Positions 1-64,000 of a DNA stretch of 64,000 nt are shown here, one piece after another. Within the stretch, counting starts at the first letter, position 1. Each line of letters starts with the position of its first letter. Under the pieces are notes generated by a model. It did not search any database. It worked only from the letters and a program-made list of their open reading frames with translations, and had not been told where the DNA came from. The position numbers were made by a program, and so were the translations under genes. The stretch is from Bolinopsis microptera (Eukaryota; Ctenophora; Tentaculata; Lobata; Bolinopsidae), in contig NC_087075.1 of NCBI RefSeq assembly GCF_026151205.1, positions 6,466,858 through 6,530,857 of the forward strand. The letters are read 5' to 3'.

Positions 1-2919
1 GGTGTGATGTGAAATTTGATATCAGTTTCAGATCTTTTGGGTTTTTAATCTTAGTTCGGCGTTGCTTTGTGCTCCTTGATGATTTGATCTCAGTTTCAGA
101 TCTTTTATTTTGGTTTTTAATCTTTGTTCGGCATTGCTTTGATATGTGCTTCTTGGATAATTTCATTGCTACACCTGTAATTGTACTTAATATCTACTTC
201 ATAATACATATTCAATAGAGCTATAAGAGAGGGAGTTTGGAACCGGGAAAATGTTATCAAGTGTGTAAACAATATCTATAACTCCAGTTCCATGACACAA
301 GCAGATTTTTTGTTGCAAGATCTGTAATGTGAAACACGATCCCTGTTTGAAACTCTACCATCTCAAGTTTTAATAAGCTACCTAGATAATTGAAATTTTA
401 GCTCGAAAACAACTTTGTCTCTTTATATCAGTGCCTGGTGTAAGCTTTAGTCACAGTACATACTAATGATCATCGTTAACAATCATTCGCGCGTTACTCG
501 ACATTCGACATTCGACTGATTTCCAACTGCTTCATCTTCAGAACGGTGCGGCATACCAGGCTCCATATATTCATTTGCACCTCAAAATGTTCCAATATTT
601 TCGATTCCTAGGGACTTTTTGTCACCGGCTGTTTTATCTTAGCGGTACGGTTCCAGTTAAACGTTTACATTGCGTCTAGCTGTAAATAGCCCCTTGACTG
701 CAGTAAAAACCCGTCCCCGTAATCACACGTTTTCTAAACGCACGACACGCATAACTCCTCATTCGTCGATCGTTAAATTTTTCGAATACCTTAGTAATCA
801 GTATTTACGAGTTGCTGATTTTTTCAAATAGAGTTAACACCAAATCCTGATTGCACACAACGCAAGCATTCCATAGCGATTCTGTCATTGTAGGGGAGTG
901 TGAAGAACAAACTGAAATTATCACACCATATCACCGGCCCTAGCCATGTAAACTCTACTTCATGCATGCTTTTCTCTCATATTCCTACTCTTTCCCAGAT
1001 TTACTCGGTGCATAAATTAATATCTGGGCAAAATTGATATCTGGCTGTTTGCCAGGAATCCCAAGTTATGTGTTGCAAGCATGATTGTAGAACTATTTAT
1101 GTGTGTCTGTTTGCTGCTGTTATTATACTAGATAATGTTAATGTGCGCCGCCTCACCATGTTTCAGTGGAGCAGGTCTTTGTCCAGTTAGATTGGTGTAA
1201 CGGTTGCCTCACCACTGGTGTCCTTGACGTTTGTGGATGTAAATTCCTTACTGTTGTTGAGCTTGTTGGTATATAGTTTACGTCGTCACACGGATCTACA
1301 TTCTACATATTCTATCAATAGAGCAACGTTAATAGAGATAATATTAAAGTTCAGCGACAGAACCGTGTTGTTAAGTTCAGATCATTCTATGTGGACGGTC
1401 AGGGGATTAGTCTATAATTGTCTGTAATTAATTAACCCGATTACAGATGAAGCAGGAAATTAAAGCTCGAGCTCGAGTCCTTTTCACTTTTCTTATATTT
1501 TCTATAAAATCTGTATTTATTTGAATGAATAAGCATGGCTTTCTAGGATAAATTATTGCTATAACAACCTCAGCTTCCTATTTTTCATTACAGTTTATCA
1601 GATCAGAGGACCACGCTAGTTGAAATTTTGTGAGCCCTGATACAGTGATAGTTACAGTGATAGTTACAGTGGTAGTTACAGTGATAGTTAATCGCTGATA
1701 ACTTTTCAATCTATATCCAGTGATCTCCAGCTCCTACATCTGATCGCCAGAAAGCTCATCAGTGATGAGCGAGCTTTTTGCGCTTTTTGCCGGCAAGTAC
1801 TTCATGTTGTAATTTTGTATCTTTTATTTTTATGGCTGAAAACTAATTGCATGTTAGCTAATTAATTAACAATTAATTACGATAGTTAAATTATTTCTTT
1901 GCTTTAGTGTCAAGTGAAGGAGCAAAAAGAACCTACTAGAATGATTTCTTTTGCTTTCGTAACCTGTAATAGATAATTTGTTCGTTATACGTATTGATTC
2001 GATTATGACGTTGTTATCGAAGAATTAGACTTATGTTACGAATACTGGCTGGGCGGTGAGCCAAATGTTTTTCTGAAACGCGCCACCAATCGATCAGCTT
2101 TCAGCATTGACCAGTAAAAATCCAGAATCGATGTCACGTGTCACCTCCTCCTTACAAATCACGTATCACCTCCTCCTTACAAGTCTCTTTTATTTATATA
2201 TTTTACTTGCGTTTTTGTCTTATAGTTGCTGTGCTCGACCTACAAGTATTACTTAGCATTGTTAATATAGGTAGTGTGGTTAGTGTAGTTATTGTAGGTT
2301 ATATAATATAAATGTTATATAGCCAATAATCGATGACAAAAGATAGCATAAGATGGTGATCATTGCCTATATTTTATTTCGTTGCAGCTGCCCCCGGCCC
2401 CGATCATCTACACTCATAAATGAGACAGATGTTAGGTATATAGCTCTCGCCCTATAAACAGAATCAGAACTGAACTCATAGTTTTAAGGATTTAGATAAG
2501 AGAACTTATTTGCTGAACGTAATTTTCTGAAATTCTTTATGCTTCCATGACAATGATCAGTCCAATATCATCATTCCAATACTATATTTTGCTTATTTAG
2601 CACTTGCGGACTTTTGCTACAAACTTGCGTAACTCTTATTGCTTTGCTCCCACAAAAACATACGAAAATATTAAATAATGATCCCGCACACGGCTCCTTT
2701 TCAGGAACCCCCCGAAAATAATCCCCCATTTGCTATCAAATTAACAAGTTATTTACAAGTTATTTATCTCCCGTTTGCCAGTAATTCAATACACTAACAA
2801 AACTTCCCCGCGAATTACCTGTATTATATATTGTGTATGCTGCTGCGTTCCTGCCATTCCAGCTCCAGGTTGTAACGCTGATCATTGTCTGATCATTACC
2901 ATTTACACTCCTGTACCGC

Positions 2920-3015
2920 CTCCCTCCTTGTGTAGTACAGGTCCTGTCCCCCTCCCTCCCTTGTGTAGTACAGACTACAGGTCCTGTCCCGCCTCCCTCC
3001 TTGTGCAGTACAGTT
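2920..3015. repeat. Three-copy CT-rich minisatellite
   Basis: Three imperfect copies of a unit containing cctccctccttgtgtagtac and tacaggtcctgtcc. It explains the Cys/Pro-rich small ORF overlapping it, which I do not regard as a gene. Confidence 0.6.
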
Positions 3016-3445
3016 TTATAAACATTCCCTCTTGTTTTGTTTGGAGTTAGTCTGTCGGGGCATGAGTCGATTTTAGCAGTTGTGGAGTATAACCAATTAT
3101 GAGACCATGTTTTTATTGCTGCTTCTAACTTCTAAGTGATAACTTCTTTCAGTGATATAGCGGGGTCTTCCATATTCCATAACTGCCCTACGACTGCATG
3201 TACACTCTCGTAATCTATCAAACTGCTCACCTGCATCTTTATTTATTGGAAAAAACACATTTCTGTGAGAGAAATTTATTCCGTAATCCGAATGTTCCAT
3301 CATAATTATACTCAGTAATTCAGGAGACGTGAATATTAGAATGATTAGGGCCATGCTTTTGTCCTAGCGATAAGATAATGGCTGTGTTATTACTTACTTA
3401 CTAATGAGCGTGTTGCTGTTACCTACCATTATTATTACGGTTCAG

Positions 3446-3525
3446 AGTTTCGGCTTTGAGGGTGGCCCTGTGCCAGGAGTCACTACCATATTTGGGAATC
3501 ACGTGCAAGGAGTCCGACGATTTGC
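3446..3525 (+). CDS. Weak candidate exon, esterase-like
   Basis: An 80-nt open stretch lies between a good acceptor (ttacggttcag) and a perfect donor (gtaagt). One frame reads G-G-P-V-P-G-V-T-T-I-F-G-N-H-V-Q-G-V-R-R-F. That resembles the start of carboxylesterase family proteins, where a V-T-T...G.V.G....F segment precedes GIPYA. No partner exon was found nearby on either side, so this may be chance. It is recorded only because both splice sites look good. Confidence 0.2.
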
Positions 3526-4844
3526 GTAAGTAGGCTTGGCCGTGGCGATATCCTGATTATTTTATTGGATTTCGCTGTTCAGATTTTTGTGACTTCTTAC
3601 TACTCGAAGTTTAATCTCACACCATAACGTTAGTTCCTCCAATTCTGAACCTCAAACTCACCTTAGTTGTTACCACAAACATATTATCTCAAAAGGTTCA
3701 AAACTTACCTCAAAATTTATTGAAAGTTTTGCATGATAAGTCAAAAGACAATAACCTTTATCCTAAAAACAAGATTTAAAAAAAACAAAACGGCGGGGTG
3801 TCAAGGAAAGAACATGATCCCCAAGTACGCACTACTTATAGAAATAGATACTTGTTTGTGCCGATCTTGATGGATAAAAGAAACGATGGAAATTTGTATA
3901 TCTAAAACGAATTACCCTTCAGTCAGAATATTGACAGTATGTGTTAATGCATTGCTCCCAGCTCCCCCTCCCTTTCCGTGTAGAAATCACATTTTCCAAA
4001 CCCCTACCCCAGGATGTATTACGTGATATGTGAATGATTCCTTAGTAAATAATTTTGGATGTTTTCTCGTAGACCTGGTAAGTTACGTTTATTGAATTAA
4101 AATTACCCAGATGTAGTGGTAGTGTTTACTCAACATCGCGCCCCGTAATTCAATCATTATTTTAACACTCACTGAACGGACCCTTATCTTAACACGCCAC
4201 CAGAGTCGAAACTCGAAATCTTTCTAGTTCATTTTCAATTTTTGTTGTCGTTCCCTTGGAAACCATTCTTACCTTTGTGCCCTACTTATTGTTTGTGACT
4301 CGTTGCCAGCTGGTCTTGCCTCGGTCGTCGTCCAAACATATGAAAGTGTGTCAGCTAAATCTATGTTCTGATAATATTATGGTAATCCTCTCTGGAGCGT
4401 TAGTGACAAACAAATTTAGACTCGAATATTTCTGAATACTGATACATGTTCATATAATTAAAGTTGATGGATCTGTATTGTTAAATAAGAGCTCATTTTA
4501 CAAATATATTTTACATGCTGTTCATATATACATGAATTTATTGGCACAACATACATATATATATTATATAGTATATTCATGTGTCAATAAATTTTATATA
4601 CTTGCTCATGTGCCATATATATTTTATAAGGATTTAAATTTTTAGTCATTACACTATTGTATTTGCTTGTTTTAGTGGCTGTGAAATCAGTTATTCATCT
4701 TGCAAAGTTTCAGAGTCGTGGTTAACAGCAGCTGATTTGTTTATTTTTATTATTTTATTTGCTATTTTTAATTAATCTTTTCATTCGACCACCACTTGAA
4801 TCGAGTATTAATTGTCATTTCTTTTATTCAAACTGTTCGTTGTG

Positions 4845-5215
4845 TAGCAACACTACCTTATATTTATTTTATATGGTAATATCACAATAACTATAGGAAC
4901 ACTACCTTATATAGTAATGTCACTATAGCAACACTACCTTATATGGTAACGTTGCTGTAGCAACACTACCTTATTATATAGCAACGTCACTATAGCAACA
5001 CTACCTTATTATATGGTAACGTTGCTATAGCAACACTACCTTATTATATAGCAACGTCACTATAGCAACACTACCTTATTATATGGTAACGTTGCTATAG
5101 CAACACTACCTTATTATATAGCAACGTCACTATAGCAACACTACCTTATATGGTAGCGTTGCTATAGCAACACTACCTTATTATATGGTAATGTCACTAT
5201 AATAGCAAGACCACC
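4845..5215. repeat. About 35-bp minisatellite with palindromic core
   Basis: About ten tandem copies of a unit close to gcaacactaccttattata, followed by tggtaacgttgctata or tagcaacgtcactata. The junction of two units makes the palindrome gttgctatagcaac. Two unit variants (gtaacgttgc and gcaacgtcac) alternate in the middle of the array, which implies amplification of a dimer. The array ends about 90 bp before the first coding exon of the CH-domain gene. Confidence 0.85.
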
Positions 5216-5302
5216 TTAATCCTTATATGGTCACATCACTAACTTTATCGTTGTGTAGCAAAGAAACAGGTTCGAAGACATGTGGCTACAAGAACAGCAA
5301 GG

Positions 5303-8300
5303 ATGAATGCAGACGAAGTTAAGGTCAAATGGCTGAACATACAGAAGCGGAGTTACACAAACTGGATCAATGAGGTGAAATATTTGAGATATTTGAGATA
5401 TTTGAGATATTTGAGATATTTGAGATATTTGAGATATTTGGCATATTTAACATATTTGACATATTTCAAAGATATTTCATTTTAGTGGACTGTGGAACCA
5501 TTTAGAATTATCGGTTGGGATCCATGATTAAAATAATAGAGGGGCTCACGGTATTTCACAGTATTTCCACTTGAAACGCTGGCTGGCACTTTGAACATAC
5601 TTTGACCGTAGTACGTACTCTGACTGTAGAATCGATTAAAAGTGGTCCGGACTCACTCCGGCCGTAATGATTAGATTGATTTTTATAAGTTATGGGTGAA
5701 CTTATTGAAAATTTCTAAAAACCCGCCAATTATAAATCAGTGCACTATAAGTTTTTGATCACACATTTTGATAATTAGAGATTGAAAGTTCACACTCTTT
5801 AAGTCGTGTCAGACCCCTGGACCGTGAGGCTTGTTCCCCTTTTTCACAGAGCTGTAAATGTGAAACTCATTATTCACAATTCGTGGTCTGATATTTGATA
5901 ACTCGATAAAATAATTTAGAGATAGACCGGGATAGACTAGTTTCTTTTCACGTTCCTTCCCTTTGTTATGCGAAAATTTTGGTTTAAAATTCATAGTCTG
6001 TAGCAGATTCCTGACACTCAAGTTAGAAATGTTTGTGAGCATTGCACGGCCAGACATGATAGTCACGACCGGATATTGATATCACATATCACGAAAATTT
6101 GATCCTGCTATGAAGTCAGTAGCATCTATAGATCGGAGTGCCCGGCTGACAGTAATTCTAATTTTAGCTATCCTTAAATTTATCCATCACGTTTAGCCTT
6201 AGGGTTATCACAATGCGAATGTGGATTAACGGTATATTTTTGGAGCCTTAGCATAATTCTGGGAATAATTTTATAATTTCTCATAATTTTATATTTTCTT
6301 GCGATGCATTTCTAAAACTGAAAATCCAAAACGATCTCTCGCTATCTGCTATTCAGCTTTCACCGAATTTTGGAATTGTAAAAAAACCTAAACCGGATTC
6401 AAAACCAAAAAGAATTCTTTAAAGATCATGATAAAATGATCGTTAACACACTTGATCTGCGACAGTAATCGCATCGGACCGTTATTTAACTCCAACAGCA
6501 ATTAGTCTAGCTGTAATTAGCCTGTAATTGATTTATTGCATCAGGTGCTCCGTCCCACGGGTGTGGTGGTTAACGACATAGTGGATGACATCGGGTCTGG
6601 GGTCCTGCTATGTAAACTAGCCATGTTACTCACCATGAAGAAGATAAGGTACCAGAAGAACCCCAAACTAGTATTCCAGGTTAGCGAATTTAATTTTGAT
6701 TGGCTTGTAATCTAAGGTTTCCAATAAATTCATTAAGATAAATTCCGGTTCGTTAACGGATATGTCATAGATTTTGTAGATATTTATAACTTTGTAGATA
6801 TTTATAACTTTGTAGATATTTATAACTTATAAGAGCGAATTTCACGTATTATATGTTTAAAATCACCGTTTTCTTTCAGCGTCAAGAAAATATCCAGAAA
6901 GCTTTAAACCTTATAGAGCAGTCCGGATGTAAACTTATCAATATAGGTTGGTTTTAGTAAACTTAATTTTGCCAAATTGTTGACTTTTTCCGGGTACATA
7001 GACATTAAAACTATTTTTAGAAATCAAATTATTTGACGTGGTAAATAGTATAGACCGTGAGAAAGTTTGTAATATCTGCTCAGTTGGATATTTCATGATA
7101 GCATACTGTATATCGTCACAATTCAGCTGAGCACGTGCTGCCGAGATCACAAGCAGTGCTACCCACGTGCTACCCACGTGCTACCCACGTGCTGTCGAGA
7201 TCACAAGTAGTGCTACCCACGTGCTACCCACGTGCTACCCACGTGCTGTCGAGATCACAAGTAGTGCTACTGCTACCCACGTGCTCGATAGGGCAGATAT
7301 CGCCTGTGTGACTGGATATGCCGTCATTATATAATATTATATAACTGAATATATCATGTAAAACTATATTATATAACTTAATAATATTATATAATACTCA
7401 TCTGGTGTGATCTTTATTTCCTGACCACTAACATTACATTCGCTATACTACACTACTATACTTTACTACTATACTATACTACAGGAGCATCAGACATACT
7501 TACCAAGAACGAGAAACTCATCCTGGGTCTGATGTGGCAGCTAGTTCAACACTTCCATGTCTTCCAGGTTACCTCTCTTTTTCAACAGCATTTAATTCAT
7601 GCATTAAACTTTAGCTCCTTTTGATCTTTGAAATCTAGTACATTTTAGGATTTCTACAACCGCGAATTTTACATTTTCACTTAATATTTACTTTAAATCG
7701 ATTTGAGATAAAATGGGTTTATATATCTAGAGAGATAATCCTGCTATTGATGCATCCGTTGTAAGTATTGTGAGTATAGCTAATTAGCTGAAATTAGCTG
7801 GCAGAAACTTTGCTAATTAAAGCAATTAATAGCAATTCATGCTGAATGATTTAAATAATCATTATTCAACTAATTTCAAACTCACCATAATGAAATTAAT
7901 TATTATATAAAGTCATTATTTTAAGAGCAATTATAATTTCATTGGAAAAAATTAACGAAATATTAAACATTAATTTGAGGACTAGCTTGATAGCAAAGCT
8001 AGAAAATTCCCCAAAATGTTGTGCCTATTAAAATGATGGATAGTTTGATAGTTTGGTAATTTGATAGTTTGATAGTTTGATAGTTTGATAGTTTGATAGT
8101 TTGATAGTTTGATAGTTTGATAGTTTGATAGTTTGATAGTTTGATAGTTTGATAGTTTGATAGGTTGATAGGTTGATAGTTTGATAGTTTGATAGTTTGA
8201 TAGTTTGATAGTTTGATAGTTTGATAGTTTGATAGTTTGATAGTTTGATAGTTGGATAGTCTGATAGTTTGATAGTTTGATAGTTTGATAGCATCCTCCT

Positions 8301-11300
8301 AAATCTAAACAACAGACAATATCTCTGCAGTTTTAATGTGCTGATGAGGGCCTTTCACCCCGCTATAACATTCGCTGTACCAGCTTCATGACCCTGTAAT
8401 ACCACGTAATATACCCCCCACCTGCTAACCCAAACCCCGTAATACCCCTACCACCCCCCCCCCCCCCCCCCCCCTATAATACCCCCACCTGCTACCCTTC
8501 CTAGCTGATGTAACATATACATTTATGAGTTATGACTAATGATTATACCCACACATTTTTAAAATCACTTACATCTTTATATAAATAGCAATCAAATATA
8601 CCGGAAAACTAAATCTAGATGATGATGATTGCAGATCATGAAACCCAAAACTTGTGCACAATCATGAGTTTCAACTTTCAAACATTAGTTTTGAAAGAGT
8701 TTGAAATAGTTGTGCTATATAAGCGATTTAAAGTGCATCTGTGTATGTGGGTACTGGGTATGTGTTCCTAATGTGGTATTCATTCATAATGAACGTGTAT
8801 TGAATCTCAGGAGCTAGAACAATGACAATGCACACTTATAAATGTGCGATACAAGTTCCAGCTTGAAACTAGAGAGAGAGAGAGAGAGAGAGAGTGTGTG
8901 AGAGAGAAACTAAGCCTCATCACCCTCAGCTAATACAATCAATTCCTCATTATTATATTATAATGCCGTCGTTCACTTTAATCAGCTTCTTTCAATCGAG
9001 AATTGCTGTGCAAAATTGCTAATTTTATTTATGTCATCGCTGTTGCTTTGTTAACATATGACCAAATTTGTTTTTACATAAGCTTAGCTGTTGATTTGAA
9101 AAAAAAACAAATTCATTTGATCAACATGAAGTCTGGCCAGTACTACTGAAGGTTAAACTGTTATATTGCTGCAATAAAATCACTTTCATATTGTTTATTT
9201 GATAAGTTTGAATCACTTAATTTATAAAAATCAATTTTGTTATCAATACAGTAATCAATCACCATCATCATAATATTCACTGCAAAATCTTATCAAAAAT
9301 TCTAACATGAAGGCCTCGTTTTAATTTTATTTAAAAGCACTAACACAATAATATCCTCACAGTTAGTTAGTTTAAAATATACTTTTCTCTTCAGTCGATA
9401 AAAAATGTAAAGAGTTTGAATCAAACTATGAAGGATGAAAATCTGATGGGAAATGCTGGGGATGAAACTGATGAGATCTACGACGAGTTGACACCCGCCG
9501 AAAAGTTAGATTTCTTTTATCTAACTTCATGATAGCTTTAGCTGCATTTCAAATCCTTTTTGTTCAACATTTTGTCGCAGTAGTGGCATTGCAGAGGCGT
9601 TCAAGTGCCGTTCTGGTGACATCATTATTTTAGCTACACCGTTGTTAAATTTATGATATTGTTGCTGGGTAGCAATTTATTATAGTTCCTTTCAGGAAAC
9701 ATAAATCCTCTGAGATCAAGAAACAGATTATAGGTGAGTCTAGATCTTTCGTACAAGCGCATTGTCTCAAAGTGCTAGAAACTTTGAGATAAGTTTCAAA
9801 TTCTATGGTTAATTAACAGCTTAAACGTCACATTTGTCCTTTTTTTAATGATCATGTAAACTCAAATAAAAGGAGATTCATTCTTTCTTCATCGGACTAA
9901 TCAACATCAAAGAGCTTAGAAATCTCCTCAGAAAAGTCAGATTTAGCTAAATTCCTCTGCCTATATAACAGCGTTCATATTAAAGTTTGAGTTATACGCT
10001 CCCCCTTTAAAAACCTATCCATAATCTCGAGAACGGGTTTAAATACTCTTTCCGGAGCGTCCATACCGAGCAAGTAATCATCGTGGTTATACTTGTCTAT
10101 AAACATGACTTTCACTATGCTGGGGTAAATCGTCTTTATCAACCACATCACGTCTCTTGTGTCGCCTGATGATAACTTAATAAGAGTCACGAATTAGGTA
10201 CATATTTAATTTTATGATAATAATAAGAGTTACGAAGTATAGGTTATTATTGTAAGGTACAATAACATATTGAATTTTGCGCGACCTTTGTCTCAAACAT
10301 GTAAGTGAAGCTTTGGTTATGCACCTTAGAATTATACAGTTAAACCTCGATTGAACTCAGTAACTGCATAATTCCAATTTTACGAGAGTTAAACTCGGTT
10401 ACACATTTAATGTTAATGTCCGACAACCATGAAAACATTCTCGTAGCACCCCGCTGGTATTCGGAGAGAGGGTGACCTAAATATTTTAAACTGGGCCACT
10501 TTCCACTGACCTAGCCAGACGTTACCGCCTGCTACCAGTACAGTAGGGATAATAAGAGTCACGTGATAATAAGAGTCACGTGATAATAAGAGTCACGTGA
10601 TAAGAGTATAGGACACGTGACACTTTCCACTGACCTAACCAGTCGTTACCGCCTGCCACCAGCACAGTTGGGATAATAAGAGTCACGTGATAATAAGAGT
10701 CACATGATAGTAAGAGTCACGTGATAATAAGATTCACGTGATAATAAGAGTGTAGGACACGTGACACTTTCCACTAACCTAGCCAGTCGTTACCGCCTGC
10801 CACCAGCACAGTAGGGACCCTCATGTTAGTGATGTTGTACAGTGGGGGAGTGGTCTGGTTGTACCGGTCCATGTTGGCTTTCTCTGAGCCGTAGTCAAAC
10901 TTCTGGACACGTTTGTAGCGGAGAAGTTGGGCCCAGTGGATTATGTCTTTTGTTGAGGTTGATTGGTCACCATGGGCTTGGTAGATGGGATACCTGAGTG
11001 GACAGGTTACAGCAGGTCAAAAACAGACAAACAAACAAACAAGCAGGTTATAGCTTTACAAATTCTAATATATAACGAAGAAGGGGAGTATTTTCTGTAA
11101 ATGGTTATCCTCTATTATCTACAGAATAACCCAGAGATTTGGATCGACCCTCAAAGTTAACATGTTAAAGTTAACATTAAACATGTTAAAGTTAACAAAG
11201 TTAACATGATTAAACCGTGTTTTGTTGTAGTTAGAGATGTCGAAGCCACTAACAAGAGAGTCCAGTGTCTCACATAGACCCATGGTTATAGCGTCCTCGG

Positions 11301-14300
11301 GACAGATCTTAGTAGCGAAGTATAGTGCAACCTGGGGTGATGGTTTGTTAAGAACCACTGTAGCTGTGTTAGTTTCCCATGGAAAATTTCCCTTTTTAGT
11401 AAGAATGTGAACTGTTGTGTCAAGTGGTAAGTCAAAGTGTCACTGCAGTTTAGCCTTAAATCTTAAATCTACAAATAGTGAGGTTCGTAAGAAACTGTGT
11501 CTCAATTTCAGTTGTGTAAGTACTAAGTGGGCTGGGTTTGATGGAATGATTATAGAGGACAGTGCCTAGGGTAGAGGGTGGAGAGTTAGTGGGGTCCAGT
11601 TTCGTATTTTAACACGCCTAGATTAGTTTATGTAATTTAAAGTATCACGCTTTGATTTTATTCATCACTTAACAATACGCACGAATAACAACGCCACATT
11701 ATAATAAAAACATCACAACTTTAAGAAAACTACCGCTGAAGGGGGATCAAATTGCCTGTTGCCCAGCAACCAGTAGAGCACGCCCTCTAAATCCACCAGA
11801 TCTTTAAGTGCAGCTATGAGTCCTTTAGCGTAGCTGATTCTAGCGATGGGGGCTAGGGCAGTGAACAGTGAGATTTTAGATGCTAAGTCAGGATTACTGG
11901 AGAAACCCATGAAACCCATTTCAGTTCCTTGGGAATGTCCGACGTAGAAGACCTTCTTTCGTCCTGTTACCTGAGTTAAATAGGTGTAATAAATTAATAA
12001 TTAGGATTCATACATGGAATACAATTTCACTATCACGAATAAAAATTCAGGAATAAAAGTTAGGGGTTAGGAAGACAATTTAGTATCAGCTTCAAGACCT
12101 GTGTCACGTGTCATAGAGATATGTCACGTGTCAGTGAGACCTGTTAATCAGAATCTCACCTTAAGAACATGTTCCACCATGGCGGGCAGGTCTATTTCTG
12201 CCATCTCCTGAAATGAGAAGTCCCAGAACTCCTTGTCGTTGGTGGTAAGGGTGGTGTGGTTTAGAGAGTAGATGTTACCCCTCGCGTGATTGTAGGACTG
12301 AATCCCTACCGGACGGAATCACTACCACCCAAATATCACTACTGGTAGTGATTTAGTCCGGTAGAGATTCAGTCCGAAAATATACCTCAATCCCTACCAG
12401 ATGATCTTAGTTCACTAGTTCTAATATCATGACGTGATCTGAGCCGGGGCTCTCATGGAGTGCTTGCTATGGGGCCTGGCAGACATGTGATCCACAGACT
12501 TACGTACGCAACGAGGAGCCCTAACGAGAACTGGTTCGGATCAAGTCATCCATAATGACCTGCTATACGACAATACAGTGATGTGAACCTTCACATGCTC
12601 GGTATCTCAATCAGCTAGCGGGAATAATATATAACACACATAACCCCGGCATGCGCAGGGATTATATTTCAATTTTTCCCGCGACGCGCGGGAAAAATTT
12701 ATAATAATTTCGAGTGCGAAGCACGAGGGATTATTATGAAAATAACCCCGACGTGCTTTAGCACGAGGGGTTATTTTAATATAACTTAAGCGTGCCGGTG
12801 TTATGTGTTATAAACCCCTCCGGGTTAGTGCTAGGATCAACAAATTTGACATTTTACTCTTAATTCTAGCCATATGAGATCAGTATGGAAAATATGAAAT
12901 GGAATTGGGCACTACCAAATTGAAATAAATACAACTAAGGTACAATGACATTTGAAATTGGCGTTATATCTAAACATTATTCCTCAGTCAGAAGTACGTT
13001 GAATGAATATGAATATCGATATAAAGGGGCGTCGAGTTAAGCCTGGCAAGCGATAAAAGGTGGAGCTAATAATGATATCGTGTCATGAAGTTCATCAAAG
13101 TAGACGACTATAATACATGGCTTATATCAAACACGACAAAATTAACCGGACGAAATCAAATGTAACCGTCGAGACAAGTTCTGGAACTGGTCCTATTAAT
13201 GTAAGAGTTTAAGTAATGTAAGCAGTGTGCTGGAGTTTTGCCAGCGCCTGCAATTAGACCGATACGTAGATCAAGTGTATTTATAGTTCTTACGTTAAGC
13301 CATAGGTCACGTGACATTTTTTACCAATGCGCGTCGTAGTAGTTAGTCACGTGATACACGTCATCAAAACACGTGACAGTGCGCAGTTGAAATTCTCATG
13401 GAATATCAAAACAAAACAAATCTTGTTGAGCCAAATTAGCGGGGCGGGATTATAGAAGTTGTGCCGGGGTTATTTATTCAGCGGGAAAAAACTAACAGCG
13501 GGAGGCGGGATTATCAGAATCTATTAAGCGGGAGCCGGGATTATCATAATCTTATTCTATCCCGGAGGGGTTTATAAACCCGCAACGCCTGTGTTTATCT
13601 TATACCACTATGTCTTCCTCATCCATCGAGTTTATTCCTGGCAGAAAGAAAGGCAGCCACAACGTCCTCTACGATGGTCACCTCTACCACCTTAACAGAA
13701 AGAGGGAAGACAAGACCTACTGGAAGTGCAACAAGTGCAAGTCCCGCCTGATCCTTGTCCTCAACGAACTGGACTCCTACGGACCCTTCTACCCTCAGTC
13801 GGTGCTGGTGGACTATGAAATCGCTATCAGAAACGCAGTCTCCAACGTCTGGCCTGGTACTACCTTGAGAGGATGCTGGTTCCACTTCAAACAGTCCTTG
13901 TGGAGACACCTGCAGAGCGAGGGACTTGCTGCTGACTACTACGCGTGGCGGCTTCTCAAACCTTCTCTTCCTGCTGAGATGAGTGCCTTCGCAAGATACT
14001 TTGAGTCGACATGGATCGGAACCACCTCCACCCCTCCTCTCTTCAGACACGACTCCTGGAATCACCACGAAGCGGCCCAGATGTTACTACCTCGCTCCAG
14101 CAACATCGCAGAGGGTTGGAACAGCGGCTTCGCCTCCTTGGTCAACTGTCACAACCCTTCTATCTGGAAGTTCTTAGAGTGCATCAAGAGGGAGCAGGCT
14201 TTGACAGACGTGAAGATCACCAACATCCTCACCAGAAAAGCCTTCAAGAGAGCAGCAAAGTGGGAGAAGTTTGACCTGGAGATGCAACGTATGGTTGATG

Positions 14301-17300
14301 ATTATGATAACTTTGGGGATGTTACCGAGTTTCTGAAAGCTGTTGGATCTAAGATTTTGGGTTAATGCTTTAATGTTTACTTATTATTGTGTGATTTAAA
14401 TTACTGTATCAGTATATTATCTATTATTCTTTGACCAAATTTCTGCTTAGTCAATTATCACGAAAAATGTAATAATAATTAACAAAATAAAATAATTAAC
14501 TAATGAAATACGAATAATTATGCCTTTATTGCAAAGTTCAGTAGGGATCACATCAAAGTGGTTAGGTCTAGATATTAGCGGTAGTGATTTAGTCTGGTAG
14601 TGATTCAGTCCGAAAGTATACCTCAATCCCTACCAATAGTGATTGGTAGTGATTCAGTCCGTTAGGGATTCAGTCATGTAGTGATTCGGTCCGTTCACCG
14701 ATCGGGTCAGTGAACCTAACGATATAGAGCATAGCACCAATAAAGCATTAAAATAAGATGTGTAATTCTATACCAGGATTTTAATTCGGTCGCCTGTGAA
14801 AGTTCGCCATTTACTCGAGCAATTCTGAAAATTCGGCTGACAAATATGTGAACAATAGCATTAGCCATCTCCTCGATTTAACTTTGTGGCAAATATATTA
14901 CATTTTTAATACAAAAACACTAGCATAGCAAAAAATGTGAGTTATGGTGGTGTAAGAGCCAAGAAGTTTTTATAAAGGAGCATCTTCCCCAACATGATTA
15001 GCAGTGGTGTGTGGTTTTATTTTAGTAAAAAACAGACAGTTCAGGCGATAGGTAATGTTCTTGCCGATGTGGAACACAAATGGCAAAACACTGGAGGGGT
15101 ACTCCACATATGGGGTACTCCTTCGCTGTTTAAGGGTTAATGAAGGTGGCATCTGTCCCCAACATGATAAGCACCGGTGTGTGGTTTTGTTTGTGGTTTT
15201 TATTTACACTTTACATGCTAAACGCTTTTAATATCACATCTTGAAGCTTCAAACTTAAGCACACGTCTGAGCCCCTTTGATCCGCGTGTATAGTGTAAGC
15301 AGGACACAGCTGAATGTATAACATGCTAAAACACGTACTGACTGCCGCTTTGAATGTAAATATCACCCTCCTCGGTCCTCCCCTGGAATGTCAACATCAA
15401 AATATCTCATGATATGTACTCTGTCTGACTCTGCGGTACGCTTTTATCAATTATCAGGGAAGTGTGCTCACTATCGCTACCGGACCTTTAGAGAAAAAAT
15501 CACGAACATTGAACGGTACACGCCCACTGTAGTTCGACACGCACTGTAGTTCGAAAAACCCAGAAATTAGACTCTGTCGAACTAGAGTGCGCTAACTGGA
15601 CTTACGTTCGACACGTTCTGAAGTTCGACAAGAAAGGGATATTCATAAAGATACCTACATTTTGTAATTTAGATTAGCTTTGAACAACTATGGGTACGAG
15701 CCGTAAACAGGTACGATCTACAAATTTCGCTCCATGCTCAATAATTCAGACCGAATCGATCATTTGGGTTCGTTCACATTACCAGATTGAATGTTACACG
15801 GAATGTTCAATCTTACAAAGAATGTTACACTCTCAGTCTTTGAGCTTATTACGTTACTAGTGTAACCCGTGCCTTCGGCCGCGGGACTTTACTGTCACAG
15901 TTGCGATGTAAAAGTATACAACCGCATTATATATTTGATATCACGCATAACGCTGTCTTATGAAAGTATGAAATCTCCCTACAGTTGCTTATAGTATTAC
16001 GTGGGGCTAAACTAATTACGGTACATGTTATCCTCCTCGTTCTCTCTCCCATCCATTTATGTCACATTTCTGGAACAAAATCATCAATTACCTTACAAGA
16101 CATATTTATAACGTACGAAATGTGGCGGTTTTCCGAAAATTTCGCCATATTTTCGGACCGCCAAAATTTCGGTCGTCGCAAATTAGGCCGCCATAAATAT
16201 GTCTTGTAAGGTAAACCACTTACCACCGGCCGATTTTTATAAAATTTGCTTATGGGCTTCGTCAGAGTTTTGTCAGCACTATACCGAAAAAACCAGTCCT
16301 AGTAACTATTACCGTTTTTTTTGTATAACCGTTCGGAAATTACACACACATAGACACACAGACACACACACATTCTGGTGTTATTAAGTTGATGTTAATG
16401 ACCCAGTGAACCCAAGTACAGGGAACACTGTTTACCTGTTCGTTTAATATAAACGGTAAGCTCCCGTATCTTCTGTTCAATAGGAATATGTCACTACTTG
16501 AGGTGAGACCGTGTTGGAGGAACACTACGGGGCGGTTATCTGAAAATATTTAGTTTTGAAATGGAGAAATTCTGTAGAAATTTTATGTGAAAATGGAGTG
16601 CTTCTTAGGAAATATATCTTCATAAGGAATAAAAATGGAGGAACTAAAAGTTCAGGGCTGAAAATGAGTCGTTACTGAACATGGGGGATCGCTACTGGAA
16701 ATTTTGGCCATTGATAGATACTAAATCCTATTCATAGAAAGTTGGACAAATTTGGTATTGTTCAAAAAGTCGGCAGTCCCCTTTCTAATTTGTCGCGTAT
16801 AATAGTCCCATCACTCTAGTCAGGTATTTCCCCATTATTCGTCAGCCAGCCAGAACAACACTTTACATCGTAATAGATATTGATATCGTTACATTCTGTG
16901 GATTTTTAGTGACATATTGATACGAATAAAAGAATAGAATTGAGATCGGTGCAAATTAAGATATCAAGATGAACCAATGATCAAAATTAAGCAAATCTTG
17001 GAAGAGTAGTATAGTAGTAGGAATAGTATAGTGGTAGGAATAGTTTTATATGTTTTCTATCCACATTAGCTGACTGCTGGGTATTATGGGAAATTGGAAT
17101 CTCGACCACTTGAGATCTGGGGTCCCACGGTGATCGGACCACGTCAACCGGCTTCTCTCTCGAATTTTTTGAACTAAAAGCCGGAACAGTACTGTCACTT
17201 ACTGCAAACTAGTATTCAGCTAAGTGCTACACTGAAAAACTGCGGGGGAAATCCAAAGAGTCACGCCCATGACAGGTGACAGATGACAGGATGGTGCAGT

Positions 17301-20300
17301 ATTACGACTGATCAGTGGCTAGAGGTCGCCGTGAAATGACGGAAAGTTATGGCTGTCAGTTCCATGCGGAGACTGGATCAGTGTATGACTGTATAGACTC
17401 TACAGTGTAGAGTATAGCAGTCATAACGAGCTTCAAGAGTAATGAGCTATCTCGTTGTGAGACTGAGTAACTGCACTACACTATAACTGCACTGTAAATG
17501 CACTGTAACTGCACTGTAACTGCACTGTAACTGCATTATATTACGAACAATCGGTTAGTGTTGAAGACTTAACTATCTCAGTATCTCTTCTGCTGGAACC
17601 TACCTGTGTTGGGCTTCACTCTGAATATCTGCAGAATATAACCATCCTTAGTCGTCACCAAATGAGTCTCCGAAACAAAACCATTATCAGCTATAAGCTG
17701 AGGACTGTCCATGTAACATTCTGGATCCACATGACGGCTCCTCGATTGTGAGCTTACTTTCTTAAAGCTGCCCCAACCTTGAACATCAACAAAACATAGT
17801 ACACTGAGAAAACAGAGCAAGCGATACATTTTGCAGATATATGGAGTACAGTTCACATTATCTGGTATTAGGGTCAGGGCTAAGCAAGCTAATCAGGAGA
17901 CCTTATTGAGACAATACTACCCGGGTACTGTTACAAATCTCATTATACACAGAGTTCTTAGCAACTGCTCCTTCATACAAACTTTCATTATTTTTCTAAA
18001 AAATCACACTTTAAATAATCTGCCTTACTTTACATACCTTGGGATATCAGGGGGACAAAAACATCGGTGACTTATTTCTTATCGTGTTATTTAAGTATTT
18101 AGGTTATGGTCACAATCTGCCCTCACTGTCTGGTGACTTTCTGTTGGAAACTTGCCAACAAAATGGAGCAGTATTATTCAAAACTGACACATTTAAGATT
18201 TTTTTAAAAGCGTAAGAAGTTACGATTTCCACATCCAAAAAAGCTCAAGTATAGTAGCACCAATTCAGAGATTGGGCATCAGAGAGGGCATGGGCTATTT
18301 AGCCGATAGTTGGTAGCTACAGATAGCTGCAAAATATAACATTTCAGCGGACATGAACAGAAGAATGGCTCCGAGAGGAGTGGAGGTCCATAATTTCAAA
18401 TCTGATTGGAAGGACGGTGAGGCACTATGTGCTCTCGTGGACTACAATGTCAAAGGGATATACGACCTCTATACAGGTTACAATTTCACCTCACCAGTCA
18501 AATCATCTCAATTTTTAACACAATATAGCAGCATTGCCCATAATTACAGATTAGCTCTTCTCATTCAGTTTATTTGTAACATTCCCCCTAAAATTCCCAC
18601 ACCTCCTGCCCAGACTCAGACCCGGTTCAGAAAGTAGCTCAGAGTATGATAGCCGCATACAAGTTCCTGGGTATACCTCAACTCATTGAACCAGAGGATT
18701 TCATCAGTAACCTTATCGGTACGTTTACTTCAGAACGCTCTTGACTTATCAGTTATCACTATAAAACGCAACAGAAATAATCCATGAAATTAATCTTCGC
18801 TTTATATGATCATTGATAATCTAACTAGGCAATTTGTTTTAAATTAAAACCACAATATCCTTTGCAGACGAGCAAACAATGTCAATGTACCTGTCCTGCT
18901 TTGTGCACGATGGAATTGAACAGATATCAGTGGATCTGTTTGAAGGAATGGAGAAAGTGGAAAAGAATGATGAGTTGGTGGAGAAAGTAGCAAGAGCGAA
19001 ACCAAAGTTGGTGAAAACCAAGTCAATGATGGCGGTTGATAGCGGTACTGAGAAAGCGGCAGATATTCTTGGTCATATTCAGGTTAGTAGAGTATGGGGT
19101 TGTCTCCATTACTTTCAGATAAAGATTTCGAAGAGAGCGTATTTTCGTTAAGTGATCTACAATAAGGTCAATTTTATTTAACTGCTCACTATTGAAAAAT
19201 TGACCTGAGCCAACAAAATAGACGCCTTTATGCTTGATTTGAAACCAGAATTATAGCGGCCCTTTTAAAATAAAATGGTGTTTCTCCCGGAGCCAAAGTC
19301 AACAATAGTTTTTAACTCAGGTCTCTATTTCAAATTTGACAGGCATAATGACTCGGAATTATATAAAATTAACACAGAACCCATGTAACACCTCTGTAAC
19401 ACCTCTGTAACACCCCTGTAACACCCCTTTAACCCTGTAACAGATACCTGTAAGTATGTGTCTCATCTGAACAGTACGTTTATATGGAAACAGAAAATAT
19501 CCAAACTAAATCTGCATGATTCGTCCTGATGAGGACGTTACCGCATGATCGCTTTTAAATGTATAGCTGAAATGTGTGACATAAATGTATAACATAAATG
19601 TTCAATGTCTCGATTTTTTCCAACATCCTTTAAAGTTAAACGTGTAATTCTGTAAACGTGTAATTCTGTAAACGTGTAATTCTGTAAACTTGTAATTAAT
19701 AATTAAATTATCATGATTAATTAGAGAAGTGTTCAGTGTTCACCTATGTAATGATCAAGACCACAAATGTGTGCACTGAACATGCAGAAACCTTGATCAA
19801 GAAACTTGCTAAATTTCTTATTGTCTACTTTCAAGTATATTGCAGTATATGCTTATATAATGCGTACTTTAAAACCTAATGTAAAATAATAGTCCAATAA
19901 CGTTGTTGACAATTTAATTGACAATCACCGTTTTATAATTGCTATGGATATTCAATACAAATTTTGCTTCAATTTTGACTTTTCGTTATGATTTTAGAGC
20001 TTTGTAAAATTTAATACAATTTAACTATTCATCATTAAATCAACAATCAAGCATTCTCTTGATAAAAAGTTGTCGATTTACTCGTGAAATTTAGTTAGCT
20101 GTTCATAATCATATGGGTATTGAGCATGTCGTAAATAATATTGTGGATCGCATGATTTTTATGTTAAAAAAAGCAAATTCTGAAACCAGAAATAAAGGTA
20201 TTACAGGAAGAAGAGGAAAAAGTGCAAAAGGAAAACATGTCAGCGCTCACGGCAACACAACAGCACGTGCAGAAGCTATTGCATCATTTACCGCCCAAAC

Positions 20301-23300
20301 CCGAACAACATTCTCTCAGTGAGATCCTATCTCCCCAGGCCAGGTGAGGGAATTTCATACAGCTGATTTTAGTTAAGTTAGTTTAGTTTTAGTTTAGTTA
20401 TAATGTATATTAGATTTCATTGGAGTCTGTGGTCGAGTATGTTAATAAAAATACGCATTTAAATGACAAGCTCGAGTAGTCAGTAGATACTTATTTGATC
20501 GGGCAATGACTCGAATCAGGTTCGTAGTTGGTGTGCGCGCCTTCAATTCGTTTAGCTACCCATGCATCAAGTAATCAAGTGATCACCCCAAGTACACCGT
20601 ATCATATGTTTAATTCCTGTTTAATTCCTGTTTATGCATCCCAATTTAGGGCTGTGTCTACCTCACATACGGCCATTGAACATTAAACATCAGTATAGAA
20701 ACACTGTCGTACATTGTAATACCTCACAATATTATACATGCTGATGGAACACCTTAAATGAGCCCGAAATAGGATGAACTAATTCCATGAGGCTTTTTTG
20801 ACATTGTTAAGTATTTAATTGGGATTTAGGTGAGTATGTTTGTAGGTATACTGAGTGGAAGCTCGTATAGCAATGTGTGCATCGCCTTATCATTGGGCGA
20901 AACGTTGACGTAACCGGTTAGTTTTTGTCAATCAAGTCTAAAAACGGTAGAGCCTCTCAACTCATAGCAACAGTGTATTTTCAGTAAATCCAGGTGTGTA
21001 CACAAACTAATGAAGAGGGCTGAATCTCTCCTAAATGAGCTGCTGCCGTATGTAACAGGTTGAATCCCATGTGATTATGAGACGGTAAAGTGTCTGCAAT
21101 CACCGCTCAATCGCTCCAAACCGTACTGATTCCGATCTGTGTGGTGTCGCTTGTCTGAATTACTAGAATTAGAGTCAGTTGTCTCGTTATTTGAGGTAGA
21201 GTTGGTGTGTTTTGTTTTGAGATTGAGGGCTTTGTCTTTTCGTTTTACAGTAAAACTTTGTTTTACCGCGGAGTTTGGGGAGAAAAAACGACCGCAGTAA
21301 ATCTTGGTTTTGCTGTAAAAGGAATAATTAATAAAGGGAAAGGAATCCGGGATAATGAATGACCCAACAGGAAACTTTTTGCTTTTGAAATAATTTTCAA
21401 AACTCAATTCGTTTACATTTGAGCAAATTTTTACGTGTTTTATGCACTACTCTGTGAGCCCATAATTTTTGTACATACATATATAGAACAAAATAACGAT
21501 AAAACTCTGAGAAAAGTTGTATTTTTATTTCTATTAATAACTAGCATAATACATCATGAGGTCTCAGATTGTAAGACAGTAGACTGACAATCGAATGTTG
21601 AGGTAATATTGAGGTGCCCAGCTAGAGAACGCTCCAACAATGGTTTCTAACTTAACATTATCTTTAATTTGTTATAGGTTTACTTTGTTAAATAACGATA
21701 AAACTCTTAGAAAAGTTTTATTTTTATTTCTATTAATAACTAGCATAATACATCATGAGGTCTCAGATCGTAAGACAGTAAGACTGACAATCGAATGTTG
21801 AGGTAATATTGAGGTGCCCAGCTAGAGAACGCTCCAACAATGGTTTCTAACTTAATATTATCTTTACTTTGTTATAGGCGTGACTTGTTTGTGAGTGTTG
21901 TAGTAGTGGTTAATAAGGTTATTAGTATATGGAGTTTTTTTTTCATAATTTAGTCTGCTTCCTCACTAACCAAGGATAGTAGGTATGTATAAACAATTAT
22001 AAAGGAGCAGTGTTCTCAGCTAATTTTACTGTATTCGAGAGTAAATCGCCTCAGTAGAACCATGAGGGAAGATTTGTGATCTCAATCTCTTTGTGTGGTT
22101 TTATGTGTTAAAATGAGGACCAAGAGAGTAGTTATAATGAACAACTCTCAAAATTTTAGAGAACTTGCAGTCTTTTGAGAACACTCATAGCAATCTACAT
22201 CAACCGTGGGTAGGGATTGTAAGCTATTTTGTGCGATTCCTTGAAGTTGTACAATCAGGCCATTTTCTATGTACAGTACCATTGTGACATGCTCTCCCTC
22301 AATTCACAGTTATCCTTTGGATTTTACTTCCTAAATTTGGTTATTGAGTTAAAAATCGAGATTCTCCGAATCAGTATACACATTTAGTCGGGAACCTCGG
22401 TTTACAGTTCCTACCATCATTAAAGTTATGTGTAGAAAATATTCTCAGAATGGACATGTATAGTGTAAAAAAGAGCTCAAATTTAGTTTACTGTTGGTCT
22501 GTGTGCATTCTCCGTCTCGGTACACTGCTTTTATCTTTATAGGGGTTCTATAAAAATACTCAAAATTCAACGTTAACAGTCAAGTCGTATTAACCTTGCC
22601 CTCTTTCAATATACTACTGCTACTACTCTTTCAATATGCAAACCACTGTCTAGTTAAACCACTAATAAGAGTTGTATAGTGTGACAGTTTAGATTTGGGT
22701 TCATATCGCCTGTGTAGATTACTCAATCGAAACAAGTTTTCCTTTTATTTTCATTCCCTTTTCTGGAACTGGACAAATGACGAGTTTCCTAAGTATGCAG
22801 TGTCTAGTTCCACACCACGTCCATGTATCTGCAGTATTTGAAGAGGTTGCAAACTGCCAAGGGTTCCGACCGCCAAGTTCCAATCATTTGTATATTGTGT
22901 TCTTAATAAATCTAGCAATAAGCTATTAACTATAATACAGTGGTGTAACGTTGCCTGTTGGCGCCAGCCCCCCCCCCCCCCCCCCCCCCCCCCCCGCTGA
23001 AAAAGCACCCCCCTGTTGGCGCCCCCTCGACTTTTGGTAACCGCTCGCCATTCGGCGCAGTGGCGTAACGTTGCCTGTTGGCGCCCCCTGCCGAAAAGGC
23101 GCCCCCCTGTTGGCGCCCCCTCTCCTTTTGGTGCCCCTCCCTAAAATTGAACAAATTAGGCGATTTAAGAGGATACGCCGGTAAAATCTCTAAAAAAGTG
23201 TGTATCTAGAGCAAAACGCGCAGTTTTGCTAGTACTTTAGTTAAGTTTTGGAAATTGTCCCACATTCAAACGACGATTTGGCGCCCCCCTAAGACGGCGC

Positions 23301-26300
23301 CCCCCTGCACAGCGGGGTCAGCAGGGCCCTTCGTTACGCCACTGATTCGGCGCCCCTCTCTAAAATTGAACAAATTAGATGATTTTAGAGGATTCGCCGT
23401 TAATATCTCTAAAAAAGTGTGTTTCTAGAGCAAAACGCGTAGGTTTGCTAGTACTGTAGTTAAGTTTCTCAAAATTGTCCCACATTCAAACGACGTTATG
23501 GCGTTCCCCCCCCCCCCCTCCCCCCCCTAAGATGGCGCCACTGCAACTTTATTGTACACTGTACAGATGTGCTTTTAAGCAACTATGTGTTACTATTATA
23601 CGTAGTTTAACTTGGCTACCTCGGTACACAGTAAATAGTCGTGATTATAAGTAATTATTTTGTATCTATCTTTCTAAATTTCGTATCGAGTAACTTGTAA
23701 TTATATCGACTGGAGAGTGCCCTAACACCACGTAACACCCTAACACCACGTGACCACGTGACCACGTGACCACGTGACCACATGACAAAATACTCTGTCT
23801 TCTTTATCTGTGAACTTTTTAGTATATAATTCTATATTCCTGTTGTTGCCCATTACATATCACATTAATTAGGCCACAAAATTTAGACGAAAGAAAAGTT
23901 CTTAATATAAATGGAGTGCCGTTTCACATTTTTAATTGTTCGTAATAATAATAACGCTGACAATTTGTTTGTCCTAATTATTGCGCAATCTCTCGTTATG
24001 ATGACTATCTTATGACGCATAATATTTTATATACCATACCACGTCCTCTGCTGGCAACCCTCCAATAAAGCTAAACTACCAAGTGTTTTCAGTTCTATGT
24101 GACCGTTGTGACTGTACTGTGTCTACGAAATATTTAATTCCATCCATAATCCCCCTTCGTTTTAACATAAGAAAAGCATTTTCTTGCTGGGCGGCTGTTT
24201 ACTATTATAAACTTAAAAACTTGTCCCTGTTAAATAATATCGATACATATTCACTGAATATTATTCAATCAGTAACAACCTCCCACAAGCTGTTTCCCAA
24301 AACATAAAGACTAAAGTTGTAGGCCCACCCTCTTTGGCTCTTTTGTTCCCCTTTCTTAACAATACACAGTACAAGCTGTCCGCCATCTAGTTAACCAGCA
24401 AATATGTGGGGCGGGTGTTATCACTATTACAGAGAGAGAGAGTTATCACTATTATCAGTTATTGTTCTCTCTATTTCGTGTTGATTGAGAGCTCCCTTAG
24501 TCTAAATGATATAGTGCACCGGTACTCCGTGATGGAATGAAGCTATGTGGAGTGATGTGATGAGGATTAAACGAGGATGAGTAATGCTGGATTACTCGCG
24601 CTACTTTGCGGCTGCTTTCCTTTAAACCGCAAGCTTGGCAGGTTCGTAGTATTCGATCTTTGAGGGATTATAAGAGTTATTTTATGGAGTGTAAAAAATA
24701 TTCAAGTTTCTTCAGAGCGTCTTCAGATTATTAATGCAATGGGGAGGTATGTGGGGAGGTATGTCTTTCGATTATGCGGATATGGAATATTTACCGCGAA
24801 AATCAAGCATGTCTTAAAAGACTTATGTATTTTATTTAGGCAAAGAATTCTGTGAAACAATTTTAGTTACATTTTCAACGAATACTTGGTATTGGTGAAT
24901 AACACGAGATGAGGGGATTTAGAATTTTAAGCTTGATATTTGCGTCTCTTGTGTAATATTGGGATTTGGGGTTCAACTGTACAGATATTCGTTATAAAAT
25001 AACATACAATATATTCCAAGAGATAGTATGGAGTGGATATAATATAGTGTAGTGACGAGACCCTATTGTGTTCTCCACCTTTGTCGATTGTAAAAGTGTG
25101 TTACGTTTCTGAGGGGTTATCCAACCAGTTGTGTCTCTGCCAGCATGTAATGTTTGATGTATTGATCACACTTTACAGTCCATCAATAGTGCCTGGTCAG
25201 TTAATTACCACAGTTAATAAAGCTAACAATAAGGATCCCTACGTGTTATTACGTCACGTACCACGTGTTATGACGTCACACACCACGTGTTATGACGTCA
25301 CGTACCACGTGTCATACTGCTAAGCTAACAATAAGGGTAACAATAAGGATTAAGGGTCACTACGCCAGTCAGTAACACCTATATTTCCATGTTGCACACT
25401 GTATTTCGTACTTATTAACTGTGTGTACTGCGTTTATAAGAAACACTTAGTCTTACTCTGTAATGATATAAACACTTACTGTTCCATTTCGATTTGTACA
25501 ATTTTCCTCGGTATTTTATATTATTATGACATGTACAGTTCATTGTACAGCAGCTTAGTTCAAAAGTATGAAATCTGAATAATGGATGATATTGTATGAC
25601 GACAATTTAAGAGACAGTCATAGGGTTTTTAGTGCATTAAGTTGATTAATTAGATAATTAAGACAGTATTGGTTGGAAATGACTGTCATGAAGAAATCGT
25701 CCTGCTCCTTGTAGTTGATGTAATCAAACCAAGTTTGGAAGAGGTAACCCTGGCGAGCAGAATATCTTGTTTTGCTTGTTTCCCGGCGAAACTCAGTCGA
25801 ATAAGCAGGTCGGTGTAAACTTATAAGGCAATAGTAACCATAGTAACCATAGTAACCATCAAGGCAGTGTTCTTTACAAGTGTCATGCAATTGTAGAAAT
25901 ATAGAAATATTTCATGTCAAAAGTGAGAACAAGTTTGTTGAGAGTGACTAAGGTTTAATACCGCGGTTCAGTTACTCTATTAGCAGAGTGTAGTTCAGTG
26001 TTATGACGTCACGTACCACGTGTTATGACGTCACGTACCGCGGTTCAGTTATAACTCTAGTAGCAGAGTGTAGTTCAGTGGGTTGATCTAGAGAATACAG
26101 AGAAGATAAGCGAGCGTGCGAATGACATTATAAACGTGAGCTGTTAAATTTCATCAACCGGCTATAAGTAGCTAAGTTTCGTTGCCGTGCTAAAGTTGCA
26201 AAAAGTTGATTTTGAACAACCTTTCAACAAATTAAACTACAGCAATCTTACACGCACCTCATGGCATTCTTGCTAAGAGTTACACCACATCACGTCACCT

Positions 26301-29300
26301 CAGTCCTCACATCACGTCACCTCACGTCACCTCACGTCACCTCACGTCACCTCACATCACCTCACGTCACCTCACGTCATCTCACATCACCTCACATCAC
26401 CTCACGTCATCTCACATCACCTCACATCACCTCACGTCACCTCACATAACCTCACATCACCTCACGTCATCTCACATCACCTCACATCACCTCACGTCAC
26501 CTCACATCACCTCACATCATCTCACATCACCTCACATCACCTCACGTCACCTCACATCACCTCACGTCACCTCACGTCACCTCACATCACCTCACGTCAT
26601 CTCACATCACCTCACATCACGTCACCACAATAATACCTTCTCAGTTCTCGCCCCTTGCTTGTACACATTAGCCATGGTATCATTGATAATTATACTCTGT
26701 AGACAAAGAACTCATCACATAGACAACTTCAGCAATAACGCTGACTAAGCTGTCTGAGTCCATCACATTCTACCCAATATTTATTAAAGGCGCGATTGTG
26801 GTGACTGTTAAATCATCACATAAAATCCAACCTTCAACAATGTTAGATATCTTAGTTTATGATATCCTTTCTTCTTAATCTTATTGGGTTTGTCATAATA
26901 TTGATTATTTTGGTGACGTCATTAAAACAGTCGCATGAATCGTGTCATTGCAGATCAAACAGCACAGACTCTTCGATCGATGAAGGGATTGGAGCTGAGT
27001 TGACGGATGCCTCTTTACAATCCACCCCGAGCAAACTCTCTCCCGGTAAGAATGCCATCTTGTTAAAGCTGACGTTTTTGTTCGAATGTAGTCTAGACTT
27101 GTGTGTGTATCAATAGATCCTAGACTTATATCTTATCATATCTAAATAGGTCGCACTGTTATTTTGACTGGTCATAAATTCCTCCGTTTCTTTATTATTT
27201 ACATTCAACATTGGCGTTTTCCTGAGTTGACGACCCCATCAAACCATGTACTCATAAGACCTGTTATAAGTTACACAATGTGTGCACCTAACGTTTAATA
27301 TCATCTCCTAATTTGTAAAACAAATTCTAATGTCAGGGTACAAACCATCAACAATGTTTTCATTTCAGAGCCGGAATCTGTAGAACTAAGCGAGGATGTA
27401 ATAGGAAAAGTGAGTTTGGAGGCGTCTTTGCCATCGCCAGACCTTGATGACACGATCCAAGCTCCTGAAACAGAGACTCCGACAAGTACATATAATATTA
27501 TTAGATAATATCGTTAAGTAATGCTTTCGAATAATATTATCAATGAAATACCTCTGTACTCCGGTTCTTGATGGAGTATTGATAAGGCAGTCATAATAAG
27601 ATCTAACACACTTTGATTCTAGCTCGCTGTTAAATCCTTTAATCGTATGTAATGTTTCAGCCAATGTGGCGGATATCATCGAAGACGAAATCCAGCTCGA
27701 AATCGAAGCAGAAATCGAAGCAGAAATCGAAGCAGAAAATCAGGCAACAGTTGAATCGTCTCCTCCGGACTTACCGGAGCCGGAATGTCCCTCACCTGGG
27801 GAAATAGAAAGTGAAGTTGGTATAGAGTTGCTTTCTCCCGACAATCAAGAAGAACTTCGACTAAAGCTTGGCGCAAGTCTCAATGCTACCATATCTGATG
27901 AGATCACTTCTATTCTTGGAGACAATGATCAAGAGGATGTTTCTGCTCTAGAAGCTACTTTAGGTAATGATGTGGACATCAAAGCAGGGCATGAGTGGGA
28001 AGCAGCTGATCCCATTCGAAGTACTTCACTTGAGGCAACCATTCCAGACATTGAAACACCAGCTGTTGAAGTAGAGGTTGAAGCACCAGTTGTTGAAATC
28101 GAAACACCAGCTGTTGAAATCGAAGCACCAGTTGTTGAAATCGAAACACCAGCAGTCGAATTAGAGGTTGAAGCACCAGCTGTTGAAATCGAAACACCAG
28201 CTGTTGAAATCGAAGCACCTGCAGTCGAATTAGAGGTTGAAGCACCAGTTGTTGAAATCGAAACACCAGCTGTTGAAATCGAAGCACCTGCAGCTGTTGA
28301 AATTGAAACACCCGTTGTCGAAACACCAACTTTGGAAGTGGAAACACCAGCAGTCGAATTAGAGGTTGAAGCACCAGTTGTTGAAATCGAAATACCAGCT
28401 GTTGAAATCGAAGCACCTGCAGCTGTTGAAATTGAAACACCCGTTGTCGAAGTGGAAACACCAACTTTGGAAGTGGAAACACCAGCAGTCGAATTAGAGG
28501 TTGAAGCACCAGTTGTTGAAATCGAAACACCAGTTGTTGAAATCGAAGCACCAGCAGTAGAATTAGAGGTTGAAACACCAGTTGTTGAAATCGAAACACC
28601 AGTTGTTGAAATCGAAGCACCAGCAGTCGAATTAGAGGTTGAAACACCAGTTGTTGAAATCGAAGCACCAGCTGTTGAAGTAGAGGTTGAAACACCAGCG
28701 GTCGAATTAGAGGTGGAATCACCAGCTGTCGAGATAGAGACACCAGCCCTCGAAGTTGAAGTACCAACCGCAGAAGTCGAAGTAGAAACACTTAAAGTGG
28801 ACCTTGATGAAACATCAGCTGAGTTAGCAGCGGGTGCGATAGGAATTGCAGCTTCAGGTGCAATTGTTGCTGCTGCTTTGGAGGCTGCATCGACCTCAGA
28901 TATCGAAGTTGAAGTTGAAACACCTGCCTTACAAATAGAAGCGCCAGCTGTCGAATTGGAAGCACCATCAGTCGAGATTGAAACTCCAGATGTCGAAGTG
29001 GAAACACCATCTGTCGAATTGGAAGCACCATCAGTCGAGATTGAAACTCCACATGTCGAATTAGAAACAACTGTGGAGATTGAAACACCGTCTAAAGAAG
29101 TTGCCATTGGACTCACTGCAACTGCTGTCGTCAGTGATGCATTGAATAACGTCTTATCTGAGTCAATGGAGGCAGATATTACGATACCAGCTGTCCAAGT
29201 CGATACATCAGCTCCTGAAATCGAAACACCATCTGTCGAAGTTGAAGTAGAAACACCTAAAGTGGACCTTGATGATACCTCTGCTGAATTAGCAGCCGGT

Positions 29301-31503
29301 GCGATAGGAATTGCAGCTTCAGGTGTAATTGTTGCTGCTGCTTTGGAGGCTGCATCGACCTCAGATATTGAAATCGAAGTTGAAACACCAGCTGTCGAAG
29401 TAGAAACACCTGTCGTCGAAATCGAAGCACCTGCTGTTGAAGTAGAGATTGAAACACCAGCTGTCGAAATAGAAACACCAGCTGTTGAAATCGAAACACC
29501 AGCTGTTGAAATTGAAACACCTGCTTTTGAAGTCAAAACACCAGTTGTTGAAATCGAAACACCAGTTGTTGAAATCGAAACACCAGCTGTTGAAGTTGAA
29601 GCACCTGCTGTTGAGGTAGAGATTGAAACACCAGCTGTCGAAATAGAAACACCAGCTGTTGAAATCGAAACACCAGCTGTTGAAATTGAAACACCTGCTT
29701 TTGAAGTCGAAACACCAGTTGTTGAAATCGAAACACCAGTTGTTGAAATCAAAACACCAGCTGTTGAAGTTGAAGCACCTGCTGTTGAGGTAGAGATTGA
29801 AACACCAGCTGTCGAAATAGAAACACCAGCTGTCGAAATCGAAACACCAGCTGTTGAAATCGAAGCACCAGCAGTCGAATTAGAGGTTGAAGCACCAGTT
29901 GTTGAAATCGAAACACCAGCTGTTGAAATCGAAGCACCAGCAGTCGACTTAGAGGTTGAAGCACCAGTGGTTGAATTAGAGGTCGAAACACCTGCTTTCG
30001 AAGTGGAAACACCAGCGTTTGAAATTGAAACACCAGCTTTTGAAATTGAAACACCAGAATTGACGTCTTATCCTGCAGCTGCTACTGATATTGTTGTGGA
30101 CACTCCAGAAGCAGTTATAGAACTGCCAGATATGGAAGTGGAGGTTGAAACGCCGGAAGTCAGCTTAGAGATTAAAACACCAGTTGTTGAAATCGAAACA
30201 CCAGCTGTTGAAATTGAAACACCAGCTGTTAAAATTGAGACACCAACACTCGTCGTGGACACTCCAGAAGCAGTTATAGAACTGCCAGAAATCGAGCCAG
30301 AAGTCGAACTTGAGGTACCGGAAGTCGAAGTTAAAGTCGCAGCAGATGTCGACGTTCCAGAGGTTGAGATCCCTGTTGCTGCAGCGGTTAATGTCACAAC
30401 CGAAGTTGAAGTTCCTTCAGCTTCAGATGTTAGTTTATCAGGAGGAGAAGGCGATGTAGAATCTTTACCTCCAATCGATGTTACTTTCGCCCTTGAAGGT
30501 GAATACAAATCAGACGGCGAGATGGTTATCCCGGCAATCAAAAATGATCCTATATATAGTGTGTCAACTAAACAGAGGAAATTATCTGTGAGCAGTTCCG
30601 GAGGATCCAGTTCCAAAAAGAGAGTTTCTGTAGCGGCAAGTTCAGGTACCGGCACTGGTAAGTCTATGAAGTCAATAGGAAGCAGCTTCATATCCGGTGG
30701 TGACGAAATCAGCTCCCTGGCAGATGTAAGGATCAGTCACTACTTCCCCTCTATTGATTCTAGATTGGTACTACTCTTGGCGAATATGGATTCTACAAGC
30801 CAAGATTTCGAAACTTCGAAAGAGCAATTTAGAAAGTTCATTGCTAAGAGCGATATCGACTACAGGTGATGATGTTTTTCTTGTTCTTTAGATCTGATTT
30901 TAAGAATTAGTGTTAATAAATTTGACTGATCAAATATTGATTCATTCATTAAACATTTGAATTTGCATCAGATGCACATTTTTACCTGGAATATATTATT
31001 TGCATCACTTAATTTTACATTTATGTTCCAGGTCTGTGAGTTTCCTGAAATGTTGTCAGCTAATGCGCGTGTCTCTTACTGCTGCCAATTTTAAGATTAT
31101 TGGAGCCGGCGAGCACGTTATGTTCGACGACTTACCTTATAAGCTAAAACGAGGCATCTCCAAACTTACCTTGAAAAAGAAGAAGTCAAGCAAGAAAATA
31201 GAAACTATAGATCCTCTCCTGGCTCAGCTTTCAGCAAAAAGTGCCAGCTTGAAAAAAGCAAATACTGCTGATCAACCTCTGTCTAAAAAGCAGATGCAAC
31301 GTCAGAAAGAATTGGGTAACGCCGCCATCAACCTTTACACAGAAGTGATCCAATGTTACCAGAACTACAAAACCATGATGCAGACTGCACAGAGCTGGGA
31401 AGGTGCAAAGTTGGAGCCCAGGTATGGAGACAGTATGGATTATATGCAGGAGGAGGTCATGATGGCTACAATGATTCTCACCGGACAGTGCTCACCGGAT
31501 TAG
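5303..31503 (+). CDS. CH-CH actin-binding protein with giant acidic repeat tail (14 exons)
   Basis: Exons by my reading: 5303-5374, 6545-6679, 6880-6946, 7485-7567, 9395-9504, 9696-9733, 18348-18476, 18620-18718, 18868-19082, 20207-20343, 26954-27045, 27369-27485, 27661-30865, 31032-31503. All phases join and give 1656 aa. Residues 9-119 are a CH1 domain (WLNIQKRSYTNWINE at the start, LILGLMWQLVQ at the end). Residues 160-262 are a CH2 domain (NFKSDWKDGEALCALVD, MSMYLSCF). Both are closest in style to filamin/alpha-actinin actin-binding heads. Residues 263-361 are Lys/Glu-rich and end in a short putative coiled coil. About 440-1400 is the V-E-x-E-T-P-A repeat, then a Ser-rich basic stretch, then a conserved C-terminus. 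The start is the first ATG in the CH1 exon; non-coding exons may lie upstream. Function is inferred: an actin-bound extended acidic linker. Introns hold a nested lipase gene and many minisatellites. That head and tail belong to one gene rests on intron phase only. Confidence 0.72.
5386..5467. repeat. 9-bp tandem repeat in intron 1
   Basis: About nine copies of atatttgag, drifting to catatttga at the 3' end, starting just after the donor of the first coding exon. It explains the Leu-Arg-Tyr runs of the overlapping ORF; the real exon ends at 5374. Confidence 0.85.
7132..7289. repeat. E-box-containing minisatellite
   Basis: About nine copies of ctacccacgtg, grouped in a higher-order unit that also contains tgtcgagatcacaagtagtg. 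Each short unit carries one CACGTG. It lies in the third intron of the CH gene. Confidence 0.8.
8034..8291. repeat. 8-bp (tttgatag)n satellite
   Basis: About 30 copies of tttgatag with a few one-base variants. Since three units make 24 nt, the minus strand reads as an open 8-residue periodic peptide (S-N-Y-Q-T-I-K-L). That ORF is a by-product of the repeat. The array sits in the CH gene intron 7568-9394, which also holds a C tract of about 22 bases near 8453-8474 and an (ag)n tract near 8871-8894. Confidence 0.9.
9975..17829 (-). CDS. Acid lipase (lysosomal/gastric type), 7 exons, nested in an intron
   Basis: Exons on the minus strand: 17829-17604, 16539-16436, 12297-12160, 11970-11734, 11331-11216, 10993-10779, 10165-9975. 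Phases join exactly to give 408 aa, close to the usual length of this family of triacylglycerol/cholesteryl-ester hydrolases. Residues 1-18 are a signal peptide, so the enzyme enters the secretory route. Exon 1 carries the N-terminal lipase segment with TKDGYILQIFR. Exon 2 has VVFLQHGL (oxyanion region). Exon 4 has the nucleophile elbow GHSQG. Exon 6 has the catalytic Asp in GGNDWLG. Exon 7 has the catalytic His in NHDDYLLGMDAP. The whole gene lies inside the CH gene intron 9734-18347. The conserved G-Y-D-V-W motif expected at the exon 2/3 junction is missing: exon 3 starts at an AG inside a transposon end. The copy may therefore be damaged or use a transposon-derived splice site. Confidence 0.85.
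10490..10815. repeat. Triplicated lipase exon end plus cacgtg-rich 17-bp repeats
   Basis: The 3' end of lipase exon 6 with its splice donor (real copy about 10764-10815) recurs about 10487-10540 and 10611-10670 with a few base changes. Between the copies are arrays of a 17-bp unit, ataataagagtcacgtg. Only the copy joined to the rest of exon 6 can encode the Asp-Trp-Leu-Gly segment in a full exon. Confidence 0.8.
12625..12815. repeat. Concentric hairpin cluster
   Basis: An outer inverted repeat (tataacacacataaccccggc near 12629-12650 against gtgccggtgttatgtgttat near 12792-12812) encloses a 13-bp-arm hairpin centred at 12685 (aatttttcccgcg) and another at 12739-12777 with arms aaaataacccc and an inner cgtgct/agcacg stem. 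This looks like a foldback element or subterminal repeat block. Confidence 0.65.
13610..14365 (+). CDS. Internally deleted FLYWCH/MULE-type transposase
   Basis: A single-exon ORF of 251 aa. Residues 1-45 look like the start of a FLYWCH zinc finger (H-N-V-L-Y-D-G-H-L-Y, then Y-W-K-C..C-K-S-R). The usual second half with the His-x-His ligands is missing. The sequence then jumps to the MULE transposase core: a V-D-Y-E-I-A-I-R-N-A-V segment with an Asp expected to be catalytic, then G-C-W-F-H-F-K-Q-S-L-W, and a C-terminal N-I-A-E-G-W-N-S-G-F segment. Compared with FLYWCH-MULE proteins the middle (rest of the finger and first transposase block) seems lost, so it is probably inactive or a non-autonomous derivative. 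Its codon use is more GC-rich than nearby sequence, as expected of a recent arrival. The 5' leader shares the inverted sequence cccggaggggtttataa with 12815-12833. Confidence 0.7.
   Translation: MSSSSIEFIPGRKKGSHNVLYDGHLYHLNRKREDKTYWKCNKCKSRLILVLNELDSYGPFYPQSVLVDYEIAIRNAVSNVWPGTTLRGCWFHFKQSLWRHLQSEGLAADYYAWRLLKPSLPAEMSAFARYFESTWIGTTSTPPLFRHDSWNHHEAAQMLLPRSSNIAEGWNSGFASLVNCHNPSIWKFLECIKREQALTDVKITNILTRKAFKRAAKWEKFDLEMQRMVDDYDNFGDVTEFLKAVGSKILG
15484..15640. repeat. Short gttcgac-type repeats
   Basis: Several copies of (c)tgtagttcgacacg and its complement cgaactagagtg in direct and inverted orientation. Significance unclear. It lies in the second lipase intron. Confidence 0.4.
16088..16214. 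mobile_element. 127-bp MITE with perfect 21-bp inverted ends
   Basis: 16088-16108 is the exact reverse complement of 16194-16214 (ends begin ttaccttacaagacatattt). The core is built of ccgaaaatttcgg-like and ggcggt/accgcc inverted motifs, so the whole can fold into one long hairpin. No coding capacity. It lies in lipase intron 2, close to the acceptor-distal end of exon 2. Confidence 0.75.
21490..21885. repeat. 199-bp tandem duplication
   Basis: Two near-identical copies of about 199 bp, both starting aataacgataaaactct and containing cagctagagaacgctccaac. They differ at only a few bases, so the duplication is recent. No coding potential seen. It lies in the CH gene intron between exons 10 and 11. 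Confidence 0.85.
22939..23545. mobile_element. Nested CAGTGGCGTAACG MITEs
   Basis: A MITE at 23058-23344 has inverted ends cagtggcgtaacg and cgttacgccactg and is flanked on both sides by the 8-bp duplication attcggcg (23050-23057 and 23345-23352). Around it is a related, disrupted copy: a cagtggtgtaacgttgcc end at about 22939, and a second version of the interior (tctctaaaattgaacaaatt ...) at 23353-23520 ending in gccactg at 23543. C tracts near 22970-22995 and 23505-23527 belong to the repeats. The 8-bp duplication fits hAT- or P-type transposases; I cannot decide between them. Confidence 0.8.
23733..23787. repeat. (cacgtgac)n tandem E-boxes
   Basis: Four to five direct copies of the octamer cacgtgac after two copies of ctaacaccacgtga. 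Each unit is a perfect CACGTG E-box. It lies in the CH gene intron between exons 10 and 11. Confidence 0.8.
25250..25311. promoter_or_regulatory. Alternating CRE and E-box cluster
   Basis: Perfect TGACGTCA sites at 25271-25278 and 25293-25300, with a half-type ttacgtca before them, alternate with CACGTG at 25262-25267, 25284-25289 and 25306-25311. The 22-bp spacing equals two helical turns. Such sites bind CREB/ATF and bHLH factors in animals. Whether they act here is not known; they could simply be a minisatellite. They lie about 1.6 kb upstream of exon 11. Confidence 0.5.
26004..26033. promoter_or_regulatory. Second CRE/E-box cluster
   Basis: TGACGTCA at 26004-26011 and 26026-26033 flank CACGTG at 26017-26022, again with 22-bp spacing. 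It is embedded in a repeat that duplicates ccgcggttcagtta and agcagagtgtagttcagtg (about 25960-26080). Confidence 0.5.
26280..26625. repeat. 10-bp (cctcacrtca)n minisatellite
   Basis: About 34 copies of cctcacatca / cctcacgtca with higher-order patterning of the two variants. It explains the Thr/Ser/His repeat ORF over it, which is not a gene. Confidence 0.9.
27661..30865 (+). CDS. Exon 13 of the CH gene: acidic V-E-x-E-T-P-A repeat
   Basis: A 3205-nt exon between a clean acceptor (tgtttcag) and donor (ag/gtgatg), phase 1 in and 2 out. It reads as short units of alternating hydrophobic and Glu residues separated by T-P-A or A-P-A, of 7 aa (VEIETPA) or 9 aa (VELEVETPA). The alternation suggests short beta-strand-like segments broken by Pro, as in the central repeats of AHNAK/periaxin, but here strongly acidic. 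Two Ala/Gly/Ile-rich hydrophobic inserts interrupt it (28818-28893 and 29281-29359). The tail turns Ser/Lys-rich (KQRKLSV, KKRVSV) and ends in a conserved segment, STSQDFETSKEQFRKFI, shared with the second copy. Confidence 0.85.
31032..31503 (+). CDS. Terminal exon of the CH gene: conserved C-terminal domain
   Basis: It encodes 156 residues to the TAG stop. The first part (FLKCCQLMRVSLTAANFKI...) and a Lys-rich stretch are followed by a segment from QRQKELGNAAINLYTEVIQ to the terminal QCSPD that is identical at protein level in the second copy at 45600-46095. It looks mostly helical with conserved Cys, Trp and Tyr. I do not recognise the family. Strong conservation next to a freely drifting repeat suggests a binding domain. 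Confidence 0.85.
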
Positions 31504-32009
31504 ATAGTATTTTGCTGATATTTTAGTTTACTGGAGGTTTCTTTATAGTGCATTCTTCTGTTGTTAGACATACACTGACCAGTGACCTTGATGAAAATTA
31601 TGCAGAACGTCTAGTATTTAAGTAAGATTAGGTTGTAGGTACTTTTTTCAGTGTGAGAAAAATACAAATGCATTGTCATTAAGAACTGACCGCATTGCTA
31701 GTGCCGCCTATAACCCTGTGTTATACCATATTGATAAAAGATTAGGATATTTTTAGATAATTTTTAACCTTCTTAACGAACTTTTTAAGATTGAATACGT
31801 TAAAATGGAAGTAACGGTTCTTGATCAGATTTCTTTTTGACGATTTCAGACATTCTTATAATCATTGTAACTACTTAAACTCTTATGTAATTTTCAGATA
31901 AAGCTTACTTTGCTTAAGTAAGGAGATTTAATTTTAAGGATATTGATTGAATCATTTCACATGTGATTCTTTCATCAAACTGTAACAAGCATGAGGTTAT
32001 TGTAACTTT

Positions 32010-32015
32010 AAATAA
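32010..32015 (+). terminator. Candidate polyadenylation signal of the CH gene
   Basis: AATAAA about 500 bp after the stop at 31503. Others may be used. Confidence 0.35.
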
Positions 32016-33884
32016 ACTTGTGCGTGTGTTAAATGAGATAAGAGGAAAATATTTGCAGAAATCTAAATTGAACAAGCAGGTTCCATTTCCGATGGTCTTT
32101 GATTCTTCGACACTCTACATAAAACCAGATAGTGATTAATCTTTAAAAGATATAGGACTAGAATTTCTGTCTTTTAACGGTGATAGTTTGGACTACACAT
32201 TTTTGGATGCTATTTTCTTTGGTGAATTTAGTCGCCAGACTGCGTAAAAAAGAGTGAAACAATTTTCATTGTAATCATAATGTTAAGGGTTAATGTTTGG
32301 ATTTGAACACATTTTTTGATCGAAAAATCTAAATTTTATTTTAAGAATATAGTACGGATTGAGTTTGACAATTGACATCAAATACAGAATGATTTTTAAT
32401 CATGCATTGCATTAAACATTATCAATAAGAGTTAACAAAGAAGCTTTTTGTTTGTTCTATTTGAATTTCACCCATGAGTGAGTTGGAATGAAATGAACCT
32501 AATACATAATAAAAAGTGCTATACTACTAATTCGCTCGCCCAATTACATTTTAAAGTATTGTGAAATGAGGGCCCTAAGGGTATAAAAGTTGTGTAATTC
32601 GATGTATTTTACGCTGGTTCCGAATCAAATCCATAACATAGCTGGTTTAATTAAAAACAACGCTTGGCCCCGATACGTCTATGAGGAGTAATCATGGGCA
32701 AAAACTGTCTTGGTCACCAGTCACGCGACATGTTAATAAAATTAAAACACAAGCTCGATCGTTTAGATAGAGTTAGGGTTATGATTTAATTAGCTTAGGG
32801 TTATGATTTAATTAGCTTCGGGGTTGTGGTTAAGACATTAGTTCCGTTCCGCTGCAAAACAGTTATATTTATAACCCAGGTAACGTAATAGTTTTTGGGC
32901 GAGCGGAATTATACGAGGCATTACATTACGGATAAAAATCAAATGCTGATCTCGAGTAATACCAAAATAATATCGTAGTCCATATATATTATATATAATA
33001 ATATTAATAAGAGAACACCTTTGTTATATGTCCGATCTTCTTATAATTATATTGTAATTGAGCAACCCTTGAGCTCTCTGTGCATCAACAACCATCCCGG
33101 TTCCACTTAAAATAGATAGATTTTTAAAATTTTAACGCAGGGCCGGCCCTGGGCCTGAGTTCCCTATCCGCATCCTGTATGTTAACGGGTGATACTCGTA
33201 AAATATCTGTTCCATATATTGGACCGTCGACGAGTCCAACTCGGCGCGCGTCCTGGTAGGTTGTAAACCTACAACCTGTATGGGGACCCCATTGTAAGTA
33301 TCCCAGGCCCGGAGCTATGCTAAGTTAAAGTCCATATTAAATCATGGAACTTTCCAGTATTAGCCACAATAATCCAGACAGGACTTACAGTTATTTTCCA
33401 GCCCTGCTTTTAGTCGGCTTTCTCTTTGGTAATGGATGTTTCGGCAACCCCGTACGGTGAATTGTAATACTAATGTTACACATTGCACCAGTCCAGCGGA
33501 GCGCCACGAAGCTCATTAAAACATCCCCAGTGCAAACCCCAATTACCAGCAGTATTAAGAAAGCCGGCTTGAGCCTGATGCTAATTCACCTTAGCCAATC
33601 AGATCACGCTAACAGCCCTCCTAGAACTGGTCCCAGAAACTCGTTGACAGAAATTTCGATTTGAAAAGTTTTGACAAACAAATTTCCTGGGAACAGGGCA
33701 AGCCACTGTTGCCACTTCAAGGCACAAATCTGCTAAAAGATTTCAACACAAATTATAAGGCCTGTGAAGTCTAGAATCCAAAATTCCGGTCCTCCCCGGA
33801 ATCAGAGAGTTTTGACTCAGTAGCCGACGGACAGTTTTAATTCGGAGGATTTTATTCACCTTCTCATCACGATTTGGACGTTTC
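32016..33884. other. Non-coding stretch after the first 3' module
   Basis: AT-rich with no supportable gene. Near 33142 is cagggccggccctggg, a palindromic sequence of the kind found at DNA transposon ends. Near 33245-33275 is a short hairpin (taggttgtaaacctacaacc). Small ORFs are not conserved-looking. Confidence 0.5.
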
Positions 33885-35812
33885 CCCGTCACAGTTATGG
33901 TAACTCAGCGTCCTAAGCTGGAACCATAACTTATAACTTTTAAAAATCATCCCCTTATTATATCCCCTTATTATATCCATTTTATGGTTTATCTACCTAG
34001 ATCTTCCAATTGCTAGGTAATAAACCCCAAAAGTCTAAGCCTCATCATCCTCATCCTTTACTCACCAGTATGTCGTAAATTATTACTTGTTTAGTGATTT
34101 TATCCACCTCACAATTCCTTCCGGACGTTTCCCCGTCACAGTTATGGTAACTCAGCGTCCCAAGCTGGAACCATAACTTATAACTTTTAAAAATCATCCC
34201 CTTATCACCAGTTCAGTAATAGCACATTCACATTTGCTGCTGATTTGTTGCTCTCTTATCGCAAGGCTTATCTCTACTGTTATCACGACACCGCTCAGCC
34301 TGTCGCTCGTCTTGTATTGTGTAACTTAAACTGTAATCATGGAAAAGATGGACTTGGAAAGTATTAACTACAGGTGGGATGAGATTTATTCTTGGAGCAA
34401 AGAGCAGTTGCGGAACTTTGGCAAACCGTACGGAAAGATGACGGACATAGCAGATCCGAAGTTTGCGAAATCAGTGAATAAGCCAGAACTTGTTGGCATT
34501 TGTAGTCGGTCTTATGAGTACATTGGCTATTTAATGGAAACTGTGGAGTCGTACCGAAATTGCTGCACAACTCTTCAGGCAAAGTTGATTCAGAACCAGG
34601 AAACTCTCATCAGCGTTCAGCAGGAGCTCTCTCAGTGTCAGTCCGAGAAACTGGAATCTATGAAGAAAATCGTGGAAACCTCAGTCGCTGATTCAGTTAA
34701 AGAGGAGATTAAGACTTACAGCGCAATTGTCAGCAATTCACAGACGGTAACTGCCCCAGTTATCTGCCCAGAAGCCCTAAAAAATGTTGTGAAGACCGTA
34801 GTCGCAGAAGAGGACCGTAGTCGAAATCTTCTTGTTTTCGGTTTGCCGGAGGAGGAGCAGGAAGAGTTAGAGGTAAGAATCGGCGAGGTTTTAGAGGAAA
34901 TAGGGCAGAAACCGAAGGTGGAAGTAGAGCGACTCGGCAAGAAGAAAACTTCTACCTGTACTCGCCCAGTGAAAGTCTGCCTGACCAGCTCCTTGATCGT
35001 ACATCAAATCTTAGCAAACGCTCGGAAATTGCGACAATCAGCCAAGTTTAAGACTGTGTTTTTGAGCCCTGACAGATCACTGGAGCAGCGGGAAGCCCGA
35101 AAGGAGCTGATTGCCAGCATGAGAGCTAAAGCTTTAGCGGAGCCGGACAAAAAGTTTTACATTAAGGAGGGACAGATATTCAGCTGTAGTCGCAATTGAG
35201 TGTATTTATCAGTACATGTGTGATAATGCTTGTTTTTCAGTGTGAGTGAAATTTTTAGTTAGTGCTAAGCGGGTGCCTACTAGGCTTTTAACTTTCTATA
35301 CAGGACTGGATAGTCTTCAGACTGTTTTAAAGCTTATTTTTAGTGCAAGAGTTGGTTGCTAGGCATTGCATTTATCTAAGCAGCGCCTGTATTCAATAAT
35401 TAATGAAATCTTATTAGCGGATTTAGGTATATAATTATTGTATATATTATTGTATGTATAAATTCTTGAGTAAACATTAACCAGTAAACAAAGCTGGTTC
35501 CCAATCATCCATTTTATGGTTTATCTACCTAGACCTTCCAATTGCTAGGTAATAAACCCCAAAAGTCTAAGCCTCATCATCCTCATCCTTTACTCACCAG
35601 TATGTTGTAAATTATTACTTGTTTAGTGATTTTATCCACCTCACAATTCCTTCCGGACGTTGCCCCGTCACAGTTATGGTAACTCAGCGTCCCAAGCTGG
35701 AACCATAACTTATAACTTTTAAAAGTCATCCCCTTATCCATTTTATGGTTTATCTACCTAGATCTTCCAATTGCTAGGTAATAAACCCCAAAAGTCTAAG
35801 CCTCACCATCTC
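33885..35812 (+). mobile_element. ORF1-only retroelement flanked by direct repeats
   Basis: A unit of about 230 bp (from ccattttatggtttatctac through ccccttat) occurs at 33977-34206 and 35509-35737. A further partial copy lies before the first (about 33885-33960) and after the second (35738-35812). Between them lies one ORF resembling LINE ORF1. The repeats differ by a few bases. The layout is LTR-like or reflects tandem-repeat ends of a non-LTR element. No reverse transcriptase is present. Confidence 0.65.
34339..35199 (+). CDS. LINE ORF1-like protein
   Basis: An intact 286-aa ORF from ATG. Residues about 70-125 are a Gln/Glu-rich coiled coil. Residues about 165-285 contain R-N-L-L-V-F-G-L-P-E-E, then V-E-R-L-G...R-P-V-K-V, then V-F-L-S-P-D-R-S-L-E-Q-R. 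That is the RRM-like/C-terminal pattern seen in ORF1-type proteins of animal LINEs, which bind element RNA. Lack of frameshifts suggests a young or selected copy. The N-terminal part is not recognised. It sits alone between direct repeats, so it would need an RT supplied in trans. Confidence 0.65.
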   Translation: MEKMDLESINYRWDEIYSWSKEQLRNFGKPYGKMTDIADPKFAKSVNKPELVGICSRSYEYIGYLMETVESYRNCCTTLQAKLIQNQETLISVQQELSQCQSEKLESMKKIVETSVADSVKEEIKTYSAIVSNSQTVTAPVICPEALKNVVKTVVAEEDRSRNLLVFGLPEEEQEELEVRIGEVLEEIGQKPKVEVERLGKKKTSTCTRPVKVCLTSSLIVHQILANARKLRQSAKFKTVFLSPDRSLEQREARKELIASMRAKALAEPDKKFYIKEGQIFSCSRN

Positions 35813-37208
35813 CATCCTTAATCACAAGCATGTTATAATGCATCGTCATTACCGTTTTAGTTTTATCTTCTATCGGGTGATCAACCTTATTATTATTTAT
35901 TTTGTTTGTCGATGTTTATATAAATATTTGAATTCTTGCCATTTGACGTTAGTGTCATCTTTATCCAAGCTTTTTACTAGTACCCAAAAGGTCAACTTGA
36001 AATTAAGGCCAAATCAATACTTGCTATGAGCAACTAGTAAATATTCAGCACTTCCTAAGCCATACGGACGGCCTTACTATGTTTGCATTAAGACTATAAC
36101 CCTGGCAGGACATTGAACTCCGTGACCTAGCTAACTGCACGAGCTTAAGATAGGCCATATAAATCATGCGCTAACCAGGCACCCTATTGGTTTATTGGCG
36201 GTCCTCCTGGCATAAGGACCTGGAGCCATAATATAAATTCTATCCGCCGCAAGCTCGTGCCTTGTATCGGTCTGCTCTTTATTCGTCTTGGTGCCGATTG
36301 ATCATGATCCAATCCGGACCTCTCCCTCCTCTTGGACTCAACTTCTCATCAGGTTATGTACCTACCCTTTCTTTGTTTCATAAATGTCTAAATGAGTCCT
36401 AAGATAATGCTTTCAAGCAAACTAGATATCCCAATCAATGATTATCACGTTACCTAGTATTCCTCTAACTAATATAGCCCAAGGCTTAAAAGGCGGCCCT
36501 TACACCCATGAGCCATGACTAGGCTATATTTATAATTGATAATGTTCATAAAAATGCGGCCGGGCGGAATGGCAGGCCCAGTAAAGCCTTACCTGGGGAC
36601 CCCAGGCTATTATGTTCATAAACATCCGCCGAATAGAGATTCGGCGGAATGACACTGACAGGCTGAGCGCCGCCCAGTAAGTCTTGCTAGGGTATTCACC
36701 TATAAACATCACACTCACAGGTACGTATTAATATTAATATTATGATCGTAAACGATCACCGCGAACGACGAGACTCAACTTCCAATTTAAACTTTGCGCG
36801 CAGGTTTGTACACTGTATCATGATCCGGGCCGTGTTTAAGTTTTAAAGCCTCGGGTAGCAGGTTTTAAAAACACAATCGAAGATTATATAGTAAAGTGAA
36901 AGGCTGAGCTGTCCTTGTTACCTTTTTTTTTGTCAAAGCTGTCCAGTTCAGAAATTTCCCAAATTCAAAATTGGTTTAACTCGCTTCAGATTTAAACCAA
37001 CAATTGCTAACAAAATTAAATATTATACTCCCATTAATTTGCATTGTACTATACTATTACTGACTCAGACATGTTTACCAATTTGTCTCGAATAGATTCC
37101 TTTCAGCTTTCACGTCATTTGCAATTCGATCATTCATAATCATATATAACCCAAAACGTAGATATATTAAATTTTAATAATACATGATAATTGTGAACAT
37201 ATATATAA
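35813..37208. other. Intergenic, possible SINE-like sequences
   Basis: No gene supported. The minus strand of 36100-36190 has a weak tRNA-like A box (tggttagcgcatg) and B box (gagttcaatgtcc), so a tRNA-derived SINE is possible. At 36535-36710 a unit of about 95 bp with gttcataaa and ggcggaatg is repeated twice and contains a cattccgccg.../cggcgg stem. Confidence 0.3.
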
Positions 37209-37279
37209 TACATGATAATTGTGAACATTCTTTATTTCTTTAATTTAAAGAAATAAAGAATGTTCACAATTATCATGTA
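37209..37279. repeat. 71-bp perfect palindrome
   Basis: The 35-bp arm 37209-37243 is the exact reverse complement of 37245-37279, with a single T between. A direct copy of the first 20 bp of the arm lies just upstream at about 37183-37204. Confidence 0.9.
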
Positions 37280-37842
37280 CAAGTAGTCTTAATGCATTAT
37301 AAACGGAGACCTGCTATTCTCACATCATAGAACGACTTAAGTATTTTTCAATGTCGGATCGTGTAATGTGTTCAACTTCATAGATATAGTGTATTAATTT
37401 GTGTTTATAATGTTCAAGTCGTATTATAAACAGTAGTAAGTTATTTGTGTAATTTTGTACCGTATTTATGTAAATGTTGTTGCATATTGCATAAGATTGT
37501 GTGAAATTTAAATTGTTTTATTGGTACTAAGCAATCAATTATTCGAAAGCATGTTGCTACAGCTAAGTTTGACATTCTTGTTATACTTATATGTTATAGT
37601 ATTACTATTAGTTACAGTTGATGTTCAAAAATTAATTAGTTTTGTCAATGCAAGCTGGTTCTCACGACCTTTCTAAAAGTTAAACTCTGTAGACGGTCTT
37701 ACTGAAACGGTTGAAACTGTGGCGAACAGACTGTCTTGTTTTGCTTGTTTTCCGGTCAAATTCAGAAAAATCAGTGGGTACGTATTTCAGACTGCAACAT
37801 TAAAACTTACAGTTACATTTACAAAACCTAACTATTTAGATG

Positions 37843-38077
37843 TCGTGTTGGGAAATTGGGAGATTAGGTTTGGCATCTACACAGCCACTACACAGCCACG
37901 TATAGAGGCTGTTTATAGGCCGCATAGTGGCCGTATCGTGGCCGTATCGTAGCCGCATAGTGGCCGTATCGTAGCCATGTAGAGGCCGTATCGTAGCTGT
38001 ATAGAGGCCGTATCGTGACCGTATCAAGACCGTATCGCGGCTAAGCCTAAACCTAATCTCTCAATTTCCCGTCGTGT
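37843..38077. mobile_element. About 235-bp MITE filled with a tandem repeat
   Basis: The ends cgtgttgggaaattgggaga (37843-37874) and tctctcaatttcccgtcgtg (38044-38077) are inverted copies with a few mismatches. The inside is about ten copies of a 10-bp gtatcgtggc/ggccgtatcg-type unit. No coding capacity. Confidence 0.65.
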
Positions 38078-38359
38078 TTGGCCTTCAGCTGAGTACTGCA
38101 CTACTGTTCTCAGATATTATGCTGAGTAGTAAACCCAACTTAGTATACTCAGTTATCTGAATCACATTCTACCTTAGCTTTTCATAATATCACGACGATG
38201 TTGTCACTCTCAGTTATGATTCTCCAATAACAGTACCACGACTTTTTAAATTATAATTATTGGTTATGAACAAATCCTTGTTCCTATTCGAGTTATACTT
38301 ATATCTTTATATATTTTAATTTTTCAACAAACAGTCGTACTTTTACTACTTCATTCCAG

Positions 38360-38457
38360 ATCAGACAGTGATTCATCGGTTGAAAATGGACTTGGAGTGG
38401 GTATTGTGAGGGGCAACTCAGCTTTTTTACAATCAAAACCGAGCAAAAGTTTTCCAG
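38360..38457 (+). CDS. Paralogue of CH gene exon 11
   Basis: A 98-nt exon with acceptor cattccag and donor ccag/gtaaga. It encodes R-S-D-S-D-S-S-V-E-N-G-L-G..., aligning with the 92-nt exon 26954-27045 (R-S-N-S-T-D-S-S-I-D-E-G-I-G) with the same phases (2 in, 1 out). No partner exon ending in phase 2 was found between 31.5 and 38.3 kb. It is therefore either spliced from CH gene exon 10 (20343) or is a relic. Confidence 0.65.
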
Positions 38458-39141
38458 GTAAGAATTTTATATTTTTTTGTATTGTTGTGTAATTATATAC
38501 CTATATACAATTTAAAGGGCGGCTTGACAACAAAGCCGTTGTGATGATTGGAATGTAGATTAAGTATTAACCTGATGAGTTTGTTTACACGGTGTTCAAA
38601 GTCTTGAATAGTTTATAAATTTCGAGACGAACGTGAAACAATGTGTATCGTGAGACAATGTGTTCTAGACTAGACCCCAAACATTACATTCCTTCTAGAA
38701 CTAAAACTCACAACAACGAATATTTTAATCTTTTGTTTGATCTTACGACTGTTATACTTATTGAACCACTTTTTCATGACAATAAAGTCAGTTTGTTTCA
38801 TAGTATTATCAGTAAATTTAAACAAAGCTATTAATATTCATCAGACATTGTTACTTTGTTGAGTCTGATGTTTTACTTTTTTAATATCAGTTGATCACAT
38901 TTGAAATTTTGGCTTTGCCAACAACCTTGTTAGCCAAACCACGGACGGTAAAATTAGTGAAAACGTGAAATGTTGAGAGGCTACAAATTGTTTTGTTGTC
39001 ATTACGTAAATGTGTTTTCATATTTTATGTCTTTTGACGATGCAGTCACTACACTCTACGTACAATATCCCCATTTTTGATAAACTTACAAAATAAATAA
39101 TTGTATTTCACTTACAAGAATGAAACTATAATTAGTCACAC

Positions 39142-42100
39142 ATGGGGCAAAGTAACAGTGCAGACGTCAGTGCGCCGTCGCCAATAGTTGGAGACATTCC
39201 TGATGATGGTTCGTTAATTTTCCATAGATGGGATCATCAATTAAGTCATCCCGACATGAAATAGGTTCACAAATCACATGTTTACTTACCAAGTATAATG
39301 TGCAGACTTAAGAGTCTAGATATATATCATAAGTCACAATTTAACCGAAACATTATATTTTCAGAGCGTGATTCTGTAGACCTAAGCAACGATGAGATAG
39401 AACAAGGGATTTTGGAGGCGTCTTTGCCATTGCCAGACCTTGATGACACGATCCAAGCTCCTGAAACAGAGACTCCGACAGGTACGTATTATTAATCGGG
39501 TGGGAACTGCTTTTATTGCCTGAAGGATGTTCCGGGACCGGAATTAAGACCGGGAATATAATCGGGACTGATATTTTTGAGTTACCAGTAATTGATCGGG
39601 GTTCAGCTAAAATTTGATACAAACATTAGCTTGATTTCAATTTTGCATGAAATGATTTGAATGCATAACATTTCAGCTGATGTGTCAGATATCCACAAGG
39701 AACAACTCCAGACAACCGAAGAGAATACCACTGAAGTAATCGAGAAGGAAACACCAGTCATGGAAATTGAAGCACCAGCTGTCGAAGTGGAAACACCAAA
39801 TGTAGAAGTGAAAAAAACAGCTGTAATTGAAGTTAAAACACCAGCTGTCGAACTCGAAACACCAGCTGTCGAACTCGAAACACCAGCTGTCGAACTCGAA
39901 ACACCAGCTGTTGAAATCGAAACACCATCTGTTGAAATCGAAACACCATCTGTTGAAATCGAAACACCAGCTGTTGAAATCGAAGCACCAGCTGTTGAAC
40001 TCGAAGCACCAGCTGTTGAACTCGAAGCACCAGCTGTTGAAATCGAAGCACCAGCTGTCGAACTCGAAGCACCAGCTGTTGAAATCGAAGCACCAGCTGT
40101 CGTACTCGAAGCACCAGCTGTCAAACTCGAAGCACCAGCTGTTGAAATCGAAGCACCAGCTGTCGAACTCGAAGCACCAGCTGTCGAACTCGAAGCACCA
40201 GCCGTCGAACTCGAAGCACCAGCTGTCGAACTCGAAGCACCAGTTCAAGTTGAAACACCAGCATTCGAATTAGAGGTTGAAACACCAGCTTTTGAAGTTG
40301 AGATACCTGCTCTTGAAGTCGAAAGACCAGTTGATGAAATAGAAACGCCAGCTGTTGAAGTTGAAACACCAGCCGTCGAATTAGAGGTTGAAAAACCAGC
40401 TTTTGAAATAGAAACACCAGCTGTTGAAATAGAGGTTGAAGCACCAGTTGTCGAATTAGAGGTTGAAACACCAGCCGTTGAAATCGAAACACCATCCGTT
40501 GAAATAGAAACACCAGCTGTTGAAATCGAAACAGCAGCTGTCGAAATCGAAGCACCGGCAACTGTTGAAATTGAAACACCAGCTGTCAACGTAGAAACAC
40601 CAGCTGTTGAAATTGAAGCACCAACTATTGAAGTTGAAACAGCAGCACTCAAATTAGAGATTGAAGCACCAGCTGTCGAAATCGAAACACCAGCTGTTGA
40701 AATCGAAGCACCAGCAACTGTTGAAGTTAAAACATCAGCTGTTGAAATCGATACACCATCCATTGAAATAGAAACACCAGCTGTCGAACTCGAAGCACCA
40801 GCAACTGTCGAAGTTGAAACTCCAGCTGTTGAAGTAGACGTTAAAACTCCGGTATTCAGCGTGGAGGTAGAAACACTAGCTGTCAACGTAGAAACACCAG
40901 CTGTTGAAATCGAAGCACCAATTATTGAAATCGAAGCACCAAATGTAGAAGTGAAAATACCTGCTCTTGAAGTAAACATTGAAACACCAGCTGTCGAATT
41001 AGAGGTTGAAACACCAGCTTTTGAAGTTGAGACACCTGCTCTTGAAGTCGAAAGACCAGTTGTTGAAATAGAAACGCCAGCTGTTGAAGTTGTAACAACA
41101 GCAGTCGAAGTAGAAGTTGAAGCACCAGTTGTTGAAATCGAAACAACATCCGTTAAAATAGAAACACCAGCTGTCGAAATCGAAACACCTGCTGTCGAAT
41201 TAGAGGTTGAAACACCTGCTCTTGAAGTGGAAACATCGGTTGTAGAAGTTGAAACACCAGCCGTCGAATTAGAGGTTGAAACACCAGCTTTAGAAATCGT
41301 TGCTCCAGCTATCGAAGTGGAGACACCAGCCGTCGAATTAGAGGTTGAAACACCTGCTCTTGAAGTGGAAACATCAGCTGTCGAAGTTAAAACACCTGCT
41401 GTCGAATTAGAGGTTGATACACCAGCTTTCGAAATCGAAACACCAGTTCTCGAAGTGGAAACACCAGCCGTCGAATTAGAGGTTGAAACACCAGCTTTCG
41501 AAATCGTTGCTCCAGCTATCGAAGTGGAGACACCAGCCGTCGAATTAGAGGTTGAAACACCAGCTTTCGAAATCGTTGCTCCAGCTATCGAAGTGGAGAC
41601 ACCAGCCGTCGAATTAGAGGTTGAAACACCTGCTCTTGAAGTGGAAACATCGGTTGTCAAAGTTGAAACACCAGCCGTCGAATTAGAGGTTGAAACACCA
41701 GCTTTCGAAATCGTTGCTCCAGCTATCGAAGTGGAGACACCAGCCGTCGAATTAGAGGTTGAAACACCTGCTCTTGAAGTGGAAACATCGGTTGTCGAAG
41801 TTGAAACACCTGCTGTCAAATTAGAGGTTGAAACACCAGCTTTCGAAATCGCTGCTCCAGCTATCGAAGTGGAGACACCAGCCGTCGAATTAGATGTTGA
41901 AACACCTGCTCTTAAAGTGGAAACATCAACTGTCGAAGTTGAAACACCTGCTGTCGAATTAGAGGTTGAAACACCAGCTTTCGAAATCGTTTCTCCAGCT
42001 ATCGAAGTGGAGACACCAGCCGTCAAATTAGATGTTGAAACACCTGCTCTTGAAGTGGAAACATCGGCTGTCGAAGTTGAAACACCTGCTATCGAATTAG

Positions 42101-45100
42101 AGGTTGAAACACCAGCTTTCGAAATCGTTGCTTCAGCTATCGAAGTGGAGACACCAGCCGTCGAATTAGAGGTTGAAACACCTGCTCTTGAAGTGGAAAC
42201 ATCATCTGTCAAAGTTGAAACACCTGCTGTCAAATCAGAGGTTGAAACACCAGCTTTCAAAATCGAAACACCAGCAATTCCCGAAGTAGAAACACCAGCC
42301 GTCGAATTAGAGGTTGAAACACCTGCTCTTGAAGTGGAAACATCAGCTGTCGAAGTGGAGACACCAGCCGTCGAATTAGAGGTTGAAACACCTGCTCTTG
42401 AAGTGGAAACATCATCTGTCAAAGTTGAAACACCTGCTGTCAAATTAGAGGTTGAAACACCAGCTTTCAAAATCGAAACACCAGTTATTCTCGAAGTGGA
42501 AACACCAGCCGTCGAATTAGAGGTTGAAACTCCAGTTTTCGAAATCGCTGCTCCAGCTATCGAAGTGAAGACACCAGCCGTCGAATTAGAGGTTGAAACA
42601 CCTGCTTTTGAAATGGAAACATCAGCTGTCGAAGTTGAAACACCTGCTGTCGAATTAGAGGTTGAAACACCAGCTTTCGAAATCGTTTCTCCAGCTATCG
42701 AAGTGGAGACACCAGCCGTCAAATTAGATGTTGAAACACCTGCTCTTGAAGTGGAAACATCGGCTGTCGAAGTTGAAACACCTGCTATCGAATTAGAGGT
42801 TGAAACACCAGCTTTCGAAATCGTTGCTCCAGCTATCGAAGTGGAGACACCAGCCGTCGAATTAGAGGTTGAAACACCTGCTCTTGAAGTGGAAACATCA
42901 TCTGTCAAAGTTGAAACACCTGCTGTCAAATCAGAGGTTGAAACACCAGCTTTCAAAATCGAAACACCAGCAATTCCCGAAGTAGAAACACCAGCCGTCG
43001 AATTAGAGGTTGAAACACCTGCTCTTGAAGTGGAAACATCAGCTGTCGAAGTGGAGACACCAGCCGTCGAATTAGAGGTTGAAACACCTGCTCTTGAAGT
43101 GGAAACATCATCTGTCAAAGTTGAAACACCTGCTGTCAAATTAGAGGTTGAAACACCAGCTTTCAAAATCGAAACACCAGTTATTCTCGAAGTGGAAACA
43201 CCAGCCGTCGAATTAGAGGTTGAAACTCCAGTTTTCGAAATCGCTGCTCCAGCTATCGAAGTGAAGACACCAGCCGTCGAATTAGAGGTTGAAACACCTG
43301 CTCTTGAAGTGGAAACATCGGTTGTCGAAGTTGAAACACCTGCTGTCGAATTAGAGGTTAAAACACCCGCTCTTGAAGTGGAAACATCGGTTGTCGAAGT
43401 TGAAACACCTGCTGTCGAATCACTATTAGAGGTTGAAACACCAGCTTTCGAAATCGTTGCTCCAGCTATCGAAGTGGAGACACCAGCCGTCGAGTTAGAT
43501 GTTGAAACACCTGCTCTTGAAGTGGAAACATCAGCTGTCGAAGTTGAAACACCTGCTGTCGAATTAGAGGTTGGAACACCTGCTTTTGAAATCGTTGTTC
43601 CAGCTATCGAATTTGAAATACCAGCTGTCGAAGTTGAAATCGAAAGACCAGCGGCTGAAGTTTTAACACCAGCAATCGAATTAGTGGTGGAAACACCAAC
43701 TGTTGATATAGCAACACCAGCTGTTGAAGTTGAGGTTGAAACACCAACTGTTGATATAACAACACCAGCTGTTGAAGTTGAGGTTGAAACACCAACTGTT
43801 GATATAACAAGACCAGCTGTTGAAGTTGAGGTTGAAGCACCAACTGTTGATATAGCAACACCAGCTGTTGAAGTTGAGGTTGAAATACCAACTGTTGATA
43901 TAACAAAACCAGCTGAGGCTGACGTACCAGAAGTTGAAGTTAATGTCACAGCAGAAGTGCCGGAAGTTGAGGTAAAAGTTAAATCACCTGCTGTCGAAAT
44001 AGAGACACCAGCCCTGGAAATTGAAAAACCAGCTGTTCAAATCGAGGATGGAACGTCAGCTGTTGAAATCAAAACATCAATCGAAACAGCAGCCATCAAA
44101 TTTGAATCACCAGCAGTCGAAATGGAAGCACTAAAAAGAAAAGTTGAAATCGAAACACCAGCTGCTGAAGTTTTAACACCAGCAATCGAATTAGTGGTGG
44201 AAACACCAACTGTTGATATAACAACACCGGCTGTTGAAGTTGAGGTTGAAATACCGGCAGTCACAAACGCAACACCGACAGTCGACGAACCCTCTGTTGA
44301 GATTGAACTGTCAGGATTAACGTCTTATCTTGAAGCAGGTACTGATCTCGCTGCAGACACTCCAAAAGCAGTTATAGAACTGCCAGAGATTGAACCAGAT
44401 GATAAAATGCCAGCACTCGAAGTCAAAGCCCCAAATGTTGAATTCCTTGAATCAGTAATTGTGGATACTGAAGAAAAAACGCCAAGTCGCCGTCTCTTTA
44501 AACGATTTTCACGAGCTGCAAAAGTTAAAAGTAAAACCACAGCTGTTGAAGTTGAAACACCTGCTGTCGAACTCGAAATACCAGCTGTCGAAGTAGAAAC
44601 ACCAGTTGTCGAAGTTGAAACACCTGCTGTCGAACTCGAAATACCAGCTGTCGAAGTAGAAACACCAGTTGTTGAAATCAAAACACCAGTTGTTAAAATC
44701 GAAGCACCAGCTGTTGAAGTTGAAACACCTGCTGTCGAACTCGAAATACGGATACCAGCTGTCGAAGTAGAATACACAGTTGTCGAAGTAGACACACCTG
44801 CTGTTGAAGTCAAAACACCAGCTTTTGAAATCGAAGCACCAGCTTTTGAAATCGAAGCTCCAGGTATTGAAATCGAAGCACCAGCTGTCGAAGTAGAAAC
44901 ATCCGCTTTTGAAATCGAAGCTACAGGTGTTGAAATTGAAGCACCAGCTGTCGAAGTAGAAACATCCGCTGTTGAAATCCAAACACCAGCTGTTGAAATC
45001 GAAACACCAGCTTTTGAAGTTGAAACACTTGCCCTAGAACTCAAAGTGGAAACACCAGCTGTCAAAGTAGAAACACCAGTTGTTGAAATCAAAACACCAG

Positions 45101-46095
45101 TTGTTGAAATCGAAGCACCAGCTGTTGAAGTTGTGACGCCATCAGTCGAATTAGAGGTTGAAACACTTGCTGACGAAGTTGAAGTTTCATCAATCGACGT
45201 GGCAGCTTCAATCAAAAAATCAGCTGCTCGTTCTTCAGTATTGCTACATCAAACTAATATGGATTCTATCGCTAAAGATTATGAAGCGGCCAAAGAGGAG
45301 TTTAGAAAATTTATCACTAAGAGTGACATCAACTACAGGTGATGAATATAATTATCTACAGTTATTATTATACTCCTCTATGCGTGTTATTGTTAAAAAC
45401 ATTTGTTAAACTTTAAGGAAATAATTGCAATTGCCACTGCCCTAAAATTATATGTTATTTAACTACCAATTTTGTAATGCTGATTCGATCATTTATACAA
45501 TTCAACAATATAGAATCAATTTTTATTTGATTCTTAGTTTGGAATTGTCTATATTTTGTTTAACCGATGTTAATTCAGTTAATAAATACTTCATTTCAGG
45601 TCCGTGACTTTTTTGAAATGTTGCCAGCTTATGCGGGCATCTCTTATTGCTGCCCAGTTCAAAATAACTGGGGCCGGTGAAATCCCTTTGTTCGAAGATG
45701 TCATACCTAACAAAAAGTTAAAAAAAGGTGTATCTAAACTTACATCAGTCTTGAGATTGAAGAAAAAGAAGTCTAGCAAGAAAAACGGAAACATAGATCT
45801 TGTTACTTCTCAACTTCCTGAGGGTTCGGGTTTGAAAAAATATAATTGCAGTACAGTTGCAGAACAGCCTCTGTCCAAAAAACAAATTCAACGTCAGAAA
45901 GAATTGGGTAACGCTGCCATCAACCTTTACACGGAAGTGATCCAATGTTACCAGAACTACAAAACCATGATGCAGACTGCACAGAGCTGGGAAGGTGCAA
46001 AGTTGGAGCCCAGGTACGGAGACAGTATGGATTATATGCAGGAGGAGGTCATGATGGCTACAATGATTCTCACCGGCCAGTGCTCGCCGGATTAG
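39142..46095 (+). CDS. Second acidic-repeat gene or alternative 3' module
   Basis: Exons 39365-39481, 39677-45338 and 45600-46095 are collinear with exons 12-14 of the CH gene, with identical phases. The repeat exon is 5662 nt, far longer than in the first copy, and is dominated by VELEVETPA and FEIVAPAIEVETPA units. A small exon at 39142-39208 starts with ATG, encodes M-G-Q-S-N-S-A-D and ends in phase 1, which joins 39365 in frame. Used as first exon it gives 2113 aa with a possible N-myristoylation signal. Alternatively 38360-38457 precedes 39365, and splicing from CH gene exon 10 would give 2485 aa. One basic island (RRLFKRFSRAAK, 44488-44535) interrupts the acidic rod. No CH domain lies directly upstream. 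Function unknown; an extended acidic scaffold tethered to membrane or actin is inferred. AATAAA follows at 46295. Confidence 0.75.
41941..43300 (+). repeat. 696-bp tandem duplication inside the repeat exon
   Basis: 41941-42604 recurs at 42637-43300 with very few differences (offset 696 bp, 232 codons, frame kept). It includes the rare landmarks FKIETPAIPEVETPA and FKIETPVILEVETPA, so it is not just the background periodicity. Confidence 0.85.
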
Positions 46096-46294
46096 ATACT
46101 GACTTATCAGAAGCTTTTAGGAGTTTAGTCCTAAAAGATTATAGTCCGTTAAGTGTTAACAACTTAGAACTTGCTTTGAGTGGGTCTAGGCCACAATATG
46201 ATGATCTTTAGGAATGGTATGCAGTTTCGCATGGTCTGTTGATAAACTTTGTTGACTGTTGTTAAACGGATTTAACCCCGTGCGATTTATTAAA

Positions 46295-46300
46295 AATAAA
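46295..46300 (+). terminator. Candidate polyadenylation signal
   Basis: AATAAA 200 bp after the stop at 46095, a normal distance. Confidence 0.55.
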
Positions 46301-48357
46301 AGCTCGTAGCATCTCGTCGATTTCTTTTATACAATCTTGTGAACGTTACATAATAATATCTACACTCTCGTGCTGTTTATCACTATCAGTAGCAATCTAA
46401 TAGTATGTACTATTAGTACTACTACCTCTTATACTAGTACCTTATGATTATCGCGGACCTTATTTGAATGGATATTAATTGAACGCTCAGGGAGGACCTA
46501 GCGTTCATATTTATGTCCGTTCAAATAAAGACCGTCTGTTAAGTCTGTCCAAGTTAAAGTCCGTAAAATTGTTTTCCAAAATTATTCCATTGCAAACTTA
46601 TTGTCCAGAATATATGAAATTTTTTGAATCTCAGTCAATTTCAAGTTCTATCATCGAACTAAACTATATCATTGGATCAATGAAAAACAAGTTATTTTAC
46701 TTTCTTGATCTTCGGCTTGAAACAGATAAGTGCCGGTGCAAAGCTTAACGTGATGTTAAGGTTAACCTAAAGTTGTCTAAGATCAAACCACTAAAAACCA
46801 AATGGCTTTTAAAAGTTTACACTGAAATGCAGGACCGAGGTGGTCTAATAAAAAAGTTTTCAAAAACTAAAAGCGGGTATAAGTGATGTTTTAAGTAACA
46901 AATATTTAATGCACGATAACCCATTTGACGAAGATGACTTGTACTCATCAAATCTGGTCATATTTCGTACTTGTTATTTTTACGCTATCTTCATAATTAT
47001 AAACATGACACTGATATACACATATTTTAACATGTTTACTGCTTAACGACTGCTTTTCTTGCAATTACTGTATAGTTCAAAGGGTGCAGGATGTTCAACT
47101 CTACTAAATACCGGTAAAATTATTTCGTAGGTCCTAAAATGACTCCTCCAGATCCAGTCTTAACCTTAAATTGGACATAAATCAATAGCTGAAATTGCTC
47201 TGAATTCTGATACGTCGGAATAAAACCTGTAAAGCTCGCCATTTTTGAGATTCAATCAAATCGAGGATGTTCAAAGGGTGCAAGATTGTCATCTCGACAA
47301 AATACAACTACGAGTGGAAATTATTTCTTAGGCCCTAAAATGATTCGTTCAAAGTTATGTCAGTTCACGTAATGTCCGGTCCAGTAAGGTCCGATAAAGT
47401 TATAGCAGTAATCTACAATCTAGTACTATTAACTTATTAATTTCTCTACGATCTGTTTAAATTTCTTCAGAATAAACGTTTTAGTTTTATTTTTATTTAC
47501 TATGATGTACCTATTTAAGGGAAATTATTTTTGTTCATTATTGATAAAATACAGATGATAACAGACTATGGGAATCTCCTTGAAATATATGCTGTTATTT
47601 AAAGTCAAATTTCATTTCCAAATGATCCCTTATATTCTGCGAGTGTGCTAAATCTGTAACTACATTAAGCCCGAAATTTGTACATCATTTGTACATCAAC
47701 TATTCAATAGTCACTATTGTTATGAATTTGGTGTGAGAGTACATTTAAAAATAATGGGACAAAGAAGACTAACTCATAAAAATACAACAATGTCAAATAA
47801 TTAAACAACAGCATCTATATTGATATATCAATAATTTAGCTGATATTTGCAAAAATGTTATGATGACTGCGTGATATACACAGGTGATCCGTCATTATAA
47901 GGTAAATATAGTCTTTTTAGAAAATCGTTGAAAAACATCAATAAATTAGATTTATAATTTTCTCAGTATACAAAAAATGAATATCTTCAATAATTAAATG
48001 AAATAATATGCACGTAAAATTAAACATGTTAACTTTGAAACAAATAAGTTAAAATGTAAAACGATAACATGAACATGAACATGATCAGTGATCACACATT
48101 TCAAATTCAAATAACTTTCCAGTTGCATGTTTTCACAGTAAACTATGAACGGTATAAATTTAATCCAATAATCCAAGATCGTAGAAAAACGTCTTCATTA
48201 AAAATCTGGATCAGTTAGATGGAACGATTATCTTGACCATTGACCAATGAAAATTTACATTTATTGATATATTATTAGACCAAATCGTTGGTTCTGCTGT
48301 AGAAGTGTATTTTGGTGGAATACTGCTGAAAAGTAGGATATACCAATCTATCCTTCA
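46301..48357. other. Intergenic space between convergent genes
   Basis: AT-rich. No gene supported. A diverged repeat pair lies at about 47080-47150 and 47270-47350 (shared ttcaaagggtgca and taaaatga stretches around ggaaattattt). The small ORF at 46479-46748 (89 aa) has no recognised features. Confidence 0.5.
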
Positions 48358-51300
48358 TTAGTTGAGTGTTGATCCGCATGTCAACTGTATTTCATCTTTA
48401 CCATCAATATACGAGGCCCGTCGTATGGGAGAAGGAATCGGCTGAAATGATGATCATTAATATAAGTGCCAAACATAATAGGAGTATTATTATTTTAAAA
48501 AGGAGTATTATTATTTTAAAAAGGAGGGAAAAATAATTAAGAATGGTCAATTGAGAAGAACGAAAAATTAAAAAAGGAGCTCAAGCGAAACAAAAAATAA
48601 CAAAAGAAATAAGAAGAAGAACCTCACCTCAATTCCAGCGATTATGCTAAGTTTGCGTTGAATTCTCTGGACGGGGACGGGTATGTTATAATTACTGTCT
48701 GTCTTAGGAGTGGCCTTGTTCTTCAGCCGGAAAAAGAGCATCTTCGCTATCTCTTTTTTGTAGGTTGCACTCCGCGAGATATATATGAGCGGGTTCCATG
48801 CACAGTTCGACTGAGGTGAGAGTTATTTAACAAGGATTTTTACGAAGAAATGTACAAAGAATTGGAGAATCTCATAGAGGTTAATAAATACCATGACCCC
48901 AAAAATATGTATTATCCATAAAATGTAAGGTTATTTACAACTAAAATTTGATTTATTAACTCACAAGGGCAGTAATAACAATAAGGATGTGCGTGTAGAG
49001 GTACCAAGTCTGGTCGTTATCTTTAGACGAGCTCCGCACTAGGGTGTATATTATCTTACAGATATAGGGTGTCCAGCACAGTAGGAAACACACGATTATC
49101 AGTCGCGCTGTCACGCTCGCATTCCGCATGCATTTGGGCGTACCTGAGGATTTTATTCGTTGTAAATAATTATATATATTGTGTATATATATATATATTT
49201 TTTAGGATGGTGTGTGACTGTAACGGGTCCGCATGACTGCAAAAGTCAGTACGTTTAACGCCTCGAGGAAGATCGCAGGATTCCTAGTCTACGCTACTCT
49301 TTTCATCATGGCTACGACACTCAATTTTGGGACATGGAATGTTTGCGGTCTATCGACCACATACAGGCAACACTTCGTTGCAGAGGACATTGACAGATAT
49401 AACTTAGACATTTTAGCACTTCAGGAGACCAAGACACGTGAATACTTGGAAACAACACTCCCCGGACATCATCGATTGTTTTTGTTTGATCAGAGACACG
49501 ATAGACACGGTGGACTTGGGTTTATTGTTAACAAGCGTTTTTTGGAATGTATAGTATCTCATCATCAGATCAGTGACAGAGTTGTTTATATGGACTTTAA
49601 ATTAAGTGCTAAAAGGGTGGATCAACCACCTTGTCATATCAGAATTGTTAATTGTTACAGCCCTACGAATCCCAAATCAGTTCAGAATCCCCGATTAGCG
49701 ACCCAATTTTATGATGAGCTACTCGAGGCTATCAGTGTTCCTGCTAGATTTGAAGTATGGATGTTAGGTGACTTTAATGCCAAACTTGGCAAAAGAAGCC
49801 CTGTTGATGTAGAAAATGGTTTACAAGTGAATATTGGTAGACATGGTGTTGGGAGGAGGAATGAAAACGGTGAAAGGTTGCTACACTTTCTCACTGCTAA
49901 TGGCCTGTTTGCTGCCAACACTTCATTCTCCCATAGCAGCAGACACATTACCACACGGACTGGTTGGATTCGGGATCGAGCAACCAGGAAAAGTAAACCT
50001 TATTTCCAACAGATTGACTTCATACTCTGCAAGTCCAGAAGCAAGGCACTGCTAACTGATGCCAGGTCATATGCAGGTACAAAGCACCGCAGTGACCACA
50101 AACTTGTTGTTGCCAAGGCAGATTTTTCGCAGCGCTTCAATTTGTACAGGGAGAGCAGAGCATTTCAGAAGAGTTATAACACAACAACCTTGATTGGAAG
50201 CAAACAAGCTCAACAAGAATATCAGCAAGAACTTCATCAGATACTTGAGCAAACTGTATCAGATCCTGACTTTAGCTCCAACAACACGGAACAGCAATTT
50301 GATATGCTTTTTGGTGTAGTTAAAGAAGCTGCTGTTTCCACTGTGGGTTTTCGCGAGCCACAGCGAAAGAGGAATCATTCCTCTGACAGTCAAGTTGTTA
50401 GCATGTCTGAAGAAAGGAAACAACTTTTACAACAACTGAACAACAACGAATACAGAGACAGGACAGCTCTCAGAGCTAAAATCAACAGGCTCTCTAATGA
50501 CATTACTAAACGGTTGAAAACATTGAGAGTTGAGTTAGCAAACAGCCTAGCTGACTCTATAGCCACCATAGACGAAGGACGGAGAATGTTTGAAGCTGCT
50601 CGTCAACTATCAGGCAAACAGAAAATGGGTGCAGGCTCTGTGTCTGTTTTCAACACTGACAACCAACTGGTAGATAATGAACGAGACAAGGCTGAAATCA
50701 TTCGCCAGTACTTTGAAGAACACTACACTGGACCTGACAGTGAACCACCACTACAACCGTTCACAGGTAACCCTAGGCCCCTTCAAAACCCCATTACAGC
50801 GTTTGAAGTTGAGCTTGCGGCCAAGAAACTCAAGAACGGTAAAGCTGTTGGACCAGATGGGATCCCAAACGAGTTCCTCAAACACTCTCCTGAAATCTTT
50901 TATTCCACATTTGCACAACTTACTAATCGATCTTTTGAGCTCCATGAACATGTACCTTCTTTCACAGAGGGATACCTTACTCCGCTCCAAAAACCTGGAA
51001 AGCCACTAGGCCCCCCTAAGAGTTTGCGCCCACTTTGCCTACTTAACGGTACTAGAAAGATATTGTCCATGATAGTCTTAAAGCGCATCCAAAGGCAAGT
51101 ATCTCAGTACACTGGTCCTTGGCAGAATGCCTATAAACCTGGCCATAGTTGTGCAAATATCGTTTGGACCCAGCGAATACTAGTATCAGTTGTCAAGGAA
51201 AAACGCTGGTCTCTTCATAAGATGGGCATTGACATGTCCTCTGCTTTTGATACCATAAAGAGGTCGGTATTACTTGACGTTTTAGCTGATGCTGGTTGTA

Positions 51301-54300
51301 GTGAGGATGACATTCGACTGGTAAGGTATTTGCTCGCAAATACTAAACTGAAGATTAAAGTGAACTCAACAATATCGGGAGAGTTTATTGTCATGATTGG
51401 AGCTTTTCAAGGCGACAGTTTGTCTGGAAACTTGTTCACTCTATATCTGGCAGCAGCACTTTACCACCTGCGTGCTGTTATGTCCTATCTAAGACCTAAC
51501 CCTCCCATAGCTGAGAATCTGTTACCCCTCGAGTGGGAGTACGCAGATGATGTTGATTTTACTGATGAGGATAAAAGCAATTTGGAGTCTTTGTTGCCAA
51601 TATGTAAAGAGATATTGGAAGAGTGGAATCTTTTTGTCAATGAGTCAAAAGCCGAGTTCACCCATTTCTATCTGGCCGGCAAGAACGAGGTTGATAACAA
51701 AGGAGAAACACTCAGAGGTAGAGAACCTTGGAGGTCATCTATCTCTTTAGGCTCTAAGTTGTGTAGCATCGAAGATGTCAAGAGGCGATGTATACTTGCT
51801 AACATTGCTTTTCAGAACTACAAAAAAGTCTGGGAACAAGGTAGACGTATACCCTTGAAGATTCGACTCAAGATATATGAAGCACAAGTTGTTTCAATAC
51901 TGATGTATAATTGCAACAGTTGGGCAACATCTAAACAACTCCTTCAAAAACTTGATGTCTGCCACAGGAATCATCTCCGTACGATCATCGGCATGACCTA
52001 CCCTAATGTCATACGAAATGTGACTCTATACAAACGCTGCGAAGTTGTACCACTAAGTGAGCGTGTTGCTCGTGCACGGTGGAGAATGCTCGGTCACATC
52101 CTCCGCAGTGATAATAACTCACCTGCCCAGCTTGCCTTACATTTTGCTGTAGAGAGTCAGAGTTTGATGAGAGGTAGAGTCGGACGACACCAGTCAAACT
52201 TGTTAAAAACTATTTTGAACGATTTAAGTGATAGAAACTTTAGACTTGTAAATACAGACGATTTATACCATTTAAGATTTTTAGCGACAGATAGAAAAGC
52301 ATGGAGAGAGTTAAGCATGATTTAGTTTATTCTGTGTTATTTTTCTCTTGGTGACTTATCAGGTCATCAAGATGTTCTTTATGTTCTATTTTTGATTTGA
52401 ATAAAGTTATATAATAAATAATTATATAATAGTGTCACTTATTAGATTAGTTATAATTATAATAGTGTCACTAATTAGATTAGTTGTAATTATAACAGTT
52501 TCACTAGTGTCACAGTAATGATAAAAGTTCTTCAAATTTTATTAAATGACAAGGCTATGAACAATTAAATAATGACTCTTTTTAAATTTGTTTTGACGAG
52601 CAAAGACAATTTGATAATTAAATAGGTTAATCACTTAAAATCAATGTCAATATGATAGTATCCTAATAATAGTATCCTTCCCAGCAGCTGATTTACCTCT
52701 TGCTCGAGCCTTTTTACAGAACATTTTCTTCATTGCAGTTTTCAGGTCATTCACAACTTCATCTCTTTTGACTTTCACTGAAGTATTTAATATGTTATCA
52801 ACTTGAATTTTACAAGTTTCATTAAATTGCCTTCAAATTTAAAGGTCAAGGGATGTACCGCTTACAGTAAACTCAAGATATTATTAAGGATAAATAAATC
52901 ACGAGATTAGAGATGGCAATCCCTGTCAAACCCTATTTTCATGTCATCTTTCCATATAAATAACTAATAACTGCAGCTCCCCTGGCGAGTTTTGATCACG
53001 TGACATGACCAGTTAAGGAAGTTGGTCTAATTTCTCGTCAGGGCTAAGATTTTTGGGTGTGGGGTCAGAGTAGAGGGTTTTGATTAGACCCTCAGGGCCA
53101 TCTAGAGAACGTGTTTAAGTAAGTCACTTTAACAGTAGAGTGATTAATCATGATCCTGATGGCACATTGTAAATCGCCAACTTCAAGACTCCTGCGTATA
53201 TAACATGCCATGTTATACATGACAAGAATATTTTAAAACCATCTAAGTGCCAAGCAGCCCGCCAAAGTAATGAAGTACGTCAAATTAAAATCGGAACTTC
53301 TCGAGAAGATCATTGACAATGAGATGGCGCGCGAATGTTACATTATCTTTGACGTCAAAGTTTGATTGGAAACTTTGACGTCAAAGAAGATTTCGCTATA
53401 CACGAAATAGCCATGCAGTGAAACTCTCGAATGTGCTTTACCAAACAGATTTTAGAAATAATAACCCAGTTTGTATGAACTGTAGTGAATTGTACTATGT
53501 TTGACGCAAACTAAACCGAAATCTACGTCCCTCCAAGTTTATACTTCAAATTACCCATAAGTTATTACATTTTTGACATACCTGAGTTTAGTCTGGACAT
53601 TGAGTCGTTGCTGTGGAAAGAAGCATTGTTATTGCTGAGAATGGTGTTGTTTCTGTCGTTCGGTAACTGGGAGTTGGTCATGCACACGTTGCGTGTTGTT
53701 ACGTTCGCACCAATGCTCATGTGACTGAAATGGTTATAATAAAATAAATGGTAATATACAGTAATAAGTTGAATAAATTAAAGGACTGAACCAGGCAATT
53801 TGGTTAATCAAACAATAAAATACTTTGATTAGATTAAAATCGAACTTATATATATTACTGAGTCTAATCAAAAACAACCAGACATTTCCCAGACTAATAA
53901 TCAAGTGTCTTATCAGCAGAAAAACAATTAATGTTAGGTGTGCGGCAAATAATTAATTAACAACTAATTGGTTGGTTAGATGACTAATGAAAGTTACCTG
54001 GAAACTGACATGGTCTCCTCAATTACCGTATGCAGAACTAGATCTTTGTGACTGGCTGGAAACTGGACGTTGCCACCTACAAAGTAAACCCATTAGAAAA
54101 TCAGTGTAATTAGTGTAATTAGTGGGACCTAATGAGATTGAGATTTTGTGTATGCTAGTCCTAATAATAATACTCCTCGCGTCCTCTAGGGAGGCGTTTC
54201 TCTTGCATCTAATATCTTGCTACATTAAGTAAAATTGTGTATCCAGAAAGTATGATTATCTGAACAGAGCTTGAACCACAACCAGATTAATTACCTTTTT

Positions 54301-55218
54301 CTGGCCGCCCAGAGGCTTGGTGTAGAGCCATGTGTGCTTGGCCCCACTCCAGCACCTGTATACTGAGCCGTTTGGCTCGGTTATATATCTGTCTCTGTAC
54401 CGACCGAACTTTAAACTCCGTGTATATCCTGTAGGTTATCAAAATTAATGACAGACAGTTCTAATTTTGTGCACTCTGATTTAATAAATATAATTTAAAG
54501 TAATATTGCAACGAGTTGATGTCGATACAAAATATACTGCGAGACCTGGTATAATATAGATAATGCTATTTAAACTTCATTTGAATTTGTCTAAATAGTT
54601 GTCAAAATCAAGAGTGTTGGTAAGTTAAGTTGTAAAATTTGAAGTCTGGGTACCTTATGTAACAGTAGCATAAGATGATAAAGGGTATGATAATGGTGAA
54701 GAATGTTGATACTAAGAGATAAATATTCCCGGCTGATCGTTGAGCGGTTTCGGCTAGACACAAGCATGCTGATACTTCATATTCGTATCTGAGAGATGAT
54801 TGATTAATAACTAATTATATGTCGAGGGTGTCCTTTATGTGACCAGAAAAGTTCTAATCCTTTATTTACAGAAAGTTTAACAAATTTATTAGTCATGAAA
54901 TTTTCTGGAAATCTAAGTTTGACATGAATCTCTAAAATTAAGAAATTGTTGTGCAGTTTGAGAATTACATTATTCAAGGGTAGTGAATTCTATGCCACCC
55001 TGTCTAAAAATCTAAAACTTCATTCGGTATAAGTAACTTTTAACATCGATAAAAGTATGAAATATGGATCAGCTATTTATTTAATTAATTAATCAGCTAT
55101 TTATTTAATTATTTTAAACTCACGTTCTTCCCGAGGCGAAGGGGAGGAGGGCTATAATGAGGCTTATTATCCAGAACAAAACCACCAGGGCTCGAGCTCT
55201 TCTCCTCGTTAGGATCAC
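48358..55218 (-). CDS. Class A G-protein-coupled receptor, TM4 to C-terminus (8 exons)
   Basis: Minus-strand exons: 55218-55124 (TM4, LFWIISLIIALLPF), 54788-54654 (ECL2 Cys and TM5, FTIIIPFIILCYCY), 54428-54295, 54076-53998 and 53724-53582 (third intracellular loop), 49143-48965 (TM6 with CWTPY), 48810-48628 (TM7 with NPLIY and helix 8), 48441-48358 (tail to the stop). Phases join throughout, giving 343 aa of the protein. CWxP and NPxxY mark a rhodopsin-class receptor. TM7 has no retinal-binding Lys at the usual place, so it is not an opsin. The ligand is unknown; the motifs fit amine- or peptide-type receptors equally. The third loop is about 135 aa, Asn/Ser-rich, and the tail has RRAS, a likely PKA-type site. 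TM1-3 should lie further 5' but were not found up to 64000. An intact LINE sits in the intron before TM6. Confidence 0.85.
49205..52430 (+). mobile_element. Intact RTE-like LINE inside a GPCR intron
   Basis: One long ORF with endonuclease and reverse transcriptase, a short 3' UTR with gaataaag, and an AT-rich tail (ataataaataattatataa). It lies in GPCR intron 49144-53581 in the opposite orientation. Borders are approximate; I could not identify the target duplication. Confidence 0.7.
49308..52325 (+). CDS. LINE endonuclease-reverse transcriptase (RTE-like)
   Basis: The ORF is open from 49233; the ATG at 49308 just before the endonuclease core is the likelier start (1005 aa). Residues 1-240 are an APE-type endonuclease: TWNVCG, LALQETK with its Glu, LGDFNAKLG, and KHRSDHKLV near the end. 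About 480-800 is the reverse transcriptase: NGKAVGPDGIPNEF, GIDMSSAFDTIKR, GAFQGDSLSG and the catalytic YADD. The C-terminus has RARWRMLGHILR and ends in DRKAWRELSMI, typical of RTE-type elements. It nicks DNA and copies its own RNA by target-primed reverse transcription. No stops or frameshifts, so it is recent and possibly active. The clade call rests on motif style only. Confidence 0.85.
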   Translation: MATTLNFGTWNVCGLSTTYRQHFVAEDIDRYNLDILALQETKTREYLETTLPGHHRLFLFDQRHDRHGGLGFIVNKRFLECIVSHHQISDRVVYMDFKLSAKRVDQPPCHIRIVNCYSPTNPKSVQNPRLATQFYDELLEAISVPARFEVWMLGDFNAKLGKRSPVDVENGLQVNIGRHGVGRRNENGERLLHFLTANGLFAANTSFSHSSRHITTRTGWIRDRATRKSKPYFQQIDFILCKSRSKALLTDARSYAGTKHRSDHKLVVAKADFSQRFNLYRESRAFQKSYNTTTLIGSKQAQQEYQQELHQILEQTVSDPDFSSNNTEQQFDMLFGVVKEAAVSTVGFREPQRKRNHSSDSQVVSMSEERKQLLQQLNNNEYRDRTALRAKINRLSNDITKRLKTLRVELANSLADSIATIDEGRRMFEAARQLSGKQKMGAGSVSVFNTDNQLVDNERDKAEIIRQYFEEHYTGPDSEPPLQPFTGNPRPLQNPITAFEVELAAKKLKNGKAVGPDGIPNEFLKHSPEIFYSTFAQLTNRSFELHEHVPSFTEGYLTPLQKPGKPLGPPKSLRPLCLLNGTRKILSMIVLKRIQRQVSQYTGPWQNAYKPGHSCANIVWTQRILVSVVKEKRWSLHKMGIDMSSAFDTIKRSVLLDVLADAGCSEDDIRLVRYLLANTKLKIKVNSTISGEFIVMIGAFQGDSLSGNLFTLYLAAALYHLRAVMSYLRPNPPIAENLLPLEWEYADDVDFTDEDKSNLESLLPICKEILEEWNLFVNESKAEFTHFYLAGKNEVDNKGETLRGREPWRSSISLGSKLCSIEDVKRRCILANIAFQNYKKVWEQGRRIPLKIRLKIYEAQVVSILMYNCNSWATSKQLLQKLDVCHRNHLRTIIGMTYPNVIRNVTLYKRCEVVPLSERVARARWRMLGHILRSDNNSPAQLALHFAVESQSLMRGRVGRHQSNLLKTILNDLSDRNFRLVNTDDLYHLRFLATDRKAWRELSMI
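52431..53581. other. GPCR intron remainder
   Basis: AT-rich; a short direct repeat (agtgtcactaattagattag type) at 52430-52500 next to the LINE tail. No exon seen. Confidence 0.5.
53346..53387. promoter_or_regulatory. 18-bp-arm palindrome with two CRE sites
   Basis: The arms 53346-53363 and 53370-53387 are perfect inverted copies around a 6-bp loop, and each holds a complete TGACGTCA flanked by ctt/aag. It could bind bZIP factors as a dimeric site or form a cruciform. It lies in the GPCR intron upstream of the TM6 exon. Confidence 0.5.
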
Positions 55219-55224
55219 CTACAG

Positions 55225-55432
55225 AGTTAAATTATTAGTAATAATTTATTAGTAATAAGTTATTAGTAATAATTTATTAGTAATCATTTATTAGTAATAA
55301 TTTATTAGTAATAATTTATTAGTAATCATTTATTAGTAATCATTTATTAGTAATAATTTATTAGTAATCATTTATTTGTTATCATTTATTAATAATAATT
55401 TATTAGTAATAATTTATTAGTAATCATTTATT
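55225..55432. repeat. (taataatttattag)n minisatellite
   Basis: About fifteen copies of a 14-15-bp taataatttattag / taatcatttattag unit, directly 5' of the TM4 exon of the GPCR. Confidence 0.85.
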
Positions 55433-57058
55433 ACAATACATATATTTATATATTAATTATTAGAGACAAGAGAAACAATTAGGACTCTTCAAACTACATT
55501 AAATATAAGAATATACTCCTTCTGTAAGATACTCAATTAATGTTATAGATTTGTGTTGTAATCAGTTTATATATAAAGCCAAATATAAAATATTTACTAT
55601 TCAAGACTTGCCCGCCTACGAGTTTTAGTTATATCGTTTGGTCGGAAGAGCATCGAGAAAACGGTTGAGTAGACGAACGCTGTTAAAATTTATTGAATTT
55701 CTGCTAGTTAACCACTTAGTTCACCAACTACTCAAAATACTCAAATATAGTAAAAACTGAGGACCTATCAAGTATTTGAAATCTCCGGAATATTGGGACT
55801 AGAAACTATCTTATAAAGTATTGATAAATTCCTGCAGGATTATGTTTACCAGATAGAGTAGTATGGAGCCCGAATAGCAAATTATAAATCAGTGGTACTC
55901 GTAATGTAAGGGGTAAATGAATTAATTGCCATCTGGAACAGATCTTGACAAAATGATTACTTCCCAGCGCACTCTATTGGCCCCTGGCATTTAATTTATT
56001 AAATGATCCAGATGTCCAAATTTAAATATTCAGGACTTTTTCCAGGCTGCTGGGGTTGATTACTAGTACCACTTCAGCAGGCCAGGGGGGGGGGCTTTCA
56101 GTTTAATTCTGGTGTAACAGCTGGGACGGATATTTGCAACATGTTCGCTTGGGTAACATTATCATGACTTAAACGCCGACAATCAACATCTACCCTAAAA
56201 TTGTTGCTTCGATTTAGCGAAATCAGCTGTAACTCAAAAAATTAGCATTTTACTCTAAGGGCATTATATGTTGCTTGGCTTCAGTTTTATTTCTAGTGTT
56301 ACCTGAGATGTTTCTTGGGCAAAATTTGTTTTGATCCCGTTTGTTGCAACAAGGGAAAGGCTCTTATAAGGAAAAGAATTTTTCAACGTTTCAACGGGAT
56401 GTGAGAACATCGTATTCATGATCTCAAATTATTCGTTATATAGTGGTGTTGAACTGTTGAACGTATTACTATTAAAACATGAGGCGCAATATTAAAGCAC
56501 ACTTGACTCTATAGCGAAATGGTGCTCCAGACCAATTTGATAATTTTATAAAGAAGCTTGTCGTATAATCTGAGAACCCGATCAAGTTAAAGAAGTGGTG
56601 CTAAAATTGTAACTATTTTTGTTGCAGTGAGAATTTTAGTTTCCCACGAGAACAGCTTAATTTGCGCTATTATAAAGTATGATGTTTAACTGGATAAAGG
56701 TGCCTGCTAAATGGTTGTCACCTGACTTGTATTCTTATCACGTGACCGTGTGAATCAACGCGCCGCTAAGATGCATACCAACCCTTTGGTCTAGACATTT
56801 ATTATTAGGTACGCGAAACGTACCTTCAGATTTAAACGTGCACATTTCAGCCTGGAGCAATGAAATTGCAACGTTTGAGTTTTGACACAATGTTGCTAGT
56901 TATACTCCAAGCCTAATTTCTCGGATCCCTACTCCCCATTCTGTGTCTGGGAAACAAGCTGTCTCGTCCTCACGACGTAGCTCACCCCTCATGTTCAGAG
57001 ACTAGAGATGACACGTGACACGTAGAGTGATCATGACACGTGACACGCAGAGTGATGA
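55433..57058. other. Probable GPCR intron, no exon recognised
   Basis: I searched both strands for TM1-3 features (DRY, a conserved TM2 Asp) and found none. The only notable items are a G tract near 56080 and cacgtgac-type repeats at 57010-57050. Confidence 0.4.
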
Positions 57059-57904
57059 TTCAGCCTGCCTAAATCTGCAGCTAAAGATCCGCTCGAAACA
57101 ACTCATCTGAAGATTCTCAAATGGATACTAGGCGTTCACAAGAAAGCTAATAACAACTTCTGCTATGGTGACACTGGTAGAACCCCCTGGACAGTTACCG
57201 TCATTCCCCAATGTTTAGCTTACTTCCATCGGGCATCCCTGGCGGTAGAAGGTAACGTGAACACTCTTTTGCACCACACCTTTCAAGAGCAAAAGGTACT
57301 GAATCTAACCTGGTATGATGCGTGGTCAACTATTGCCAAAATGAGTTCAGTCTCCAAGCCGCAGTTATCACCCACCCTAGACGCTTGTGAGTACATACAT
57401 GAGACATTTGTTGACCATTGGAAGAGAGATCTCCTCAACCAGCCCAAAATGTCTTTCTACACAGCGGTTAAATTCGAGTTTGGCGAAGAACCCTACTTAC
57501 AGCTCCCCTGCCGGCTTAAAAGGGTCAATATTGCAAAACTCCGATCTAGCAGTCACGATCTTAGGATAGAAAAAGGTCGCTACACCAAAGATCAACTCAA
57601 CACAGCTCTTAAAACGTGTCGCTTCTGCTGCTCCTTAGAAACGGATGTCATACGTTTTTTAGAGGAGCTCCCCTTCTTTGAAACTCCTATTCTAGAAACC
57701 GAAGACCACGTCCTAACTGAGTGCCCCTACTACCATCAACTCAGGTCCAACCTCTCTGACAACCTCAAAAGCCTGTTGATGCTAAAAGAATATGGAGCAA
57801 TAATGAACTCACCCCATATAAAAGAGTTCGGGAAGTACCTTACAGACTCCTCAAATCTACGTAATCCTCCTAAAACGTCCCTTAACCCTCGCAAACGGAT
57901 GTAG
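57059..57904 (+). pseudogene. 5'-truncated LINE, C-terminal part of RT protein
   Basis: The frame is open from 57059 to the stop at 57902-57904. It starts mid-protein with H-L-K-I-L-K-W-I-L-G-V-H-K-K-A and C-Y-G-D-T-G-R, a segment found just downstream of the reverse transcriptase in several animal LINE families. It ends with a zinc-knuckle-like CRFC and E-D-H-V-L-T-E-C-P-Y-Y. The endonuclease and RT core are absent, as expected of 5' truncation during target-primed integration. It belongs to a different family from the LINE at 49.3-52.3 kb. No internal stops, so the insertion is fairly young. Confidence 0.75.
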
Positions 57905-58292
57905 TACTCGAACTTTATTTACTGTATTACCTTAAATTATTATAGACGATCTTCTTTTATTTTCGTGAAATTGTAAACGGTTAAATTTTACTATTTTTAA
58001 ATGATTCAGTTTTGTTAATTTTATTTATTCATTTGTTCATTTATTCATTCTTGTATAGCCAAGACGAGTCCGTTAGTGTTCTCTCTGGTAATTTCATGTT
58101 TAATCCTGTTTAATCCTTTAATCCATCTCCCCGCCGTCTTGTACTTGTTATTGACAGCTTAGGGAAGTTGGCTCCAGCTTGTTTAGTGTTTATCTCTTTA
58201 TTGTGTGTTTATAGTTACACGTGTTAATAGCGTGCTTATTAACAATACTGGAGTTGTGTGAACTATAAAAATGTTTTACTAAAGAGCCAAAG

Positions 58293-58473
58293 AGTGAGTG
58301 TTGGCGCGCCCAGTGAAGAGTGAGTGTTGGCGCGCCCAGGGAAGAGTGAGTGTTGGCGCGCCCAGTGAAGAGTGAGTGTTGGCGCGCCCAGTGAAGAGTG
58401 AGTGTTGGCGTGCTCAGTGAAGAGTGAGTGTTGGCGTGCTCAGTGAAGAGTGAGTGTTGGCGTGCTCAGTGAA
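58293..58473. repeat. 26-bp minisatellite with GGCGCGCC
   Basis: Seven tandem copies of gagtgagtgttggcgcgccc followed by agtgaa. Four carry a GGCGCGCC palindrome; the last three have changed to ggcgtgctc, a CpG-to-TpG-type change. Confidence 0.9.
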
Positions 58474-59334
58474 GGCGTGGAAGATAAAATAGATATCGGA
58501 TCTATGTATTCTTTCAAAAGACTAGCAGAAGGTGAGAAGGAGCAACCCGGTTTGATTTTTCTGAACTATGCATCTTATACTGGTATAGTATTGTTATCTA
58601 TGTTTACCTATTAGTATTGCAACCTTTTTATCCGTGCTAGTTAATCAGGTTTAGGGTACCGGGCCATACTGTTATAAATATAATGGGCCGTTCCCCTAAT
58701 GCAGGTCTTGTTTACCCATATATATATCCCGGATATACCGTATCCGTGTAGAAAGGTTTTGCTGTATATTAAGACGCAATGTTTAATTTTATGAAGGAGT
58801 ATATTAAGACGCAATGAAACTACCGGACTACGATGTATGGGGACTTGCCACCCCATGGCAACATTAAAATATGTCGACTCTGTTACATCGTTTCCTGTTA
58901 ATATAAATCTGGTCGATATACATTGTTGTAAATTATATTGTTATATATTATTCTATTTGTTTTCCAAGTTAATATAAAACTCCGTTACAAATTGAGCTGG
59001 GATCTGGGACCTGGCAATACTGCTACTATTTTACTTATATTACCTACTTATCCGAATGTTTATCAGAATAGCTACAGGATAAATTGCAGCTTAGTATTAA
59101 CTTAAACTCGAGGTAACCTGACACAAATCCCAGACGAGATGTGACATTTGGGTGACATTAAGTTGTGCTCTGAAAACCTCGTGACCTGTCTCGGACAAGA
59201 ATTCAGCAACTGTTGAAGTTACTTCAAAATTTCCAGTACTGCTTATAATCACTATGTGATTATAAGACACTCGAGGTTGGAAATTTATCTAAAATGGCCC
59301 ACAGTACTTTTGAGTTTAACAACGCTTTGTTTAT

Positions 59335-62300
59335 GGACACGTTCATTGAAGTTTGAGGATATTGGTAAATATTAGTGACCCTACTGAATGGCACGATGAT
59401 GTAAAATGTGTCACACTATGAAACTATATAAACCCTCTAACCCTAAGATAATCGTTTCATCCTCTAGATAAACTTTGTCGCATAACGATATCTTTATCAG
59501 ACGATAAGATATCGCTTAAATGCGGCCGGCAGTGAGTTGTAAACTTTGTCACACTATAAAACCGTGACGGAGTTTATATGGACCCCTTGTTGCCGTGTTT
59601 GACCAAATTTTCGAATTTCCAATTCATAGAATAGCTGTATATGACTATTATCTACATATTTAGCGACTTTTTTCCTTAAATGGTAGCACCATGTAAACTC
59701 CGTCACACATTTAAGACATTTATATGAGGGATGTTTATGACATCCTGACAAGTAATGCCGAATAGTCTAGCATTATTTTGTGAGCTGAATGTGTTTGGAA
59801 TTGTTCACATATTTCATTGTTATCTGGCAAATACAAATACAGAAGGCAGAAATAGGTAAATTTAGTCACATAAATTTGTATGATATCTCAACATGTGTGA
59901 AATTGAGTAAATATTAGTATACCAACTTAAACACCCTATATTACGTACTATGGATCAATTAACAATATTTCAACCATACGCCGGTCATATAAATTATTAT
60001 ATGGCAGTGATATGTTAACATTGGATAAATTTCAACACCTGAACAGGGTAAAAATTTGTAAATTTCGTCACACAAAAAATATTATAACTTTATTTGCTCC
60101 GTGTTGGCAAAATAATTAATTTATCGACATAGTGATGGTGATAAAGTAACATTATATACTAATTGAGGTATGATTCTTCAAAATAGGGGCAAGAAATGTA
60201 AATTTCGTCACATCAGCCATTGCATTATTTAGATAGATTTTCTTTCATATCAACTGCCCTTATTATAGTTGGAATGGATTTATACAGGAAATATAGAAAC
60301 CCATGCCCATTTTTCATTACATTGAAATTATACTGTTGGGGCAGGAAAAGTAAATTTCGTCACATTTCGGTAAATTAGTGATATCAAACTCAGCATTGTT
60401 AAACTTGAGTTCTGATTTGCTGAAAAATAACCTACCAATAATTCCTGGAAGAATATTGCATTCTAATCGGGGTATGGTTCTTCAAAATAGGGTCAAGAAA
60501 TGTAAATTTCGTCACATACGTCATTGTAAAATTTAGATACATTTTCTTTGACATCAACAGTCCTAATTATAGTTTGAAATGATTAATTCAGAGATAAAGG
60601 AAATATAAAAACCCATGCCCATTTTTCATCACATTGAAATTATACTTTTGGGGCAGGATAAGTGAATTTCGTCACATTTCGGTAACTTAGTATAATTAAA
60701 CTCAGAATTGTCAAACTTGAGTTCTGATGATCTGCTGAATAATAACCTACTGATAATTCCTGGGGGAATATTGAATTCTAATCGGGGTATGGTTCTTCAA
60801 AATAGGGTTAAGAAATGTAAATTTTGTCACATACGTCATTGTAAAATTTAGATACACTTTCTTTCACATCAACAGTCCTAATTATAGTTTGAAATGATTA
60901 ATTCAGATATAAGGAAATATAGAAACCCATGCCCATTTATCATCACATTGAAATTATACTGTTGGGGCAGGAAAAGTGAATTTCGTCACATTTCGGTAAC
61001 TTAGTAAAATTAAACTCAGAATTGTTAAACTTGAGTTCTGATTTGCTGAATAATAACCTACTAATAATTCCTGGAAGAATATTGAATTCTAATCGAGGCA
61101 TGTTTCTTCAAAATAGGGTCAAGAAATGTAAATTTCGTCACATCAGCCATTGCATTAGTTAGATAGATTTTCTTTCATATCAACTGCCCTTATTATTATT
61201 GTGACAATTTTTACATCAACTGCCCTTAACTTGAATCAGCTCTATCCGTGCATCGTCCTTATATACAGTTTTCCCGCCTTCCAAACCAAAATCAGATATA
61301 AATGATTTCGGCAATTCACCCAAAATTTTAAATTCCATTATAATGTGACAGAATTTACATCATTTCCCAATAAGTGCATGTATTTGCTAACTTTTCAAAA
61401 CAACATATTTTAGGGCTATGATTGGTAGAAGAACCATCAAATAATGAGTTGAAAGGGTTTTGAGAACACCTCACAGTAGAAAAGAGGTATCGTATTCTGA
61501 GTGTGACAAAGTTTACGAAATATTGCCTTAAAACCGTTCGATCCCTGCCCTTTAGCCAAATGTTGTATCATAATTGTTAGAATGACCTAATCTACTGTAT
61601 TTTAAACCAAAAATGCTAATTGGGCAGCTATGGTTAACACAGTCACAAAAATGTGACATTTTTTACATTATAGTGCCTAAAAACAATAAATTGTATTTCT
61701 GAGCCGTGTATATGGAAGTATGGGTCACGTGGCTAATGTCCAGAACTTCTGAACACGCTATTTTTGTTGGTTTACCAATGTCCTTAAACTTCAACATGAA
61801 CGTGTCCATTTACGATTTCGTATCATTTTGTGACGATGTTTACAGCAACTGCCCTATACGTCAATCAACTGTATCCGTGTATCGTCCTCATATAGAGTTT
61901 TCCCGCCTTCCAAACCAAAATCAGATATAAATGATTTCGGAAATTCGCCCAGAATTTCAAATTCCATATAATGTGACAGAATTTACATCATTTCCCAATA
62001 GCCAAGTGCAGTGCATGTATTAGTTAACTTTTCAAAACAACATATTTTAGGGCTATGATTGGCAGAAGAACTATCAAATAATGAGTTGAAAGGGTTTTGA
62101 GGACACCTCACAGTAGAAAAGAGGTCTCATATTCTAAGTGTGACAAAGTTTACGAAATGTTGCCTTAAAGCCGTTCGATCACTGCCCTTTAGGCCTACAT
62201 TGTATCATAATTGTTAGATTGACCTAATCTACTATATTTTAGACCAAAAAATGCTAATTGGGCAGCTATGGTAAACAATGCCACAAAAATGTGACATTTT

Positions 62301-62486
62301 TTACATAATAGTGCCTAAAAGCAATACATTTAATTTTTGAGCAGTGTATATGGGAGTATGGGTCACGTGGCTAATGTTCAGAACTTATGAACACGCTAGA
62401 TTAATATATATTGAAATTAAACTACTATCGTCAAAAACGCTGTTTTAGAAATTTACCAATTTCCTCAAACTTCAATGAACGTGTCC
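59335..62486. mobile_element. 3.15-kb TIR element with phased 15-bp motifs
   Basis: The ends 59335-59370 and 62451-62486 are inverted copies matching at 35 of 36 positions; a third diverged end copy is internal (about 61768-61810). A 15-bp motif near GTAAATTTCGTCACA occurs about twenty times, roughly every 155 bp. It is in forward orientation from 59401 to 61142 and reversed from 61200 to 62304. The left arm consists of tandem units of about 310 bp, the right arm of two units of about 630 bp. No ORF of note. Transposon superfamily unknown. Confidence 0.75.
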
Positions 62487-62768
62487 TTATAAGTTTATAG
62501 AGTTGTAGATACTTGGGTTAGATCTTGAGTTAGGGTCAAGTTAGGGTTTGAGTGGCGGATTAAGGTCCATCCTATTACAAAAGAAAATCGCGATTATTTT
62601 GGCCAAAAATTGCGATACCGCGATTTTTACCGCGATTGATACCGCAAGACATGTAAAATTTTTCGCAAAAAATGGGGAAAATCGCGATTCTGTACATGTC
62701 GCGATTTCCTTTTGTCCCTGATCCTATTTGACAGTTCTGGGAGAGCAAAAGCTGTGAAGGTGCGAGGT

Positions 62769-62825
62769 TGCCTATTAATTGCCTATTAATTGCCTATTAA
62801 TTGCCTATTAATTGCCTACTAATTG
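62769..62825. repeat. 11-bp (ttgcctattaa)n
   Basis: Five tandem copies of ttgcctattaa, the last one changed to ttgcctactaa. Confidence 0.9.
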
Positions 62826-63456
62826 ATGTCTGATGATGATTGATCGAGCGTGAGCTCAGTGAAGTCACACACGCACAAGTCAGTGTTGCAATACCGCAAA
62901 ATAATATCATATGCTGGGACAGGTGCAGTATTTATTATTCCTCTATTGTCTATTTTAGATTTCTCAGAAAATGAATTTCGCGGTATAGTTGATGCATTGG
63001 TAGAAGTTGATGCATTGCGGATCAAAACAGCAATTTAATATATATATTATATATCACCGAACGGGGGTGCATGTTTAGTGTTTATGTGATACGACAATGT
63101 TATAAATATGTGTTATTTGACATTTTTATAACCGAATTTTGTTTGACCAAGCAAAGCAGATATAATGCCGTGATATAAAAGTACAATATAAAATTATGCA
63201 GACCAACTGAAACAGGTCCGTGACCTTAACTTTTTGCGTATTATGATAAACGAGATTATTAACAAAAACAACTATTAAATTTAAATAATTAATGTTATGG
63301 GAAATGTAGTCTTGCTGTATCTTCAACAACAAAAACCATATCTTCATCAGTATTCAGCACTGAAGAGGGTCCAGCGCTGGTAACTGTAATTGCGGTTTTC
63401 TGGTTTAAAAAATACATATATAGATATATCGGTACAAAGCAAACTATGCAATTGTC

Positions 63457-64000
63457 AAACTATAAGTTTCATGTTTGAAAAGCAATCTTCAGTGACATAA
63501 TTAACATAAAAATGGCAAACATAATACAACACAGTGCTCCTTTATCAAATTTTATAATTAACAATTAACAATTACTCAATACTACTAAACCTATATAAAT
63601 ACAAAACCTAATAACTAATAAATACTAACTAAATATGTCTAACTAAGAATTTCCTAGAGTGCCTACATTTAGAAATAATTTCTGATCTTTTATTAATAAT
63701 GCCTGGGGTTTTAAGTATGTATAGTTTCTCGTCTAAGCAGAGGCCACAATGCCCCGCTCCAGCCTTATATTTCTTCGATTTAGTAATAATCTTCCAGTCT
63801 ATGCTATATTCAATCATCTTCTCCTTGAGGTCCCATATCAATTTTGATAACTCGGTACTCAGTCTGTGCTTAGAATTCTTAAAACTTTGTCGATGATTGT
63901 ACCACCGTGTCACGGAGGAGCACTGTGTTGTATTATGTTTGCCATTTTTATGTTAATTATGTCACTGAAGATTGCTTTTCAAACATGAAACTTATAGTTT
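63457..64000. mobile_element. Element with perfect 84-bp inverted repeats, cut by window end
   Basis: 63457-63540 is the exact reverse complement of 63917-64000. The right arm is truncated by the window, so the repeat may be longer. The 376 bp between them hold a minus-strand GIY-YIG endonuclease fragment. Confidence 0.85.
63629..63913 (-). pseudogene. GIY-YIG domain fragment, Penelope-like element
   Basis: A 94-aa open frame. It contains R-W-Y-N-H-R-Q-S-F-K-N and T-E-L-S-K-L-I-W-D-L-K, then I-D-W-K-I...., a Cys-rich C-G-L-C-L-D-E-K, and N-K-R-S-E-I-I-S-K-C-R-H-S-R-K-F-L. This order matches the second half of the GIY-YIG endonuclease domain and C-terminus of Penelope-like retroelements. The catalytic GIY and YIG strands and the reverse transcriptase are missing, replaced on the 5' side by the inverted repeat. 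It is a remnant, probably carried inside a foldback structure. Confidence 0.65.

Follow-up and report, generated by a model that had tools for sequence, protein, structure and literature searches.

Architecture of the element

The window, a 64,000-nt stretch of Bolinopsis microptera DNA, contains at positions 59335-62486 a complete A-type element of 3,152 bp. The element is a non-autonomous DNA transposon of the cut-and-paste kind, bounded by terminal inverted repeats, and encodes no protein, as seen from its inverted ends, the homologous copies that carry the same ends, and its longest open reading frame of 74 aa. The left terminal inverted repeat occupies the outermost 36 bp at 59335-59370 (+) and the right one the corresponding 36 bp at 62451-62486 (-). 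Comparison of the two ends gave 35 matches in 36 positions, the same count as in a preliminary description of this DNA, and as 39-mers the ends are inverted copies at 95%. The duplicated target site TTAT flanks the element on the left (59331-59334) and on the right (62487-62490). The preliminary description had proposed a TIR element bearing a repeated motif that flips orientation once, and the inverted repeats and 4-bp duplications support its identification as a transposon.

Copies in the genome

A genome-wide search with the 25-base end, allowing up to three mismatches, returned 513 + 524 = 1,037 matches, while the reversed-pattern control returned none; the family comprises several hundred copies. 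Forward and reverse neighbours within 15 kb among 100 exact ends listed were paired into 37 copies, one of them the window copy, and the other 36 were fetched. These 37 copies span 2,010 to 8,860 bp. All of them carry 13-25 copies of the repeated site described below, 4-16 per strand, mainly on the forward strand in the first part and mainly on the reverse strand in the second, with few reversed sites.

Two copy types were distinguished, the A-type of the window copy and a B-type, with flanks about 7.5% apart and different middles; B-type arms include 111-bp steps. Older relatives measure 934 bp (L041) and about 1.3 kb (L039) between their ends. The best 40 of 1,090 candidate 306-bp left ends are 99-100% identical to the window copy and, as the best-scoring ones, show that young copies exist rather than how old all copies are. 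The exact 24-base end did not occur in the viral and bacterial collections searched. One further locus (L047, G000:C6:1638500-1642400) carries three copies of a related end in the same direction, at distances of 343 and 3,318 bp; it lacks a reversed end and any site, and may represent local duplication of an end or a different family with the same end.

Target duplications, whose search the preliminary description had suggested as a check, were found as perfect 4-bp repeats beside 34 of the 37 copies read (exceptions L003, L019, and L036), the TTAT of the window copy being among them. The 34 perfect duplications consist of ATAT (21), TTAT (6), ATAA (3), and GTAT, ATAC, TTAA, and ACTT (one each). 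The preferred target is the palindromic T-WTAW-A: a T precedes the duplication at position -5 in 31 of 37 copies, an A follows it in 30 of 37, and most duplications read WTAW. When left flanks were compared with the right flanks of other copies as a control, the 4 bp matched in 506 of 1,332 comparisons (0.38), because the target itself is preferred.

A two-part site repeated along both arms

The twenty motif positions given in the preliminary description all match GTAAANTTNGTCACA with at most two mismatches, twelve on the forward strand (59401 to 61128) followed by eight on the reverse strand (61200 to 62290). The element contains 10, 18, and 22 sites at up to 0, 1, and 2 mismatches, respectively, and 500 dinucleotide-preserving shuffles reached maxima of 0, 1, and 2. 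The 22 sites comprise the twenty listed and two weak ones with two mismatches each, at 59468-59482 (+), between sites 1 and 2, and at 59598-59612 (-), reversed within the left arm. A looser pattern with three mismatches matched 54 times over the whole window, with 37 matches expected.

Alignment revealed that the motif is really a two-part site of about 26 bp, GG-N9-GTAAAnTTnGTCACA, reaching 11 bp upstream to a GG pair. The alignment of 20 sites includes the weak 59468 and omits 59401, where the upstream part is short. Among the aligned sites, G is present at -11 in 17 of 20 and at -10 in 19 of 20, A at -7 in 14 of 20, and, letter by letter, GTAAA is kept in 18-20 and GTCACA in 19-20. The conserved letters of GG, GTAAA, and GTCACA carry 1.2-2.6 bits, and columns further out within the printed range carry at most 0.60. 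The site therefore reads as three blocks, GG, GTAAA, and GTCACA, spaced 9-11 bp apart, roughly one helical turn. The 36-bp ends contain no full copy of it.

On the forward strand, site 1 lies at 59390-59415 (identified by its 15-mer, with the upstream part read from the sequence), and sites 2 to 5, identified by motif match and alignment as are all those that follow, lie at 59528-59553, 59682-59707, 59845-59870, and 60047-60072. The remaining forward sites could also be typed by their units, which alternate between type a (site 6, 60187-60212; site 8, 60491-60516; site 10, 60806-60831; and site 12, the last forward one, 61117-61142) and type b (site 7, 60339-60364; site 9, 60651-60676; and site 11, 60965-60990). 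On the reverse strand, site 13, the first reversed one, lies at 61200-61225, followed by sites 14 (61344-61369), 15 (61502-61527), 16 (61652-61677), 17 (61829-61854), 18 (61972-61997), 19 (62139-62164), and 20 (62290-62315). Sites 16 and 20 are each accompanied by a degenerate inverted partner with three mismatches, at 61633-61647 (+) and 62271-62285 (+), respectively.

Exact two-part sites number 794 + 725 = 1,519 in the genome, with 0 and 0 in the control. The 100 exact sites listed all come from C1; for 98 of them another site is no more than 5 kb away, and for 76 an exact family end is present within 10 kb. The remaining 24 form four clusters and two single sites. Judged from this distribution, the site looks like a mark of this transposon family and not a common host site. 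Twenty viral contig stretches each contain one isolated exact site, which we take as chance.

Arrangement and spacing

Most sites point inward from either end, and their sense reverses once inside the element; the few reversed ones are those at 59598, 61633, and 62271 in the window copy and their counterparts in other copies. Start-to-start spacing is 138-202 bp in the forward arm and 143-177 bp in the reverse arm. The mostly 140-165 bp steps reported earlier were recovered in 14 of the 18 within-arm steps. The flip measures 72 bp start to start (61128 to 61200) and falls 58% along the window copy. A few short steps (67, 71, and 72 bp), about half the usual length, are found around the weak site 59468 and across the flip.

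The preliminary description had suggested that the flip might mark the centre of a foldback element, which did not hold: outside the 36-bp ends, neither arm is an inverted copy of the other. With the ends removed, minus-strand matches between the arms are limited to stretches of 17-32 bp, and each contains a site. A Foldback- or Galileo-type element, which needs long inverted arms, was rejected on these grounds.

Both arms are internally duplicated. The left arm contains a tandem array at 60159-61196 (+), with a period of 315 bp, two sites per period, 3.3 copies, and 88% matches; the 7 left-arm units of this array fall into two types. The right arm contains a four-site block of about 630 bp present in two copies (61199-62398; families D3, D4, D6, and D8), reducing its 8 units to four types; the other five units are single. 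The 20 units thus represent 11 types, between which no flank similarity was detected (177 pairs, mean z -0.04, maximum 3.29). Satellite DNA was rejected as a description of the element, since the units are not alike over their length and comprise 11 unrelated types among 20, local tandem blocks notwithstanding.

The 11 distinct spacers have a mean of 157.3 bp (SD 17.6, CV 0.112), and none of 100,000 random placements was as regular, with or without a 60-bp floor. The regular spacing has two possible sources: it was itself selected, or duplication was so ancient that the spacers have worn in sequence while seldom changing in length.

Conservation of the sites across copies

To compare sites with spacers, we used 36 rows, the window copy and 35 of the 36 fetched copies, L023 having been dropped as a neighbour duplicate of L022. 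Variants were split by their carriers into singletons, regarded as private, and those present in at least 3 copies. If copies are dead on arrival, mutations that arise after insertion should strike sites and spacers alike; variants carried by at least 3 copies have mostly been passed on.

Variants present in at least 3 copies number 5 in 315 site columns and 220 in 2,512 spacer columns, or 0.0159 and 0.0876 per column (ratio 0.18). Singletons number 43 in sites and 511 in spacers, or 0.1365 and 0.2034 per column (ratio 0.67). The contrast between private and shared variants (43, 5 versus 511, 220) gave p = 0.0027 by Fisher's test, with the reservation that shared variants track subfamilies and are only partly independent. 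With CpG columns left out (37, 2 versus 432, 181), the value was p = 0.00036. For interior sites alone, the ratios were 0.79 for singletons and 0.18 for shared variants (p = 0.0022), and for outer sites alone 0.40 and 0.18 (p = 0.69, with few counts). Placebo windows shaped like sites and drawn from the spacers had as few shared variants in 0 of 1000 draws.

Polymorphic columns pointed the same way in larger samples. The odds ratio was 0.57 when the window copy was taken with the eight closest full-length ones (p = 0.063, not significant), 0.37 when it was taken with 14 others (p = 5e-6), and 0.50 with 29 others (p = 1e-5). Comparison of single copies with the window copy gave core/flank ratios of 0.21 for A-type copies, 0.22 for B-type copies, and 0.70 for four old loci. 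We do not build on this count, since the window copy served both to define the sites and as the partner in every comparison, which brings in its own flank mutations each time. The ratio of only 0.70 at the old loci and the non-significant result in the eight closest copies count against selection on the sites.

Part of the site deficit may come from site calling or shared history, because private mutations are also rarer in sites (0.67); because sites were identified by resemblance to the motif, intact ones may have been preferred, although in the window copy the main ladder of the A-type copies lacks no step. Site changes are scarce among variants carried by several copies, interior sites included. 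The preliminary description had named, as the outcome that would speak against it, a motif conserved no more than the rest, and the comparison came out the other way.

Search for a transposase or an autonomous copy

No transposase or autonomous copy was found when protein families were compared with the 100 ends listed, which cover about the first third of the genome. The families placed against these ends were PF13359, PF05485, PF13843, PF12762, and PF10551. For contigs C1-C4 up to 9.14 Mb, 24 of 25 PF13359 matches were placed, together with 11 matches of PF05485, 5 of PF13843, 23 of PF12762, and 28 of PF10551; the nearest end to the remaining PF13359 match (C1:8317332) is 1.8 Mb away. Four family matches lie within 15 kb of a listed end: one falls inside a copy, and the other three lie outside elements, 8-11 kb from an end. 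The match inside a copy, L037, belongs to a different transposon nested there (L037:1651-6921, G000:C4), which has 1.47-kb inverted repeats (94%) and a DDE_Tnp_4 exon.

The five longest copies (L001-L005) were considered as autonomous candidates and set aside, as their long frames look, by eye, like reverse-transcriptase genes of non-LTR retrotransposons. L005 shares an insert with L006 at 99%. Ends with unusual inner sequence were found at 8 and 24 places. Seven of the eight, together with three further stretches (L038-L047), gave short old copies (L039 and L041), fragments, and copies whose second end did not fall within the stretch read. Three unpaired ends (L048-L050) showed no second end and no recognisable transposase in the 6.5 kb read.

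A 927-aa open frame at L046:933-3713 (-) (G000:C12) has no Pfam or PDB match. It matches 53 genome stretches, some of them in open frames of 1,000-1,800 aa, and none of these long relatives was seen near a listed end. As it is multi-copy and its long relatives lie away from listed ends, we set it aside as a candidate transposase of the family and interpret it as a gene borne by a different repeat. The genome may still contain a rare autonomous copy outside the stretches read.

Comparison with known systems

Clusters of subterminal sites are well known in plant transposons, such as the TnpA sites of En/Spm and the AAACGG motifs of Ac, and known subterminal arrays of transposase-binding sites occupy the outer few hundred bp. 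The present family resembles these elements by analogy, in that a short motif is repeated inside the inverted ends, is directed relative to each end, and would be recognised in trans. It differs in that its 26-bp site recurs over the entire 3 kb in steps of about 150 bp, with interior sites kept. PiggyBac and Kolobok elements make a strict TTAA duplication, and both were rejected, as TTAA accounts for only 1 of 34 perfect duplications here.

In the part of the literature on Sola2 drawn on here, these elements are described with AT-rich 4-bp target duplications that include ATAT, inverted ends of 12-21 bp, and the target AWWT, and those described encode Fanzor1 or a transposase (PMC3627910). 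A membership rule given elsewhere is terminal sequence alike at positions 1-11 (PMC4455052). The present family shares with Sola2, as far as these excerpts describe it, an AT-rich 4-bp target duplication and short inverted ends, whereas no transposase was seen in the family and its target is T-WTAW-A instead of AWWT. Sola2, going by the same excerpts, is the best target-duplication match among the groups compared; with no transposase found, we do not file the family there.

To our knowledge, Helentrons and HINEs have no cut-and-paste TIR and no fixed-length duplication, and the TIR and 4-bp duplication seen here rule them out. The oyster element Cg_HINE/Pearl, of the Helentron type, is built of tandem monomers, some groups of which are alike only in two short segments according to the part of the report consulted (PMC7492417). 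The likeness lies in dispersed non-autonomous elements with repeat units of about 140-180 bp (PMC7492417, same part). The difference, on that partial account, lies in the unrelated spacers around one site, the TIRs, the 4-bp duplications, and the orientation flip found here. Galileo and Foldback elements also have internally repetitive arms, with structure and length varying between copies, but their long terminal repeats are inverted copies of each other, while the arms here share ends and site (PMC3573991). Nematode satellites with CENP-B-box-like motifs likewise conserve short motifs in otherwise dissimilar units, but they are satellite DNA, while a TIR and target duplication are present here (PMC3694981). 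Among titles and the beginnings of abstracts in the open-licence literature, we found no description of an element composed over its full length of a single site that alternates with unrelated spacers and reverses once.

Proposed role of the sites

We favour, as the probable reading, a non-autonomous transposon moved in trans, whose arms are arrays of putative sites for the transposase or a partner. The repeated site is probably bound by a protein that moves the element, either the transposase or an accessory DNA-binding protein, because variants that have spread to several copies rarely alter the sites. This agrees with the preliminary description, which had considered a protein-binding site for a transposase or chromatin factor. 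Each arm would in effect be one very long end. Many molecules loaded at steps of about 150 bp might favour pairing of the two arms, deprive other elements of transposase in short supply, or maintain open DNA. A single internal reversal would be expected where two such ends, each with its sites directed inward, adjoin and no gene separates them. A more elaborate scaffold version is tentative and somewhat improbable as a whole: the element would have turned into a scaffold consisting largely of protein-binding sites, a spacing close to nucleosome size or to the persistence length of DNA would itself be under selection, the arms would be coated over 3 kb by the transposase or a partner, site number (13-25) would tune the competition for transposase, and arrays of unrelated spacers would grow by recruiting new site-bearing units.

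The ladder might instead be bound by a host chromatin or replication protein that confers a favourable chromatin state, site retention then reflecting selection for that state. One site per 140-165 bp is near nucleosome scale, and the shared-variant ratio of 0.18 is the same for interior and outer sites (the outer ones not significant alone), as such a factor would have it. CENP-B binds its box in alpha-satellite units, and we take the family site to be different from the 17-bp CENP-B box. The conserved motifs in otherwise dissimilar satellites offer a precedent (PMC3694981). This reading is unlikely, however, given that 76 of the 100 exact sites listed lie within 10 kb of an exact family end and that spacing ranges over 138-202 bp, down to 111 bp in B-type arms. 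The case for nucleosome phasing is weak, because a 26-bp site every ~157 bp leaves ~131 bp, less than the 147-bp nucleosome core, and AA/TT/TA steps show no periodicity around 10 bp beyond that of shuffled sequence. Both the ordered orientation of the sites and their near-restriction to the family fit a transposase or accessory protein better than a host chromatin factor.

It is more doubtful still that the arms are passenger satellite, that is, old and slowly diverged tandem arrays whose motif survives from the ancestral monomer or acts as a recombination hot spot and plays no part in transposition. Both arms are truly tandem-duplicated (the 315-bp and ~630-bp blocks), site number differs between copies, and the even spacing could derive from an ancestral monomer, yet the 11 unit types retain no flank similarity while the site is intact, and variants carried by several copies avoid the site, which leaves this reading strained. 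Least probable, and improbable indeed, is that the sites serve a transcription factor as enhancer or promoter elements, aiding spread through transcribed or open insertion loci: many mobile elements carry such sites and the half-sites are of ordinary transcription-factor size, but there is no gene inside the element to express, and orientation follows the ends and reverses once in 37 copies, with few exceptions, an order that enhancers do not need.

Non-autonomous transposons are usually thought to need little beyond their ends. Here the interior sites, kept over most of the length in variants that several copies carry, make a role for internal repeats in a transposon directly testable, and the near-constant spacing with unrelated spacers provides a natural series with which to test whether spacing or the site alone matters. 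The comparison of shared and private variants inside and outside sites is usable for any young repeat family.

Other features of the window and genome

About 0.9 kb upstream of the element, at 58290-58474, lies a tandem array of 26-bp units (7.1 copies, 97% matches). Elsewhere in the window, positions 27600-30866 and 39661-45339 contain very long open frames (1,089 and 1,893 aa) that consist of repeats resembling VEIETPAVEVETP. A short frame lies after each (30961-31500 and 45586-46092); the two short frames are similar, and the first has no Pfam match. Together these are perhaps a tandem pair of repeat-protein genes. A 1,033-aa open frame at 49224-52322 has endonuclease and reverse transcriptase domains and is the frame of a non-LTR retrotransposon. 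A FLYWCH zinc finger lies at 13550-14362 together with a MULE transposase fragment just below the Pfam cut-off. In the genome, open frames of 723-796 aa with a THAP domain occur on several G000 contigs, three of them of equal length and score, and perhaps represent another recently active transposon family. TTAGGG runs were observed at one of the fetched loci.
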